From Agarophyton chilense (lineage: Eukaryota; Rhodophyta; Florideophyceae; Gracilariales; Gracilariaceae): DNA of 64,000 bases. The translations under genes were made by a program, and so were the position numbers. The DNA is taken from positions 496,001 to 560,000 of the forward strand of contig JARGXX010000095.1 in NCBI GenBank assembly GCA_030374765.1, in the 5' to 3' direction. Positions 1 to 64,000 of this stretch are shown here, piece by piece (the stretch's first letter is position 1; every line of letters starts with the position of its first letter). The notes below the pieces were generated by a model, which worked only from the letters and a program-made list of their open reading frames with translations, was not told where the DNA came from and made no database searches.

Positions 1-556
1 CACGATGGTCAATGCCGACTACTATGACCCATCGCTCCCAACGGACTCCGATGGATTCGCCCCTCTGGACCACACTCTCCTTCCGGACGATGAACATCAA
101 CCGGAATATGTGATTCAGCACACCATCTCCGCCTGTCGGGGAGAAGATGGAACTATGCGCTATCGCGTCCGTTGGTTCGGCTACACACCTGAGGAATGTA
201 CTTGGCAAGAGCCTCAAACCATTCCGGCTAAATTTATCGCCCGCTATTGGCACAGAATCAGCCAGTCAGAGCGCGGCCTTCAGGAGGGAAAAAACATTGG
301 TCCGGATAGTCCAACCATTGGTCCGAATAATCCCAAAACGGCTCCCAAACTGCCTCCCGACAAGACGGTTCGCCGGAGCACGACGGTTCGTCATAGCTCC
401 CCCATCAGGGATCAAGGTCAGTCCTTCGGAGACACCTGGGGAAGACCCGAGACGCTCTCAATATGGGACGACGTCCCGGGGCACGCACATTTCAGATACA
501 AGAAAGGCCTTGGGAAAGCACAAGCACTACTTTATTTAACTTATTCGAGTAACTAA
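1..556 (+). CDS. Chromovirus A: C-terminal end of pol with chromodomain (5' partial)
   Basis: This is the tail of a Ty3/gypsy polyprotein entering from the left edge. Residues about 34-85 of the visible part form a chromodomain: a beta-strand start (EYVIQHTISA), the core YRVRWFGY, then CTWQEP and a terminal helix ending ARYWHRI. The aromatic residues Y, W and W expected of a histone-tail-binding cage are in place. In chromoviruses this domain follows the integrase and is thought to guide integration into marked chromatin. The remaining 100 residues are low-complexity, rich in P, S and basic residues. The frame is open from the window edge to the stop at 554-556. It ends tail-to-tail with an antisense ORF that starts 347 bases further on. 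Confidence 0.85.
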   Translation, partial: TMVNADYYDPSLPTDSDGFAPLDHTLLPDDEHQPEYVIQHTISACRGEDGTMRYRVRWFGYTPEECTWQEPQTIPAKFIARYWHRISQSERGLQEGKNIGPDSPTIGPNNPKTAPKLPPDKTVRRSTTVRHSSPIRDQGQSFGDTWGRPETLSIWDDVPGHAHFRYKKGLGKAQALLYLTYSSN

Positions 557-903
557 CAGAGGCCTAACAGCCCTCGGCATGACCTGAAGGTTCGCGGAAG
601 CGCTCCGAACACCAACAGGACTCACTGGGGCGGCGCAGGAGTAGCTCCGTCGTCCTCATTGCGACCTGCCGCAGCGAAACCGGGACTAGGGTCACCCGAG
701 GACCCAATTGGACCACCTGAACCGGCCCCAGCGAGCCGAGCACGCTTCTTCGGCGGAGATTCACCTGAGGAACTATTGTCACCATCGGAAACCTCCCGGT
801 CACTCTAATTGAGACCATACCGGGCATCCAAGTCGGCAGTAACACTTTGGTATATCGCCCACGCATTCTGCTGCAGGATATTGACCATGGTGGTCTTCAG
901 GTC
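557..903. other. Spacer between pol A and the antisense ORF; nothing recognised
   Basis: I see no domain here. It may hold the 3' untranslated ends of two convergent transcripts, one from pol A and one from the antisense ORF. Confidence 0.4.
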
Positions 904-2730
904 CTAACCCTGTTGAACAACCGCGGCGTAGCGAACAAAGCGACGCGCACTGGAGCAGGCTTCCCTCAGGACTGTCGCACTGTGCATCGAGGCCGTAATA
1001 CCAACGGTACGGCAGACATGACGGAGAACCGCGGCTGCCGCAGTGACCAAAGCAGGAAAGTGTACCAACGGAGAGGACGGAGCGATGTCGACGCCCCCGG
1101 TGAACGTTTGAGAGAGTGCCTCGCCTACAGGAATTTCAGTTTCGAAAGTAACCTCGTCAGGAGGAGTATTCACTTGGGCGACGGGCGGCTCATACGAGAG
1201 CTCATCCTGAGGAGCAGCGCCCGGAGGAGCCGGAGGAGGGGAAGCGGTCGGCAACACCACAGCGGAATCGACCGGAGGATGAACGCCCTCCACGGGTAGG
1301 ACAAAGGGATCTCCACCGAAGAATTCTCCGTCGGACATACCAGCAGGAACCAACGCCGTGGCTTCCACATCAGGCTCTAAGCACAGAGGATCGAAAGCAA
1401 TGGCCTTCGGATAATAGTCGGGCACATGACGCCTCGGAATGTCCTATGGTTGATTCCTCAAAGGCTTGGCGGGATAGGCACGAGCGTCGTCCCGACCCTG
1501 AGGATTCAGCTGAATCGGCGTGAATGAGTCGGTATCCCAGTCATACCAAAGGAACCCGGGATTCTTGCCCCTCTCCACCTGTAGGACATGGTCCAGAAGG
1601 GCCTCGGTCTCCTCCACGTCGAAATTAGACCCACGGACGATATTCTGGATGCCTAGGTTCCTTATGAAGCGGATCATGATGTCTGGGAGTGGGATTAGGT
1701 GACCTAGAGGACCGCGTATGTTCTCATCGTACCACACCTTCCAATCCTCCGAACGGACATTACCACGGATTCCGTACTTCGCGGTATCCAGAAAGGCCGT
1801 AAGGGACATCCCGCCGAACTCAACGAATAGTAAATGCCAGGACAGCGACGACCTTCGGTTATTGTCATCGCCCATGAGTTGGGAGGACTGGTACGCCACC
1901 ACGGACTGCGTGGGGACCAGAAGGAGGAGCGACGCTCGCCAATACATGGCCCATTGGTTATCATCTTTGTGTGGAAGCGAAAGATATAACGGAAGACGTT
2001 TGTCTCCGCTAATGTCGTGGAACTCCAATTGGTGCCAACAAAAGAAGAACCTCAGGGATTGACGCAGACGACCTTCGGGCTCGTGCATCTCGTTCCAATA
2101 GACCCGATTGGAGATCCAGAATAAGTGGTCGTACGTTGGCCAGAAGCACATAAGCGCCAAGAGGTTGTGACCAGCCGGAGGAAAGCGCACATGGGGCGAC
2201 ATGAAGTCCGTGTTTAGGTCCGAAAGGAGTTTGTTCACCCTGAACTGGTAGTCAGCTTCCTCGTCGCAGCTGACGTACGGCATGTCTGCTTGGATGAGAG
2301 TGCGACATCGCGTCGCCGAACACGGATCCATAGGACAATGCAACCATCGGTTGTACCACGAGACGCTGCGCGCGTTTTTGCTGTCCCTCTGGAAGTCGGG
2401 TATCTTGGCAAACCTTCGGGAGTCGAGATACATATGGCAAAACCTTTGGTATTCTTCCACAGAGAACGGAAGAACGGCATGACGCACTGCCCGCGGGTTT
2501 CGTCCGATGGTATGTTCATAGCGGTCCCCAGAAGGTTCGTAGGCCACTTGGCATCCCGAGGAGCTCCCCGCTCGGTTGTTTGAAGTCATGGTACCGCTGG
2601 CCCCAGGTTGGTCCGCCGGGAAATATATGGGAGAACCGACGAAGGCGACATAGTCCGAAGGAAGTATGGCGTATCCGACGGGCATATAAGGCGGGTACGC
2701 CATCGCGCGCGACCAATGAAAAAGTACCAC
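904..2730 (-). pseudogene. Chromovirus A antisense ORF (third gene), one internal stop
   Basis: This is a long minus-strand reading frame lying inside the sense-transcribed element, downstream of the chromodomain. It reads 428 residues from 2730 (or from the MAYPPYMPV methionine at 2703) to a TAG at 1444-1446, then continues in frame for about 180 residues to 904. The TAG is explained by CAG to TAG. The N-terminal two-thirds look globular and rich in W, Y and F; the C-terminal third is proline- and acid-rich. It shares position, strand and several blocks with the antisense ORFs of elements B and D: GFLWYDWDTDSF here matches GDFVWYDPWTRQ in D, and a WHLLFVEF block matches WAVVYTEF. I do not recognise the family. 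The function is unknown, and a role in the element's life cycle is only inference. Confidence 0.6.
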
Positions 2731-3101
2731 GATGGAAAAACGACGTGACGGAATCGACCCGGACGGACTGACAGGCGTGAACCACGGTGGACGAAGCGCG
2801 GAGGGTCAATAAAGGAAGAACCGAGACTAAGGAAGAAGCCAATGGACCGTCTCGGCAACGCGACGCAAGGAATACGCCGGCGATGCCCCTATGGCCAGCG
2901 CTCACGGCGCGTGGGAGTTTCCGTCCCTAGGCAAATTAATTGCACTTCGGCGACAATGGTCAGCTCACGCTTCCCCGCATCCCTGCAGGCGGTGACGAAG
3001 CGACGTCCCGTCGCGTCCAATGGTACCGGGAGCAACAAAGTGCTCGCGTCCCCTGGGTCAATCAAGAGGCCATCTGGACTCCGCCATGACGGCCGAATCC
3101 T
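2731..3101. other. Leader of the antisense ORF; nothing recognised
   Basis: This stretch lies between the antisense ORF start and the polypurine tract. If the antisense gene is transcribed, its promoter or 5' leader would lie here or in the adjoining LTR. No clear motif is seen. Confidence 0.35.
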
Positions 3102-3114
3102 AAGGAGGGAGATA
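3101..3114 (+). other. Polypurine tract of element A
   Basis: The run AAGGAGGGAGA lies directly before the presumed 3' LTR. It is nearly the same as the tract of element B (AAGGAGGGGGA at 26244-26255), which suggests A and B are related families. It would prime plus-strand DNA synthesis. Confidence 0.6.
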
Positions 3115-3116
3115 TG

Positions 3117-3941
3117 TGAAGGAGCGATGATAACGGTTGAGCCCTGTAAGCCGTCGGGCCCTGAGGTATCTTAGAGGCGAGAAGTGGACGGGTCGACCTT
3201 ACGTGGTCTAAGGTAGATTATTATTTTATTTTAATTAGTGTAATAGATTATCATTACAGTGCCAGGGAGTTCTCACCGCCTCGCCAGTACTATTTACTTG
3301 GCTCGAGTGACGCTTCTCCCTTAGAGTACGGTAGGCACCGTTTGGATACTAAATGACCCCCTTTGGTATATTAGTTCCACCCTTTGGTCTTCAAGCCATC
3401 CTTTCCGTAGCTCCAACCTGTAGCACTACGCAGTAAACGCTAGCCCATTGCACCAAGTACTCTGGGAGTGCCGCCGTCAAGGATTCGAACATTAGGACCC
3501 GCTCTACCACGCTACCACCGGTCGAGACCCGTGCGCTGACCCCACAGTCATTGCGTTACAGTTCTGCGTGTGATACTGTGGGCCCCAACAGCGAAGCACA
3601 CCATTTTCTCCGCATAATATCGTTTCAGTTTGGATGAACCAAACAACTTCGACGTCGCACTCTTTTGAATCGAAATTATCTTCGTAAAGCCCGTACGGAT
3701 GAGCGGTGGAATGATCAATCAAAATGAATAGCTAGCTTCATAAACGTGGTTTCCTACGACGTGGGCATTTTTACCGCTTGTGTGTTGTTATGAATATTGC
3801 CCCTACTGGCGGAGCATCATTGACCGAAGGACTGGTCGTGCGCGCGAGATGTACACGTTTGCGCCCAGAATTTCCTTTCAGTTTACATACTTTATATGCA
3901 TTATTTCTAATAAAGTTGGGAGTTTACTATAGTCTCCTACA
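3117..3941 (+). repeat. Putative 3' LTR of chromovirus A
   Basis: The sequence begins TGAAGGAGCG just after the polypurine tract and is proposed to end at AGTCTCCTACA, giving imperfect inverted termini like those of LTR B (TGAAGGACAA ... TTGTCCTACA). An AT-rich stretch at about 3208-3240 sits where a promoter region would be expected. The 5' partner LTR is outside the window, so the right boundary is a guess from the inverted end alone. A minus-strand match to a tRNA T-arm (GTTCGAATCC, 3490-3481) lies inside. Confidence 0.45.
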
Positions 3942-5101
3942 CTATATAGTGGCAGAGTGATCTCAATTTACTGATCAGTAAATCTTTCCCAACCGGGTTT
4001 TGTTGCTCTCAGTCCTTTCCATTTTCCCATGCTACTACTCTCTTCGGAGGTTAAGCCGCGTTACGTCCTGTAGGTTTACCCACCCAGCCTCTTCGAGAGG
4101 ACTACTTCCATTTTTGGCGTCTGTTGTTTGTTACTTGCCGTGTTCTCGCCCCTTTATAGGTTTGTTTCTATTTTTATCCCTTGGGGCACTCGCCCTACAC
4201 CCCGTTTTCCGCACTGGGTGACACCTCTTTCCTTTCCCCCACGCTGGTGGTACACTTTTTTCTTTGTGGGTTGGTGACTGTTGCGTACGTGACAAACCGT
4301 ACACTTCCGCTCACGATCTCGTGGCTGCCTAACTCTTTGAACCAGTCCTTGAGAACAAAGCCTTTTCCATTCACATTCCATGCTTGTCGGACTGGTCTAC
4401 CTCAGACTAACAACCCTCCATCGCTGTTCATTCTTGGAAAGGGGTTCTTTCTGTGCTACCCAGTTCAGCGAAAGACCCCAAACATCTTGGTGTCGCTTGG
4501 TCTTCTGGCCTTGCACCACACAAATGGTTGAGATGTTCTCTGCACCACTTCAAAAGTCCCTACTGCCAAGACGGGCAAGATTTTGTGCATGATCGAAAAC
4601 ATTCTATCCATAGAAATGCTCTAGAAGATATCTTTTGTGCTCACCAGTATCTGCTCCACTAATTTGTATAACCTTTTCCAAGTTACAGTTTTCAGAGAAA
4701 TCTTTTATCACCTGACGATATGAGCTTAAAAAATAACTCTTTTGTAAACGATAAATCACAGCTTCATGAAATAAAGAACCTCTCGCTTGCTTGGAACCCG
4801 TTCCGACCGCATTTTATGATGTATTGAATAGCCCTCATTAATTAATGATTTCTTCCTCACGGTTTAGATTCTCATTTCCAGCTCATTTCTTATTTTCAAA
4901 TGATAAAAGGACTTCGGACCACCTTTCTTTTGTGTGACAAGTATGCATATATACCTCAAATCAACTTAGATGTAAGTATTTTGATGGGTATGCATATATG
5001 GAATAAAGCCTAAGCTGAAAAGCAGACGTTGAGAGATGGATCTTTGATATTTTTTCCAAAAAAATGGAGCATCACAAAAATGCGCTAAAAAGTCCGATCA
5101 G
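3942..5101. other. Unassigned region, no gene recognised
   Basis: Short overlapping frames occur but none has a recognisable domain or a convincing start. It becomes AT-rich towards 4700-5000. The word GTATGCATATAT occurs at about 4940 and 4988. Confidence 0.4.
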
Positions 5102-5444
5102 GAAAACGAATTTTTGGATGAAGGGCTCCACTCTAAAACATACCCTCAAAGCTGGGCAATTCTTCTAGACAAAGGGTATCAGGGGACCATTGAAATGGTA
5201 CGAGAAATTCATCCAAAAAACCCGAAATAGCAGCTTAACTGCGCAAGAACGAGGAGATATTTGAGATATCTCAAGTGACAGAATCATCGTGGAGAACTTT
5301 TTCGGGCGTTGTTGCTCTTTGTGGTCGGTCGTTTCGTCGAAATACCGCTGGAAAGAGGAATACTACGACAACTTTTTTCACCTGGCCGTTGGTTTGACCA
5401 ACATACACGTGAAATGGTATTCGCTTCGCGCCGAGGATGCTTAG
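5102..5444 (+). pseudogene. PIF/Harbinger-type (DDE_Tnp_4) transposase relic, C-terminal part
   Basis: Two frames on the plus strand together give the end of a DDE endonuclease of the Harbinger/HARBI1 class. The first frame (5102 to about 5228) reads SWAILLDKGYQG..., matching the family's 'DKGYQG' block around the second catalytic Asp. The second frame (about 5235-5444) reads DRIIVENFFGR, then SSKYRWKEEYYDNFF, and ends LTNIHVKWYSLRAED, which is the typical catalytic-Glu helix (VENFFGR) and C-terminal tail of these transposases. A TAG, a frame change and a TGA (about 5252) break the ORF. No N-terminal half or terminal inverted repeats were found, so it is a dead fragment. Confidence 0.75.
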
Positions 5445-5684
5445 TTCTACCGTAAGTAAAAATCTCGTCTATATTCAATTGGAAATGAGCTAGTAGAGAA
5501 GCGCAAAACGTCGCAAAGACTCTACCGTGCTCGAAACAAGCCTCGCCTGGAGGTGGATTTTTGATCCATTTCAGCTGCTCGTTACAACCGTCATTCGTAT
5601 CCCAACGCCGATCCGGAGGGAATTTAATTCAAGGAGCAGCTTTTAGATTTACAGGCATCGTTTATAGTCCGAAAAGATTGATCT
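5445..5684. other. Short unassigned spacer
   Basis: Nothing is recognised between the Harbinger relic and the next open frame. Confidence 0.3.
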
Positions 5685-6170
5685 TTACGTAGACTTCGCA
5701 GCGAGAACTCTTGATAAATGATCCAAATGCTGCTTCCACAGAAGCCTCATGAATTGAATTACCCCATCGTAGCCGAGAGCTAGAATAGATGTCATAATAA
5801 AACGACCACCGGAGCCGCGTATTCCTTTCTGCAAGTGGCCCACGTTTGTCGGCTGCTCACCAAGACTTGGCGTTGAGCTCGCGCCATAGCCTATTCCAAA
5901 GCCGAAATGAACAGGCGGCTTGAGGCCTCGGAACATCGAGTACCCGTCAAGCTGAGAGCAGCCGAACAATCTACTCACGCATGTCAGTACAATAATGTCG
6001 TTGGGGTGGCTGAGCTGGATGGATTGCCACCCCATCCCAAGCAACGGAGGTTGCCCATCATTGCTGATGGGATCAATGAAACGGGTTGCTGCTGGATTAA
6101 CGCTTCTGCCCGGAATGACCACCAGGCCTTTGACTGTCGAAGGATTAGGGACAAGCCAAGCATGTGGAAT
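5685..6170 (-). CDS. Unrecognised open frame, possibly part of a broken gene
   Basis: The minus strand is open for 161 codons from just below a TAA at 6171-6173, with the first ATG at 6122. The product begins VPNPSTVKGLVVIPGRSVNP and has an even amino-acid mix with hydrophobic stretches, but I do not recognise it. A competing minus frame (6772-5984, 262 residues) and a plus frame (5907-6578, 223 residues) overlap it; neither has a known domain, so the true coding strand is undecided. It could be an exon or pseudogene fragment that lost its upstream part. It was chosen only because its composition looks the most protein-like. Confidence 0.25.
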   Translation of the reverse strand: MPHAWLVPNPSTVKGLVVIPGRSVNPAATRFIDPISNDGQPPLLGMGWQSIQLSHPNDIIVLTCVSRLFGCSQLDGYSMFRGLKPPVHFGFGIGYGASSTPSLGEQPTNVGHLQKGIRGSGGRFIMTSILALGYDGVIQFMRLLWKQHLDHLSRVLAAKST

Positions 6171-7839
6171 TTAGGCGTTGTGACCAAAAGCCGTGGGGTT
6201 CGAGGGGCGCATTCCCTGACCGTCTGTAGATCCAGCGGGGATAGCAGTCCAGTTCTTGCTGTTTTCCATCTCAACAAACACCAATGCTCACAGCGTTTTC
6301 GGACGTGTAATGCTTTTATCAGTGCCAAGAAGAATATCGATATCCAAAAAAATACAGAGCAACCACTAGAAATGCAAATAGTTGAAGGAGCGGAAACTTT
6401 CCCAGCCCGAAACACTCTAATTCGAACAGATGTGGATGCTGCTTGCGTCGGATGGGTGAGAAAAGGAAGGTGGGAAGAACGGCGACCCACCGCCTCTAAA
6501 TTGATAACAGAAGGGAGGCGTTTCGGGAGCGAAATGAGCTCGACTCTCATGAATCGTAGAATGCGACAATTTAGTTGACGTACTATGTCAAAGTGCATTC
6601 TCTTCTGAAAGTCCTCGTGGCGCATTGACGGTTGACCCATGTTGGGCAAAACTTCCTGTCTGTAGCTCCTCGCCTTGAAAGAACGACGGAAGAGAAGGTA
6701 CAACCAACGGCTATGGTGAGAGGAAAAAGCCAGACGAGGAACCATCAGCGTACGTCGTGAATAGAAAAACATGGACCATGTGCCTTGAATTGTAAAACTT
6801 GTGCTGAGTATTAAGTTTTACTGTTTTGCTCCATTCCAAATTGTTGGGAGAGAAAGAAGCGTCAAAAGATTTCAAGATATTATACCAGAAAAAGAGTTTC
6901 CATTCGCGAGAAAGACCGTACTGAGCGCAGAAAACATGATCCGCCCCCGACTACAAAATTATTGACAGGTCGAGGGAGCTCCTCGCATCAATAACCATGA
7001 GCTGCCGCCAGTAGCTGTTTCGCAACTTACCCTTTGCATGTCAGCGAGATTGGGTTTTTTCCGTTCAGTGAGATTTGTTGCTTTGAAAGGACAAAATAAG
7101 CTCACACTTGAAGTATCTCCAACATATCACTCCCCCTGCACGCGCAGAAAAGTGAATGCATCGCAAACCGCCGCACTTTCTCTCTCAGTGTGGGTATTTC
7201 ATCCGTACAGTGTACGCTTGTCCTTCTTGCCAAAGAAGACTCCAGAAGAGAGGATGTAACGCTAACACTGTTTTCAAAATCCTCCAGATTTGCTCTAGCA
7301 ATCTGGCTTTCAAATCACACACCAAAAGCGCAATGCAAAAACAGGCCGCTCGCCTCAAGAACGTTCAGATCAATTGCAAGTGCCCCATACTACAAAGATG
7401 TGCGATGAGGATGTTGATCGCTGTCCAACTCTTGTTTTCTAACGTCAACTTTTTTGTTCGTTTTCTAAACCTGCTTCATGCTGATCGACACACAAAACCC
7501 TGGCTTTGCAGCGAGTTTCTTTTTGTGTGCAGCCGAGTCCGCCTATTACGGAAGCGAATGGCGTTTCTGCGTTCAAGCAGGCCCGGTGCCCACAAAACCA
7601 AGGAACATAGGGAGGGGTAAAGCCGATCTGTTTTGCATTAGCAACAGACACAACTGCATTAGCCATTAGTGGCATTCTCGCACAAAATTACTACAGTGAT
7701 CTCCGAAGGAAAGATTCAAAGGGAGTTTGTTTTTCAGGTTAGTTTCTTGTATTGCGGAGCCGCTTCATCAGTGACCAGTCGGGGCGGCCCAGCGCGGGGC
7801 ATTTGTTTTGGTGGATATGCAGAAAATCTGGTGCTCTGG
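6171..7839. other. Unassigned region 3' of the split SF3B4-like gene
   Basis: Frames at 7038-7260, 7156-7620 and 7669-7911 (+) have no recognisable domain and are Cys/Ser-rich in the way non-coding frames often are. The part near 7839 should contain the 3' untranslated region of the SF3B4-like gene. Confidence 0.35.
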
Positions 7840-8657
7840 TTAACGGCACCAAAGCGACGCTTTTTGGTCAGTCCAATATGCGATTGTTACACAACGTTCT
7901 GGGGCGTATAGTGGTTCACGGGAAGGCCTTGAGTATATTGTGGGTGGGAGCGGGGGTGGGGGGGGAGGGGGGGGGGGGGGGGGGGGGGGCACTACACCCG
8001 ACCAGTTTGGGACGCGGGGTTGCATCGGATAATCATACGACGGTGGCTGGTACATTGCAATACGCGCATTTGGTGGATACGTTGGGGTTGTATGAGGCAG
8101 AAGAGGGTGCGGGGAGTGAACGCGGTTTGAAGGCTTGTCCGAAAATGGAGTGTTAGGGCGTAGTTGTTTTTCCAGGTCAGCAGCTCGATGGGCTTCCGCC
8201 CCTTTAGCTGCCAAAATTCGATCGGCCTGCGAACCATATTTCTACTGTTTCTCCGCATCCTTTTCGAAAGCGTACTGAACAGTGACAGGAGTGTTACAAA
8301 CGTATTGACCATTCATTGCTGCTATAGAAGCATCGAAGTGCTCGAAGCAGGAGTACTTAACGAAACCATATCGTTTCGAATGGTTGGTGTTTGGGTCTTG
8401 CGTGGTAAATGGCGCTTCCACCCAGAAGCCAAACGCTGAAAAAGCGTCATGCAATAATTTCTCGTCAACTTCGTCCACCAAATTGCCAATGAAAAGGTTT
8501 GCGCCGACGTTTTGGGTGCCACGATCCACGGTAGACTGAGAGTTACGATTTGGTTTTGAATAAAGCTGGACAAGATTGAGCACCTTTGAGGAGTAGAGGG
8601 CGTCTAGTGGGGTATAAAACTCACAAGAAACGCAGCGAAAATGCTCGCCTGTGCACA
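7840..8657 (-). pseudogene. SF3B4: SF3B4-like (SAP49) splicing factor, 3' part: end of RRM1, RRM2 and Pro-rich tail
   Basis: SF3B4 is the U2 snRNP SF3b subunit that contacts pre-mRNA near the branch point in the nucleus. This part starts at the cut in RRM1 (GEHFRCVSCEFY..., matching the family's RNP1 strand), then reads YSSKVLNLVQLYSKPNR and a linker. RRM2 follows with RNP2 (ANLFIGNL), EVDEKLLHDAFSAFG and RNP1 (KRYGFVKYS), ending MNGQYVCNTPVTVQYAF. A TAG at 8242-8244 (KDAEKQ*KYGSQADRIL) interrupts an otherwise continuous frame that runs through a Pro-rich tail, including a poly-Pro run encoded by the G tract on the plus strand. The 5' part lies 33 kb away at 41646-41750, because chromovirus C sits between them. 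The gene cannot make full-length protein here; an intact copy elsewhere is likely if the gene is essential. Confidence 0.85.
7952..7989 (+). repeat. G-rich tract (poly-Pro codons on the minus strand)
   Basis: The run contains 23 consecutive G after a few interrupted G blocks. On the minus strand it encodes the poly-proline stretch of the SF3B4-like tail. It could form a G-quadruplex, and its length is prone to slippage and assembly error. Confidence 0.8.
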
Positions 8658-9291
8658 TGTCGTACAATCACCTCTACGGTATGCTACTGTCTTGTCTCGG
8701 GAGCGTAGTGACGCTCAACCGTAGGGAGCGTGGTGACGCTCAACCTTAGAAGGTAGACGTAGTAAACCTCGATGGCACCAGGGCACCGTGAAAACCCGCA
8801 GGGGCAAACGGCGGGGCGACTAGCCTATACCGTGTAGGTAAACGATGGTAGGCGTCGATGCGCAGGAAAGCCTGTGTGGTAGTTGAGAAACAATAAACCA
8901 AAAGGTATAGTCTTGACCCAAGTGATGCCTGTCTTTATCAGATAATGATGGGGGAGGTGCAGTTCCCTATATGCAGTGAACTGCACTCTCCAGATCACCC
9001 GGGAAGTGCCAGCAAGGCACGGTCTCTGACCCAGTGTCAGAGACCTGGCCAGCACTGGCTACAGTGCCAGGTGGCCACTCAACTACTGTACTAAATTACG
9101 CATAATTACAATTACTATCACTAACAATTACTCAACCAGAAGGTACATGTCAACACTACACGTGGCTGAGAAAACCTAGACGGTAGCTCGCCCAGAGCCA
9201 CGTGGCCGATGATTCCTCGCACCCATCACCTACAAGGTCAGCGTAGTGTATCGGACACCTCAAAGGTCAGCCCTTTCGCCACTATACGACA
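8658..9291 (-). repeat. 3' LTR of chromovirus C
   Basis: A 634-bp LTR with termini TGTCGTAC ... TATACGACA, whose ends are inverted repeats of each other. It matches 41013-41645 nearly base for base. It abuts the SF3B4-like exon on its left. Between that exon and the LTR lie four extra bases (CACA on the plus strand) not expected from a clean target duplication. Confidence 0.92.
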
Positions 9292-9303
9292 GACCCCCTT
9301 CCT
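9292..9303 (-). other. Polypurine tract of element C
   Basis: On the minus strand the sequence AGGAAGGGGGTC lies directly before the 3' LTR, as expected for the plus-strand primer. Confidence 0.7.
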
Positions 9304-10395
9304 ACCCACGAGGCACGCCCCGTGTCTCCCTTCATCACACCATAGAGTTGTAGCGAGCGATAGCGGCGCGGGCACCAGAGTAGTGTCTGGGCGCGGCTCC
9401 GGATCCCTTGAGGTTCAGAACTCGGCGCCAGTATCGGTTGGGGGAGGGCGCGCGACAACGTCGGCCCACGAATTGAGCGACAACCACTCAAGTAGGGACT
9501 ATCATGAGGGCGATGCAGTGTACCTAGCACGCTCTCGGACACCTTTTTGGTAGTGGCCCTGCTTGCCTGCGATTCTGCTTCCGCATCGCCCACTGTCTAA
9601 TCAAGTGGGTATCGCATCCTTCCCGGTTCCTTCAACTTCATTCTCCTCCTAGGTCCCAGCGCAGCGCCGTCCCGCCTGTTCGTTCCCACGGCTCGACAAC
9701 CCTTCAGGTAGTACTGCCTTTAATTGGCGGCGTCGCGACCGTAACCGTACTGTCCGGCTTTTCCCTGAATGTTTCCTGGCTTCTCGACCTTTCAGGTCTC
9801 GTCTACCTTGTAAAGATGGACTCGTGGCGCCGGTGGGGCCTGAGCCTGCGTCGATACAACAATTGACGTGTTGGCCTGGGTCCGTGATGGAAGCTTCCGG
9901 TTGTGAGACCTTATTGGTGTTGAGCGGCCCCGTCGGTAATTACTCGACCTTTTTCCGGTTTTGCATTCCGGTTTACCCTCAAGGTAATGACAGGATCGCG
10001 CCACCTCCGCGCACGCGTTCGAACCCTGCAGTTTTGCAACCTGCTTCGGCCGTTCCGTTCGTTCAGCCTCTTTTGGTTTCGACTCCTCTCCCCAGTGGCG
10101 GGGCTACCGCTCCTTCGCTACCTCTTCGGTTGGTGGCTCCTAACATTTCCGCGGGTCTTCCTCCGTGGGTAGTCAATAACCCGGGTATTCCTGATTCCAT
10201 TGCTCCTAAACCGACAGGTCCTTTTGAAAGAAAATTTTTGTCTCTTTTACTGTTACATTCGGTTGTTCTTTCGTGTCCTCCCTTGTAGGCAATCTGACGC
10301 ATATGCGTCCACCTTCTGCGGAAAACGACGTATCTTCTCTCTCTTCCTTAGGCCTGAGTACCACGAAGGTCTAAGGTTAGCCGTCTGCAGGCATC
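9304..10395. other. 3' region of element C without a recognisable antisense ORF
   Basis: In elements A, B and D the equivalent interval is about 2.1-2.6 kb and holds a long antisense ORF. Here it is only about 1.1 kb. The plus strand has a Pro-rich frame at 9824-10288, but I could not match it to the antisense ORF blocks. C may have lost the gene or never had it. Confidence 0.45.
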
Positions 10396-12156
10396 GGCTC
10401 CTTGCGACGGCGCCAATACCTGGTACGGAAGTGTGGGGGTATTGCGGCTGGGGGTTCGAGGGAGTCCCCTTCTGAGCCCTAGCCGTACCATCTGACGGTG
10501 TACTTCAGACCATTGTAGGTTCGCGTGTGGCCCACCAGACGGTCAACAGGAAATTCCTCTGAGATTTGGTCCTGATCTTTCAGGGGAAAGCCACCTTGAG
10601 GGTTCATATGCTCCGAGTTGTGAGCTTCGTGTGTGGGAGCCGGGTCGGGAGCTCCCGCTGTTACCGTTGGAGGTTACATTTCCGTCCCTGTTAGAGGGTT
10701 GTAATCCGGACCATCCCTTGGTAGGTCATCGTTCACCTCAATTGGGGTGGGGTCCTCCGAGGGTCGAGTACGCAGCGCTACAGCTCTGGGCTCTCGAGCT
10801 GAGGTGTCCGCCTCCATGCGATGTTGAACCGTTTCAGGTGCTACCGTAATACGGTCAATTGATATCGTATTCGGTATTCCGTCCTGGTCAACTGTAACGG
10901 TGTGGTCCGATGCTTTCAATACCTTATAAAGTCCCCATGATTTGAGTAGAAGCTTCGAATTGATATCTCTAGCAATAGCTTCATCGTCCGCTTCATCACC
11001 CGGTCGTGGTCTTTTACGTGAAGGCGGGTTGTCTATGTAGACATATTGTCCCGACGATACAGAGACCACTTTGGTTACCCTACGGGCATAGTCGGCCTTG
11101 TACCGCTTTTGGGCTGCAGTGAGGCGGCTCTCTGCATGTTTGAGAGCCCTCCCCAACCTCACAAGGGTATTTTGTTTGACTTGGGCAGGGGTCAGTATGC
11201 CAGCTGCAGTGCTGGGGGTATGATCCCTCTGCACTACAATACCTGGGGGGTGTCGCGAAAGAACCAAGCCAAAGGGAGTGGTCTGCGTTTACCGGTGTAC
11301 CTGAAGGTTATAGGAGTAGGTGAGCGGTTTCTCCAGCTCATCCCACCCATTTTGGTGCTCTTCCGTATAGTGTCGTAGCCTTGATACCAATGTGTGGTTA
11401 AAGCGCTCGACCTGTCCGTTCGTCTGCGGGTGGTAGGCAGTAGTGAAATAGTGCTTGAAACCCAAGAGGTTCCAGACTGCTTCGAAGAACTTCGATGCCA
11501 AGCTTGAACCATTATCGGTAAATAGGTACAGTGGTGCACCATACGGGTAGACCCAATTGTTGAGGAACGCGATCGCCAGCGTGGTTGACTTCGTCTTCTT
11601 TAAAGGTATCGCTCTCGTGAGCGTCGAGAACCTGTCGGTGATCACTAGAATGTGCTGATACACATTCTTGGTCTTGGGAAGTGGTCCTAGAAGGTCTATC
11701 GCAACAAAATCCTGCGGACCCGCTGCTGGAAACAGCTTGAGGTACTTTCGATGCTTTCGAATACCACCACGGGTACGAACACAAGATTCGCATTGACCTA
11801 CAAAGGTATAGACATCATGGGCCATATGAGGCCAATAGAACTGTTGCCTCAAGGTGTAATACATCCTGGTGGCACTGGAGTGTTCCGATAGTCGCGGGTA
11901 GTGCGCGAGATACAAGACTCTCGGGCGCAGTTCCTTCGGAACCACCTTTTGAAGTCTAACATCCAAGGTTGACCTTCTCACGATGTACCCATTGTGGTAT
12001 ACATCGAACGGTGATCCTTTGAAACCAATTTGGTCAGCCAGGGTTCTGCAGTACGCATCCTGGGCCTGTTCTGAGAGAAATTCCTCTCGGGTTACGGGCA
12101 TGACGTTCGTTTCCTCTAGTGTCCACACGCCCGTCGAATTGGCCTCACATGAGGCC
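10396..12156 (-). pseudogene. Chromovirus C pol: integrase and chromodomain
   Basis: The frame runs from the piggyBac insertion to the chromodomain. It shows the H2C2 zinc-binding region (LAHYPRLSEH ... CESCVRTR), the integrase core with catalytic Asp in FVAIDLLGPL, Asp in LFTDNGSSLA and Glu in TNGQVERFN, and a C-terminal beta domain (SGQYVYIDNP). It ends with a chromodomain (EEFPVDRLVGHT ... YTVRWYG ... RTRYWRRRKE) at about 10559-10400. In-frame stops: TAA at 11289-11291, TAA at 10674-10676 and a TAG replacing the Tyr after RWYG. The frame matches that of the RT/RNase H part beyond the insertion, showing these are one gene. Confidence 0.88.
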
Positions 12157-12159
12157 AGT
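12139..12159 (+). repeat. Left copy of a 21-bp direct repeat around a 16-bp palindrome
   Basis: It contains GGCCTCACATGAGGCC (12141-12156). The other copy at 14852-14872 has GGCCTCATATGAGGCC, a perfect palindrome. The two differ at one base and bracket the piggyBac-like insertion. Both copies lie in the reading frame of element C (LASCEA here, LASYEA there), so they look like a duplicated target. Confidence 0.7.
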
Positions 12160-14851
12160 TCTATTTTCGAAAAAACTAGTAAAACTCGCTGGTTTCCATA
12201 CTGCAGCGGCGTATTCTATTTTCTAAGTAAAAAACTAATTTTCTAACCATGTTCCTCCTGCTTTAAAGTACATACCTTAGACAGTTGTCTTCAGTAGCAG
12301 CAGCTCAGTGGTTTCAAGACCGCTCGGAGACTGATAAAAACAGAGTTTAAACCTCGCTGAGTTCAGTGTAACTCGAAACCTTCTACGGGAGCTCGACTAA
12401 TTCTAAAAATTATTTTGGTCTAAGAACGCATTTGCGTCCACTTGAACAGCAGACAGAATAAGGTGACATATGCTAAAGGGATTGTTTCGTCAGAGACCAT
12501 AATATATCTACCAAGTTGAATAACGCGGATTGAATTAGTAGGGGGCTTAAGGAAATTTGAACTTTTGCTTTATACTTTTAAAAGATGCCTCTAAAAAGCC
12601 TTAAAAACGCATGTTGACACACGAACGTCAATGTTGTTGACTAAATGTTGCTCGAAATGTGATGAATGTCACGCAGATGATCTATAAAACACTCCTGACC
12701 GGTTTCACTGTGACATATATAAACATCCATATCATTGTACTTTTTGCAGTCTGAACAAACAAATTTGGATTTTTAAGTGGTCTTGCAGACTTTGCTTCGT
12801 CCTTGATATGTTTGAAACGTCAAAGAACCATCCAATTTCCTTCCTTTTCGATTGGTCTCCATTAAATGAATGCCGGTTCTAGCCATATATGGGTTTTCTA
12901 TTTCATCTTCCTCCTTACATTTTCTTTTCATAGTTCGAATAGCATCCCAGTTGTTATCTATTAATTCGTCTGCGAGATTACAATAGAAATTATGCGCTGT
13001 AAGATTCAATGTGTTTCCGTATGCACTCTCGTAAAGAATCCAAACATCAACCACGCACATTGCCAGCAAAGAAGTATTCACTTTGAAAGACCATTTTTTC
13101 CCTTCAAACTTCTGGAATAGCAATGGAAAGCGGAATTTTCTTTGTTATTCCATCAGTTGTCCTCCATCTTTCACGAGAAATGGGAGTTCCTGGTTGGGTA
13201 CTGCTACAAGTGCTGATGAAATATCTCCTCTCGCCGTCCACCCGGAGCACAGACATCAACTTTCGATCCAATTCAGGAAGTTTCGAAACCATTGACACGT
13301 GCTGGCCTCGTGCCGTCATCGTAAGTTCGGAAAGATTGTTAATAGGAAACCTTCTGGTGGCTGTTTTTACGACCCCAATAAATCGCATTCCTCTTTTTAA
13401 AAGTTCTTCAGCGGTTTCAACACATGCAAAATATGAATGGGCACAAACGATTCGATCAGTTGCGAACCAATTTTCAACAAGTCTCATTAAAACAGCTTTT
13501 CCATGTGCATGTTCTGATTCAAAAGGCTGTACATCTGGTTGCGTAGCTCCGATCGTGATTTCTATTTTGAGAATAGTTCCACTCCTTCCACAACACACTG
13601 TCTTTAATTCACAACCATTTTCAGGTTTCCTATCAAGAGCAGTGTAGTGTGGAAGTCCAATTTCAATCCAGTTCCCTCCAAGTCCATACCAACGTGACAT
13701 ACTTTCGTCCACGCACAAAGTGTGTGACGGAGTTACGAACGCTTTCCGATGGTCATTTATAGCTTTCAAAAACTCATAAATGCATGACCATCTGCATTCT
13801 TCTGATTTTTGATCGTTTTCAGAGCCACTGAAAACGATGAATTGCCGTATATGTTCAAACATATTTCGTGACATGATCTTTCCGAGCTGCGGAGATTCGA
13901 TATATTTAGAGAACTTGTCTTTAGACCAAAGCGATCTTCTATTTGAAAACTCGAAGCGTGTCATTAACACCATCAAACCGAAAAACTTCAAAATTTCACC
14001 TCCTGTACTTTGCTTTAAGCCTTTTTCTTCGAGCCGAGAGTTGGTAGATCGAACTATTTTTTCCAAATGAGCTACAGGAAACATCCACATGAAGAAATCG
14101 TATGGAGGGAGTCCCGAAGGTGCATGAATGGCGGATATAAAATCTCCTACAGGTCCCGTGACTTTCCATTGATGCATTTGCACTGGACCATTCAGAGTCA
14201 AGGATACATTTTCAGTTGTCCATTTCGTCGAATGACCTTCCACAAAGCTGTATTGCGTGTCACTGTTTGTCACAGTAGGAGGGCTCAACGGATTCATTGT
14301 GTGACATTGATCGCCATCCGTGACAGTATTTTGCTCTTCATTGTTCGAAACTTCATTAGTAATAGCAGCACCATTTATCTCCACGTTGGAATTGATGGCT
14401 TCTTGAGCAGTTTCCTGAACCGTGACATGATCGCCGGCTTTTACATTACAAAGTTTGAGAGCGCATATTTTCTTGCGACCAGGTAGCTCGAAGTTCATCG
14501 TGACAAAAATGTGTCTCCGATTATTTTTGACAACAACGTCCACTTTTGTAACACTTCCGCTGACCAGTTTCGTTTTCCATTGCGTGCCAAAGAAGTGTTT
14601 ACAGTCGCTCTCTGATGTGGTGAGACGTGCGCGGGTATGTACTCTGTTTCCCACTACACGACGGGGATCCATAGATGATGAAATATTTGATAAATTATGA
14701 AAGATTGAAGTAAAGATGATGTGTTTACAGGTTGTGGACGATCGTCCGTGATATTTCAGGTTGACGCCAGAAGAAGAGAGTGTTGAAAACGTCTAGGCAC
14801 AAAAATTTAAGGAAATTGACAAAGTTTACAAGAATTATCGATGTTGTAATT
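12160..14851 (-). mobile_element. piggyBac-like insertion within element C pol
   Basis: This 2.7-kb insertion carries a piggyBac-family transposase. It is bounded by the 21-bp direct repeats rather than the usual TTAA. I found no matching inverted repeats directly inside the direct repeats. 12160-12770 and 14675-14850 are AT-rich and non-coding. Confidence 0.65.
12773..14672 (-). pseudogene. piggyBac-family transposase (DDE_Tnp_1_7), frameshifted, catalytic Asp lost
   Basis: The first frame (14672-13104, 522 residues) has an N-terminal region with a chromo/Tudor-like segment, then the DDE_Tnp_1_7 core: GDFISAIHAPSGLPP, FFGLMVLMTRF, and the first catalytic Asp block SHTLCVDESMSRWYG. The second block reads IVCAHSYFACVETAEELL, where the family has an Asp before SYF; here it is His, so catalysis should fail. 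The C-terminal part (13123-12773), with LAMCVVDVWILYESAYG, lies in another frame, so one indel near 13110 breaks the gene. It resembles the PGBD4-like group. No TTAA target duplication is present. Confidence 0.82.
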
Positions 14852-14872
14852 TTGGCCTCATATGAGGCCAGT
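14852..14872 (+). repeat. Right copy of the 21-bp direct repeat (perfect 16-bp palindrome)
   Basis: GGCCTCATATGAGGCC at 14854-14869 equals its own reverse complement. See the left copy at 12139-12159. Confidence 0.7.
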
Positions 14873-16022
14873 GGTCATATAGACACTAGGGTCAGTATCT
14901 GCGTTGACATGTCTGTGTTCCGCAAATCACCTTCTTTAGGTAAGTCCCAACATCCTTCTAGGTGTTCGCTGGTACCATTTTGGTTTGATGACACCAAAAA
15001 GCAAGGGATAGAATCGTCCACCGGTTCTGTCTCTAACCCTGAGGTGTTTAAGCGTGACGTAGCGTCAGCTATGTTTTGCTTAATACCTGGACGGTACTAT
15101 ACGTAGTATTCAAACTCCGAGAGTCTCAACCTCCAACGGGCAAGTCTACCAGACGCATCTGCGAGTCCGAGGATCCACCTTAAGGCGTCGTGGTCCGTGC
15201 GCAACGTAAAGCGCTCACCATAAAGGTATGGACGGAGCATCAATATGCTCCACACTACTGCTAGACATTCCTCCTCGGTTACCGTGTAGTTCTGCTCCGC
15301 CTCATTCATAGCGCGGCTCCATTATCCTATAGGTAATTTGTCTCCGTTGTGCTGCTCCTGCATGAGACAACAACCAATTTGCGCATGGGATGCATCTGTA
15401 TCCAGCGTGTACGGTAGAACCGTTTTCGGTAACGCTAAGATTGGCGGCGACAACAGCGCTCGTTTCAATTCCTCAAAGGTATCCATTTCGTCGTTCGATA
15501 GATTCTCAAACCGTTCAGGTTCACCTTTCTGAAGCTTCTTGTTGAAGGGAGCCGCTATTTTCGCAAATCCCTTCACGAAGCGACGATAGACGTTACATAA
15601 ACCTATAAAGGATCGTACGTATGTCTGGGATCGTGGCAACTTGACCTCCTGTACGGCTCTAATGTTGCTTGGCACAACCTCTAGGGTACCAGGGCCTATG
15701 ATGTGTCCCAGGTATTCACCCGTTCTGGTAAAGCAGACGCATTTGCGTAGATTCAGTGTCACCCCCGCCTCAGCTAGAAGGGTTAGTACGGTGCGTACGT
15801 GTGCAAAGTGCTCTTCTACCGATCTGAAATAGATGATTACATCATCGATGTATGCCAAGGAGGTTGTCCATTTAACCTTCGAAAGGATGATGTCCAGCGC
15901 CCTTTGAAAGGTGGCTGGAGCATTGCGTAACCCGAACGGCATCCGCGTGAAGAGAAACAAACCTGCATGGCACGTGAAGGTCGTTTTGTCTCGATCTTCC
16001 TCACCTACGGGTACCTGCCAAT
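14873..16022 (-). pseudogene. Chromovirus C pol: C-terminal part of reverse transcriptase and RNase H
   Basis: It continues the frame cut by element B. WQVPVGEEDRDKT and MPFGLRNAPATFQRALD precede the RT catalytic motif YIDDVIIYF, then the thumb and connection, then RNase H (TLDTDASHAQIGCCL, LRTDHDALRWIL, RLARWRLRLSEFEYYV) and the post-RNase H spacer. Stops: TAA at 15322-15324 in place of the Tyr of GYWSR, TAG at 15097-15099 (CAG to TAG), TGA at 14875-14877. The 3' limit is the piggyBac insertion. Confidence 0.9.
16018..16022 (+). repeat. Target site duplication CCAAT, left copy (element B)
   Basis: CCAAT occurs here and at 27145-27149 on the two sides of element B. Element C pol is restored in frame when one copy and element B are removed (11,127 bases, divisible by three). 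Confidence 0.9.
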
Positions 16023-16906
16023 TCAAGGACAATGCCCTTCAAGGGAGTTTCTTCGCAGGACTTAGAGGTTTCGCTCGCTTGAGGGATAGCTTGGGCTATG
16101 ACAAGCTATACCGCTATTGCGTGGTGACGGCCGGTTAGGACCGGAAGTGCACACGGGTGGAACACGTTGACTGCACGGATGCCAACGCTCGAGTACGAGG
16201 CGTGCCACACGTGGCCCGGATTGTACCTAATGGTTAGTATTATTTAGTAATTTTTAGTATTTATTTAGCTACGCTATCGCTATTTAGTGTCTGTTTTTCG
16301 GGCGCGCGTCCACTGTCAGGGGCCGCGCGCCACACTACTTAGGACGTTGAGCACTGCTCCCCAGTAAAAACCCTCTTGGGAGACCAAGGAGATAGTCTTG
16401 GCTCTGAACTCTTCGCCTTCGGCGCGTCTTCACCCCATACTGCGTGAGCGCCCGTCGGACGTTAGTTCATCCACCCCTCCGTCTACCAGAGTGCTACCAC
16501 CACCGTGGGTTCATATTTAATCGCCGACACTTGTCTTAGTCTCTCCCCTGTATAGGGTTTCGCCCCCGTTTCCTCTTGTTCTTCTTTTTGGCTCTCGTGA
16601 GTGGCCGCACCACTCACCCCGCTCGTCCACCTCATACGAGTGTTTCCTCGCTCCTTTTCCGACAATCGCCGTGGTACCGCTCCGCCTAAGAATGGTCACA
16701 CCCGGACTTTGCCGTGCTCACCTAAACACTCTAGGTATATCCCGCCGGATTGGCCTCAGTCTTACACCCGACTCCGTCGTCCCTTTCCAGAGCGGCTCTG
16801 TTTCTGTGCTCCGCTGGGACGCGTCTCCTCCGCCTGAGGCGTGTCTCTCAAGAGAGGAAGATCCCGAACATCTTCGTGGTGTCTCCGCTCCAAGCGTTGT
16901 CCTACA
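16023..16906 (+). repeat. 5' LTR of chromovirus B
   Basis: Begins TCAAGGACAATGCCC (the 3' copy has TGAAGGAC) and ends GCGTTGTCCTACA. An AT-rich promoter-like stretch lies at about 16238-16290. It matches 26258-27144. Confidence 0.92.
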
Positions 16907-16909
16907 AAC

Positions 16910-16927
16910 CGGTCTCTCGACTTAGAA
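16910..16927 (+). other. Primer-binding site of element B
   Basis: CGGTCTCTCGACTTAGAA starts 3 bases after the LTR. It is a two-mismatch version of TGGTCTCCCGACTTAGAA, found at the same place in elements C and D (F differs by one base). The complementary tRNA would end GGGAGACCA. Confidence 0.75.
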
Positions 16928-17071
16928 GTTTGAGTCGGGCACACTCAGTCACGATTAATAGGAAAGAGGACTCACAAATTGAGGTTGATCTCAGTTGCCG
17001 TCTTTGAGGGAGTTTCTTGGCCCCACTAGCCGATCGGGTTTGGATACTCACGTGTAACGGATTTTGATCTC

Positions 17072-19132
17072 ATGTCGTCCAAAGACCGTCCGAGGACGCG
17101 GAGTGAAACCGGTGCACCGGAACCCTCGCAACCATCCCGTATCCCGGTCCGTTCACGGTCTCATACCGGTGGATCGACTGGCGTGCCAGGTGGAAGGACC
17201 TCGAGACCTCCTGTCTCTGATTCGACACCCCCAGCAAGTGGAGCAGGACCGGCGTCTGTCGCCGCCCAGATGCTCTCCCCTGCTAGGGACGTCACTCTCC
17301 ATCCCAGCTTTGCAGCTGTGGAAGAACAACTCCGCTCTATGCGGGAAGCTCAAGTCATCCTTGCAGAGGAGTTCGATTCCCTTCGCAAGAAGGTAAACGA
17401 CACTTCTACGCAGGATTTTTCTGAGGACCTCCGTGTCCTCCGTGCGGATGTGAACTCGATTCTAGAGTCCCTTGGTGGACCCTCGGCCTTTGTGAAGGAC
17501 GTTGCGGACAAGTTCTTGCGCGTCCGAAGCCGTCTCGAGACGTTGGAACAAACCCTGATGTCGGGGAATGATCTGGCCGAGCCGGTTGCAGTATCCCACA
17601 AGGGAAGAAAGAAAGAGAACCGCCAGGCTCGAAAGAAGCGAAGGAACATGGATCCCGAACCGTCAGACTCCTCATCCTCGGAGTCCGACTCTTCCGATTC
17701 ATCGGTGGAAGTAGCTCGCCGTGAGCGTTCCTCACGCTCTAAGCGGTCAACAGCCACCCATGGTGTGATCCGCGCCCGCACGAAGGGAAGGGAGCAGACA
17801 GGTTTGAAGGAGCTGAAACCGACCAACTCGCTCTTTAAGAAGCTCTTATCATACCGGTACTACCGTTTGGAGAACTCCTCTTTGGATCGTACACCTTGTG
17901 GTAGGGGAAGAGTGAAGGACTGTATTAAGCGAATGCAGCTCTCACTTCGCAACCGGTTGTTTTCAGGAGACGACACAATATTGGTGTTGGATTTCTTGGC
18001 ACGCTTTGTCGCGGAAGCTGACATCCTTGGAATGAACGAGGGACAGGCCTACATTGCCTTACCGTACTTCTTACGTGGGCTTGCAGAAGACAAGTATCAC
18101 TCTGTCAGAGGTTCATCACGCGCCTCCGAAGGAGGGGTCACATGCTGGCCTGAAGCAGTTCAGTACCTCCTGAGGTCGTATGCTACTAACTCCGCCATTC
18201 ATCAGGCTATACATGCCCTGCGGGACACTCGCCAATGGCCAGGCGAGTCGGAAACCGACTATTCGTCGCGCCTTAACAAGGAATTCCACCGCTGTGGCAA
18301 TGTTTACCCCGCTGAAGAGCGTTGTACCATGTTTTTCGATGGTTTGGACCCGGCGATCCGGACTCTTGTTGCTCGACGTCGAGAAGATAGACCTAAAGCC
18401 ACGTATTTGGAACTAGTGCAGTTCGCTCGTGGAGAAGGTGAAGCCCTGCGCGCACGCACTCCTGGATTCAGGCTTAGGTCCGCAAAAGCGTTGATGTTTC
18501 AACCGGGTACCCCGTCAGCTTCGATGATCGACGAACAGGCCTCTCGAAGGGATTTTGATAACGTGCAGCTAGCCAATAGCGACGTTCATTCCATCCCGAC
18601 AACGGAGTTACCCTCAACCTTGGACGAATCACAATACGTGATTGAGGATGACACGCTACTCTATGCGGATAATGGTCGCGTCCGTGCGCCACGCGCCCCA
18701 CACGAGAGTGGTAATGTCCGCTTTTCGCGTCCTGGTTGGAGAGATACCCGCCCCGCGGTGAAGTTCGCCCAGCCTCGCCACCCAACACCGGCTTCTGGCC
18801 TGACTTGTCATCTCTGCTATAAACCAGGCCATACTTCTCCACAATATGTGTTGTCCCTTCGAGAACGGGCACAAGTCGTAGTCAATTACGAGGCCCTATC
18901 CCTGGAGGGCAAAGCAGCTGTTCCGATTGCATCGTATATCCGTGCTCGAACGGATGTTACACGTCACGTGTCGCGTCCCCGAGCTCGGGTGGTACCTGCA
19001 CCGGAATCTCGTGTCACCGACATGGTCGGTCACCCCACCGCCTCTGCGGAACCTTCTGGACCTAATGCTCCGGCGTTGCCTGCTCAACGTCCTGAGCAGC
19101 CACCTCCGGCGGAGCAGGCCCAGAAAAACTAA
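17072..19132 (+). CDS. Chromovirus B Gag
   Basis: This is an uninterrupted 686-residue ORF. It has a basic/Ser-Pro N-terminus, a coiled-coil-like segment (about 75-170), then a KK-rich plus Ser/Asp/Glu-rich linker (about 180-230). The capsid-like retrotransposon gag domain follows, with TNSLFKKLLSYRYYRL, VKDCIKRMQLS, WPEAVQYLLRSYAT and MFFDGLDPAIRTLVARR. A zinc knuckle near residue 575 reads CHLCYKPGHTSPQY: the last Cys is Tyr, where element F has Cys, consistent with one G-to-A change. RNA packaging may therefore be weakened. It ends in TAA at 19130-19132. Pol lies in the -1 frame and follows directly. Confidence 0.9.
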   Translation: MSSKDRPRTRSETGAPEPSQPSRIPVRSRSHTGGSTGVPGGRTSRPPVSDSTPPASGAGPASVAAQMLSPARDVTLHPSFAAVEEQLRSMREAQVILAEEFDSLRKKVNDTSTQDFSEDLRVLRADVNSILESLGGPSAFVKDVADKFLRVRSRLETLEQTLMSGNDLAEPVAVSHKGRKKENRQARKKRRNMDPEPSDSSSSESDSSDSSVEVARRERSSRSKRSTATHGVIRARTKGREQTGLKELKPTNSLFKKLLSYRYYRLENSSLDRTPCGRGRVKDCIKRMQLSLRNRLFSGDDTILVLDFLARFVAEADILGMNEGQAYIALPYFLRGLAEDKYHSVRGSSRASEGGVTCWPEAVQYLLRSYATNSAIHQAIHALRDTRQWPGESETDYSSRLNKEFHRCGNVYPAEERCTMFFDGLDPAIRTLVARRREDRPKATYLELVQFARGEGEALRARTPGFRLRSAKALMFQPGTPSASMIDEQASRRDFDNVQLANSDVHSIPTTELPSTLDESQYVIEDDTLLYADNGRVRAPRAPHESGNVRFSRPGWRDTRPAVKFAQPRHPTPASGLTCHLCYKPGHTSPQYVLSLRERAQVVVNYEALSLEGKAAVPIASYIRARTDVTRHVSRPRARVVPAPESRVTDMVGHPTASAEPSGPNAPALPAQRPEQPPPAEQAQKN

Positions 19133-19134
19133 AT

Positions 19135-22100
19135 GTGGGAGTCTCCTCTCAAGGAGGGGCGCCCTCAGAGTCGAGGTCGACGGCGCCCGAGGCGTCCAAG
19201 CCTCGCTCCCCGGTCAAAATCCTTTCAAGGAAGGAGGCCGTCCGTGACGTGAACTTGGAACACTTTAGTGTTCTGCGTCTTCCGTGGAAACGTGTTTCCC
19301 ATAACCGGTTCCCGGATAGAGTTCTGGTGATGGCCAAGAGAAACTACAAGGTCTATGCTGACCTTGGCCTTTCACCATAGTTTATGGTGCGACACCTTAC
19401 CGTCTTAGACACCGGTGCCGGTCCGAACTTTGTCGTGGAGGAAGTGTTACTGCCTGCTTTGCAGTCTAGGATCCGCCGCGACCACGTCCCGGAGGTCGCT
19501 GACGCGAACAACAAACCGTTGGCTACGGTGGGGTTAATAGAACTGGTAGTCCGCGTTGGCGCTCGCGTGGTGAAATTCGACTTCGTCGTATGTCGGAAAT
19601 TAGCCGCCCCATTCATCTTCGGTTGCGACTTTTGCGACCGCTTCGTCGAAGCGATCTTCCCCCGCCAATGGCGTATCGAGATGGAGGATGTATCGTCCAC
19701 TCCGATCGTTCGTCGTCCGCTTAGGCGTGCCACGAAGAAGCATGTCCCGCTACCGGCAGCACAGGAACCTGGACCGGGTAACCGTGAATCTAATAAGCTC
19801 CGCGTCGCAGCGTCGTTGTGCGTCCCGCCTGAGTCCCAAATGATGGTGAAAGTAACCTCCCGTCAACACGGACTCGGGGTCTTACAACCATTGTCGTCAC
19901 TGTATGACAGGCACAGCCTCGCAATTGCGAATGGAATCGTCCATGTGGAGCCAAACCAACCGTTTCACGTGCTGATCGCCAATCTAGGGACTGTACCCCA
20001 GTATCTGGTGAAGAACCAAGTGATAGGGTCCGTCATGCCGCACCCCATCGCTTTGGTGCCGACAAAGCTGACCGCAGCTGACGTTGTCGGACTCGTTCAC
20101 TCTAAGGAGGGGGAAAGCCCGGAACCCGTTACATCGCCGGTAACCGGGGCTCAACCTGTAACATGAGGGACGCAGCCCGTTTCAACGAATGGTGACCGCC
20201 CCGATCCAGTCCAAGAACTCGAGGACCTGGATCATAGCCACGTCCCGGAGTCATACCCCCATCGATTGCGAGATCTTTTAAGGGACTTCACCACTATGTG
20301 GGACGGCTCCCTTGGTGAGATTGCCCCTACGGAACACCGGATTGATTTGCTACCGGACACCCGACCCATCTCTCAGCACCCATACCGTGCCGGACCCGCC
20401 GCACGCGCGGAGGAAAAGGCACAAGTGGATAAAATGCTTCGAGCAGGAGTCATTGAACCGGCTCAGTCGCCGTGGGCTTCTCCAGTAGTACTGGCTCCAA
20501 AGCAGGATGGTTCCTGGAGGTTTTGCGTCGACTACCGTCGGTTGATTGCCGTCACCGTCAAGGACGTGTATCCAATCCCAAGAGTGGACGAGTACATTGA
20601 CTCGCTGGGCACTGCCACCGTCTTTACAACCCAGGACGCCAATTGGGGATACTGGCAAGCTCCGGTAACGAAGCAAGACCAGGATAAAACCGCTTTCGCG
20701 TGTCACTCCGGTCTCTACCGTTTCAAACGGATGCCTTTTGGTGTTACCAACTCCCCCGCTACTTTCCAGCGAGCCATTGAAATCCTATTGGCCCGCTTCA
20801 AATGGCGTACCTGCCTGGTCTACCTGGATGACATAGTCGTCTTCTCAGATAATCTGGACAAACATCTCACTCATGTGAGGGATATCATGACCACGCTTCG
20901 AGATGCGGGTGTCACTCTTAATTTGAAGAAATGTGACTTCTTCACGGACACCGCGAAGTATCTCGGCCATGTTATCCGTCCAGGACGTGTTACAATCGAG
21001 GAGACTCGTGTTAAGTCACTCAAAGAGGCTAAAGAACCGCGAACGCAAACCGAGCTTCGTTCCATTCTGGTACTCGCAAACGTCTACCGACGATTTATCC
21101 CGCACTTTGCGGACAAGGCTGCACCGTTAAACGCGCTTTTGCGGAAATGCCAACCACCAAAACTGGACCCCTTCACCCCCGTTCAAACGGAATCTTTCAA
21201 CTCTCTTAAGGATTCTGTCGTCTTCGCCCCGATCCTCTCGTTGCCCAAGCCCGGCAGGCCCTTCACCGTAGATACGGACGCCAGCGACTACCAAGTAGGT
21301 TGTGCACTGTTTCAAACTGCACCCAATGGGGAAAGACGCCCCGTAGGGTACTGGTCCCGGTCGCTAAACGTCCACGAGAAAAATAACAACTCCGTCTCGG
21401 AGAAGGATTGCCTTGAAGTAGTGTGGGCATTACAAACGTTGCGCCCCTATCTCATGGGTAATCATTTCACCGTTTTTACGGACCACGCATCACTTCGATG
21501 GCTATTCCCCATCTCGGAGCCTTCAGGCCGCTTGATGCGTTGGCGTCTCCGTCTAGCGGAATTTGACTTTGACGTGCAGTACCGAAAAGGATCGTGCAAC
21601 ACCCAAGCCGATGCTCTCTCCCGCCTGGTCACTACTGGCGAAGCACTACCCGTCAAAGAAGATGAAATACCCTGCTTTGCATTGAATGGCGACGACGCTA
21701 TCATCGAGGACGAGGAACGAGACACGGACTCTTCAAATTCCGGTTCCGAATTGGACGACTTTCTTCTCTCGGAAGATTCCGAGAAACTCTTACCAGGGAA
21801 CTTCGTACCTGTTACTCCAGAGGAGATGATACGGGAGCATTTCGCTGACCCGTTCTGCGCGAAGGTTCGCGCTCAACTCAATGGAGGAGGTACTCTCCCC
21901 TTTCAGGTCAATGACGCCGGATACCTTGCACGGACCGTCGGATCGCACCCACAAATCGTGGTACCACATAAGCTCCAGTCGAGAGTATTGCGGATGTCGC
22001 ACTACTCCACTGAGTGGCCACGTCGGGGGACGGAAACTTTACCTCACCCTACGCCGTAACTTCTACTGGCCTGCCATGGCAGTGGACTGCTACGCAACGG

Positions 22101-24142
22101 GGCGGTTTTGTACCGATTGCCCTCGGAACCGTGTCAAACTCCGCCGTCATGCGACGAAGTTGAAGCTGTTTCCAGCTCGCGCTCCATTGGAGTTTGTGGC
22201 CATCGATATACTCGGTCCCTTCCTTACCACTAAGCGGAATTACAAGTTCTTGCTTGTAATTACGGATCGCTTCTCCAAGCTGGTCCGGACCGTACCGTTA
22301 CGGAAGATCTCCGCTATGAGCGTGGCACAAGCCTTCGTCCTACACTGGATCGTCGTCTACGGTCCACCGGTCCACCTTCTCTCCGATAACGGGAGACAAT
22401 TCGCCTCTCGTTTCTTCGAGGATTTGTGTCGCATCTTGGACATTAAGAACCTGTTCACGACCACTTACCACCCCCAAACTAATGGGCAGGCCTAACGGTT
22501 CAACCGGACATTACTTGCGAGACTCTGTTAATACGTTGCAGACCACCCCAAAGATTGGGACTTGTTCACTGATGCGCTCACCTTTGCGTACAATACGCAG
22601 GTGCACAGGACAACTGGATTAACGCCCTTTGAGCTGGTACTGTCCCGTACCCAACCGCCGGTGGCGCTGGAACCACAGCCCAGGCTGGATACCTTTCCGT
22701 CACCGACTGCTTACCGCGAAGCGTGGAAAACTTGGCTCACGAAGCTCGTTCCCGCCGCACGGCGTTCAATGAGCCGAGCCCAGGCCGCTTACAAGCGTGA
22801 CTTTGATACAAAAGCAGCTCGCTCGCCGCCACGTCCCGCCCGCGACGGGTATGTATTCATCCGCAAGGAGTATTGGAACCCAGAGAAGGAGAGACGCCAC
22901 AAGCTGTCACCCGTGGCCGACGGCCCCTTCCGGGTTATTTCGGTGGCTCCCGACAGTGTCGTTTTTGACCTTGCTGGTAATTACGAACGCATCACCCGCG
23001 ATCGCGTGGTATCGGCTCCTCCGCCGTTAACATCCCAACCTACTGGTCTGACTGCTCCCGTTGAGACGGATACATCGACCCCCTTACCCCAGGTCCACCC
23101 GCGTCCCTACGCGTTACCACACCCATCTCGGGGTTTGTCTGACCTTCCGCTACCCGCGGCGCCCAACCGGCAAGGTATCGTGTCGCGCTTTCGTCGCTCC
23201 TCCCCAGTCCACCCGACGGACACCAACGCCGGTGCATTGTCTAAGGAGGGGGAGGCGCCAGACAGCCGTCGTAATCCGGTCGATACCGTCGCTGGAAACG
23301 CCGCACCGTCGCGTGTCATTGTTCGCCCATCAGGGGTGCCTGATACCGACGTCTTGCACAACTCGACGCAGTCGCTATCCAAGCCTCAGAACGCAACTGT
23401 AGATAACGCCACCAACACTCGCCGAGGTGTCACCACACGTGCAATACGGAATGCAAATGCGCTCGACGCACTGCAGCCTGATACAGTACGAGTGGACGAC
23501 GCACCACCAAGTACCCCGCACAGGGAGGCGGATACATCCACGGCGCTGACGCCGGACAGCCAGCCATTGGAACGCTCACGTGACTACACGGAACCTCGCC
23601 GTGGGACAGAGAGGTGCGACAATGCGCCACCGCCCCAGCGAATATCACCGCCGAAGCGAGCTTCACCACGCCGATTAGCGGAACGACCACCCGGGTTACC
23701 CGTCTGTGTGGGCCCTCCAACCGGAGTGGGAAGCGCCGAAACAATCCCGGCACTTGGGGAAAGTGAACCACCGAATTCGGGTCGACAATCCCCTCAGCCT
23801 AGGACTGCCTTGCGCGCTAAACGGTCCGACCGAGGCGAAGCCGCCCAACGCGTGATCACTTCGGTACCACCGGGCTCAGGACAGGTACCACCCGGAAATA
23901 GCGACACCGTCATACAGGATGGCCGGGAAGTGTACCGACAAGAGTTTGTGGTCGGACGCATTCTGGAGCACACCTACCACCCAAAGGATTATATCCAATA
24001 CTTGGTCTGTTGGTACGGGTACGGCCCCGAATGGGGTTCAGACGAACCAATAGAGCACCTGCCTCGGTCAAAGGTGGTACAGTATCATTGTCGTACTGTC
24101 ACGGCTTTGCCGGCTACCATAGACCGAGCCCAAGTGGGATAA
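19135..24142 (+). pseudogene. Chromovirus B Pol: protease, RT, RNase H, integrase, chromodomain
   Basis: The protease has VLDTGAGPNF and the flap-side FGCDFCDRF. RT shows WASPVVLAPKQDGSWRFCVD, YRRL, MPFGVTNSPATFQ and YLDDIVVF; RNase H shows TVDTDASDYQVG and FTDHASLRWL. Integrase has an H2C2 region, AIDILGPF, SDNGRQF and HPQTNGQA. The C-terminus has a chromodomain (QEFVVGRILEH, YLVCWYGYG, HLPRSKVVQYHCR). Damage: TAG at 19378-19380, TGA at 20164-20166, a frameshift near 22010 in the zinc region, TAA at 22493-22495 replacing the catalytic Glu of integrase, and TAA at 22529-22531. Pol is in the -1 frame to gag. The stop at 24140-24142 lies 212 bases from the end of the antisense ORF. Confidence 0.92.
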
Positions 24143-24354
24143 GAAGACACACGGTGGGGATAAAGGAACATAAGATCTGGATAAGGACACTTGGAAGAAG
24201 GAGAAGATGCACAGAAGACCTGGAGAAGGACACTCAGAAGAAGTGGAAGAGAAGGAAGAAAACAAATACGTCATAGACGTAAGCAGTATACTATTTTCGA
24301 AGTTGCTGCACACACTACCGCACAGCGGGATATACTAACCAAGATCAAAAGGGA

Positions 24355-26276
24355 TTAGTTGGAAGAACCCGGATTGCCGTGCGCGCCAACCGATTCGCTA
24401 GCGAAGTTACTCCCGCCGGTCAGGCGTGCCACGAGGGTGTCTCTCATCGCACCGATGTCGCCGCTCGCCGCTTGCGCGTTCAGTCCAACACCCCGAAGGA
24501 ACTGCGTGATAACGACCGCCTCTGAGAGTATGGGAACCTCGATAACTTCCGGTTTGTCTGGCAACGCCGCCGCCACTGGATCGATGACTGCACCTGCGTG
24601 AGTCACTCCCTGCGCCGGCTGCACCGTAGTATCGGCACCATCGGGATCTCCAACGTCTTCCATGACCTCGTCGCCACGGTATTCGCCCGCCTCCTCCAGG
24701 AGATCATCACCGCCATAGGGGTAGTAGAAGTCATCCGAGTTGACAAACCCCACGGGGTGCCCGTATGGTATGCCTCGCGGAGCCATCCAGGGTGCCGACG
24801 CCTCCGCCTCGGAGATCTCTTGCTGCTCCCATGGATTAAAGAAGATGAAATCTCCCGCCAACGGCGTGCGACGCCCCGGAGACCGATCAGCCCCACCGGA
24901 TTCTTGACCACGGCCGCTCTGCGGGACAGGCACGACAGCCCAGTCGACCCGCCCAATGATGTCGATTAGCTCCTGAGCTTCATCAGCGTTATTGACACCT
25001 CCAAGAGGGACTTGAAGGTCCAGCTGCTCGATGTAACCACGCAAACGCGGAGGAATATACCACAGTCGATACTGGTCGTAGGCTTCCCACAAGATGTACG
25101 CCGTGTCGCGGACTGCCCGTTCGGTTAGGACCACGGACCATAAGCCGGAGTGCGGATCCTCGATGAGATACGAGCCCAGATAGGAGACGACTGGAGGCAA
25201 CTCCACGTAACATCCCCGGCACACCTCGACGGAGGACCACCACTCAGGCAGGGGAACGTATCGCCCGAACTGATAGAAGGGACTAATCCGGGTTATCCCG
25301 TGTTCTGATAAGGGACAAGGAACCCAAAGCGGGATCTGCCCCAACGCTCCACGCGGATGAAGTTCTGTAACCACCGATATCGGGACTCACGACGAAGGTG
25401 ACGGAACTCGGCACGAATGATCGGACGGACCCAGAAGATCGCTTCTTGACGTGCTCGCGGTTGACCGCGCCATGCGTAAGTTTCCAACGCCGCAAGGCGG
25501 TCACAATAGCCGATCTCACCTTGAGTCCGGTACATCCGTAGGTCGAAGCCGAATTCGTCGGGGATGGGGTTTTGGAAGTTTGCCCGGTTGATCTGTGAGT
25601 AACCGATGCGGACGAATATACAATGCGCCTCTTCCGTCGACTCGCGCTTTCGCCGCAGAATCGCGTGAACGGGAACCGCCACACGGCGTCGCCAGTCCCA
25701 CGAAGTGGTGATCAAAGCCGGCAGCTCGCCCGGGAGACGCGCATTGCCATCAGCATACGCGGCCACGAGTTCTTCGTCGAAGACCGCTGTCGGATGGAAC
25801 CACGGAGCTCTCCGGAGAATCGCCGCATGTTGACGCGGGTTTAACCCCACGAGTTCGTCGTAACTGGGCCAGGTACCCTCCGCCGGAGTGATGTGGCTTG
25901 AAGCTTCAACGGGACCCCGGGATTGGCTCGGCGCAGTTGACGAGGCACTCCTTCGCGGAAGGGGAGCCGAAGGGAAACCGGAGAAGTAACCCCGGCGGGG
26001 ATTGTTACCACCGTTCATCGGGAGAACTGGTCGCCGAGGTATCGGGATGTGGTCGCGGGAAGTCGGCGTACGATGCGGAAGAGCGCTCGAAGTTCGACGA
26101 GTGTTTACCGCGTTGGTGCGTTTGTCGTTCGGTTGTGCAGCTCTGCCTTTGACAGTCCAGTGGTCGCTGGACGCGTTACGCGACTCGCTCTTATGCCGGT
26201 TGGACCGTTGCCTTCCCGCCATTTCGACGGCGTGTTCGTCACCTAAGGAGGGGGATATGAAGGACAATGCCTTCAA
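24355..26276 (-). pseudogene. Chromovirus B antisense ORF (third gene), one frameshift
   Basis: The minus-strand gene has two overlapping frames: 26276-25293 (N-terminal half) and 25374-24355 (C-terminal half), joined by one indel near 25300. The likely start is the MAGRQRS methionine at 26222, 35 bases outside the 3' LTR. The N-terminus (about 150 residues) is basic, Ser/Pro-rich and disordered. A globular region follows with APWFHPTAV, IIRAEFRHLRR, RSRFGFLVPYQ, FGRYVPLPEWW, CYVELPPVVSYLGS and ILWEAYDQYRLWY. The tail has SPGRRTPLAGDFIFFNPW and an acidic end. Matching blocks occur in element D's antisense ORF (APWFDPVAI, LLRAEFRFLRK, RSRLGYLVPYQ, CPVELPPAISYIGS). I do not recognise the family, so the function is unknown. 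Confidence 0.72.
26244..26255 (+). other. Polypurine tract of element B
   Basis: AAGGAGGGGGA lies immediately before the 3' LTR and would be the plus-strand primer. Confidence 0.8.
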
Positions 26277-27144
26277 GGGGGTTTCTTCGCAGGACTTAGA
26301 GGTTTCGCGCGATTGAGGGATAGCTTGGGCTATGACGAGCTATACCGCTATTGCGTGGTGACCGCCGGTTAGGACCGGAAGTGCACACGGGTGGAACACG
26401 TTGACTGCACGGATGCCAACGCTCGAGTACGAGGCGTGCCACACGTGGCCCGGATTGTACCTAATGGTTAGTATTATTTAGTAATTTTTAGTATTTATTT
26501 AGCTACGCTATCGCTATTTAGTGTCTGTTTTTCGGGCGCGCGTCCACTGTCAGGGGCCGCGCGCCACACTACTTAGGACGTTGAGCACTGCTCCCCAGTA
26601 AAAACCCTCTTGGGAGACCAAGGAGATAGTCTTGGCTTTGAACTCTTCGCCTTCGGCGCGTCTTCACCCCATACTGCGTGAGCGCCCGTCGGACGTTAGT
26701 TCATCCACCCCTCCGTCTACCAGAGTGCTACCACCACCGTGGGTTCATATTTAATCGCCGACACCACTTGTCTTAGTCTCTCCCCTGTATAGGGTTTCGC
26801 CCCCGTTTCCTCTTGTTCTCTTTTTTTGGCTCTCGTGAGTGGCCGCACCACTCACCCCGCTCGTCCACCTCATACGAGTGTTTCCTCGCTCCTTTTCCGA
26901 CAATCGCCGTGGTACCGCTCCGCCTAAGAATGGTCACACCCGGACTTTGCCGTGCTCACCTAAACACTCTAGGTATATCCCGCCGGATTGGCCTCGGTCT
27001 TACACCCGACTCCGTCGTCCCTTTCCAGAGTGGCTCTGTTTCTGTGCTCCGCTGGGACGCGTCTCCTCCGCCTGAGGCGTGTCTCTCAAGAGAGGAAGAT
27101 CCCGAACATCTTCGTGGTGTCTCCGCTCCAAGCGTTGTCCTACA
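26258..27144 (+). repeat. 3' LTR of chromovirus B
   Basis: An 887-bp copy of 16023-16906 with the proper TG start. It ends TTGTCCTACA, followed by the CCAAT duplication. Confidence 0.93.
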
Positions 27145-27149
27145 CCAAT
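27145..27149 (+). repeat. Target site duplication CCAAT, right copy (element B)
   Basis: Same five bases as 16018-16022; after it the C pol coding sequence resumes (minus-strand TTLDANCGYW). Confidence 0.9.
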
Positions 27150-28039
27150 AACCACAATTGGCGTCCAACGTGGTAAATATCTGCGCATCTCCCAAGGAGT
27201 CGTTGCTCCCATCCATTCTAGGTATCGGGTACGAATCTCTGATGATCACGCTATTGAGCCTCCTGTAGTCCACACAAAACCTCATATGGTTATCCCCTTT
27301 CTTCTTAACCAGAACCACGGGACTAGCCCAATCTGAGCTGGCTGGTTCAATTACCCCTTCTTGGAGCATTCGCTCTACTTCTTTGAGTTCTATCTCTCTC
27401 GCCTTCGGACCTGCTCGGTATGGTTGCTGGTAAATCGGCTTCGAGTCAGGGAGGAGCTCGATGCGATGCTGTGTGGCCTTAATTTGGCCCAGATGGCCTG
27501 ACCACATGGTTTCGAACTCCTCCAGAAGGTCGATACTACGGCCCCGCACTTGGCCGTTTTCTTCACCGATCTGGACTGTATCTTGCCATTGCCTCTCAGG
27601 GTCCGGTTTCTCTTCTTTGTCTACCGATGCCTTATCGGTTACTTTCGCTTCCAAGTTGGTATTTATCGATACCTTTGTGGTTGTGGACGCATTTGCGCCC
27701 CCCCTTCCTTATCGAGGGTGACCTCGCCGAGATCAGTGTGAGCTACGGTGAAGACCCCTTGTGGTGCCGGTAATGCGATGCCAACATTGGTATTTTTCGG
27801 CAAATTCACGTCGTGACTGCTGAAGTTGCTGAGACACACCATAAAGGGTTGATTTGGGATATTGTCGACAATGCCGTTGGCCATCAAGGTGAGGTGTCGA
27901 TGTGCTAACCTCAGATGGTTTTGTAGTATGACCAGCCCGGGGGTGGCACACGACACCGGTACCGATATTTGCTGCATTGGCGGGATAAAAACCTGTTTCG
28001 TAATGCGCACTTTGTTGGAGACCGTTTCGGTGGATATCC
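27150..28039 (-). pseudogene. Chromovirus C pol: protease tail and N-terminal part of RT
   Basis: This segment lies between nested elements D and B. It begins with the post-protease region (VFIPPMQQISVPVS, LTLMANGIVDNIPNQPF), continues to the RT fingers (IELLPDSKP, PYRAGPKAREI, EGVIEPASSDWASPVVLVKK, FCVDYRRLNSV) and ends at TTLDANCGYW where element B enters. A one-base indel in a C run at about 27699-27706 shifts the frame between the two parts; otherwise the frame agrees with the segments on both sides. Confidence 0.9.
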
Positions 28040-28044
28040 TCTTC
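28040..28044 (+). repeat. Target site duplication TCTTC, left copy (element D)
   Basis: TCTTC flanks element D here and at 38121-38125. Removing 28045-38125 joins the C protease and RT segments in one frame. Confidence 0.9.
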
Positions 28045-28712
28045 TGTAGTATTCTACTATGTCGGGGAATCCGATAGGATGATTTTTCGCGAAGTCGCGG
28101 TTGGAACTCATAAGTGAGTGATATCATCAAACTTGTGATATGAAACGGCACACCGCGTAGGGTGCCAGGAGGCAGGGTACATTAGTGGAACACGTGGTAT
28201 CACGAGTAAAGTGGCTTGCAACGGCGCATGTAGTGGAGATCCACGTGGTTGGTTTTACTACCCTTTGTAGATGTAAGTCCATAAGGGACCATATCCATAC
28301 AGTGGTTTGGCTAAGTGGCTGACCACTGGGTATTATTTATATATTTATTTGGGCACTCACCCTGGCACACAGTATATAGTGCACCAGAGGTGAGCGCCGA
28401 CTCCAAGTAAAGGAGACAACATGGGCATCATTAATATTCTGTTCCTCGCTTAGGATTACTTAACCGGAGATCCGGACGAGCTATAATAGATAGTCAGCCC
28501 CCAACCACTTCACGAGCCGTCTCGTACCTACGTTCCATCAACGTTTTACAGTTGCACTGTTCACCCTCGCTGGCGAGTAGTGGCCTTACACCCCACTTCC
28601 AGCTCGCTGGTGTTGTAGCTCTACCACCCCTTTTCCTTCGCCGCAAGCGACCCATCAGCAGTCCGAACGCTGTCGCAGGTGTCTGCTCTCTCCGTTAGAG
28701 CGGATACTACAA
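28045..28712 (+). repeat. 5' LTR of chromovirus D
   Basis: Starts TGTAGTATTCTACTATG and ends GCGGATACTACA, with 8-bp inverted termini (TGTAGTAT / ATACTACA). An AT-rich TATA-like stretch lies at about 28330-28350. The copy is at 37454-38120. Confidence 0.92.
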
Positions 28713-28714
28713 GT

Positions 28715-28732
28715 GGTCTCCCGACTTAGAAC
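28715..28732 (+). other. Primer-binding site of element D
   Basis: TGGTCTCCCGACTTAGAA begins two bases after the LTR; it is identical to the site in element C. Confidence 0.8.
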
Positions 28733-28892
28733 CACTGTGGTCAGCTGCACTGAACAATTCGTTCCTGGAACGTGGAATCGATATCGATACTTGGAAAAAG
28801 TGGAATCACTACAGTTATTGTTTATCAACCACCTCCGGCAATTGCGGAATTCATCGTGGTTGAACACGTGATCGAGAAGTCGAAGACACCAT

Positions 28893-31080
28893 TTGGTTCG
28901 CACCTGGACCCAGGTTTGGTCTAGGATGCCGAAGACCCGAAGCCAGTCGAGTACTGATCGCCCCGGTCCTGCGGGACCACCCCCGAAAACGAGGCTCGCC
29001 TCATCCGTTGAAGCCGGAGAGCGGCTGTATCGTCAAGCGATGTCGCGCTCACGCTCGGTGAACGATGAACGAGATCTTTCGGATGTACCGGCCCCTGTGG
29101 CAGCGGCAGTCACGCCCACCACAGAAGCCTTAGTTGACCCTGAGGTGGTCGGACCTCAAGAAGAGGATGATTTGCGCAGGGAAGTGCGTCGTCTCAAGTC
29201 TGAGTCAAGCGCTTCGCGTGTGCGCATGGTTGCGTTGGAATCGCAGATCGCTGCTCTTATCGCTGATGCCGAACAATTACGCAGTGCGCATCAAGCACTC
29301 GTTCGTCAAGACGATGGGAAGCAGGTCTCTGCATCAGTGAAAACACTACGTGAGGATTTGAACCATCTACTGGAGAGGTACGGGAATACGCCCGATGCGC
29401 TACCCGGCTTAACCTTGGATGTAGAGGAAGTCCTCACTCGAGTTAACCCTCGTTTAGAACGCCTCGAGGCGGCAGTTCATGCGCAGACTGCTGCTAAACC
29501 AGTCGTGCTGGAAGGGGAAGGAGCTCCTTTGGAGAAAGCTCGTTCGAAGAAGTCCGAGTCACGACGTAAGAAGCGGAAGTCCGCACGTGATTCGAGTGAT
29601 GAATCGTCAAGTACGGAGGGTTTCAGTTCCAGTACTGATGATTCAGATGATTCAGATACGTCAGATGACGACGACAGTGATGATGGTCATCGAAGGTCCC
29701 AATCTCGGAAGAAGAACACGTCTTCGTGGTTAATGAGAAAAAAAGGCTCACCTTACAGAGGATTGAAGGTGCTCCCGTGCACGAATCCGCTTTATCGGAA
29801 GGTCCTGAATTACAGGTACTACCGTCTGAAGGTGAAAATCAAAAAGCGCTCAGGACGCGAAACCGCGAAGGTGAAGGATCACATCAAACGATTGAAGATC
29901 GGCCTTAATGATTTAATAGTTGATCGGAAAACCCCCATTCTCGTTATCGAGTTTCTCACTCGATTCGTTGCCGAAGCAGACCCTCTAGAGATGAGTGAAC
30001 CACAGGCATTTGTGTCTTTACCACACTTCCTGAAGAGTTTTGCTTTAGAGCAATATCGTTCCGTTTGCGGATCATTGACAGCCGATGAAGGCGGCGTTAC
30101 CTCATGGCCAGAGGCGGTGCAGTATTTGCTGCGCAGTTACGCGACTTCAAACGCGATACGTCAGGCGATTCTGGACCTAAGGGATGTGACCCAAAAGCCT
30201 GAGGAGGGCGAAGCTGAGTACAGCTCAAGGCTTAACAAAGCTTCAGTCCGCTGTGGAATTGTCCACTCGACGGAGGACAAGATTACCTTGTACATCGACG
30301 GGCTGGACCCGAGCATCAAGTCGTTGGTAGCTCGATGTCGAGAGAAGCATGGAAGAGTCTCCTTTTTGGAGTTAGTTTAGTTTGCGAAAGCTGAAGGAGA
30401 CGCGGCAAGAGCGCGGGGTAGCCCCCGTCGTTCAGTGGTTTTTGGAACCTCAATGGGTAAGGAGAAGATCTCCGCCAGAGTTAATCACCGCAGAAAACTG
30501 CTACATCTGGAATCTCTAGTTAACTTGCGAGATTCGTCGTTGGCACCCAAAGGGAGTGACTTGCATGAGGAGGCGGTCCATTTAATGGAATATACGGACT
30601 TTTCTGTACCTACAGTGGATCTCCCACACTCGGAGTCGCAGGACGAGGAAGCCCTAATGGATATGGAGGGCCGTCGCCCTATGTACCGTCCCTACCCGAT
30701 GCCTCCACAAGGAGGTTTTAAGAACGGGAAACCCGGATGGGTGGATACTCGCACGGAATACCGTTCACAACCTATGTTGACCAACCGTCGTGACGGTTTG
30801 ATATGTTATTCATGTTATGGAAAACACCATTTGAGTGCAGAATGCACGCTTCCTGCAAAGGATCTGAGTCGTATCATGACGATTTATGAAACACTCTCAG
30901 AAGAGGAAAGGGGCCGCGTACCGGCGGGCATGTATTGGAAAGCCAAAAGTTGGTTTTCTCAGACACCAATGCGCGCCGATGGACAAGCCGGTTGCTCAGA
31001 AGGCTGAAGTGTTACAACCCGGATCCCCGGTAGGAAGAGGCGCCTTTGAGGCGAAGCAGCCGGTGCAACCGGAAAACTAA
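28893..31080 (+). pseudogene. Chromovirus D Gag
   Basis: The gag frame runs from about 28893 (or the ATG at 28927) to a TAG at 30378-30380 (CAG to TAG), then in frame to 31007. The true C-terminus, ending PVQPEN, lies in the +1 frame up to 31080, so one indel sits near 30950-31000. It shows a coiled-coil-like N-terminal third, a KK-rich then Ser/Asp-rich linker at about residues 215-275, and the capsid-like domain (TNPLYRKVLNYRYYRL, KVKDHIKRLKIGL, WPEAVQYLLRSYAT, LYIDGLDPSIKSLVARC). A complete CCHC zinc knuckle, CYSCYGKHHLSAEC, is present. Pol follows in the -1 frame. Confidence 0.9.
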
Positions 31081-31121
31081 GTGAGGGAGCCCCTAGGGGG
31101 TCGGCACTAGTCGATCCCGTA

Positions 31122-34100
31122 GTGCTGACCAGGGAGAGCTCGCCTCCCCGCTCCCGCGCTTGGAAGCCCAAGATTCTCTTGAGGCCTCCCAAATTTCCGC
31201 CGTACGGAATCAATCCGCCGGACGGAAAGCGAGTACAGTTTGACTGTGGGTTACATCGTCCTTGGAGACGTTATACTTGTCCGTCAAAACGGGAAAGTTA
31301 CCTCATGGTAGTGTCTAAAAGAAACTATAAGGTCTATGCCGACATCGGCTCTGACAGGAATCTGTTATCTCGTCGATTGACTATCCTGGACACAGGTGCT
31401 GGTCCGAACTTTATACGGGAATCGGAGCTCGCTCCTGCTGACTTAGAACGTATTCGATACGGTCCTTTACCGGACATCCGGGATGCCAACAAAAATGCTG
31501 TGAAGACACTGGGAACAGTTCGACTCGTGGTGCGTTTCGGACGCTTTGTAGTCCTAGTCGACTTCATCGTCTGTAAGACGTTAGCTGCACCAGTGGTACT
31601 GGGATGTGATTGTTGCGACAAGTTTGTCGAAGCCATTCGCCCGCGAAGAAAACTAGTCGAACTAGATGATGGATCAATGGTACCAATTGTTCGCAAGCCA
31701 ATGCGTCGTTGCTCTGAAGCATCTCCACTTCCACCATCTATGGAATACGGAAAATCCCGAGGACGTGTCTCGCCGAGGATTCGAGTAGCGAAGAGTGCCA
31801 TGCTGAAGGCGCAAACCCAAACTTGGGTTCAAGTAAGAACAGAACGACACGGACTCGTGGTAATTCAACCAAATACTCGGATGTACGATTCCCGTGGATT
31901 GCTAGTCGCTAACGGCATTGTTCAGGTTGATCCTGGTAGCCCCTTTTGGATACTAGTGAGTAACTTCACCGATAACGATTATCAGATACCGAAGAATCAG
32001 GTTGTTGCAACAGCTTTGCCTCATCCCACAGTGGTGGTCCCTACTCATATCTCTACTGCAGAAGTATTGGAATTAAACCATGTCAGTGACACAGACGAAG
32101 AACTGAAAACTCCCTCTGGAGATCAATTGCAAACGGCAAAGGATCCAGAGAGCCTGGTCGATGAGCTAGAATTAGCACATATGTCGGAACACTACAGAAC
32201 GAAGATCAGGTCTATGCTGAAGAAGTATACATCCATGTGGAGTGGAAAACTAGCGATCTCCGCTACGGAACACCATATTGATTTGGTCCCAGGGTCACGA
32301 CCCATCTCCCAACCACCCTACAGAGCGGGACCGCGAACTCGCCAAATCGAGGAGGAGAATGTCAGCAAAATGCTGGAAGAAGGAGTAATCGAAGCAGCTC
32401 AATCTGCTTGGGCCTCACCAGTGGTGCTGGTTCCAAAACCTGATGGTTCTTTACGATTCTGTATCGATTATCGAAAACTGAACGCAGTTACAGTTCGGGA
32501 TACATACCCGTTGCCTCGAATGGACTAATGTATTGACAGCTTAGGAGAAGCGAACGTTTTCACCACGGTGGACGCCAACTCTGGCTATTGGAAGGTGCCT
32601 GTAGCGGAAGAAGACCAAGACAAAACCGCATTTGCGTGTCACGCCGGTCTCTACCGTTTCAAAAGGATGCCCTTTGGCTTAACGAATGCACCGGCTACTT
32701 TCCAGCGTACTCTGGACATCTTGCTCTCAAGATACAATTGGAGGACTTGTTTAGTCTATTTGGACGATGTGATCATCTTTTCCCAGGATGTGGAAAGCCA
32801 TTTACGGCATGTCGAGGAGATCCTCAAAGCACTACAGAGCGCAAGTATCACCTTGAAGTTCAAGAAATGCGAATGGTTCGCTGGCACCGTCCGGTACTTA
32901 GGACATGTGATCAAGCCGGGACAGCTTGCCATTCAAGAGGCACAAACAGCGGCTCTACGCGAAGTACAACCTCCGTCGACACAGAAGCAATTGCGTTCTT
33001 TCCTCGGCTTGTACAACGTCTACAGAAGATTCGTGCCGCGATACTCGCATATAGCGGCACCGCTCAACGCAAAGCTGCGTAAAGGACAACCAGTACAGCT
33101 GGAACCATTCAGACAAGCTGAAGTGGAAGCGTTCGACACGCTGAAGACAAAGATTATTACAGCCCCAGTCTTGGCGCTGCCCATCCCCAACCTGCCATAC
33201 TCAGTGGATACCGACTCTAGCGAGTACCAAGTAGGGTGTGCCCTTTTTCAAACAAACCCTGATGGTGAACGCAAACCCATTGGTTTCTGGTCAAGATCGC
33301 TGAACGCAGCTGAAAAGAAGTATTCAGTTTCAGAAAAGGAATACCTTGCAGTCGTTTGGGCTCTAACCACAATGCGACCGTATCTCCAAGGAGAACGTTT
33401 TACCGTCAACACGGATCATTCGTCTCTACGATGTTTACTGTCCATTACAGACCCGTCTGGTCTTCTCACACGATGGCGCTTACGCCTTTCTGAATTCGAT
33501 TTCGAAGTGAAGTATAAGAAGGGATTGGCCAATGTCCAAGCTGACGCGCTATCGCTACTCAAAACACTGGGCGAAACCCAAGGCGAAATCGATGAAAAGA
33601 TAACTTGTTTCTACATTGAGACCCATTCACCATCTTTTGAAGAAGAGAAACAAGAGACCCTTGATGATTATTCGGATGCAGACCCGTTCCTTGCATCAGC
33701 AGACACTGACCTTTCAGTTCAACTCGAGCGAATCTCGTGCACTGAGCTCCTCAATGAGCAACACGCCGATACGTTTTGTGCGTCGATACGCTCTCGTCTT
33801 AACGGGGGGGAGGAGCTTCCCTTTTCACTCGATACACGAGGAATACTGTTAAGACATGTCGAAAAGCATGATCAAATCGTGATTCCACACGTTTCTGAAG
33901 AGTCGAGTACTCCATCTGGCACACTACAGCAGGCTTTCTGGTCATCCAGGAAGAACGAAGTTGTTCATGACTCTAAGAAGAGATTTCTACTAGCCTACTT
34001 TGGCAATGGACTGCCATGCTACAGTGAGGTTTTGTACAACATGTGCGAAGAATCGCGTGAAGCTTTACAGGAAGCGGAAACCGATGACGTTATTCCAGGC

Positions 34101-34753
34101 AAAAGCGCCTTTACAATACGTCAGTATCGACATCCTAGGGGAATTGATTCGCTCAAGGCGAGGTTATCGCTACCAATTGGTAATCACCGACCGCTTCTCG
34201 AAGCTAGTGCGGACTGTGCCGCTGAAGCGGATAACCGCAGCCTTAATCGAACAGGCATTTATCAAACACTGGGTATTTATATACGAACCACCAGAAGTTC
34301 TGTTATCATCTGTTATCATATAATGGGAAGTAATTCGTTGCGAAGTTCTTTCAGAATGTTTGCCGCATTATGGGCATTCAAAACGTGTTTATGACGACCT
34401 ATCATCCGCAATGCAACGGTCAGGTGGAGCGCTTCAACCGCACGCTGATAGCAGCATTACGACACTACATCGCGGACCACCCGAAAGAATGGGACATGTT
34501 TACAGATACTCTGTGCTACGCGTACAATACGCAAGTGGAAGTCCAGGTATTGGGTAGAACTAAGGAGGCAAGTGCGACGGAACGTCAAGGCAAAAGCCAA
34601 AGTGACTCTGGGGAGAGTGAACCACCACCAATGGCTCAAGCGGAGGAGAAAGCTCCTGATCTCCCACCGCCGGCGGTTGCGTACTCCAATCACGGACAGC
34701 TTTCGAAGTATCGGGATATGATCCGAGGCACGCTCACACCCGTAAGTACATAA
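31122..34753 (+). pseudogene. Chromovirus D Pol: protease, RT, RNase H, integrase
   Basis: Protease: ILDTGAGPNF and [52 protein letters not shown]. RNase H: SVDTDSSEYQVGC, TDHSSLRCLLS. A TAA at 32526-32528 follows RMD. A frameshift near 33915 precedes the integrase zinc region (LAHYSRLSGHPG), which then has TAG for Trp in DFYW. Integrase core: SIDILGEL with the first Asp. The second Asp block is wrecked by a 10-bp tandem duplication at 34299-34318 and a TAA. The third block, CNGQVERFN, keeps its Glu. A deletion after NTQVE removes the start of the C-terminal domain. A TAA at about 34751-34753 separates this from the chromodomain part. Confidence 0.92.
34299..34318 (+). repeat. 10-bp tandem duplication in integrase of element D
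   Basis: TCTGTTATCA occurs twice in a row where a single copy would preserve the frame into NGK.F. It destroys the second catalytic Asp block. Confidence 0.8.
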
Positions 34754-35365
34754 ATGGAACCTGAAAGCAGGAAAGATGTTTTGGACTTTGGCTCCAAGGA
34801 CTTGGAAACGAGTGCACGCGAAAACGCGCCGATGCCGCTTCAGGCTGAACCGTCAGGTGAAGCGCCACTCGCTGTTCCGCCGATATCGGCTCCCATCCCT
34901 CGTGGGCAGGAAGAAGAAGAGGTATGGCCTTCTGTCGTGGTGAAAGCACCATCGTCCACCGAACAGCGGTCAGAATCGGATAAACCGAAGGAAGTTCATC
35001 CACGAATGGAATTGAGAAGCAGCAAGAATTACGCTTCTATGGAACCTGGAAAACATGATAGCTCTTTATCAGCCCTAAGGCATTTCAAACCTGTTAACAG
35101 GAGTCTCGCGCCAACAGCGAAAGCATTGGGAAACGCCCAGGAATATGTTATGGATCGCATATGTGAACATGGAGAGCATGAAGATACTGGAGAATTACTG
35201 TATCGAGTCCGATGGTACGGTTTTCCTCCGGAGGCGGATACGTGGGAACCTATAGCTCATATCCCCCGTTCGCAACTCGTGCAATATCATCGACGCATGC
35301 GATTACCACTCCCCAGGGAGATCGACTCCTCGATAGTCGGGCTCATGGGCACATCCCTTTTCTAA
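34754..35365 (+). CDS. Chromovirus D: C-terminal pol segment with chromodomain
   Basis: In frame with the last integrase segment after a single TAA, and opening with ATG. The first 130 residues are low-complexity and acidic/proline-rich. A chromodomain follows at about residues 132-190: EYVMDRICEH, LYRVRWYGF, ADTWEPIAHIP, QLVQYHRRM. The aromatic cage positions are kept. The stop at 35363-35365 lies 414 bases before the end of the antisense ORF. Confidence 0.88.
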   Translation: MEPESRKDVLDFGSKDLETSARENAPMPLQAEPSGEAPLAVPPISAPIPRGQEEEEVWPSVVVKAPSSTEQRSESDKPKEVHPRMELRSSKNYASMEPGKHDSSLSALRHFKPVNRSLAPTAKALGNAQEYVMDRICEHGEHEDTGELLYRVRWYGFPPEADTWEPIAHIPRSQLVQYHRRMRLPLPREIDSSIVGLMGTSLF

Positions 35366-35779
35366 GTACGGGCTACCAAGGTAGTAAAATCTCGAATGGC
35401 GAGAAGAATACAAGAAGTCATGTGGAAGAAAAGTGAAAACAGGCAAGCACAGGACATTTACTAATTATCTTCTAAGAAGAACTCGAGAAGCGAGAAGAGA
35501 GGATTGAAGAACTCGAGAAGCGGGAAGAGATGAAGACTAGAAGATAAGAAGGGAACGTGAAGACACGAAGTCAGCGGAGTTTTATTGGTATCGAGATATC
35601 ACCGCAAGGGTGTTGACTAGGAGTCTTTTCTAGGATCATCAAGGAGACGTGCGAGCACGCAGGTTCGCAAGAAGCTGTGCGCGATCACCCTCAACTTGGT
35701 CAACGGGAAAGCCCGCATCTAAGAGGAACTGCCTCAGCGGATCCAAGCCTGGATCTCAGACCGGCACTGCACTCGGTTG
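35366..35779. other. Spacer between convergent pol D and antisense ORF D
   Basis: Purine-rich, with repeated GAACTCGAGAAGCG-like words at about 35480-35540; no gene is recognised. Probably the shared 3' untranslated region. Confidence 0.4.
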
Positions 35780-37429
35780 TTAGGTAGACCCATGAGAGAA
35801 CTCTTGAGCAACTCCCGCCACTGCGGATTGATCGACGGAAGTCGCTACGCCTGCCAGCTCTGGCTCGTCCTCGTAACCGAGTTCAGCCTCAGCTCCTGGC
35901 GCTTCCTCATACGGTTCCTCTCCGTTCTCGGATGGAGTAGCATCGTACACGTATCCAGTAAGCTGGTTCGGTGGCATGTCACGCGGGTTCTCCCGAAGAA
36001 AGCGAGCCTGCTCGGAGGTGATCAACTGGCGCGTCCAGGGGTCGTACCAAACGAAATCTCCAGCACTTTCTGTTCGTCCAGGAGAATGGTCGTAGTGTCT
36101 TGCACGGTTTCAGCGAGCGGATTGATCAGCTGGCACTCCAGACCAATCGACACTGTCGATCAAATCCACAAGATGGAGGAAGTCGGCATGGTTCGAACGG
36201 GATCCCAGGACAAGGGAAAGATCGAGTTCTCTCGCATACTTTCGCTCTGTGGGCCAAACTCTAAGGGTATCATAAACATCCCACAGGAGGAAGACGGCCA
36301 TCTTGGCTGTAAACTCGGTATAAACCACCGCCCAATATCCCGAGAACGGGTCGTTAACCAACGCGGACCCGATGTAGGAGATCGCCGGTGGGAGCTCCAC
36401 AGGGCAACCACGAGGACTCTCGATCGCCGCCCAATTCTCCGGAATACCGATGTAGCGCCCGAAGCGCGCGTTCCGCCGGATGCGGTCAATCTCGATCATT
36501 TGATACGGCACCAAATAGCCCAAACGTGATCGAGTACGACGTTCCCAACGAGGATAATCCCAATAGGGAATGTCATGCTTTCGAAGGAAGCGGAACTCCG
36601 CACGGAGAAGAGGTTGCTGAAAGCAGAGAGCTGCATCACGCACACCGCGCACACCGCGCCAACCGCTAACATCGACTTCAACGAGTGTCTCGATATACGA
36701 GTAACCTTCACCGTCGGTACTGGCTTTCCAGGTATCTAGTTCCCAGTCCTGCGGGAGGAGAACCGTACTGATGAATCGGTGAAGACGCTTGTAAATCAGC
36801 TTGGTGAACCGCGTACGGGCTTCGGACAAGGTTTCCGTTGAATGTCGCGCAATCGAGTTGTCTGGAAAAGCAATATGGCTCGCCCAGTCGTCGCTATAAA
36901 TCGCGTGTTCCGTAATACCGTCAGGGAAATACCCACCGTGTACATACTGTTGTATCAACGCGTCATCGCGGATAGCAACTGGATCAAACCACGGCGCTTG
37001 CGCCAAGAGTTCAACGTTGTCAAGAGGATCTCGTCCATAGAAATCCGCAGGGTGCGGGTAGCTCCACTGAGAACGACGAGAAGGAGCTCGAATCACACCC
37101 GCAGAGGCGACGTAAGCCGCGTTTGGCATCGGAGCCCGGAATCCGGTGTACGGTGTGGGGAACGAACGGTATGGACCGAGTTGAGCAGTATGCTGCGACG
37201 CATAACCAGCAGTGTTGGAAGGAGCCCCAGAAGGCACATCCTCAGAGGAGGGCTGAAACGGGTTGGACCCGGCGTTCGGATTCATCGCGAGAGATCGAGC
37301 TGAAGAGCGTTGAGAAACAGAATGCTGTTGAGAACTGTAAGAGTTGGTCGGGCAGCGAGGAATTCGTGATGACGATGAGTACCCGGAACACCGGTCCGAC
37401 TGCGTATAAACGCTTCTTGCGTCCCCCAT
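35780..37429 (-). pseudogene. Chromovirus D antisense ORF (third gene), one internal TGA
   Basis: 439 residues read from 37429 to a TGA at 36110-36112, followed in frame by about 110 more residues to 35780; CGA to TGA explains the stop. The N-terminal 120 residues are Ser/Pro-rich and disordered. The globular part contains QAPWFDPVAI, LLPQDWELDTW, PLLRAEFRFLRKHDIPYW, RRTRSRLGYLVPYQ, FGRYIGIPENW, CPVELPPAISYIGS, GYWAVVYTEF and FLLWDVYDTLRVW. After the stop comes HSPGRTESAGDFVWYDPW, then an acidic tail. All these blocks recur in element B in the same order, so the frame has been under coding constraint in the past. No known domain is recognised. It starts 24 bases from the 3' LTR. Confidence 0.72.
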
Positions 37430-37441
37430 GGTTCGCGCATA

Positions 37442-37453
37442 TCGAGGGGGGTA
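37442..37453 (+). other. Polypurine tract of element D
   Basis: GAGGGGGG followed by TA lies immediately before the 3' LTR. Confidence 0.7.
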
Positions 37454-38120
37454 TGTAGTATTCTACTATGTCGGGGAATCCAATAGGTTGGTTTTTCGCG
37501 AAGTCGCGGTTGGAACTCATAAATGAGTGATATCATCAGCATTGTGATATGAAACGGCACACCGCATAGGATGCCTAGAGGCAGAATTTCTTAGTGGAAC
37601 ACGTGGCGTCATGGGTCGAGTGGCTTGCAACGGCGCATGTTGTGGCCATCCACGTGGCTGGTTTTACTACCCTTTGTAGCTAGACGTCCATTAGGGACCA
37701 TACCCATACAGTGGTTTGACTAAGTGGCTGACCACTGGGTATTATTTATATATTTATTTGGGCACTCACCCTGGCACACAGTATATAGTGTACCAGAGGT
37801 GAGCGCCGACTCCAAGTAAAGGAGACAACATGGGCAACATGACTATTCTGTTCCTCGCTTAGGATTCCTTAACCGGAGATCCGGACGAGCTATAATAGAT
37901 AGTCAGCCCCCAACCACTTCACGAGCCGTCTCGTACCTACGTTCCATCAACTTTTTACAGTTGCACTGTTCAACCTCGCTGGCGAGTAGTGGCTTTACAC
38001 CCCACTTCCAGCTCGCTGGTGTTGTAGCTCTACCACCCCTTTTCCTTCGCCGCAAGCGACCCATCGGCAGTCCGAACGCTGTCGCAGGTGTCTGCTCTCT
38101 CCGTTAGAGCGAATACTACA
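37454..38120 (+). repeat. 3' LTR of chromovirus D
   Basis: Starts TGTAGTATTCTACTATG and ends GCGAATACTACA; it pairs with 28045-28712 and is followed by the TCTTC duplication (38121-38125). Confidence 0.93.
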
Positions 38121-38125
38121 TCTTC
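38121..38125 (+). repeat. Target site duplication TCTTC, right copy (element D)
   Basis: Matches 28040-28044; it lies inside codons for a KPKK stretch of element C pol. Confidence 0.9.
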
Positions 38126-38643
38126 TTCGGTTTGACGAACCATACCCGTTTGGTTTCCGTATTACCTAAAATGGCAATTCGTCCCCCCTGACGTAGGGCG
38201 ACTGTTTGGGAACCAGGAAGGATTGCTTTGACATGTCTGTCAATGAAGTTCGTACCTAGTAGGCAGTCTGTCGATAAACCGTCGACAACAAAGAATTGCA
38301 GTCTTACCATGAGGTGTCCGAGCTGCACCACAGTGGTGAGCATACCTCGAAGGTTTAATGGGCGCTCGTTTGCATCCACCAGCGGGTTGTTGTCGGGAGG
38401 TCGGCTCAAGTTCCGAAGTCCCGCCTCAGGTATGACGCGGGAGTTCAGCACGTTTGGGCCGGCCCCTGTATCCAACACGCAGGTGACCTGAACCGCAAGG
38501 CGATCGGAGAAACACATTGAAGTACGTACTTTATAGTTGTTGTACTTCATATGACAAACCGGAACTGGTTGTGACGTGTTCTCTTCCACCTTCAAGGTTC
38601 TGGGTATCGATTGGCCTTCCGATTGCAGGTGGGGTTCGGACAT
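38126..38643 (-). pseudogene. Chromovirus C pol: start of pol and aspartic protease
   Basis: The ATG at 38643-38641 overlaps the gag stop as TAATG, placing pol in the -1 frame. The protease has CVLDTGAGPNVL with the catalytic Asp, and CLLGTNFIDRHV as the second conserved block. The frame is open to the point where element D is inserted and continues in register at 28039. It would process Gag-Pol during particle maturation. Confidence 0.88.
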
Positions 38644-40937
38644 TACGCCAACCGCTCGGTGTTTTCCTCCTGTACGGGAGGGGTTGAGTCCAAGTTTGGT
38701 GTTTCCTCGATGGTATTGATCTGTACCGGTGTAAGGGGTTGGAACCTATTTGGTGCTTGCGTTGAAGACCAATAGAGACGTTGGTGATTCTGCATGCGAG
38801 CCTTAATCAACTGGTCTCTCATCCCTGGAGGTAAGTTATCGCAATTGTTTGCCAAATGGTCTGTCGCGAGACAAAACCAGCAAACGAGGCCTCCAGTTTA
38901 AGGGTCTCGCGTTACCATTGAGGGGGGCTTCGAAACCTGGTTGGTAGGAGCAGTGGCGTAGGATGTGGGTGGCGAGTTATGGGAGCTCGCTCCTGGCATC
39001 CTATGCGAGCTCACCGAACTTGGCAGCGATTGTACCGAGTTTGGTGTACGCGTTTACGACCAATTTCCTACCGTCGACGGTTTTGAGAACTGCCCCTGGG
39101 TCGCTAGCAAGTGGATAGCGGTTCCTGTAGGTACTTCGATGTGCGAGCTACCCTCTGAGGTTGTTGTGTCTTCAATGTCCAAGACTGACCTTTTCGGTTT
39201 ATCCTTCGAGGTTGGAGGCATGGCTGGTCTCTTTCCCAGCCGAAGGGTATCTCCAAGGCCCTGGGAGTATCGAGCCAGCCCATTGTATTCTACCTCTCGG
39301 TTAGTGGCCAGGTAATTGCGTACCTGGGAACGGATCGCTTTGTCGACATTGTCGGCCAATAGCGACTTTAACCTCGAGGTAGTGAACACATTACCTCAAC
39401 GGGTTGCCAGATTCCAAAGCGCGAGCGAAAACTCCGATTCGGTTTGCCCAGAACTTTGATGGAAAGCGAGGACTTCCGAGTAAGCCTCTTGGACAATCTC
39501 ATCGGTGGCGTATGTTTCCAAAAGGAAATTGACCACTTCTGGGTATGACTCCAACATCTCTGTGCAATTTTCAGTGCCATCTTCATCCATCGCTAAGGTG
39601 TTGCCGCGGAGCCTGCCCTGCAGCAAGTAGTATTCTTGTCCTTTAAGGTAAAACTGAAATAGCCACATCGCAGTGTCCTCGGAAAAACCATTTTGGTCAC
39701 ATGCAAGCTTGAACTTCTGTAGAAACTCAAGTATCGCAATAGGATCCGTACCTGTGAAGGTTGTGGCACCCATTTGGAAGCTGAGCTTCTTGTGGTGCAT
39801 AGTAATTTTCTGAGCCACCCCTTGGGTGTATTCAGAAGACTTGTTGATCAACCGATAAGTCCTGTAGTCAACCGCTTTGGTGAACATATCGTTCAAGGGT
39901 TGGGGCACCTCCAGGTCTATTTCGGTGTCCGACTCAGAGTCGGGCGACTCATTGTATCGCTTTTTACCCTTTCGGTTCTTCTTCGACGACTTCTTCGTCG
40001 ACCTGTTCGTTTTCTTCTTCTTCTTACCTTTACGGTCATCATCCGACGATGAACTCGTATCGGAACTGGAGTCTGACGAGTCGGGGTCTGAATCATCCTC
40101 TCGATTCTTTCCCCTCTTCGTCCTCCGCTTCTTCCCTTTTCGGTTTCTTCGTCGCTCATCCAACGAGTCAGACGAATCGTCTTTGGGACCACCTCCATGG
40201 GTATCCTTTTGAACGAGACCTGTATTTAGTGGCAGGTAAATGTCTCGAGGATCTACCTTCCCCGGGACCTCTTGACTCTGCCTTGGACCTTGTAGGTACT
40301 CACTATCAGTAGGTAACTGTTGGGAATGGGTGGAATGACCCATTTGGAACCCTTGTGGTATGCACTTTGCGATGTTCACCTGTGTAGGTCGGGATTCTAT
40401 GAATCCCTCGGAAACCCAAAGGTCCTGCACAGCGCGGTAAACATGCTCCCTAGCATCTGTAAAGAGATACTGTTTCACCATTTCAGGTATCCTTTCCGAT
40501 AGCTCTTGAGCTGCTCGGTCAACCACAATACGGGTAAATGCATCAACGTCCATTGAGGGCGGAACCATCCGGGTATCCGACTTCTCCTTTATGGTTAATG
40601 CATCCTCCACCGCGAGGGTGACGAGCGCTTTCGCTCGCTCTTCGAGATGAGGCCATAGCTCCTCCGCTGCAACCTCAATTGGTAATTCCCTTTGAGGTTC
40701 CATTGCCATTGGCGGCGGACCATGTACCTTTCCGGTTTTGTCTCGAGGGTGCCGGAGCAGTTCCTCGGGGGTTTCCAGAACCGGTTGAGCGTATGGGGCT
40801 CCTTTAAGACCTTTATGGCTTGGTGGGGCGCTTACACCACGCGTATTCCTTTTAGGTCGTTCCATTTGTGACCGATAGTGGTATCCTGTATTGCTTTGCG
40901 GGATTTCCTGAAACCAAATAGGTGTACGAGCGTCCAA
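38643..40937 (-). pseudogene. Chromovirus C Gag
   Basis: The frame runs from 40937 to 38643 with three stops: TGA at 39396-39398 (CGA to TGA), TAA at 39054-39056 and TAA at 38898-38900. Features in order: a Pro-rich N-terminus, an acidic helical segment, and a strongly charged linker rich in K/R then D/S (about residues 255-345). The capsid-like domain follows (LNDMFTKAVDYRTYRL, AILEFLQKFKLAC, MLESYPEVVNFLLETYAT), and the CCHC knuckle is CWFCLATDHLANNC at about 38880-38838. Layout matches the gags of B, D and F despite low identity. Confidence 0.88.
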
Positions 40938-40991
40938 TCCTTCTCGGAATCGCGTGTGAACTGTGAAGGTACGACGAAACCTAAAAATACT

Positions 40992-41009
40992 TTCTAAGTC
41001 GGGAGACCA
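40992..41009 (-). other. Primer-binding site of element C
   Basis: On the minus strand TGGTCTCCCGACTTAGAA follows the 5' LTR after three T. It is identical to element D's site. Confidence 0.8.
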
Positions 41010-41012
41010 AAA

Positions 41013-41645
41013 TGTCGTACAGTCACCTCTGGGGTATGCTACTGTCTTGTCTCGGGAGCGTAGTGACGCTCAACCGTAGGGAGCGTGTTGACGCTCAACC
41101 TTAGAAGGTAGACGTAGTAAACCTCGATGGCAACAGGGCACCGTGAAAACCCGCAGGGGCAAACGGCGGGGCGACTAGCCTATACCGTGTAGGTAAACGA
41201 TGGTAGGCGTCGACGCGCGGGAAAGCCTGTGTTGTAGTTGAGAAACAATAAACCAAAAGGTATAGTCGTGACCCAAGTGATGCCTGTCTTTATCAGATAA
41301 GGATGGGGGAGGTGTAGTTGCTTATATGCAGTGGCCTGCACTCTCCAGATCACCCGGGAGGTGCCATCAAGGCACGGTCTCTGACCTAGTGTCAGAGACC
41401 TGGCCAGCACTGGCTACAGTGCCATGTGGCCACTCAACTACTGTACTAAAATACGCATAATTACAATTACTATCACTAACAATTACTCAACCAGAAGGTA
41501 CATGTCAACACTACAGGTGGCTGACAACACCTAGATGGTAGCTCGCCCGGAGCTACGTGGTCGATGATTCCTCGCACCCATCACCTACAAGGTCAGCGTA
41601 GTGTATCGGACCCTCAAAGGTCAGCCCTTCCGCCACTATACGACA
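41013..41645 (-). repeat. 5' LTR of chromovirus C
   Basis: A 633-bp partner of 8658-9291 with termini TGTCGTAC ... TATACGACA. It directly abuts the SF3B4-like RRM1 coding sequence on its right. Confidence 0.93.
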
Positions 41646-41750
41646 TGTGATTCGATTGCGCGGGGTGTACAAATGACGGACGGGGGCAGCTTGGACTATA
41701 AGTTCCAGCAAAAGGACATTTGATACATTGTCATCGAGTGTTCGTACATA
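41646..41750 (-). pseudogene. SF3B4: SF3B4-like splicing factor, 5' part: first half of RRM1
   Basis: 35 codons on the minus strand read YVRTLDDNVSNVLLLELIVQ followed by AAPVRHLYTPRNRIT. This is the beta1-helix1-beta2 half of an RRM, like the family's YVGNLD...LLWELFIQAGPV...P.DRVT. The next residues of the family, GQHQGYGFVEF, are found as GEHFRCVSCEFY at the other side of element C (8657 downwards). Upstream (about 41751-41840) the match fades; a DKQQP-like stretch may be the start of RRM1 in a shifted frame, and CTTTGTTTTAG at about 41825-41835 could be a splice acceptor. No start codon is assigned. Confidence 0.82.
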
Positions 41751-41840
41751 AAAGCGGCTGCTGCTTATCCAAGTCCAGCAACATTCGCGTGCGCGAACGT
41801 CGTGGACGTGGGTGGCGAGAAAGGCAGTATCTAAAACAAA

Positions 41841-42219
41841 GCGTGAACGTTAGAGTTGAATGATGGAGCACGCGGTGAATGCCACTGTACGTCTGGTTGC
41901 GCTGCAACGAAAAGCGGCCTTTTCGAAGCCAAAGTTACCGCATGTGGCTATCAATGTTTTGATCAACTGTTACATAATTTGTTGCAAACTAAATGGTTGC
42001 TTTTTGTCGGACTTTTCAAGAACAACAAGGGGTTTTCAGTAAATAGGCCACTTAATATGAATACCGTTATTTCAAAACCAATTTGTAACTTAGTTTACTG
42101 AGAACACAGCTTTTTTGGAATTCACTCAGCCTTTGTGATATGGCTTTTTATTTGCGTAATTCGGCAGTATTAGGTTTACAGACCTATTGATAGGGTTGTT
42201 ATTTTGATTTTTCATCACA
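41841..42219. other. Unassigned region upstream of the split SF3B4-like gene
   Basis: Possibly the promoter or first exon of the SF3B4-like gene. No clear coding sequence; AT-rich towards the mariner element. Confidence 0.35.
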
Positions 42220-42590
42220 TAAAGTGCGTTTCAAAAACATATCCCTTTACAAAAACTGCGCCAAAAAGGCATTTCACGTACTTTATAGCACATTACACAG
42301 CAAATAAAAACCACTAAGTCATTAACACTGTTTCGAAAGTATATCCTTTATACAATCATTAGCTCACTTTTGGCTCGTGTCGCGCCTCTGACACGTTCTG
42401 AACATCTGCAACACATAGAATTAGTAAATCAGGGTATGATTCCAGCAGATATATCCCGAAAACTCAAGCGCAACCCAAAAACAATCAACAACTTCATCAA
42501 AAACCCCACTACATACGGAAAAAAGCGTTCAACCCACCGTCTTACGTCACTATCTCCGGCCGATAAGCGTGGAATTAAGCGAGAACTATG

Positions 42591-42595
42591 GTGTA
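42591..42595 (+). repeat. Target site duplication GTGTA of the solo LTR (left)
   Basis: GTGTA is repeated at 43512-43516; removing the LTR restores a continuous mariner sequence. Confidence 0.85.
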
Positions 42596-43511
42596 TGTGG
42601 AGCAAAACCCGGCGACGGGAAGTGCTCTCAAGGTGTTCGAAGCCTTGCTCCCTGGGGGAGGCAGACTCAGAGACAGAGCCCTCCGTTCCACCCGTAGTGT
42701 GGGGTGTAACTCCCACGGGGGATTCCGGCAGTACCGACGGAGGTGAGGGGTAGAAACCGTTGGATCGGGAATGTGTATGGGTATCCCAAAGAATGGGGGA
42801 AAATCCGGCGAAGAGGAAAACCGGGGCGAGGGTCGGGCACTAACAGGCACCGGACCCGAGAACCAGAAAAGGGGCGAAACAACAAAAGAAACCCAATACA
42901 GGGGCGAAAACCTGTCCTCGAAAGGAAACACAAAAAGCACGCAACAAGTAAGCAGAACCCCCACGGGGTATCGTGCACGCAGGTCGTCTGAGCGGTCCCA
43001 AGGGGGTGGTTGCACGGAACCCAAACGTGGGCACTCTCCAAGTGGAGTCGTGTCCCTACGCAGGCGTTGCTAACCAGAGCCCGTTCCGGGTTGTAAGGCC
43101 GAAACGATGGCGACGAAGAACCTCTAAAGGTATCGAAGACCAACCTTGGTTTCCATTTACTCTGAGCTTCGGATTGTCAGATCTCATCTCCCTAAGTAGG
43201 GCCCACTAACTAAACTCTACAGTAGTGCACACCTGCTCAGGGCCATACACGTGGAGATCCCACTGTCAGGGCCCAAAAGTCCAACGTTCTAACAAATATC
43301 CGAAAATCGGTGCCAATATTAAGCCACGTGTATCATGGGGCCAATCCAACCATGGGCCATCCGAATTTTCACTTCATAGGCGAACTCTAACCAGAAAACA
43401 GTGCCACCTCAGCACACCTTAGAGGGGATCATAGTCATAACCCTCGGAGGGTTCAATCCTCATTCTATGAGTTGCATCTTCAAGTATCCTCTAACTGGGC
43501 GTTGCTCTACA
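42596..43511 (+). repeat. Solo LTR (chromovirus F-related family)
   Basis: A 916-bp sequence with inverted termini TGTGGAGCAA ... TTGCTCTACA, flanked by GTGTA on both sides. It contains no coding region. Its ends and some inner words (AATACAGGGGC, GGAAACACAAAAAG) resemble the LTR of element F (55610-56427). It arose by recombination between the two LTRs of a former full element. Confidence 0.82.
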
Positions 43512-44331
43512 GTGTAACACTTCATATTGCGGAAAAATTTTCAAAAATCTGAACTTGCCTCTATCAAGATCTACTATATAGCGTGAAGTCAACAGTCAAA
43601 AATTGTTCAAGTACACAAAATTGAGGACTTGTTTTTTTAAAAGATGAACAGAAGAAAAATCGTGTGGAATGGTGTGATCAAAAAGCTTGTTGGAAAACCG
43701 AATGGAACAATGTCATCTTTTCCGACGAAAAAAAGTTTAAACTTGATGGTCTAGATTGCGATAAATTTTATGTGCATGATCTACAAAAAGAAAAGAAAGA
43801 CTTTGTGACCAGTCATTCAGGAGGCGCATCAGTAATGGGCTGGGCTGGAATTTTTACGAAAGGAGCAACTGATTTGGCTTTTGTTGAAACTACTATGAAC
43901 TTTGAGAAAAATGTTTATGTCCTAGAAAACCATCTTCTACCTTTTGCATACTATATGCACGGAGAAGAATTTATTTTTTCAGCAAGATAATGCACCTTTG
44001 CATAAGTCTAGTTCTATGAAACAGTGGTTCAATAGTCTAAATATTTCGGTTAGGGACTGCGCGCTTTCCTGACCTCTATCCTATCGAAAACATTTGGAGA
44101 ATGCTGCGCCGAATGGTTTATGGGCAAAAAAGGTAATTTGATACAGTTTTTTATTTAAAAATTTGTATCAAAGATTGCTGGGAAGAGATTGACTGTAATG
44201 CTTCACTCCTTTTACAGAATCAATGCCAAAGCGTTGTATAAGTGTTATACAGGCTAAAGGAGCAAAAATACACTATTGAACTCGCGTTAGAATAAAAAGG
44301 ATGCAATAAAGGTTATGTTTTTGAAACAGTA

Positions 44332-46042
44332 TTTTTACTTGAAAAATTTTTCACACTGATTTTGTTAGGTTTACTGTAGCCAAAACGTCGATTTTTGGAA
44401 AATTTGCGCGAGGGATCTTTATTTGTATTTTGTGCGATTGAACAGCCCTCCTGTAACTGTTCGAACTTAAGTATGGTGTATTGTTTTCACCTCGGAACGT
44501 TGCGGTTGAAACAATACACCGTGCTACATAGGAAGCAAGTTTCCGTATCGCAAATGATACGACGATAAACTGTGTGTCTTTTTCATTGCTAGAACTCAAC
44601 GTACTTTTCACTGTTGGATCATCGTCCCAGCATGCTGTAAGTGCCTCTACGACATACTGCACAACTGCAATGTCTGTTGAACATTCCATTATTCGGCGTG
44701 CGCTGTTGTTTTACAAGCGTGAATGTGCGTTTTGTCGGATTTATTAACCGTCTGCAGCCAAGAGAAAGTGTGTAGAACTATCAGTGCGCGACCGGCGATA
44801 TGTGTTAAAGCACGGAGCTCTGTCGGCGATTATGCGCCCTGGAGTGGCAGCACGCTGACGGGACAATTAAACAAGCCGCGGAGCAGCCGAGGGAACAGGC
44901 CTTGAAGGCCGATCCTCAAGGATAACGGGATACTTGGTCCCGCTATCTGCTCGTCCCGACGCTCTACGGATAGTCGTGCTGCGGCGCGCTGCACTATAGA
45001 ATCATCATACTCAAAACGTTTTTTTTTTTCTCCCACACTGAACAGCATTGAGTTTATTTGTTCAAAGACTAGGTGGTGTCGGACGTTAGTTGACCACGTG
45101 TTCCATTCCTGTGGGAAGGTTGGCGTTCAATGTTGGCTAAAGAACGGCCCTCAAAAAGTGCCGAATACGCGCAATTTGTGCGGAGCAATGGGGTATTATT
45201 GTTTTGCTCAAGTTTTTACTAGTTGCGGCCTGTTTATCTAACGTTGAACAACTTGGCTCGCGCCGTACGTGGGGTTCGTTTGCAAGTTGAAACTAAAGTT
45301 GTTACATTGCTCAAAGTTTACTTGATTAGTTTGAACTCTCGAGCGCTCCTTGTCTGTGAATAGTTTGGTGGAATCAGAGGGTTTGTTCCATGTGTTTACC
45401 ATCAAAGAAAGTTTTTCGGGGTACAAGCAGCGTGAAGCAGCGATCGGTTTGGGTATCCGGTCGCTCGTCAAGATAAGTGGGTGATGACACTCGCAGATGG
45501 AGCAAGTGTGGGGGATTTCACAGAAGCAAAGGTGATAGTTGGTGGTGTGTTCAGTGAGAGGTGGATTTGGAGTGTTTGACGGCAACTTGTAGGTAGACAG
45601 TACACACGTTGGCGTTTTTGGATCAGTGGTGACGAAGGTACGCGAGATATTTGTTAAATGGTTACCGTGTAGATCGCAAGTGTAGAAATGCAAAAGGAGA
45701 TCGATACGAACACAGTAACCTTTTTGACATTGTTACATTTGGAGTGGAAGATTCAGAATAGATGGTAGGTGATAACTGGTTTAAAAACTTACGGTTGAGG
45801 GGATTTTTGCAGAGTCACCAAATCTCAAGCAGGGGTCGGCAAAGATCATGGCTGTTTAAACGCATTGCACGGTACCAAAAGCGGGGTGCACGGGGTGCGA
45901 TGTGGCGCTGAATGCGGTGGGTTGGGGGAGATTACCCTGCGCGTTCTGCGACGCAATGCAGCTCAAAGGGACACACGTGCCATGACAGTGGGTTTGGGTA
46001 TGAGAGCGCAATATCGCAAGTAGCGTTCGGTAGTTTTCGGCT
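44332..46042. other. Unassigned region with two weak minus-strand ORFs
   Basis: Two frames are worth noting: 44351-44689 (-), 112 residues starting MECSTDIAVVQYVVEAL, and 45238-45693 (-), 151 residues starting MHFYTCDLHGNHL and rich in Cys and His. Both have plausible starts and amino-acid mixes, but no domain is recognised. The first ends close to the mariner right end and could be the remains of a gene cut by that insertion. Nothing else is seen. Confidence 0.3.
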
Positions 46043-46059
46043 GAGAGAGAGAGAGAGAG
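46043..46059 (+). repeat. (GA)n microsatellite
   Basis: Eight and a half GA units upstream of the zinc-finger gene. Confidence 0.9.
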
Positions 46060-46463
46060 GGAAAACTTTTAAATGCGAGCGACGTGAAGGAGATGTCCGC
46101 GGGCCACTGAAAAGTGTTATTGCAGACAAGAAGACGCGCGGAAAACGTGAGCTCACCGCGACGGCCACAACGTGTTTCGCAGACGACAAGGACAAGGGCG
46201 CCAAGATTTGTTTTGTAAGCAAACGCGCCCATTACAGCGCTTTTTGCGTGTGTTTCTCAAGCGCGCATCGCAACGTCGTCGACCGGCGTCCGCGTGCGCG
46301 CACGCAGAGCCGCGAGATGACGGTCTGCGAGATGCGCTGCGCTGCACGTGCGCGCCGCGTGTGTGTCGTGCCTGTGACGCGTGCCGCGCCGCGCCGTGCC
46401 GTACCTTTGCAAGCTGATCAATAGATATGAGTGTGCGCTTTGTCGCGTCGAGCGCACTCCGTG

Positions 46464-46515
46464 CCCACGCGCCGTTCCCACGCGCCGTTCCCACGCGCCG
46501 TTCCCACGCGCCCCT
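46464..46515 (+). repeat. Four tandem copies of a 13-bp unit
   Basis: The unit is CCCACGCGCCGTT; the fourth copy is imperfect. It lies about 210-260 bases upstream of the zinc-finger gene start and is CpG-rich, so it could be a regulatory array, but that is inference. A run of 13 C follows at 46594-46606. Confidence 0.9.
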
Positions 46516-46626
46516 CCCCGCAACGCCATACCATACACGCGTTCCCTGCACTCTTGAGCTTCATGAGCTCACACTTCACAGCTCGTAGGTACGCCCCCCC
46601 CCCCCCACCTCTTTCAATACCCCACT

Positions 46627-46633
46627 TATAAAA
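46627..46633 (+). promoter_or_regulatory. TATA box of the zinc-finger gene
   Basis: TATAAAA lies 94 bases before the chosen ATG. An ATG at 46635 is too close to the TATA box to be in the transcript, which supports the start at 46727. Confidence 0.6.
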
Positions 46634-46726
46634 CATGTTCCCCATTCCCTCGCTTCCCCACCCGCCCTCTCTCTCCCTCTCCCACTTCCCGGTCGCAAGC
46701 CGCTTTCGTCATCTTTTCTCACCGCC

Positions 46727-47734
46727 ATGGACCATGCTTCCCCCCTCCCGCCTGTCTTTCGCAGCGATCCGCTGCCCTCGCTCGCACTTGCCGCCCTTCC
46801 TCTGCCCCCCGCCCCACTTACATCCACGCTAAACTCCCTCACTTCACCAGCCGCAAGCCCCTCAAACACCATACACGCCGCCCCTCACCCAATGCTCGTA
46901 TCCAGTCCCCTCTCATCAGACCTCTTCGACGCTCGCTGGCCGGATTTGAACTTGCTCGATCTCGTCATGTCCCACACGCCCTCCGCCTCTCCGTCCTCCT
47001 GGTCGCACTCTCCGCCCTTCGACTCGTCTGCGCTCGACTCCTCATCCACCCCGCACATCAACCAAGTAACACCCTCGCCCGACTTGCAATTCACCCACCC
47101 ACCCTCCATTGGCTTCTCCTTTTCTGCATCCTCTCATATTTCGTCTTTGCTCACCACGGAAACTACCACCTCCGCCTCCTCCACGCTTCCCTCTCTTTCT
47201 CCTTCGTCCTCGCCTCCCATCCACCATCCCTATAACTCGCTTCCAGCCCTTGGCTTGCACCCCGCCGCCATTCAACCCAATCACACGCTTGAACCATTTT
47301 ATCAAACGCACAAGCAAGCCCCCACTACTCTCGCTGCCGTCCTCTCCCCAAAAAAGCCAATTCAAAAGCAGACGCGCCGCTACACAGTGCCCAAAAGCTC
47401 TCGCTATTGTCATCTGTGCGCCCGCCACCAGCGCTCCGTGTCTATGATACCGTGCGGCAACGTAAGCTTCGGTCTCTGTCAAAAGTCTGTATGCTCCAAG
47501 TGCATTGTTGCATATGAGCTCAACGTGCACGTGCCCCAATGGTCATGTCCTCATTGCTGCAACTCGTGCCCCAAACGGGCCAAGTGCTTTTCATATGATC
47601 GACAGACTGCTCGTAGGAGAGCCAACAGTTTGAAAGCCAAGTTGAACACCGTCATACGCGCAGTAGTGCCACAAGATTGGAGTGCAAACCTTGTCACGCC
47701 CGCTTCCAAAACTAACTACGTCCCTTCTCCATAG
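46727..47734 (+). CDS. Cysteine-rich zinc-finger protein with disordered N-terminus
   Basis: An intact, intronless 335-residue ORF. Residues 1-215 are low-complexity, rich in S, P, T and L, like a transcriptional activation or scaffold region. Residues about 228-287 hold eleven Cys in a compact pattern: CHLCARHQ, MIPCGN, GLCQKSVCSKC, WSCPHCCNSC and KRAKC, followed by a basic helix (YDRQTARRRANSLKAK). The spacing recalls the zf-4CXXC_R1 finger of CDCA7-type proteins or a RING-like fold, but the identity is not certain. A basic segment (QKQTRRYTVPKSSR) precedes the finger. A nuclear DNA- or chromatin-binding role is inferred. It is flanked by a TATA box and an AATAAA signal, and is the best candidate for a live host gene in the window. 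Translation starts at the ATG in CCGCCATGG, a good initiation context. Confidence 0.75.
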   Translation: MDHASPLPPVFRSDPLPSLALAALPLPPAPLTSTLNSLTSPAASPSNTIHAAPHPMLVSSPLSSDLFDARWPDLNLLDLVMSHTPSASPSSWSHSPPFDSSALDSSSTPHINQVTPSPDLQFTHPPSIGFSFSASSHISSLLTTETTTSASSTLPSLSPSSSPPIHHPYNSLPALGLHPAAIQPNHTLEPFYQTHKQAPTTLAAVLSPKKPIQKQTRRYTVPKSSRYCHLCARHQRSVSMIPCGNVSFGLCQKSVCSKCIVAYELNVHVPQWSCPHCCNSCPKRAKCFSYDRQTARRRANSLKAKLNTVIRAVVPQDWSANLVTPASKTNYVPSP

Positions 47735-47831
47735 CCAGACTGCTCGCTTCTAACTGTAAGATAAACATTCTAGTACGTACTCTTTGTCCCACACTCCCGT
47801 GCTCAGTTGCTAGTGCCCCTGCGCAAAGTCC

Positions 47832-47837
47832 AATAAA
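47832..47837 (+). terminator. Poly(A) signal AATAAA of the zinc-finger gene
   Basis: AATAAA lies 98 bases after the stop codon. Confidence 0.6.
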
Positions 47838-50800
47838 ATGCAATTATACTGCTCTGCACTTCTCAACCAGCACTGTGTTGGTCACCGTGAGCACAACGTA
47901 CTCGCCTCTCGGGGAAACTCCGGCGTTCCAAAATCACACAACGTGACCGCACATATCGAAATAGCCACCACCAGTCGCAGATTAGCTCGCGAGCTCCTAA
48001 ATGTCGTCGCCAGTGCTCAGAGCATGTGTGCGCTGAATCTTTGACATTTTCCACCCTGTAAGAGCATCAAACTTTCGTATCTTCCAGTAGTTATAGAATA
48101 TGTCGAACGATCAGCAATTGCTAAAGGGCCTACAGATTGGAGAATGTCGCCAGTGCGCATTTTTTGCTTGCGTGCGTGCGCTGAACGGGCCTTTAACATG
48201 TGTGCAATCTGCCCCCTCGCACTCTTGCTTGCCCATGGCTTATTGCTCACGCCGTCAGCGCATCACATCTGCTTTGCAACTTGCGAGAGCCGTGCGAGGT
48301 GGCCCGTGCATCTCCATTTCAGTGCGCTTCGCACATTTGGCGATATTGTCGCTGCACGATTCAGGTTATTGCGAAAATGGTATCCCGCTTCGGCTTGTGT
48401 GGTGCGACTTTGAAGGGCGATCTGACTGATGGAAGCCAAGGTGGCATCACCAGCTTGCGCGCGATAGCATTGCGAGAGAAACGCGGTTTTTGTGGTTGAG
48501 ATTTCTCCTGTGCTTCAGTGCAGTCGAACATACGAAAAATGAATTTGCCAGTTGTTGGCCATTGCAACATATCTAGCTTGGTGTATGGCGCAGAGTTGTT
48601 GTTTTTTCCCCAGTATTCTTGGGGGAAAGAGTGCATGTGTGGCCATTTACCCTGTGGGCCTTTCATACTGCCACCTTGTGGCAAAAAAACGATAAAACGC
48701 TTTGTAGACTACCGTTGAAGACGACTTGTCTATTGTTGGTCATACGCAGCTGAAATCCGTCTGTTCAATGTATGTCGAAGGAGGGCATTCTGATACACAT
48801 AATGGGTGGAGGAGTCGTCTGCCATGATGCTTATTAACCTCCATATACGAAGGGTAGTAATAGACACCACACAGAAAAAATGAAGTTTTTGTTACATTTT
48901 CCACCATACACAAATACGAAGGGTACGTAACAACCCAGGAGTTCCTTTACTAAAAAGACTCATTGAAGACTACAATACGGAGTCTGCTCGCTTTGACAAT
49001 GACGCAGTCGCGCTACAAGTGGTTTTTTTGTATTTAGTAGTAATTTAGAAGCTATAACCGAAGGGTAGATGGACAAAACATTGCTCCTGTTATATCCTTG
49101 TTCGCCACACAAGGATACATACTCCCTGTACGCTCTGCATCCTTATGTACAGGTTTTACTGTAACCCTCTTACCCCCCCAAATTTGTCTGATGCGAGGGT
49201 AAAGTGATAGACCTGCCTTCCGCTCTCAGTTGTATCAACTTCTCGCGCAAAATAAAGCAACATAAGCATACGGACTCAAAACACTCATACTGTGGTGTGG
49301 TGTTGACAAATCACCAAGGCCATGGCTTCATTCTTGGATCAGAGTTGTCGGGTGCGAACAGTGGAGTATTGGTGTCCGATCTGGGAATCTCTTTCGGGCG
49401 AAAGGCGAGAGACGCAAGCAAAAACACTCGAGAAGTTGGGCGCACAACAAAATCGAGATGGGACGACCGTGTCACGCACAGCTGCACATTGAAGAAAACA
49501 AGATGTAGATGGTGTAAGGTGGTTCATGGGGTCAGTGGAAAAGGGGACAGAGTGCGGGAGTTAACTTTAGACCGATTGCCTCTCTCTGTCTATTGTGGGC
49601 TCGTTAGGACTGCAAACTACAACAGTAGAGCAACAGAAACTGACTAAGGTATCAGCATATTCCTTGGAGGCGGTTCTACCACGAGATAAGTAGGAAGTGT
49701 GTTTGCATTTATTGCGGGTAGATTGACGAAAGGTAGCTTTGAGTTCCTTTGTTGCCGTGCTAGGAGAAGGAAGTCGGTCAGTATGAGGTATGTGAGGGCT
49801 AGCAATTGCTACCCCGACGTTGATTTGAAGAGCGTCTCGTCACTGATAGGAGTAGTGGTCCGTTTGAAGGAAGCCAAAACGGTGAAGCACAGGACGGCCG
49901 TATCAATTGCGAGAGTGCGTTTTGCGGGTTGACAGCAAAATCCAAATTGTGGGCCTATCTTTGAGGGAAATACGGATTGGTAGGATTGGAAGCGCTGATA
50001 ACCAGCGCTCTCAGCTACTGGTGGCCTCTGAAATACGATGGCCACAAGCATTCGCCGTATCATGACAGTAGACCGGGCCACCGTCGGCAACATTGTGGCC
50101 TGGCCTTTTAACGTTGCCGACTGGTGTTGGAACTGCTTGTAGCCACAAACGGGAACAGCGCACACCCATAGGAAAGGGTGGCGCTGCTCTTGAGATGCGA
50201 TTCGCCACACGAATGTGTCGCGAATGATAAAATCGAGATTCTGTGATTTCGCCGCCGTGTGATCGCGATATGTCGCACATCCCATGAATGCCACCCAACT
50301 CGGCCGCGAAAAAAAAAAACCCAAAGGCGACGTTGGCCAAGTGCCATCCATCACAACGTGCATATCCCATCTTCACGATGTATCCTACAACGTTTCCTGT
50401 TCAGCTGCCTCTGCGTCTCGCATTCCCTAATTCACACCACGTTATTGCGAAGGGTACCAGCTGTATTCCACGCTAACAGGATCATTTTCTCTCTTCCCAT
50501 TCGTTCTTTGTCATTGTGCCCGAGCGGGAGATCACCAACAAAGTTTCGCTACCTGGTGATTCAACTTTCTCACGAGATCATTGGCGTGCAGCTTCCCCAA
50601 CTTGCCTCATACAAGTATCCCAACTCCAAGACCAATCAATTTCGTCAGAATGACCTCAAGCACGTCCACGTTTGCAGAGGTGACTGACCAACTTTACCCT
50701 AGCTCTTTCTGGCTGAGTGCGGAAAACCTGCGTACATGGAAATCTCATGCTGATTCGCACAGGTTTTGTCCATTGAGTTGCTCTGCTGGCTGGCAGAAAA

Positions 50801-50900
50801 AATAAAATGAGCTCGGCGCATCTCTCGAAATGCGCTGGATGACTCCTTCTTCCGATTTATTTTTCCCGTTTGCAGCGTAATAAAAAAGAGTGCAAACGAT
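47838..50900. other. Unassigned region
   Basis: Several frames of 60-180 codons on both strands, none with a recognisable domain. 49204-49647 (+, 147 residues) has a CRWCKVVHG motif but no match I can name. The word CGAAGGGTA occurs at about 48850, 48915 and 49061, which may mark an old repeat. Confidence 0.35.
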
Positions 50901-52574
50901 AAAAGAGTCAAAAAGAATAAACAAGCAGACACAAATTTGAATATCCCTAATGCCGCCTTTTAATGTGCGATAAATCACACATTAACTTTGTGCCCCCACA
51001 ACGAAGCCCCTCTCGAGACAAACAAAAACCTACGAGTACTGAGCTCTTCCGGGGGATATTTTGGGTGCTGTGACCAAAAATGACTCTCATATTCCGTAAA
51101 TTATGTGCCTGTGACAGCCTTACAAAAGTTACAGTCTTGGAGCGGAGTTTTACATATAAAAAAGACCTTCTGTGCAATACAATGCACACAACGACCACCT
51201 GTTTAGACAAAAAGAAAAAAACCTCTGAAACAAAACAAACCGTCAACATGAACTAATTAATTACTACGCATGCTCTTTGAGCTTTCTTGTGTAGTACAAT
51301 CCAATAAATGAGAGCGCTATGATGAACACCGTAACAAAATCTGTGTCGTACGAATAAAGGCTGTTGGTTGTGATTCTTCATTTTCGGGCCCCTTACCAGT
51401 GTTTCTTTGTTTGTTCTCCTAAAAAGATTCAATTCAGCCGCTTTTTTTACTCCAGGACACACTTCCCTTTACGTTATTGACCTATCCGGCTTTTGAGGTA
51501 GCTTTTGCGAAAACCAGGCAGCACTTTAACTCAAAACTGTACGTTGCACATGCTGTATTTGAAGGCTGAACGGAGCCCTTTATACCCATCTGTGTTTCGG
51601 TCACATAAATCACAATACTTGAGCATCTTCTGTGCAGTGTGATGCACTTGGATAGAAAGACGAAGTGCTACCGAAGGATACAACGTCTAATACAGTGCGC
51701 GAAATCCAATTAAAGTCGTCCCCCTTTTTGTTGATGCACTCCATTTCTCTCGTGTTTCTTTCAACCTAATCTCTCGTGACGCATAAAAAGAAAAAATGAA
51801 AAACTTTAGAAGCCATTAGTAAAACTTCTCTACTTCTCTACACTGCCAATATGTGCGAAACAAACCCCAAAATCCGATTGAAGTCCTCTGCAGTCCTTTT
51901 TTTGAACAAACGCGCGCGCATTTTAAATAAAACAAATACTCTTACAACACTTTCTTCTAAACGTTGTACAACTTAAAAGTCCAAAAACATAAAAATGAAC
52001 CGTGGAAAACCTTTGACGGATAAAAAATATATATATGATACTTGCAGCTTCATTTCATTGCTGTTCTCAAAGAAACATTGCTTAAATGATCGGACGCTAT
52101 TCCAATGTGGTCAAAAACTTATTTAAAGATCCTGAAAACTACAAAAAACTACAAAAAACGCTCTAAATGCTTTGACAACAAAAAATGAGTTTTACGGCTA
52201 AAAGAGCTCTACCACATTTGGCTTTGAACTGATCTAGATCTGCCCGAGAACTTCGTAATCATCTTTCTCTTATGCTTTTTGTCAGACTCATACAAAAGTT
52301 GTTACATAATAATCCAAATTTAATCCATTAAAAATAAGAAAAGTAACAATGATGACTAAAATGCATAAAAAGAAAAGATTAGTATGTCCAGATAGAAGAT
52401 GACATTGTTCATGACAAAATGGAAGAAACCTATTCTTTCAAAGGAAAATTAATTTAATTTAGACGGACAAGTTGTCCTTGCTCATCATTGGAACGATAAA
52501 AGAAAGAAAAAGTTTAATTTATCTAAGGGACAAAATATAGGAAATTTTGTGATGCTTTGAGTTGCCTGTTCTTA
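50901..52574. other. AT-rich region without genes
   Basis: Base composition drops to clearly AT-rich with A and T runs and TATATA. No ORF of note. It ends abruptly at the broken 3' edge of element F. Confidence 0.5.
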
Positions 52575-53155
52575 CTATGATTTAGGTAATCTGGTCGTTT
52601 GCCCCCGTGAAATGGCCAAGTGTTGCAAAATATGTATCCCATGTTGTTGGGATGTCACTGTAACCCATAATTGTGATTCTGTGGGCACCGTAATCGATTT
52701 TGAAACCTTGAGAGGTGTTGAACGGGAAGCCTTGTCAGGAGATTCCTGGGAAACCGGTAACGGAAATTTCTTTTTTGTTGCCCGCTTCAGCGGTTTCCAT
52801 ACGATAGAAATCGTGGATCCGTCATCCATCACAACGTTTCTGGTTCTGGGACGAATTGTTTCAACAAATCAATGACAAAATTCAATACCCAGTATCACGG
52901 GTGCACTGAAGGAATCGCAGACAAAATGTCTAACTGAACCAAATAGGTACCCAATCGCACTGCGAGAGATACTTTTCCAATCGTCTGGAGCGGATTATTA
53001 TTGGCGTCGGCGATATCCATTTCTGGACCATAAAAAATACTATTCCGAAGTTTCGACGGTATGATATCAGCATTGATCAAGTTTTGGAGCGGCTCCTGTA
53101 TCCAAAACAGATAACTGTCTAACTGTGATCTGGTGTGATAGACCAAGGTCTGCAT
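52575..53155 (-). pseudogene. Chromovirus F protease region, degraded
   Basis: Two frames: 53155-52895, with a decayed protease (DSYLFWIQEPLQNLINADII where B has LDTGAGPNFVVEEVL, then DIADANNNPLQTIGKVSLAV), and 52832-52575, with WKPLKRATKKKFPLPVSQES and SQLWVTVTSQQHGI. Both align by eye with the protease and spacer of element B. The active-site DTG is lost by a frameshift. Confidence 0.75.
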
Positions 53156-53367
53156 ACACGCTTGGCCATCACAAGGACTCTATCTGGAGTACGGGAAATT
53201 AATAAACCATATACACGGACGACTTAGAAGAGCCAGGTGGTCCGAGCCAACGTCGATTTTAGCCATTTTCCTTGTAAGGATTGTGACTGGCGATTGAGGC
53301 GGTGACGCCTTGGAAGTCTTCAACCTTAACTTGGAAGACGCCCCTCAATCAAGAGAGACTCCCATGT

Positions 53368-55368
53368 CTATTTTTTCGGGTTCGAAGCTTCCGCAACAAG
53401 CGGTCGACCTCCATCCGGGGGAACTGACGGATTCCCATTGTTGGGTACGATGTTTTGGGTTTGCTGACGAGCGTTCGACGTTTTGCCTACCGGACGCGGT
53501 AGGACCGTTGTCGACGGACCAAAATTAGCTTTGGCTCGAAGAAACGACCAATTCGGAACTCGAGCTTGATCGGCAGGCGATAGAGACTCGTACAGAGTGA
53601 CAACAGACGGAATCTCCTTCAAGGTCAACGTGCAACGTGGCGCAATATGACCGAGCCGGTAACAGAGATGACAAATAGGTGCACTCAACGCATTGAATGG
53701 CGGGCGAATATTCACGTCCGTCTGTGGGTGTGGTTGTGTGTCCCTCCATCCGGGACGCGTTGTACGCATTGCGTTTGTCGCATGAGCGAGATGAGCTGCG
53801 GTAACTCTTGTGCCACCATAGAAGGCTGGATCACCTTCATAGGTTTTAACAGAAGTAGATGGCAAGTCCGTAGTGGCCATCGAATAATTATCATTCCCAA
53901 TGAGATGGACATTATCGTGGTCCGTTCCAACGGGTCTTCTGATTAAGAGTGAAAGAGACGGTGAAGACATTTCGGCGTGAAGTACCTTTGACGGACGATG
54001 TCCAGTAGGTTGTCGGGCACGGAGTGAATCTCCCTCAGCTTGGGCGTACCAGTTCCAAGTAGGAAAGCCTCCCTTTTTTCTTCACGGCGTTGCACAACAG
54101 GCGCTCTAATGGCAGGATCAAGTCCATCAAAAAGCATTATACACCGCTCGGACGCGGAATACACATTACCACATCAGTGAAACGCCTTATACAAACGAGT
54201 TGAATAGACCGTTTCGGTTTCACCAGGATTCTTTTTCGTATCGCGGAGAGAGAGGATTGCATCCTGACCCGCGGTACCAGTGGCGTATAACCTCAAAAGG
54301 TATTGAACGGCTTCCAGCCAACAGGTAACTCCTCCTTCCGAGGCTCTTGAGGATCCTCGAACTGAGTTGTTCTGATCTTCAGCCATTCCTTTAAGGAGAT
54401 ACGGTAGGGCAATGTAAGCTTGAGCTTCGTTCATTTGGAGTATGTCAGCTTCCTGAACGAATCTTGCAAGAAGGTCAAGTATTAGAATAGGATCTTCACC
54501 ATTGAATTCCTGCGAACGCAGTGTAGGACCCATTCTTTTGATATAGTCCTTGACCTTTCCAGTGCCCTGGGGTGCGCGACTCGACGAAGAATCGTCCAGG
54601 TGATAGTAACGGCTCGAAAGTAGCTTCAGGTAGAATGGATTCGTCGGCTTCAGATCCTTCAATCCAAGGTGACGGCGACCCTTCTGGAGGGAGCGAATAA
54701 CTCCTTGGGTAATGCGAGTACACTTCGAACGTGTCATCCGAGAATTTCGCTGGTGATTTTCTTCTTCTGAAGAGTCAAAGGACGATTCTGCAGAGTGATT
54801 GTTAGAATCTGAACTACATGAACCCAAACTGTAATGTAACTCCTTTTTGGAACGACGACGACTTCGTTTCTTCTCGAACCCAATCGAATGAACTGACTTA
54901 GCAATGTAATCCGCCTTGGCGGAAACTTCTTCATGCAATCGAATTGTCGCTTCAAGCGTGTCCAAACGACCCTGGAGTCACTGTGTGTTAGCGCGGACGT
55001 CTTCAACGTGGTCTGCGTATTCCTTTTTCAAAGTTCCTGGAACACCCAGACATTCCAAAATGGAGTTAACATCTCTTCGAAGGACCCGGAATTTCTCCTG
55101 AAACATCCCGAATATGGGCGTCATCCACAATACGACGGAGTTCAGTAACCTCTTGTAACAGAGAAATATGAGCGATATTTGCAATGTGCAAACGCGAGTC
55201 CAAGTTTTGGTACTCAGTCGACTCAATGATTCGGTTTACCGCTGACAGGTTTTCAACCATTGGTTGTGGTACCGCAGGGGCGGCCGATTGAGGTTTAGAG
55301 GCGGCTAAAGGCGCTCCACGAGCTTCAATATCAGTTTTATCAGCAATTAATTCCTCCGGGGCGGACAT
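53368..55368 (-). pseudogene. Chromovirus F Gag, broken into several frames
   Basis: Frames at 55368-55066 (start MSAPEELIADKTD), 55226-54978 (EKFRVLRRDVNSILECLGVP), 54965-54174 (Ser-rich linker, then TNPFYLKLLSSRYYHL, KVKDYIKRMGP, LEAVQYLLRLYAT), 54164-53943 (LFDGLDPAIRAPVVQRR) and 53970-53368 (zinc knuckle CHLCYRLGHIAPRC) together give a Gag close to that of element B. At least three indels or stops break it. Its knuckle is complete and shows what B has lost. Confidence 0.85.
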
Positions 55369-55589
55369 CCGCGAGCGCGGCTCAGCACGTGATGTACTCC
55401 CTGCCGCTCGTGCGGAGCCCTTCCTTGACGTGGGGCAGGCTGTGACATACTATAAAAAGTGAACTCACCACTTCGAAATACCAAATAAACACAATCGAAA
55501 GTCTCGAAGAGTGATAGGAAAGAAGCAATGAATATCCGTAGCAAACGGGATCCGATATTTAAATCTTCAATACTTCTCAGGTTATTCCC

Positions 55590-55607
55590 TTCTAAGTTGG
55601 GAGACCA
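55590..55607 (-). other. Primer-binding site of element F
   Basis: Minus-strand TGGTCTCCCAACTTAGAA starts two bases after the LTR; it differs by one base from the C and D sites. Confidence 0.8.
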
Positions 55608-55609
55608 GA

Positions 55610-56427
55610 TGTAGAGCAATCCCAGATGGGGAAATACCTCTCGGGTGTTCGAATCCCGCTCTCATGAAGAGGGGTACCTCAGCGAACGAGCCTTCGTGCC
55701 ACCGATGCGTGGGTGTAAGAGCACGGTGGTTCAGGCAATACCTACGAAGGTGATGAACCAAGGAAACGGGGGAAGAATCAAAGGGGGATCCAAGGACAAG
55801 GATATTCCGCGGAGAACGGCAAAGTGTAGGGCGAAAGTGTAGGGCGAAATAGGACGCACGACCAAGCGTACAGACCTATGAAAGGGGTAACCACAGTGGA
55901 TAAGCGAAATAAAGACGAATAAAAAAAATCCTATACAGGGGCAGTGTACTGACCTAAACACAGGAAAAACAACAAAAAGAAAGAAACACATCAATAACGA
56001 TGGTACAGGGACGCCTGAGCTTCCCGAGGGGATAGATTAGCCAAACCGGTCGCGGTTCCTCCCGTTAAGAGACGGAGACTCGCTTAGGCGACATAATCTA
56101 GAGCCAAGCGCTCTGTTACCATTTACTTGGTGGTAGCGATGGCGGTGAAGCCATCGCTTAAGTCTATTCTAGACAGTGACCTACACGTGTAGACTATTGG
56201 AGTGCAAACCAATCCTGGTCCATAGACGTATCATGCGTGTAACCCCAGCCCTGCACGTCCATCCGCCCACTACGGAGCTACTGTAGAGGCTTAACTAACA
56301 TACCTTCTAAGGTGTTTAAAATACTAAAAACTAATTTTCCTCATAAAACGATCAACGTGGTCCCCGATATATCGGACGCCATTTGAATGGTGCCCCGACC
56401 GGTTACACGCGCACGCGTTGCTCAACA
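55610..56427 (-). repeat. 5' LTR of chromovirus F
   Basis: On the plus strand it runs from TGTAGAGCAA to TTGCTCAACA, with near-perfect 10-bp inverted termini shared with the solo LTR at 42596-43511. It contains a T-arm-like word GTTCGAATCC (55647-55656). Confidence 0.75.
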
Positions 56428-57559
56428 GAATAGGCTACAGAAACGCTGCTGAAATTGTACCGATAGCATACTTCACCTCTTTGAAAAGGGTTTCATTTTT
56501 CTACTCTCCTTTTCTGAGGAGGAGGGCTCCGAACTGCCAGAATTCACTAAAGTGAACTGTTTCAGTTGGGACCGCTGGAAAACCACGAGCTTGAAAACGT
56601 GAATAACTTCATGTCAGCTTCACGGTGGCGTCCGCGAAGGAAAAACAAGTTCGAAAGCTTGACACACAATCTGGTTGAGATTTAGCAGGTCAACAAAAGG
56701 CACACTGTGTAGTTGTACGGCTGCAACCAAAACGAAGCTGCGGTTGGAACGAACATTAGAACCAGCGAAAGCTTGTTCTTTGCACGCCTACTTGCACGTA
56801 GATAGCTGTTTAACAATGGTCATTGTTCCTTTGGACAACGACGCTCCTCGAACGACGTTATGCGCTTGCGCGGAGAAGCCCGTACCACACCAGCTACTGA
56901 ATCTAGGCGGTCACGCCGGCATGTCAAACGCTCAACAACGCCGTTAGCCTGGAAATCGTGTGCGCGGAGGCAGATGGCGCTTTGAGACCACCAAAGTGGC
57001 TGCCGCGACAGCTTGGCTTCGGAAGACCGGGTGCCGGTGCTTTACGCCAGGGTGCGGCGCCTGGCGCGACTGGTTTTGCCTTGATGTGGTCGCAGATGAC
57101 ACAGTGTGAGCAACAGATGTAGCCGGAAGGGAATGATAACCGAACTGCGGATCAATGTTTTGAGATTTCTACTGAGCAACCGCAACTAAATGTCACCGCC
57201 TCGCTGCAAAAGAAGCCTAAAAAGAAAGTAAACACAACGACAACATCAAAAAAAATGCGCACGCGTACAAAACTGTGAGCAACACGCTCCTGTTATCGCC
57301 CAGACCGCTGGCGCCCATGTAAATAATGTCTTAGTCGTTGGGCAGTCTTACAGATACTATACAATTTGAACTCTTACAATGGTTACCAATATCACTTCAC
57401 TAGACCGTCGTCTTAACAGCCCTTGGCTCTCGCCGTCGCATTCACAATCGACTTTGTCAAGAGCGCAACTGACAAGCACATCCGCCGAGCGGGAGATTTT
57501 AAAACTGCTCCACGTGGTGGAGATGCTGTCCACCCCTCCAAGAGACACTCAACGTTAAA
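56428..57559. other. Unassigned region
   Basis: No recognisable gene. The small frame at 56675-56947 (+) has no known domain. Confidence 0.35.
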
Positions 57560-57990
57560 CCACTCCAACCAGTATGGACTCAAAGGTCTCAATGCTGCCA
57601 CTAACCACTCCAAGATTGAGTTGGGACCAGTACGCTGACCCACCAGTCATTTTGTTACAGGAAGGTCCTCGGCGTGTGCTTGACACAAAGTCAAATTGGG
57701 TATTTGAAGTTGAAAACCCTATAGAAAAGAAGAAGCAATTGGGTCATGTTTATCGTCTGATACTATACAGAGCAGATCTTGACGGCAAAGATGTTGATCC
57801 CGCTCTTCTGGAATATGCCTGCAGTAACGAGACAGAATGACAAACAGCAAAGACTTTGTTTAACATCAGAGATGGGCCTGGCGGTATTAATATTTTAGTT
57901 GAGTGGGAAGGCCTGCTACAGGAAACCGACAAACCTTAGTAACCCTTGAAAAACATTTGTCAAGACTTGCCTGGGTTTCTCCAAGACTAT
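57560..57990 (+). pseudogene. Old Ty3/gypsy integrase C-terminus with chromodomain relic
   Basis: The frame reads NWVFEVENPIEKKKQLGHVY then RLILYRADLDGKDVDPALLE, which resembles the integrase C-terminal region preceding a chromodomain in oomycete-type gypsy elements. After a TGA (57838-57840) it continues TLFNIRDG, INILVEWEGLLQETDKP, two stops, then PLKNICQDLPGFLQDYF, matching the chromodomain pattern LV.WEGL....TWEPL..I..D.P..L..F. It is a different, more decayed lineage from A-D. No LTR is recognised nearby. Confidence 0.6.
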
Positions 57991-60069
57991 TTTTTTACGT
58001 CTGGTGAGCACAAACTCAATCTCAGAGCCCTGAGGCTGTGCAACTTCGCAAAAACAGGCTAAGAGCTATTCTTATGACCCCTTTTACCATAGAGACTTCT
58101 GAATTAGAGGTAGCAGTCTAAAACGTTCATGTGCCGTGATGACATTGTCAGTTTTAATTGAAATCTTGAGAGCCAGACTAAATTTATTAAAGTAAAGGGC
58201 GGGAGGGGAACGCGAAAAGGGTCCTTGATCGATTCATTGGCCTTTCTACTTTTTTTGCGGGCGATCGCCTCGCGTTTAGTTCCGCAGATCCGCACACAAT
58301 AAAAAAAGGCTGCTTGACTAATGGTGTACAAGTAACCCTCTACACTAAAAAACTTAACACCTACTTCAGAGGTGTATCCAAAACTAAAAGCTCTCAGAAG
58401 AACTTTGAGTGATCAGAAAATGGGGATATTAATCTTAATAGATTTTGTAATATACACAGGAAAATAGATATGACACTGCATCCGCTTAGAACTTCGCACT
58501 TGTGATAATTGTGTAGCAATGCAGTTGTCATCTAAAGTATAGAAGCACCATCATGCTAGAAATGATAGTCATCTGACTCTCGCACCTCAGCGAATAGCAT
58601 TACCTAGAAGCCTCATATATACTCTAGTACCAGAATACTGTTCAATACTCACTGTTCTACCTTTGAGGAGCTCCTGGCAGGCGTACATGTCATCTGCAAC
58701 AAATTTGTCATTGTTTTCAGTGCAAAATATCCCGAAGAGAGTTACGAGGTTGTGCGTGAGGCAATTCAGGTCCTGGAGAACGAAATGTCTGTGAGGGGGT
58801 TCCCTTCGTCAGAGAAACAGAGAGCACAGCGAGCTCGTTTGAAGAAACGTATTGAATTCCTTATTATGTGCAGAACGTTCTGTGAGGAGAGTAGGAACGA
58901 TGCTGTCTTCACTACAATCACCGCCCCATTCTGTAGCTGCCACATATGCCTGGCGATCCAAAACGGTGCTAGTGTAGACTTAGAAGCGGTCAAGTTTTTT
59001 GGGCCCGAGTTTTGCCAATGTTGAAATGTTTGCGGTAAGGTAGACCTATTTTGCTTCTTATGAAATCTCGTGTATTTAGAAGGCCTACTTGCAGCTGTGA
59101 GAGTTAAATGGGCCACTTTTAGAGTTTTCTTCTTGTTGGTGTTCGTTATTGTGCGGTCGTCGATCCATTAGTACTGCTTTCTTCTTTTGCACACCAGGTG
59201 AGGGCAGGGAAACGGTGGGCATTTCCAACTTGGTCTCAATGTGTGGTTATGTTCAGTAGAGCTTTGTGAACTAGCTTTTCGGGAATTGCTTTGTTGATGT
59301 TTGTTTTTTCCTTATGTTCATTTTTTTTGTGGCGGGAGTTTCATATTGATAAAGCATTTTGATGCAGTGGTGGTCAAGTCCATGACGTCGAGTCGAAAGG
59401 CTCTGTCAATGACTTCGTTGTTGTATTGATCTTACTGCCGTGGAAAAATCCTAATGAAAGAAAGATTTGGTCGGGCTAGCTGCGGGTGGCTGATAGAGAA
59501 AAAAAAGATTTCGTCGTTCGATGTGTGGGTTCGTCTTAGTTTCAATGGTGACACGTTAATTTATTTAACAGATTTAAGGGGCTTAACCGCGAAGGCCGAA
59601 GAAGTGATCCCTATGCGCAGCTTGCGGCTGAGTCTGAATAATGAACTGAAATTCCAATGTCTCAGTCCCAGCAATTTTAGTGCTCTACTGATGCTCTCAT
59701 ATTGTGCGATACAGACCCCGAGCACTGCGTTTAGGGTGCATGAGCTAAAAAGGGGTATTTTTAAAGTAATATCATTTAAAAGGTAATCATAGTATGTGGC
59801 AAACGTAGCAAACATCACATTGTGATGTAGTCTGCCTCGACCGTGCAGTAAACACTAGAAAAACGTATATTTTGGAAGTTTTAATAGTCAAAAACTCGGA
59901 GAAGACAGACCGGACAGAATAATGGAAAACAGTTCTATGAATAAGTTGCAACCCAGCTGAAGGCCTACAAAAAGGGCGGCGCAGCAGCACCAGCCTTCTA
60001 CGAGTGTGTCAGTGACCTCAATTAGAATAAACTGTTCGGCCTTTCTAGAGGTTTTTATCCCCGGCCAAG
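57991..60069. other. Unassigned region
   Basis: Mostly AT-rich. The frame at 58752-59024 (+) includes a short charged helix-like stretch (LENEMSVRGFPSSEKQRAQR) and that at 59454-59786 (+) has no motif. No supported gene. Confidence 0.35.
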
Positions 60070-60561
60070 GGTGTTAGAAATCGCTTTCATCTACATGTAT
60101 CAACGCCAATACTGTAAGAGTCACTTGCCAACATCCCAACGTGTCCTGTGCCTCTGTTGAATTCCGAAAACTACTTTATCTGGTCTAGAAAGCTGGAAGT
60201 GATGCTATAGGCTAAAAACGTGTAGAGATTGGTCATGGAGAAGAAGCATAAGACAAAACCGAAGCAGAAGGGACAAATGGAGCAACCAGATTCAGAAGAA
60301 GGGGAAACCACCAAGAAAAATCAACATAACAACTCTTATTCAAGGTTTTACAGATCTAAGTAGATCCCAGGGTTTACTGTTTGTTCAGGCTGCCCTTTGT
60401 AGGCAGCCAAACTATCCCCCAGCTTCAAATCACTGGTCACAGGCTTTTCAAAATTTGTATCTAGTTCCTATTGCTTTGGTTACAAACTCTGCGCCACTCT
60501 TCCGATACAGTTCCTAAAAGCTGTATCCGTTCTTGTCCGATTGTAACGATCAATTCTCCAA
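60070..60561 (-). repeat. Putative 3' LTR of the copia element
   Basis: On the minus strand TGTTGGAGAATTG at 60561 fits the usual copia LTR start, and TGTTAGAAATCG on the plus strand at 60070 would be the inverted other end. A purine-rich GGTGGGGATGA lies some 30-40 bases before the start, so the true start could instead be TGTCAGGAG near 60590. The partner LTR is outside the window. Confidence 0.4.
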
Positions 60562-60614
60562 CACTACCTTGCTTTCCAATCTCCTGACAATCATCCCCAC
60601 CAGATTTCATATTA

Positions 60615-62345
60615 GCATGTTCTTTTCTTTTGGTAGCACTTTGGTGGAAACATCAGCTATCATTTGCGCAATGTTCAAGTATATCAAATAGACGTAGCCA
60701 TGCTGAACAGCCTTGCGCACAAAATGATACTTCACGTCGATATGTTTGCACGTCTCGTGGGTGGTCTCCTCCTTGCTGAATTCAACACTCCATCGTTATC
60801 ATCAAAGATTGTCAAAGGCGTTTCTGCCACGTCATAATTCTCAGCAAAAAATCTTCGTAGCCATAAACCTTCGCGCACTGCAAATGACATCGCAACGTAC
60901 TCTGCTTCAAGTGTAGACTGCGGGACTAGGTTCTGTTTCTTCGAACGCCATGTAATGGATACCCCACAGAACTTGATAACGTACCCGCTAGTCGACTTGC
61001 GGTCTGAACGATCACCAGCAAAATCCGCATCTGAACTCCCTATCAGTACACCTTTGCCTTTCTTGTGGACAATCTCTGCATCAACTGTAGTCTAAAAGAA
61101 CTTCAAGATATTCTTTGCGCCATTCCAATGCTCCTTATTGTAGGTCTGCATAAAACTGGCCAAGTAGAAAATAGAAAATGAAATTTCAGGTCGAACTTTG
61201 TTGGCCAAATGTATCAGTGATCCGACTAGTTCCCTGTAGCGTAGACCTTCTCCCCCTTCTGTTTTCGTCGCAGGCAAGTTTGAGTGTTGCAAAGGAACGT
61301 ACGCATCGGCCGCATGAGACATTCTGAAGCGCTTCGAAAGCTCCAAAGTAATGGACTTGTCATGAATGGGAATCTGGTTCTTCGTAGCCTCGAGTTCGAT
61401 AATCACACCAAGAAACTTCTTGGGGTCTTCAGTGATTCTTATTTTCACGGAAGTTTGCAACTCCTTCATGAACTGCCGGATGTCACTTCTTTCTTTCCCC
61501 GTTACCAAACAATCATCTACATACATCACAATACAAACCCTTCTCGATACCTTTCCATAGAAAAACAAACTCGGATCGTTTTGGGATTTAGAAGATCTAA
61601 TTTGGTCCATCACAGAAACAAAGTTCTTCCTCCAGGCACATGACGCTTGTTTTGTGCCGTAGATTGCCTTCAGCAAGCGTAGCACATGACTTTCTTTGCC
61701 CTGGATGACAAATCCCTTGGGCTGCGTCATGTACAACTCGTCTTCTCTATCGACATAGAGAAAAGCAGTCTGGACTTCCAACTGTATCATGAGAAGATCT
61801 TGTTCTACTGCCAGGGATAGTAGTGTGCGAATGGTATCATACTTGGCTACTGGCGCAAACAACTCGCCGTAGTCAATTCCCTTTCGCTGAGAGAAACCGC
61901 GCACGACCAAACGAGCCCTGTATCGGGTTACTTGACCGTTTTCATCAAGCTTCTTGAAGACTATCCATCGGTTGTCAATCGGAGTGCAGTTTGCCGGGTG
62001 CGGGACAGGTTTCCATACTTCCCGTTTCTTCATGTTGTCCATCTCTTCTTCGATTGATTGAACCGAGTTCTTTGCATCCGGAGCACGCTTAGCCTCTTCA
62101 TGAGTGTTGGGGTCATAAGAGGTCGAATCACTCAGCACGCTCTGTGCAATCAATGCAAGCGCAGTGTCCGGCTTGTACCGCGACGTCCGTTCACGAGTTC
62201 TAGTAGATTTGTCGTAGCTTTGCAGGATAGTGAGTGACGTCTTCCGGGTCGTAAGTAAAATCTTGTTCGGCATCAATGAAAACATCCTCTTCTTTGGCCT
62301 CTTGTTTCTTAACCTTATGTTAAGTGCCTTTTCTGTCTTCTGCAA
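60615..62345 (-). pseudogene. Ty1/copia Pol: reverse transcriptase and RNase H
   Basis: The RT frame (62345-61092) has the copia RVT_2 landmarks: NRWIVFKKLDENGQVTRYRA, LVVRGFSQRKGIDYGELFAP, LEVQTAFLYVDREDELYMTQ, LLKAIYGTKQASCAW, the catalytic VMYVDDCLV, and RYRELVGSLIHLANKVRPEI. After a TAG at 61092-61094 (CAG to TAG) the RNase H follows with SSDADFAGDRSDRKSTSGYV, LEAEYVAMSFAVREGLWLRR and, after an indel, HIDVKYHFVRKAV. A frameshift near 62205-62225 separates it from the integrase frame, with a TAA at 62320-62322. Confidence 0.9.
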
Positions 62346-64000
62346 TTGTCATTTCATCGGCGTGGGACTCTTCCCCCTCAGAACCTGTGATGTTCTCCTC
62401 CAATGGAATCAATTCTTCAATGATAGAGACGACTGTAGACAAGTCAAGCTCTTGACAGTTCATCACCTTCCTGTTCCAATCTACGACAGATTCTTTGAAC
62501 GATACATCCTTTGAGACAATGATTTTCGATGTTTCTGGTAGATACAATCTGTAACAGGTTCCCTTTTCGTAACCCACCAGCACTCCTCCCATGGAACGAG
62601 CAATGTAATTGTCACTTTTTGTTCTTCTCTCCTTGGGTATGTGAACAAAACATTTTGTTCCAAATGTCCGAAGATGTGATATGTTCGGCCTGTCGCCCAT
62701 GACCGCTTCGAGGGGAGTCACCTCGCGCTGATCGCTTCGCTTCGTGTACATTCGGTTGCGCAGGTAGTTCGCAGTAAGTACAGCTTCACCCCATAACTGA
62801 CTGTAGCGAGGAGTTCCAGCCAATTTTAGCAGCATTGTCTGCGCTTTGTCATTGAGTGTTCGATTCAAACGTTCGGCTTTGCCGTTTGACTCTGGACTAT
62901 ACGCTGATGAAGGCTCAAGAACAACCCCTTTGTCCTGTAACCACTTCGTGAATGAATTGGTCTCAATCTGGCCTGCATTATCGAACCGAAATCTCTTAAG
63001 CTTCAGTCTCGACTGAGTTTCAAACTCAGATATCATCTGCTTCAACGCATCCTCACAGGAGGACCTCTTTCTCAAGAACCTCACGGAGGACAGGCAGCTC
63101 TTGTCTTTATATGCCATCACAATATACCTTGCTCCAGAGAGAGACTGTATCTTGATTGGACCCATTACATCCGTATGAACGAGTTCTAGAATGCTCTTTG
63201 TCATCCTTTCGTTCTCAGTTATTGGCAGTCGGGATGCTTTGACTGCTTTGCCTAACGCACATGGCTCACAGTGAATCATCTTCTTGACTTCTTCCAACGA
63301 TACGCTCTTCACAATCATGAGCGTTTTTCGTAGATACTGGTAGCTGGGATGGCCCAATCTGTTGTGCCAAACCTTCGTAAAACTCTGATCATCATTGGAA
63401 ATCAATGCAGAATCCTCATCCTCTGATCGATGTGTTAGGAGTAGTTCATAGAGCCCTTCTTCGAGCTCTACAGCAATAGACAATTGTTTGTTACTACCAT
63501 ATACTTCTATCAACGCAACGCCGTTGTCAAACTCATCCGTAGTAAGCAGAATAGAGAGCCCTTTTCGCGTGATGGCGCTTACTGAGAGAAGGTTACACAT
63601 GAGCTTTGGAATAAATTGGACGTTTTCAAGATGAAGAGTCTCATCATTTGTTCGCACGCTCACGCTACATCGCACGTCTCCTCTGCCTTCAACCGACAAT
63701 TTCGCTCCGTTACCAACCGAGATGAACTTCTTTTCAGACCTCTTCACGGGAACACAGAAGTTCTTGAGGTCATTCATCATGTGAAAAGATGCGCCGGAGT
63801 CCAACTACCACTTGCTCTGTCGATTCCTCATCGTCTTCTGCCCTGCAACCGATAAATGATCAGCGCCAAACTCATCATCATCCTTGACATGAACTGGTGT
63901 CTCCAGGTATTCTTTGAATGCTATAGTGCTTGGAATGAAAGTGAAACATGCACTTCCATCGTCCTCTTCACCAGTCTCACGTGTGTTCTTCTGACTCTTC
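62320..64000 (-). pseudogene. Ty1/copia Gag-Pol: protease and integrase (5' end outside window)
   Basis: Open from the right edge except for a TAG at 63805-63807, just before the protease active site LDSGASFHM (CAG to TAG). Then come the protease (FISVGNGAKL, VQFIPKLMCNLLSVSAI), the integrase zinc finger (WHNRLGHPSYQYL ... CEPCALGK), and the core with LVHTDVMGPI, RFDNAGQIE and SPESNGKAERLNRTL, the three catalytic residues D, D, E. The C-terminal part has LRTFGTKCFVHIP and GGVLVGYEKGTCYRLYLP, the usual copia block. Gag lies beyond the window. Confidence 0.9.

What the first reader, a model, noticed from the sequence alone, without database searches (positions are those of the whole stretch)
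24355..26276. Conserved antisense third gene in three different chromoviruses (A, B, D)
Seen: elements A (904-2730), B (24355-26276) and D (35780-37429) each carry a long minus-strand frame between the chromodomain and the 3' LTR, tail-to-tail with pol (gaps 347, 212 and 414 bases). B and D share ordered blocks such as APWF.P, RAEFR.LR, R.G.LVPYQ, FGRY, VELPP..SY.GS and AGDF....PW although their LTRs differ; A has a more diverged version with GFLWYDWD. Known: antisense or extra ORFs occur in a few plant LTR elements and an antisense gene in HTLV-1. Inference: this is an element-encoded antisense gene family of about 600 residues with a disordered N-terminus, a globular core and an acidic tail. 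I recognise no family, so it may be undescribed.
Basis: partly seen in the sequence, partly recalled or inferred. Interest (0 to 1): 0.88.

Follow-up and report, generated by a model that had tools for sequence, protein, structure and literature searches.

The report
Antisense gene in red-algal retrotransposons
Virus-like jumping elements in a red seaweed genome carry an extra gene that reads backwards relative to their other genes, is kept by selection, and makes a protein that matched no described family in the libraries searched.

Summary
Confirmed and widened. The genome looks like a gracilarioid red alga's (named protein relatives: Agarophyton chilense, Gracilariopsis chorda). Elements A, B and D each carry a homologous minus-strand gene between the chromodomain end of pol and the 3' LTR, tail-to-tail with pol. 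Scored copies, lower bounds: 119 B, 96 D, 98 A, 77 E; in E, 45 of 77 keep an uninterrupted frame of at least 600 codons. It is a protein gene under selection: pN/pS 0.52 (E), 0.59 (B), 0.70 (D), and third-position-biased divergence between B, D and E at 36-40% amino-acid identity. No accepted Pfam, PDB-sequence or Foldseek match. The model shows a low-confidence N-terminus, a largely confident core, an acidic linker and a C-terminal helical hairpin. In B, D and E the ATG lies 24-81 bp from the 3' LTR, so an antisense promoter in the LTR is likely; expression was not testable. The architecture is known (maize Grande, rice RIRE2, Retand, fungal Boty); the protein family, in red-algal chromoviruses, appears new. 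Likely role: nuclear accessory protein (inferred).

The parts
24355..26222 (-). Element B antisense gene (ATG at 26222), broken into two overlapping frames near 25.3 kb
   Evidence: 119 scored relatives in the genome
35642..37429 (-). Element D antisense gene (ATG at 37429), changes frame near 36.1 kb
   Evidence: 96 scored relatives
625..2805 (-). Element A antisense gene, diverged member in broken frames; true start not determined
   Evidence: 98 scored relatives
9653..10285 (+). Element C relic of the same antisense gene (C lies on the minus strand): matches residues 1-68 and 808-874 of the 875-codon frame of a C-family copy, the 2.2 kb between them missing
22562..24142 (+). B: end of pol with a weak chromodomain match (E 0.024, below cut-off)
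34754..35365 (+). D: end of pol with chromodomain (E 1.6e-8)
2..553 (+). A: end of pol with chromodomain (E 1e-6)
24143..24354 (+). B spacer between the two stop codons, purine-rich on the sense strand (0.69)
16025..16906 (+). B 5' LTR (98.4% identical to the 3' LTR)
26260..27144 (+). B 3' LTR, presumed to hold the antisense promoter
   Evidence: promoter role inferred
28045..28711 (+). D 5' LTR (93.6% identical to the 3' LTR)
37454..38120 (+). D 3' LTR, presumed to hold the antisense promoter
   Evidence: promoter role inferred
3117..3560 (+). A 3' LTR, matched part (90.3% identical to a stretch 9.8 kb upstream, outside the window)
8657..9291 (-). C 3' LTR (95.4% identical to 41012-41645)
41012..41645 (-). 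C 5' LTR

Best explanation
The frame is a real protein-coding gene carried by chromoviruses (Ty3/gypsy LTR retrotransposons) of a gracilarioid red alga. It lies antisense to gag-pol, between the chromodomain and the 3' LTR, and is homologous across five families (A-E), so it most simply predates their split. Most likely a promoter in the 3' LTR, firing towards pol, makes an mRNA whose 5' leader crosses the polypurine tract. That mRNA encodes a soluble protein of about 600 residues or more (disordered N-terminus, ordered core without a recognised fold, acidic linker, C-terminal two-helix hairpin) that works in the nucleus as an accessory or regulatory factor for the element. Shown: coding, selection, homology between families, position. 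Inferred: LTR promoter, nuclear location, regulatory role.
For: pN/pS below 1 in E, B and D with bootstrap intervals below 1; between-family codon-position bias 0.465-0.499 / 0.404-0.462 / 0.669-0.707 at positions 1/2/3; homologues at 33-89% identity in other records, 8 of 18 named, all red-algal; homology of A and C to B/D/E well above decoys. Fixed position: 39 of 73 B and 30 of 72 D reverse-transcriptase copies have a same-family antisense copy within 8 kb downstream on the opposite strand, 0 on the same strand. ATG 37, 24 and 81 bp from the LTR in B, D and E. No membrane-span-like stretch; acidic linker. Basic clusters of the PPKKRARL kind in the tails of L066, L067, P0022 and P0024 and a similar one in P0016; reading them as nuclear signals is recalled knowledge. 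Plant counterparts: GENE23 of Grande is nuclear and its antisense transcript is made (PMC7264820, sections read).
Against: No expression data of any kind. No basic cluster was tested in B, D and E, and only A-type tails and P0016 show one clearly. The core has no recognised fold, so the biochemical activity is open; hairpin matches are below cut-off. Most B, D and A copies are interrupted. pN/pS is far from 0 and at low divergence close to 1. 34 of 73 B and 42 of 72 D reverse-transcriptase copies had no listed antisense partner, which may reflect the capped lists or real absence.
Confidence: 0.5

Rival explanations
1. Same gene, different job: the protein is part of the particle or of the cytoplasmic replication complex (for example a second structural protein or an RNA chaperone) rather than a nuclear regulator.
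For: Conserved over several families at a level like a core gene; homologous ordered core. Nothing excludes it.
Against: A separate gag with a Pfam gag match exists in D; acidic linker and A-type basic tail clusters fit a nuclear protein better; antisense production uncouples it from gag-pol dosage (inference).
Confidence: 0.22
2. Same gene, defence role: the protein counters host silencing or excludes related elements.
For: Convergent sense and antisense transcription would make double-stranded RNA, so a co-expressed anti-silencing protein would make sense (inference); the N-terminal quarter differs most among B copies (codon blocks 0-200).
Against: No domain match to a known suppressor in Pfam; no positive-selection signal was sought.
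Confidence: 0.2
3. Mainly the antisense RNA matters (self-limiting double-stranded RNA), the protein being secondary.
For: Antisense RNA regulation is discussed for other elements (PMC7264820, section read).
Against: Selection acts on the protein frame, which an RNA-only function does not predict.
Confidence: 0.05
4. Chance open frame, or shadow of a constrained plus-strand feature.
For: Sense frame 1 shows a similar dN/dS (0.66 B, 0.72 D, 0.49 E) because its third positions coincide with those of the antisense frame.
Against: That sense frame holds on average 14.6 (B), 25.8 (D) and 20.8 (E) stops per copy; the antisense frame is conserved at 33-89% identity in other records.
Confidence: 0.01
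5. Envelope-like third gene.
For: Position between pol and the 3' LTR.
Against: Opposite orientation to known env-like ORFs, and the highest 19-residue hydropathy is 0.93-1.32 in three members, below the usual membrane-span level of about 1.6 (threshold recalled).
Confidence: 0.02

Closest known systems
Antisense additional ORFs between pol and 3' LTR (aORF-3R) of plant elements: maize Grande gene23, rice RIRE2, Silene Retand, PvRetro13 (PMC7264820, PMC11963269)
   Same: Same position and orientation; present in many copies and families; function unknown; for Grande a nuclear product and an antisense transcript are reported (sections read).
   Different: Retand ORFs mostly encode Transposase_28 (97% of clusters), for which no match was found in 22 members here at E<=1; Retand is a non-chromovirus lineage, these elements have a chromodomain; red-algal host; for Grande the promoter is given as upstream of gene23, here there is room for it only in the LTR in B, D and E.
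brtn of Boty-like elements, Botrytis cinerea (Zhao et al. 2011)
   Same: An antisense additional gene in a gypsy-type element outside plants, listed in the same class (PMC7264820; reference seen in PMC8365987).
   Different: Paper not held and sequence not compared, so relatedness is untested; fungal host.
Antisense genes of HTLV-type retroviruses (HBZ)
   Same: Antisense gene next to the 3' LTR with its promoter in the 3' LTR (passages).
   Different: No bZIP or other accepted Pfam match here; much larger protein; different element class and host (HBZ size and domain recalled).

Membership tests
aORF-3R (antisense additional ORF between pol and 3' LTR) | Lies between pol and the 3' LTR | tested here: met
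   B and D by LTR pairs and pol ends; A and E by pol end and LTR side
aORF-3R (antisense additional ORF between pol and 3' LTR) | Antisense to gag-pol | tested here: met
   39 of 73 (B) and 30 of 72 (D) pol copies with a partner, all opposite strand, 0 same strand
aORF-3R (antisense additional ORF between pol and 3' LTR) | Present in most copies of a family | tested here: inconclusive
   Hit lists are capped, so unpaired copies (34 of 73, 42 of 72) cannot be read as absence
aORF-3R (antisense additional ORF between pol and 3' LTR) | Antisense transcription | not testable with these tools
   No RNA data
Retand / Transposase_28 (PF04195) proteins | Transposase_28 domain | tested here: not met
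   hmmscan of 22 members, no PF04195 at E<=1; A-, C- and E-type proteins none. The genome search found none, but its controls did not ring, so that search says nothing. Profile-profile comparison not done
Chromovirus (carrier element) | Chromodomain at the C-terminal end of integrase | tested here: met
   A 1e-6, D 1.6e-8, E 2.6e-8, above cut-off; B 0.024 and a C-family copy 0.012 are below cut-off
HBZ-type antisense proteins | bZIP domain | tested here: not met
   No bZIP among Pfam rows at E<=1
Envelope-like proteins | Membrane span | tested here: not met
   Maximum 19-residue hydropathy 0.93-1.32 in three members
SAP/HeH-like nucleic-acid-binding hairpin (C-terminal part) | Significant profile or fold match | tested here: inconclusive

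The most novel reading that the evidence does not exclude
Chromoviruses of red algae are ambisense elements: a clade-wide third gene, transcribed from the 3' LTR towards pol, encodes an undescribed protein family with a new fold that the elements need for replication or for escape from host control, and that has been kept since before their families split.
Probability: 0.45. Interest if true: 0.75.

Novelty: new variant of a known kind. Interest (0 to 1): 0.6.

Why it matters
Antisense extra genes in LTR retrotransposons have been described in some plant and fungal families, without a settled function. Here one is traced through five families in a red-algal genome, with hundreds of copies, clear selection on the protein and a modelled ordered core. 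That makes a countable system for asking why a retroelement keeps a gene that must be read against its own genome. It also gives a family identity to proteins that are now only 'hypothetical' or 'unnamed' in red-algal records (P0015 and the A. chilense rows).

Tried and rejected

Weak points. Copy choice is biased: for pN/pS the B and D copies are the top-scoring rows (20 of 119, 30 of 96), and the E copies (14 of 77) were all taken from the 54 rows without a stop; 12 of those 14, of equal length, were used. A loci: 8 of 98. The fall of dN/dS with dS is partly built in, because dS is also the denominator. Within E, singletons (138 non-synonymous, 77 synonymous) against shared variants (22, 20) lean towards selection but were not tested. 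The N-terminal 130 codons of E alone do not exclude neutrality (upper bound 1.01-1.12). E has no LTR pair in the fetched stretch; its LTR edge is read from the TG after the purine tract.

Literature: ten searches showed no title or abstract describing this gene in red algae; most listed papers were seen only as listings, and the library lacks most subscription papers. Seen beyond listings: PMC7264820 (outline, then text from the abstract to the origin section, and the sections on function and transcription), PMC11963269 (passages and Discussion), PMC12477816 (passages), PMC8365987 (passages). Zhao et al. 2011 was seen only as a reference.

Full report
What the window is. Of 18 protein relatives of the D frame, 7 are from Agarophyton chilense and 1 from Gracilariopsis chorda, both gracilarioid red algae; the other 10 carry no name. 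The window lies in a 79.8 Mb, 135-contig genome. It holds a nest of Ty3/gypsy elements. C (minus strand, LTRs 8657-9291 and 41012-41645) encloses B (LTRs 16025-16906 and 26260-27144, 98.4% identical) and D (LTRs 28045-28711 and 37454-38120, 93.6%). A runs in from the left (matched LTR pieces 90.3% identical).

The frames. B: 25293-26276 and 24355-25374, minus, one gene in two frames. D: 36110-37429 with a continuation in another frame to about 35642. A: 625 to 2805 in broken frames. Each faces a pol end with a chromodomain match (A 1e-6, D 1.6e-8; B 0.024, below cut-off). There the frame lies antisense to an integrase with a weak chromodomain match (0.012); the window copy lacks the 2.2 kb in between.

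Genome-wide. Scored copies, lower bounds: 119 B, 96 D, 98 A. A further family, E, was found with the G. chorda protein: 77 copies, 54 without a stop in the match, 45 with an uninterrupted frame of at least 600 codons. Of 14 E copies fetched, 12 share a 618-codon ATG-to-stop frame, and the one with flanks has a chromodomain end of pol (2.6e-8) facing the gene. Position is fixed: 39 of 73 B and 30 of 72 D reverse-transcriptase copies have a same-family antisense copy within 8 kb downstream on the opposite strand and none on the same strand. Controls: within 8 kb upstream 2 (B) and 0 (D); cross-family opposite-strand pairs 0 and 1. The unpaired copies (34 and 42) may reflect the capped lists or real absence.

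It is a protein gene. (i) Within families pooled pN/pS is 0.52 (bootstrap 0.39-0.69) in E, 0.59 (0.47-0.74) in B and 0.70 (0.60-0.84) in D; with transitions weighted, 0.57, 0.65 and 0.78. The other frames give 0.80-1.37, except sense frame 1 (0.66 B, 0.72 D, 0.49 E), whose third positions coincide with those of the antisense frame but which holds on average 14.6, 25.8 and 20.8 stops (unweighted). (ii) Between B, D and E, 481-549 aligned codons at 36-40% identity differ at positions 1, 2 and 3 by 0.465-0.499, 0.404-0.462 and 0.669-0.707. (iii) A and C belong to the same family: hhalign scores of 67 (A against the B/D/E set), 91 (C against that set) and 68 (C against A), with decoy maxima of 26, 26 and 29; tblastn of the C-type protein hits A at 1e-10 and B at 8e-5.

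The protein. The model of P0015 from 22 sequences has pLDDT 69 and pTM 0.63. Residues 1-89 (nearly all) and 453-512 are low, 90-450 mostly high with dips, and a two-helix hairpin at 518-555 is mostly confident. The linker is acidic: net -16 over residues 451-525 of P0015, -11 over 451-525 of B, -14 over 526-600 of D. The first 75 residues are net +6 (B), +2 (D), +2 (P0015). Nothing matched above cut-off in Pfam, in PDB sequences at E<=1 (one row at 7.1 with the alignment), or by Foldseek at E<=0.001. The tails of L066, L067, P0022 and P0024 carry PPKKRARL-like basic clusters and P0016 a similar one; calling these nuclear signals is from memory.

How it is probably read. The antisense ATG lies 24 bp (D), 37 bp (B) and 81 bp (E) from the LTR edge, with the purine tract in between. 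In B, D and E a usual core promoter therefore fits only within the LTR; in A the start is not known. Between the two stop codons the sense strand is purine-rich (B 0.69, E 0.68, D 0.67, C-family 0.63; A only 0.55); the B value is reached by 0.3% of equal stretches of the window. Whether this ends transcription or primes plus-strand DNA is open.

What is known. Position and orientation define the aORF-3R class (PMC7264820). Of Retand clusters, 97% carry antisense ORFs with Transposase_28 (PMC11963269). Botrytis Boty has brtn (named as a reference). The family described here shows no Transposase_28 match by HMMER and sits in chromodomain elements of a red alga. Ten library searches showed no title or abstract describing it; they cover open-licence papers only.

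Verdict. It is a new protein family in a known architectural class. That it is coding and selected is close to certain; LTR-driven antisense expression is likely; the nuclear regulatory role is my best guess, not a result.

Noticed in passing
24143-24354, 35366-35644; L052 2237-2647: Purine-rich sense-strand spacer (0.67-0.69) between the pol stop and the antisense stop in B, D and E; weaker in a C-family copy (0.63) and A (0.55). Could be a terminator zone or a second plus-strand primer site.
   Followed up: partly
13104-14672 (-): DDE_Tnp_1_7-type transposase frame (522 aa, E 1.8e-37) between the LTRs of element C.
   Followed up: no
61092-63804 (-): Frames with Ty1/copia-type RVT_2 and integrase matches.
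   Followed up: no
39396-40937 (-): 513-aa frame next to the C 5' LTR, in gag position, with only a sub-cut-off SR-25 match.
   Followed up: no
G000 contig C95:476439-477872 (-), about 18 kb before the window: An E-family copy of the antisense gene with one stop in the match.
   Followed up: no
L001-L020, antisense frame and its flanks: Among the 20 fetched B copies the antisense frame (mean p-distance 0.077) is more alike than the pol-side kilobase beyond it (0.117) and the LTR side (0.156); the copies were chosen by that frame, so this is biased.
   Followed up: partly
G000 contigs C34, C114, C115 and C19, C83, C84 among others: Several antisense copies have identical scores on different contigs, which suggests duplicated or redundantly assembled stretches and slightly inflates copy counts.
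   Followed up: no
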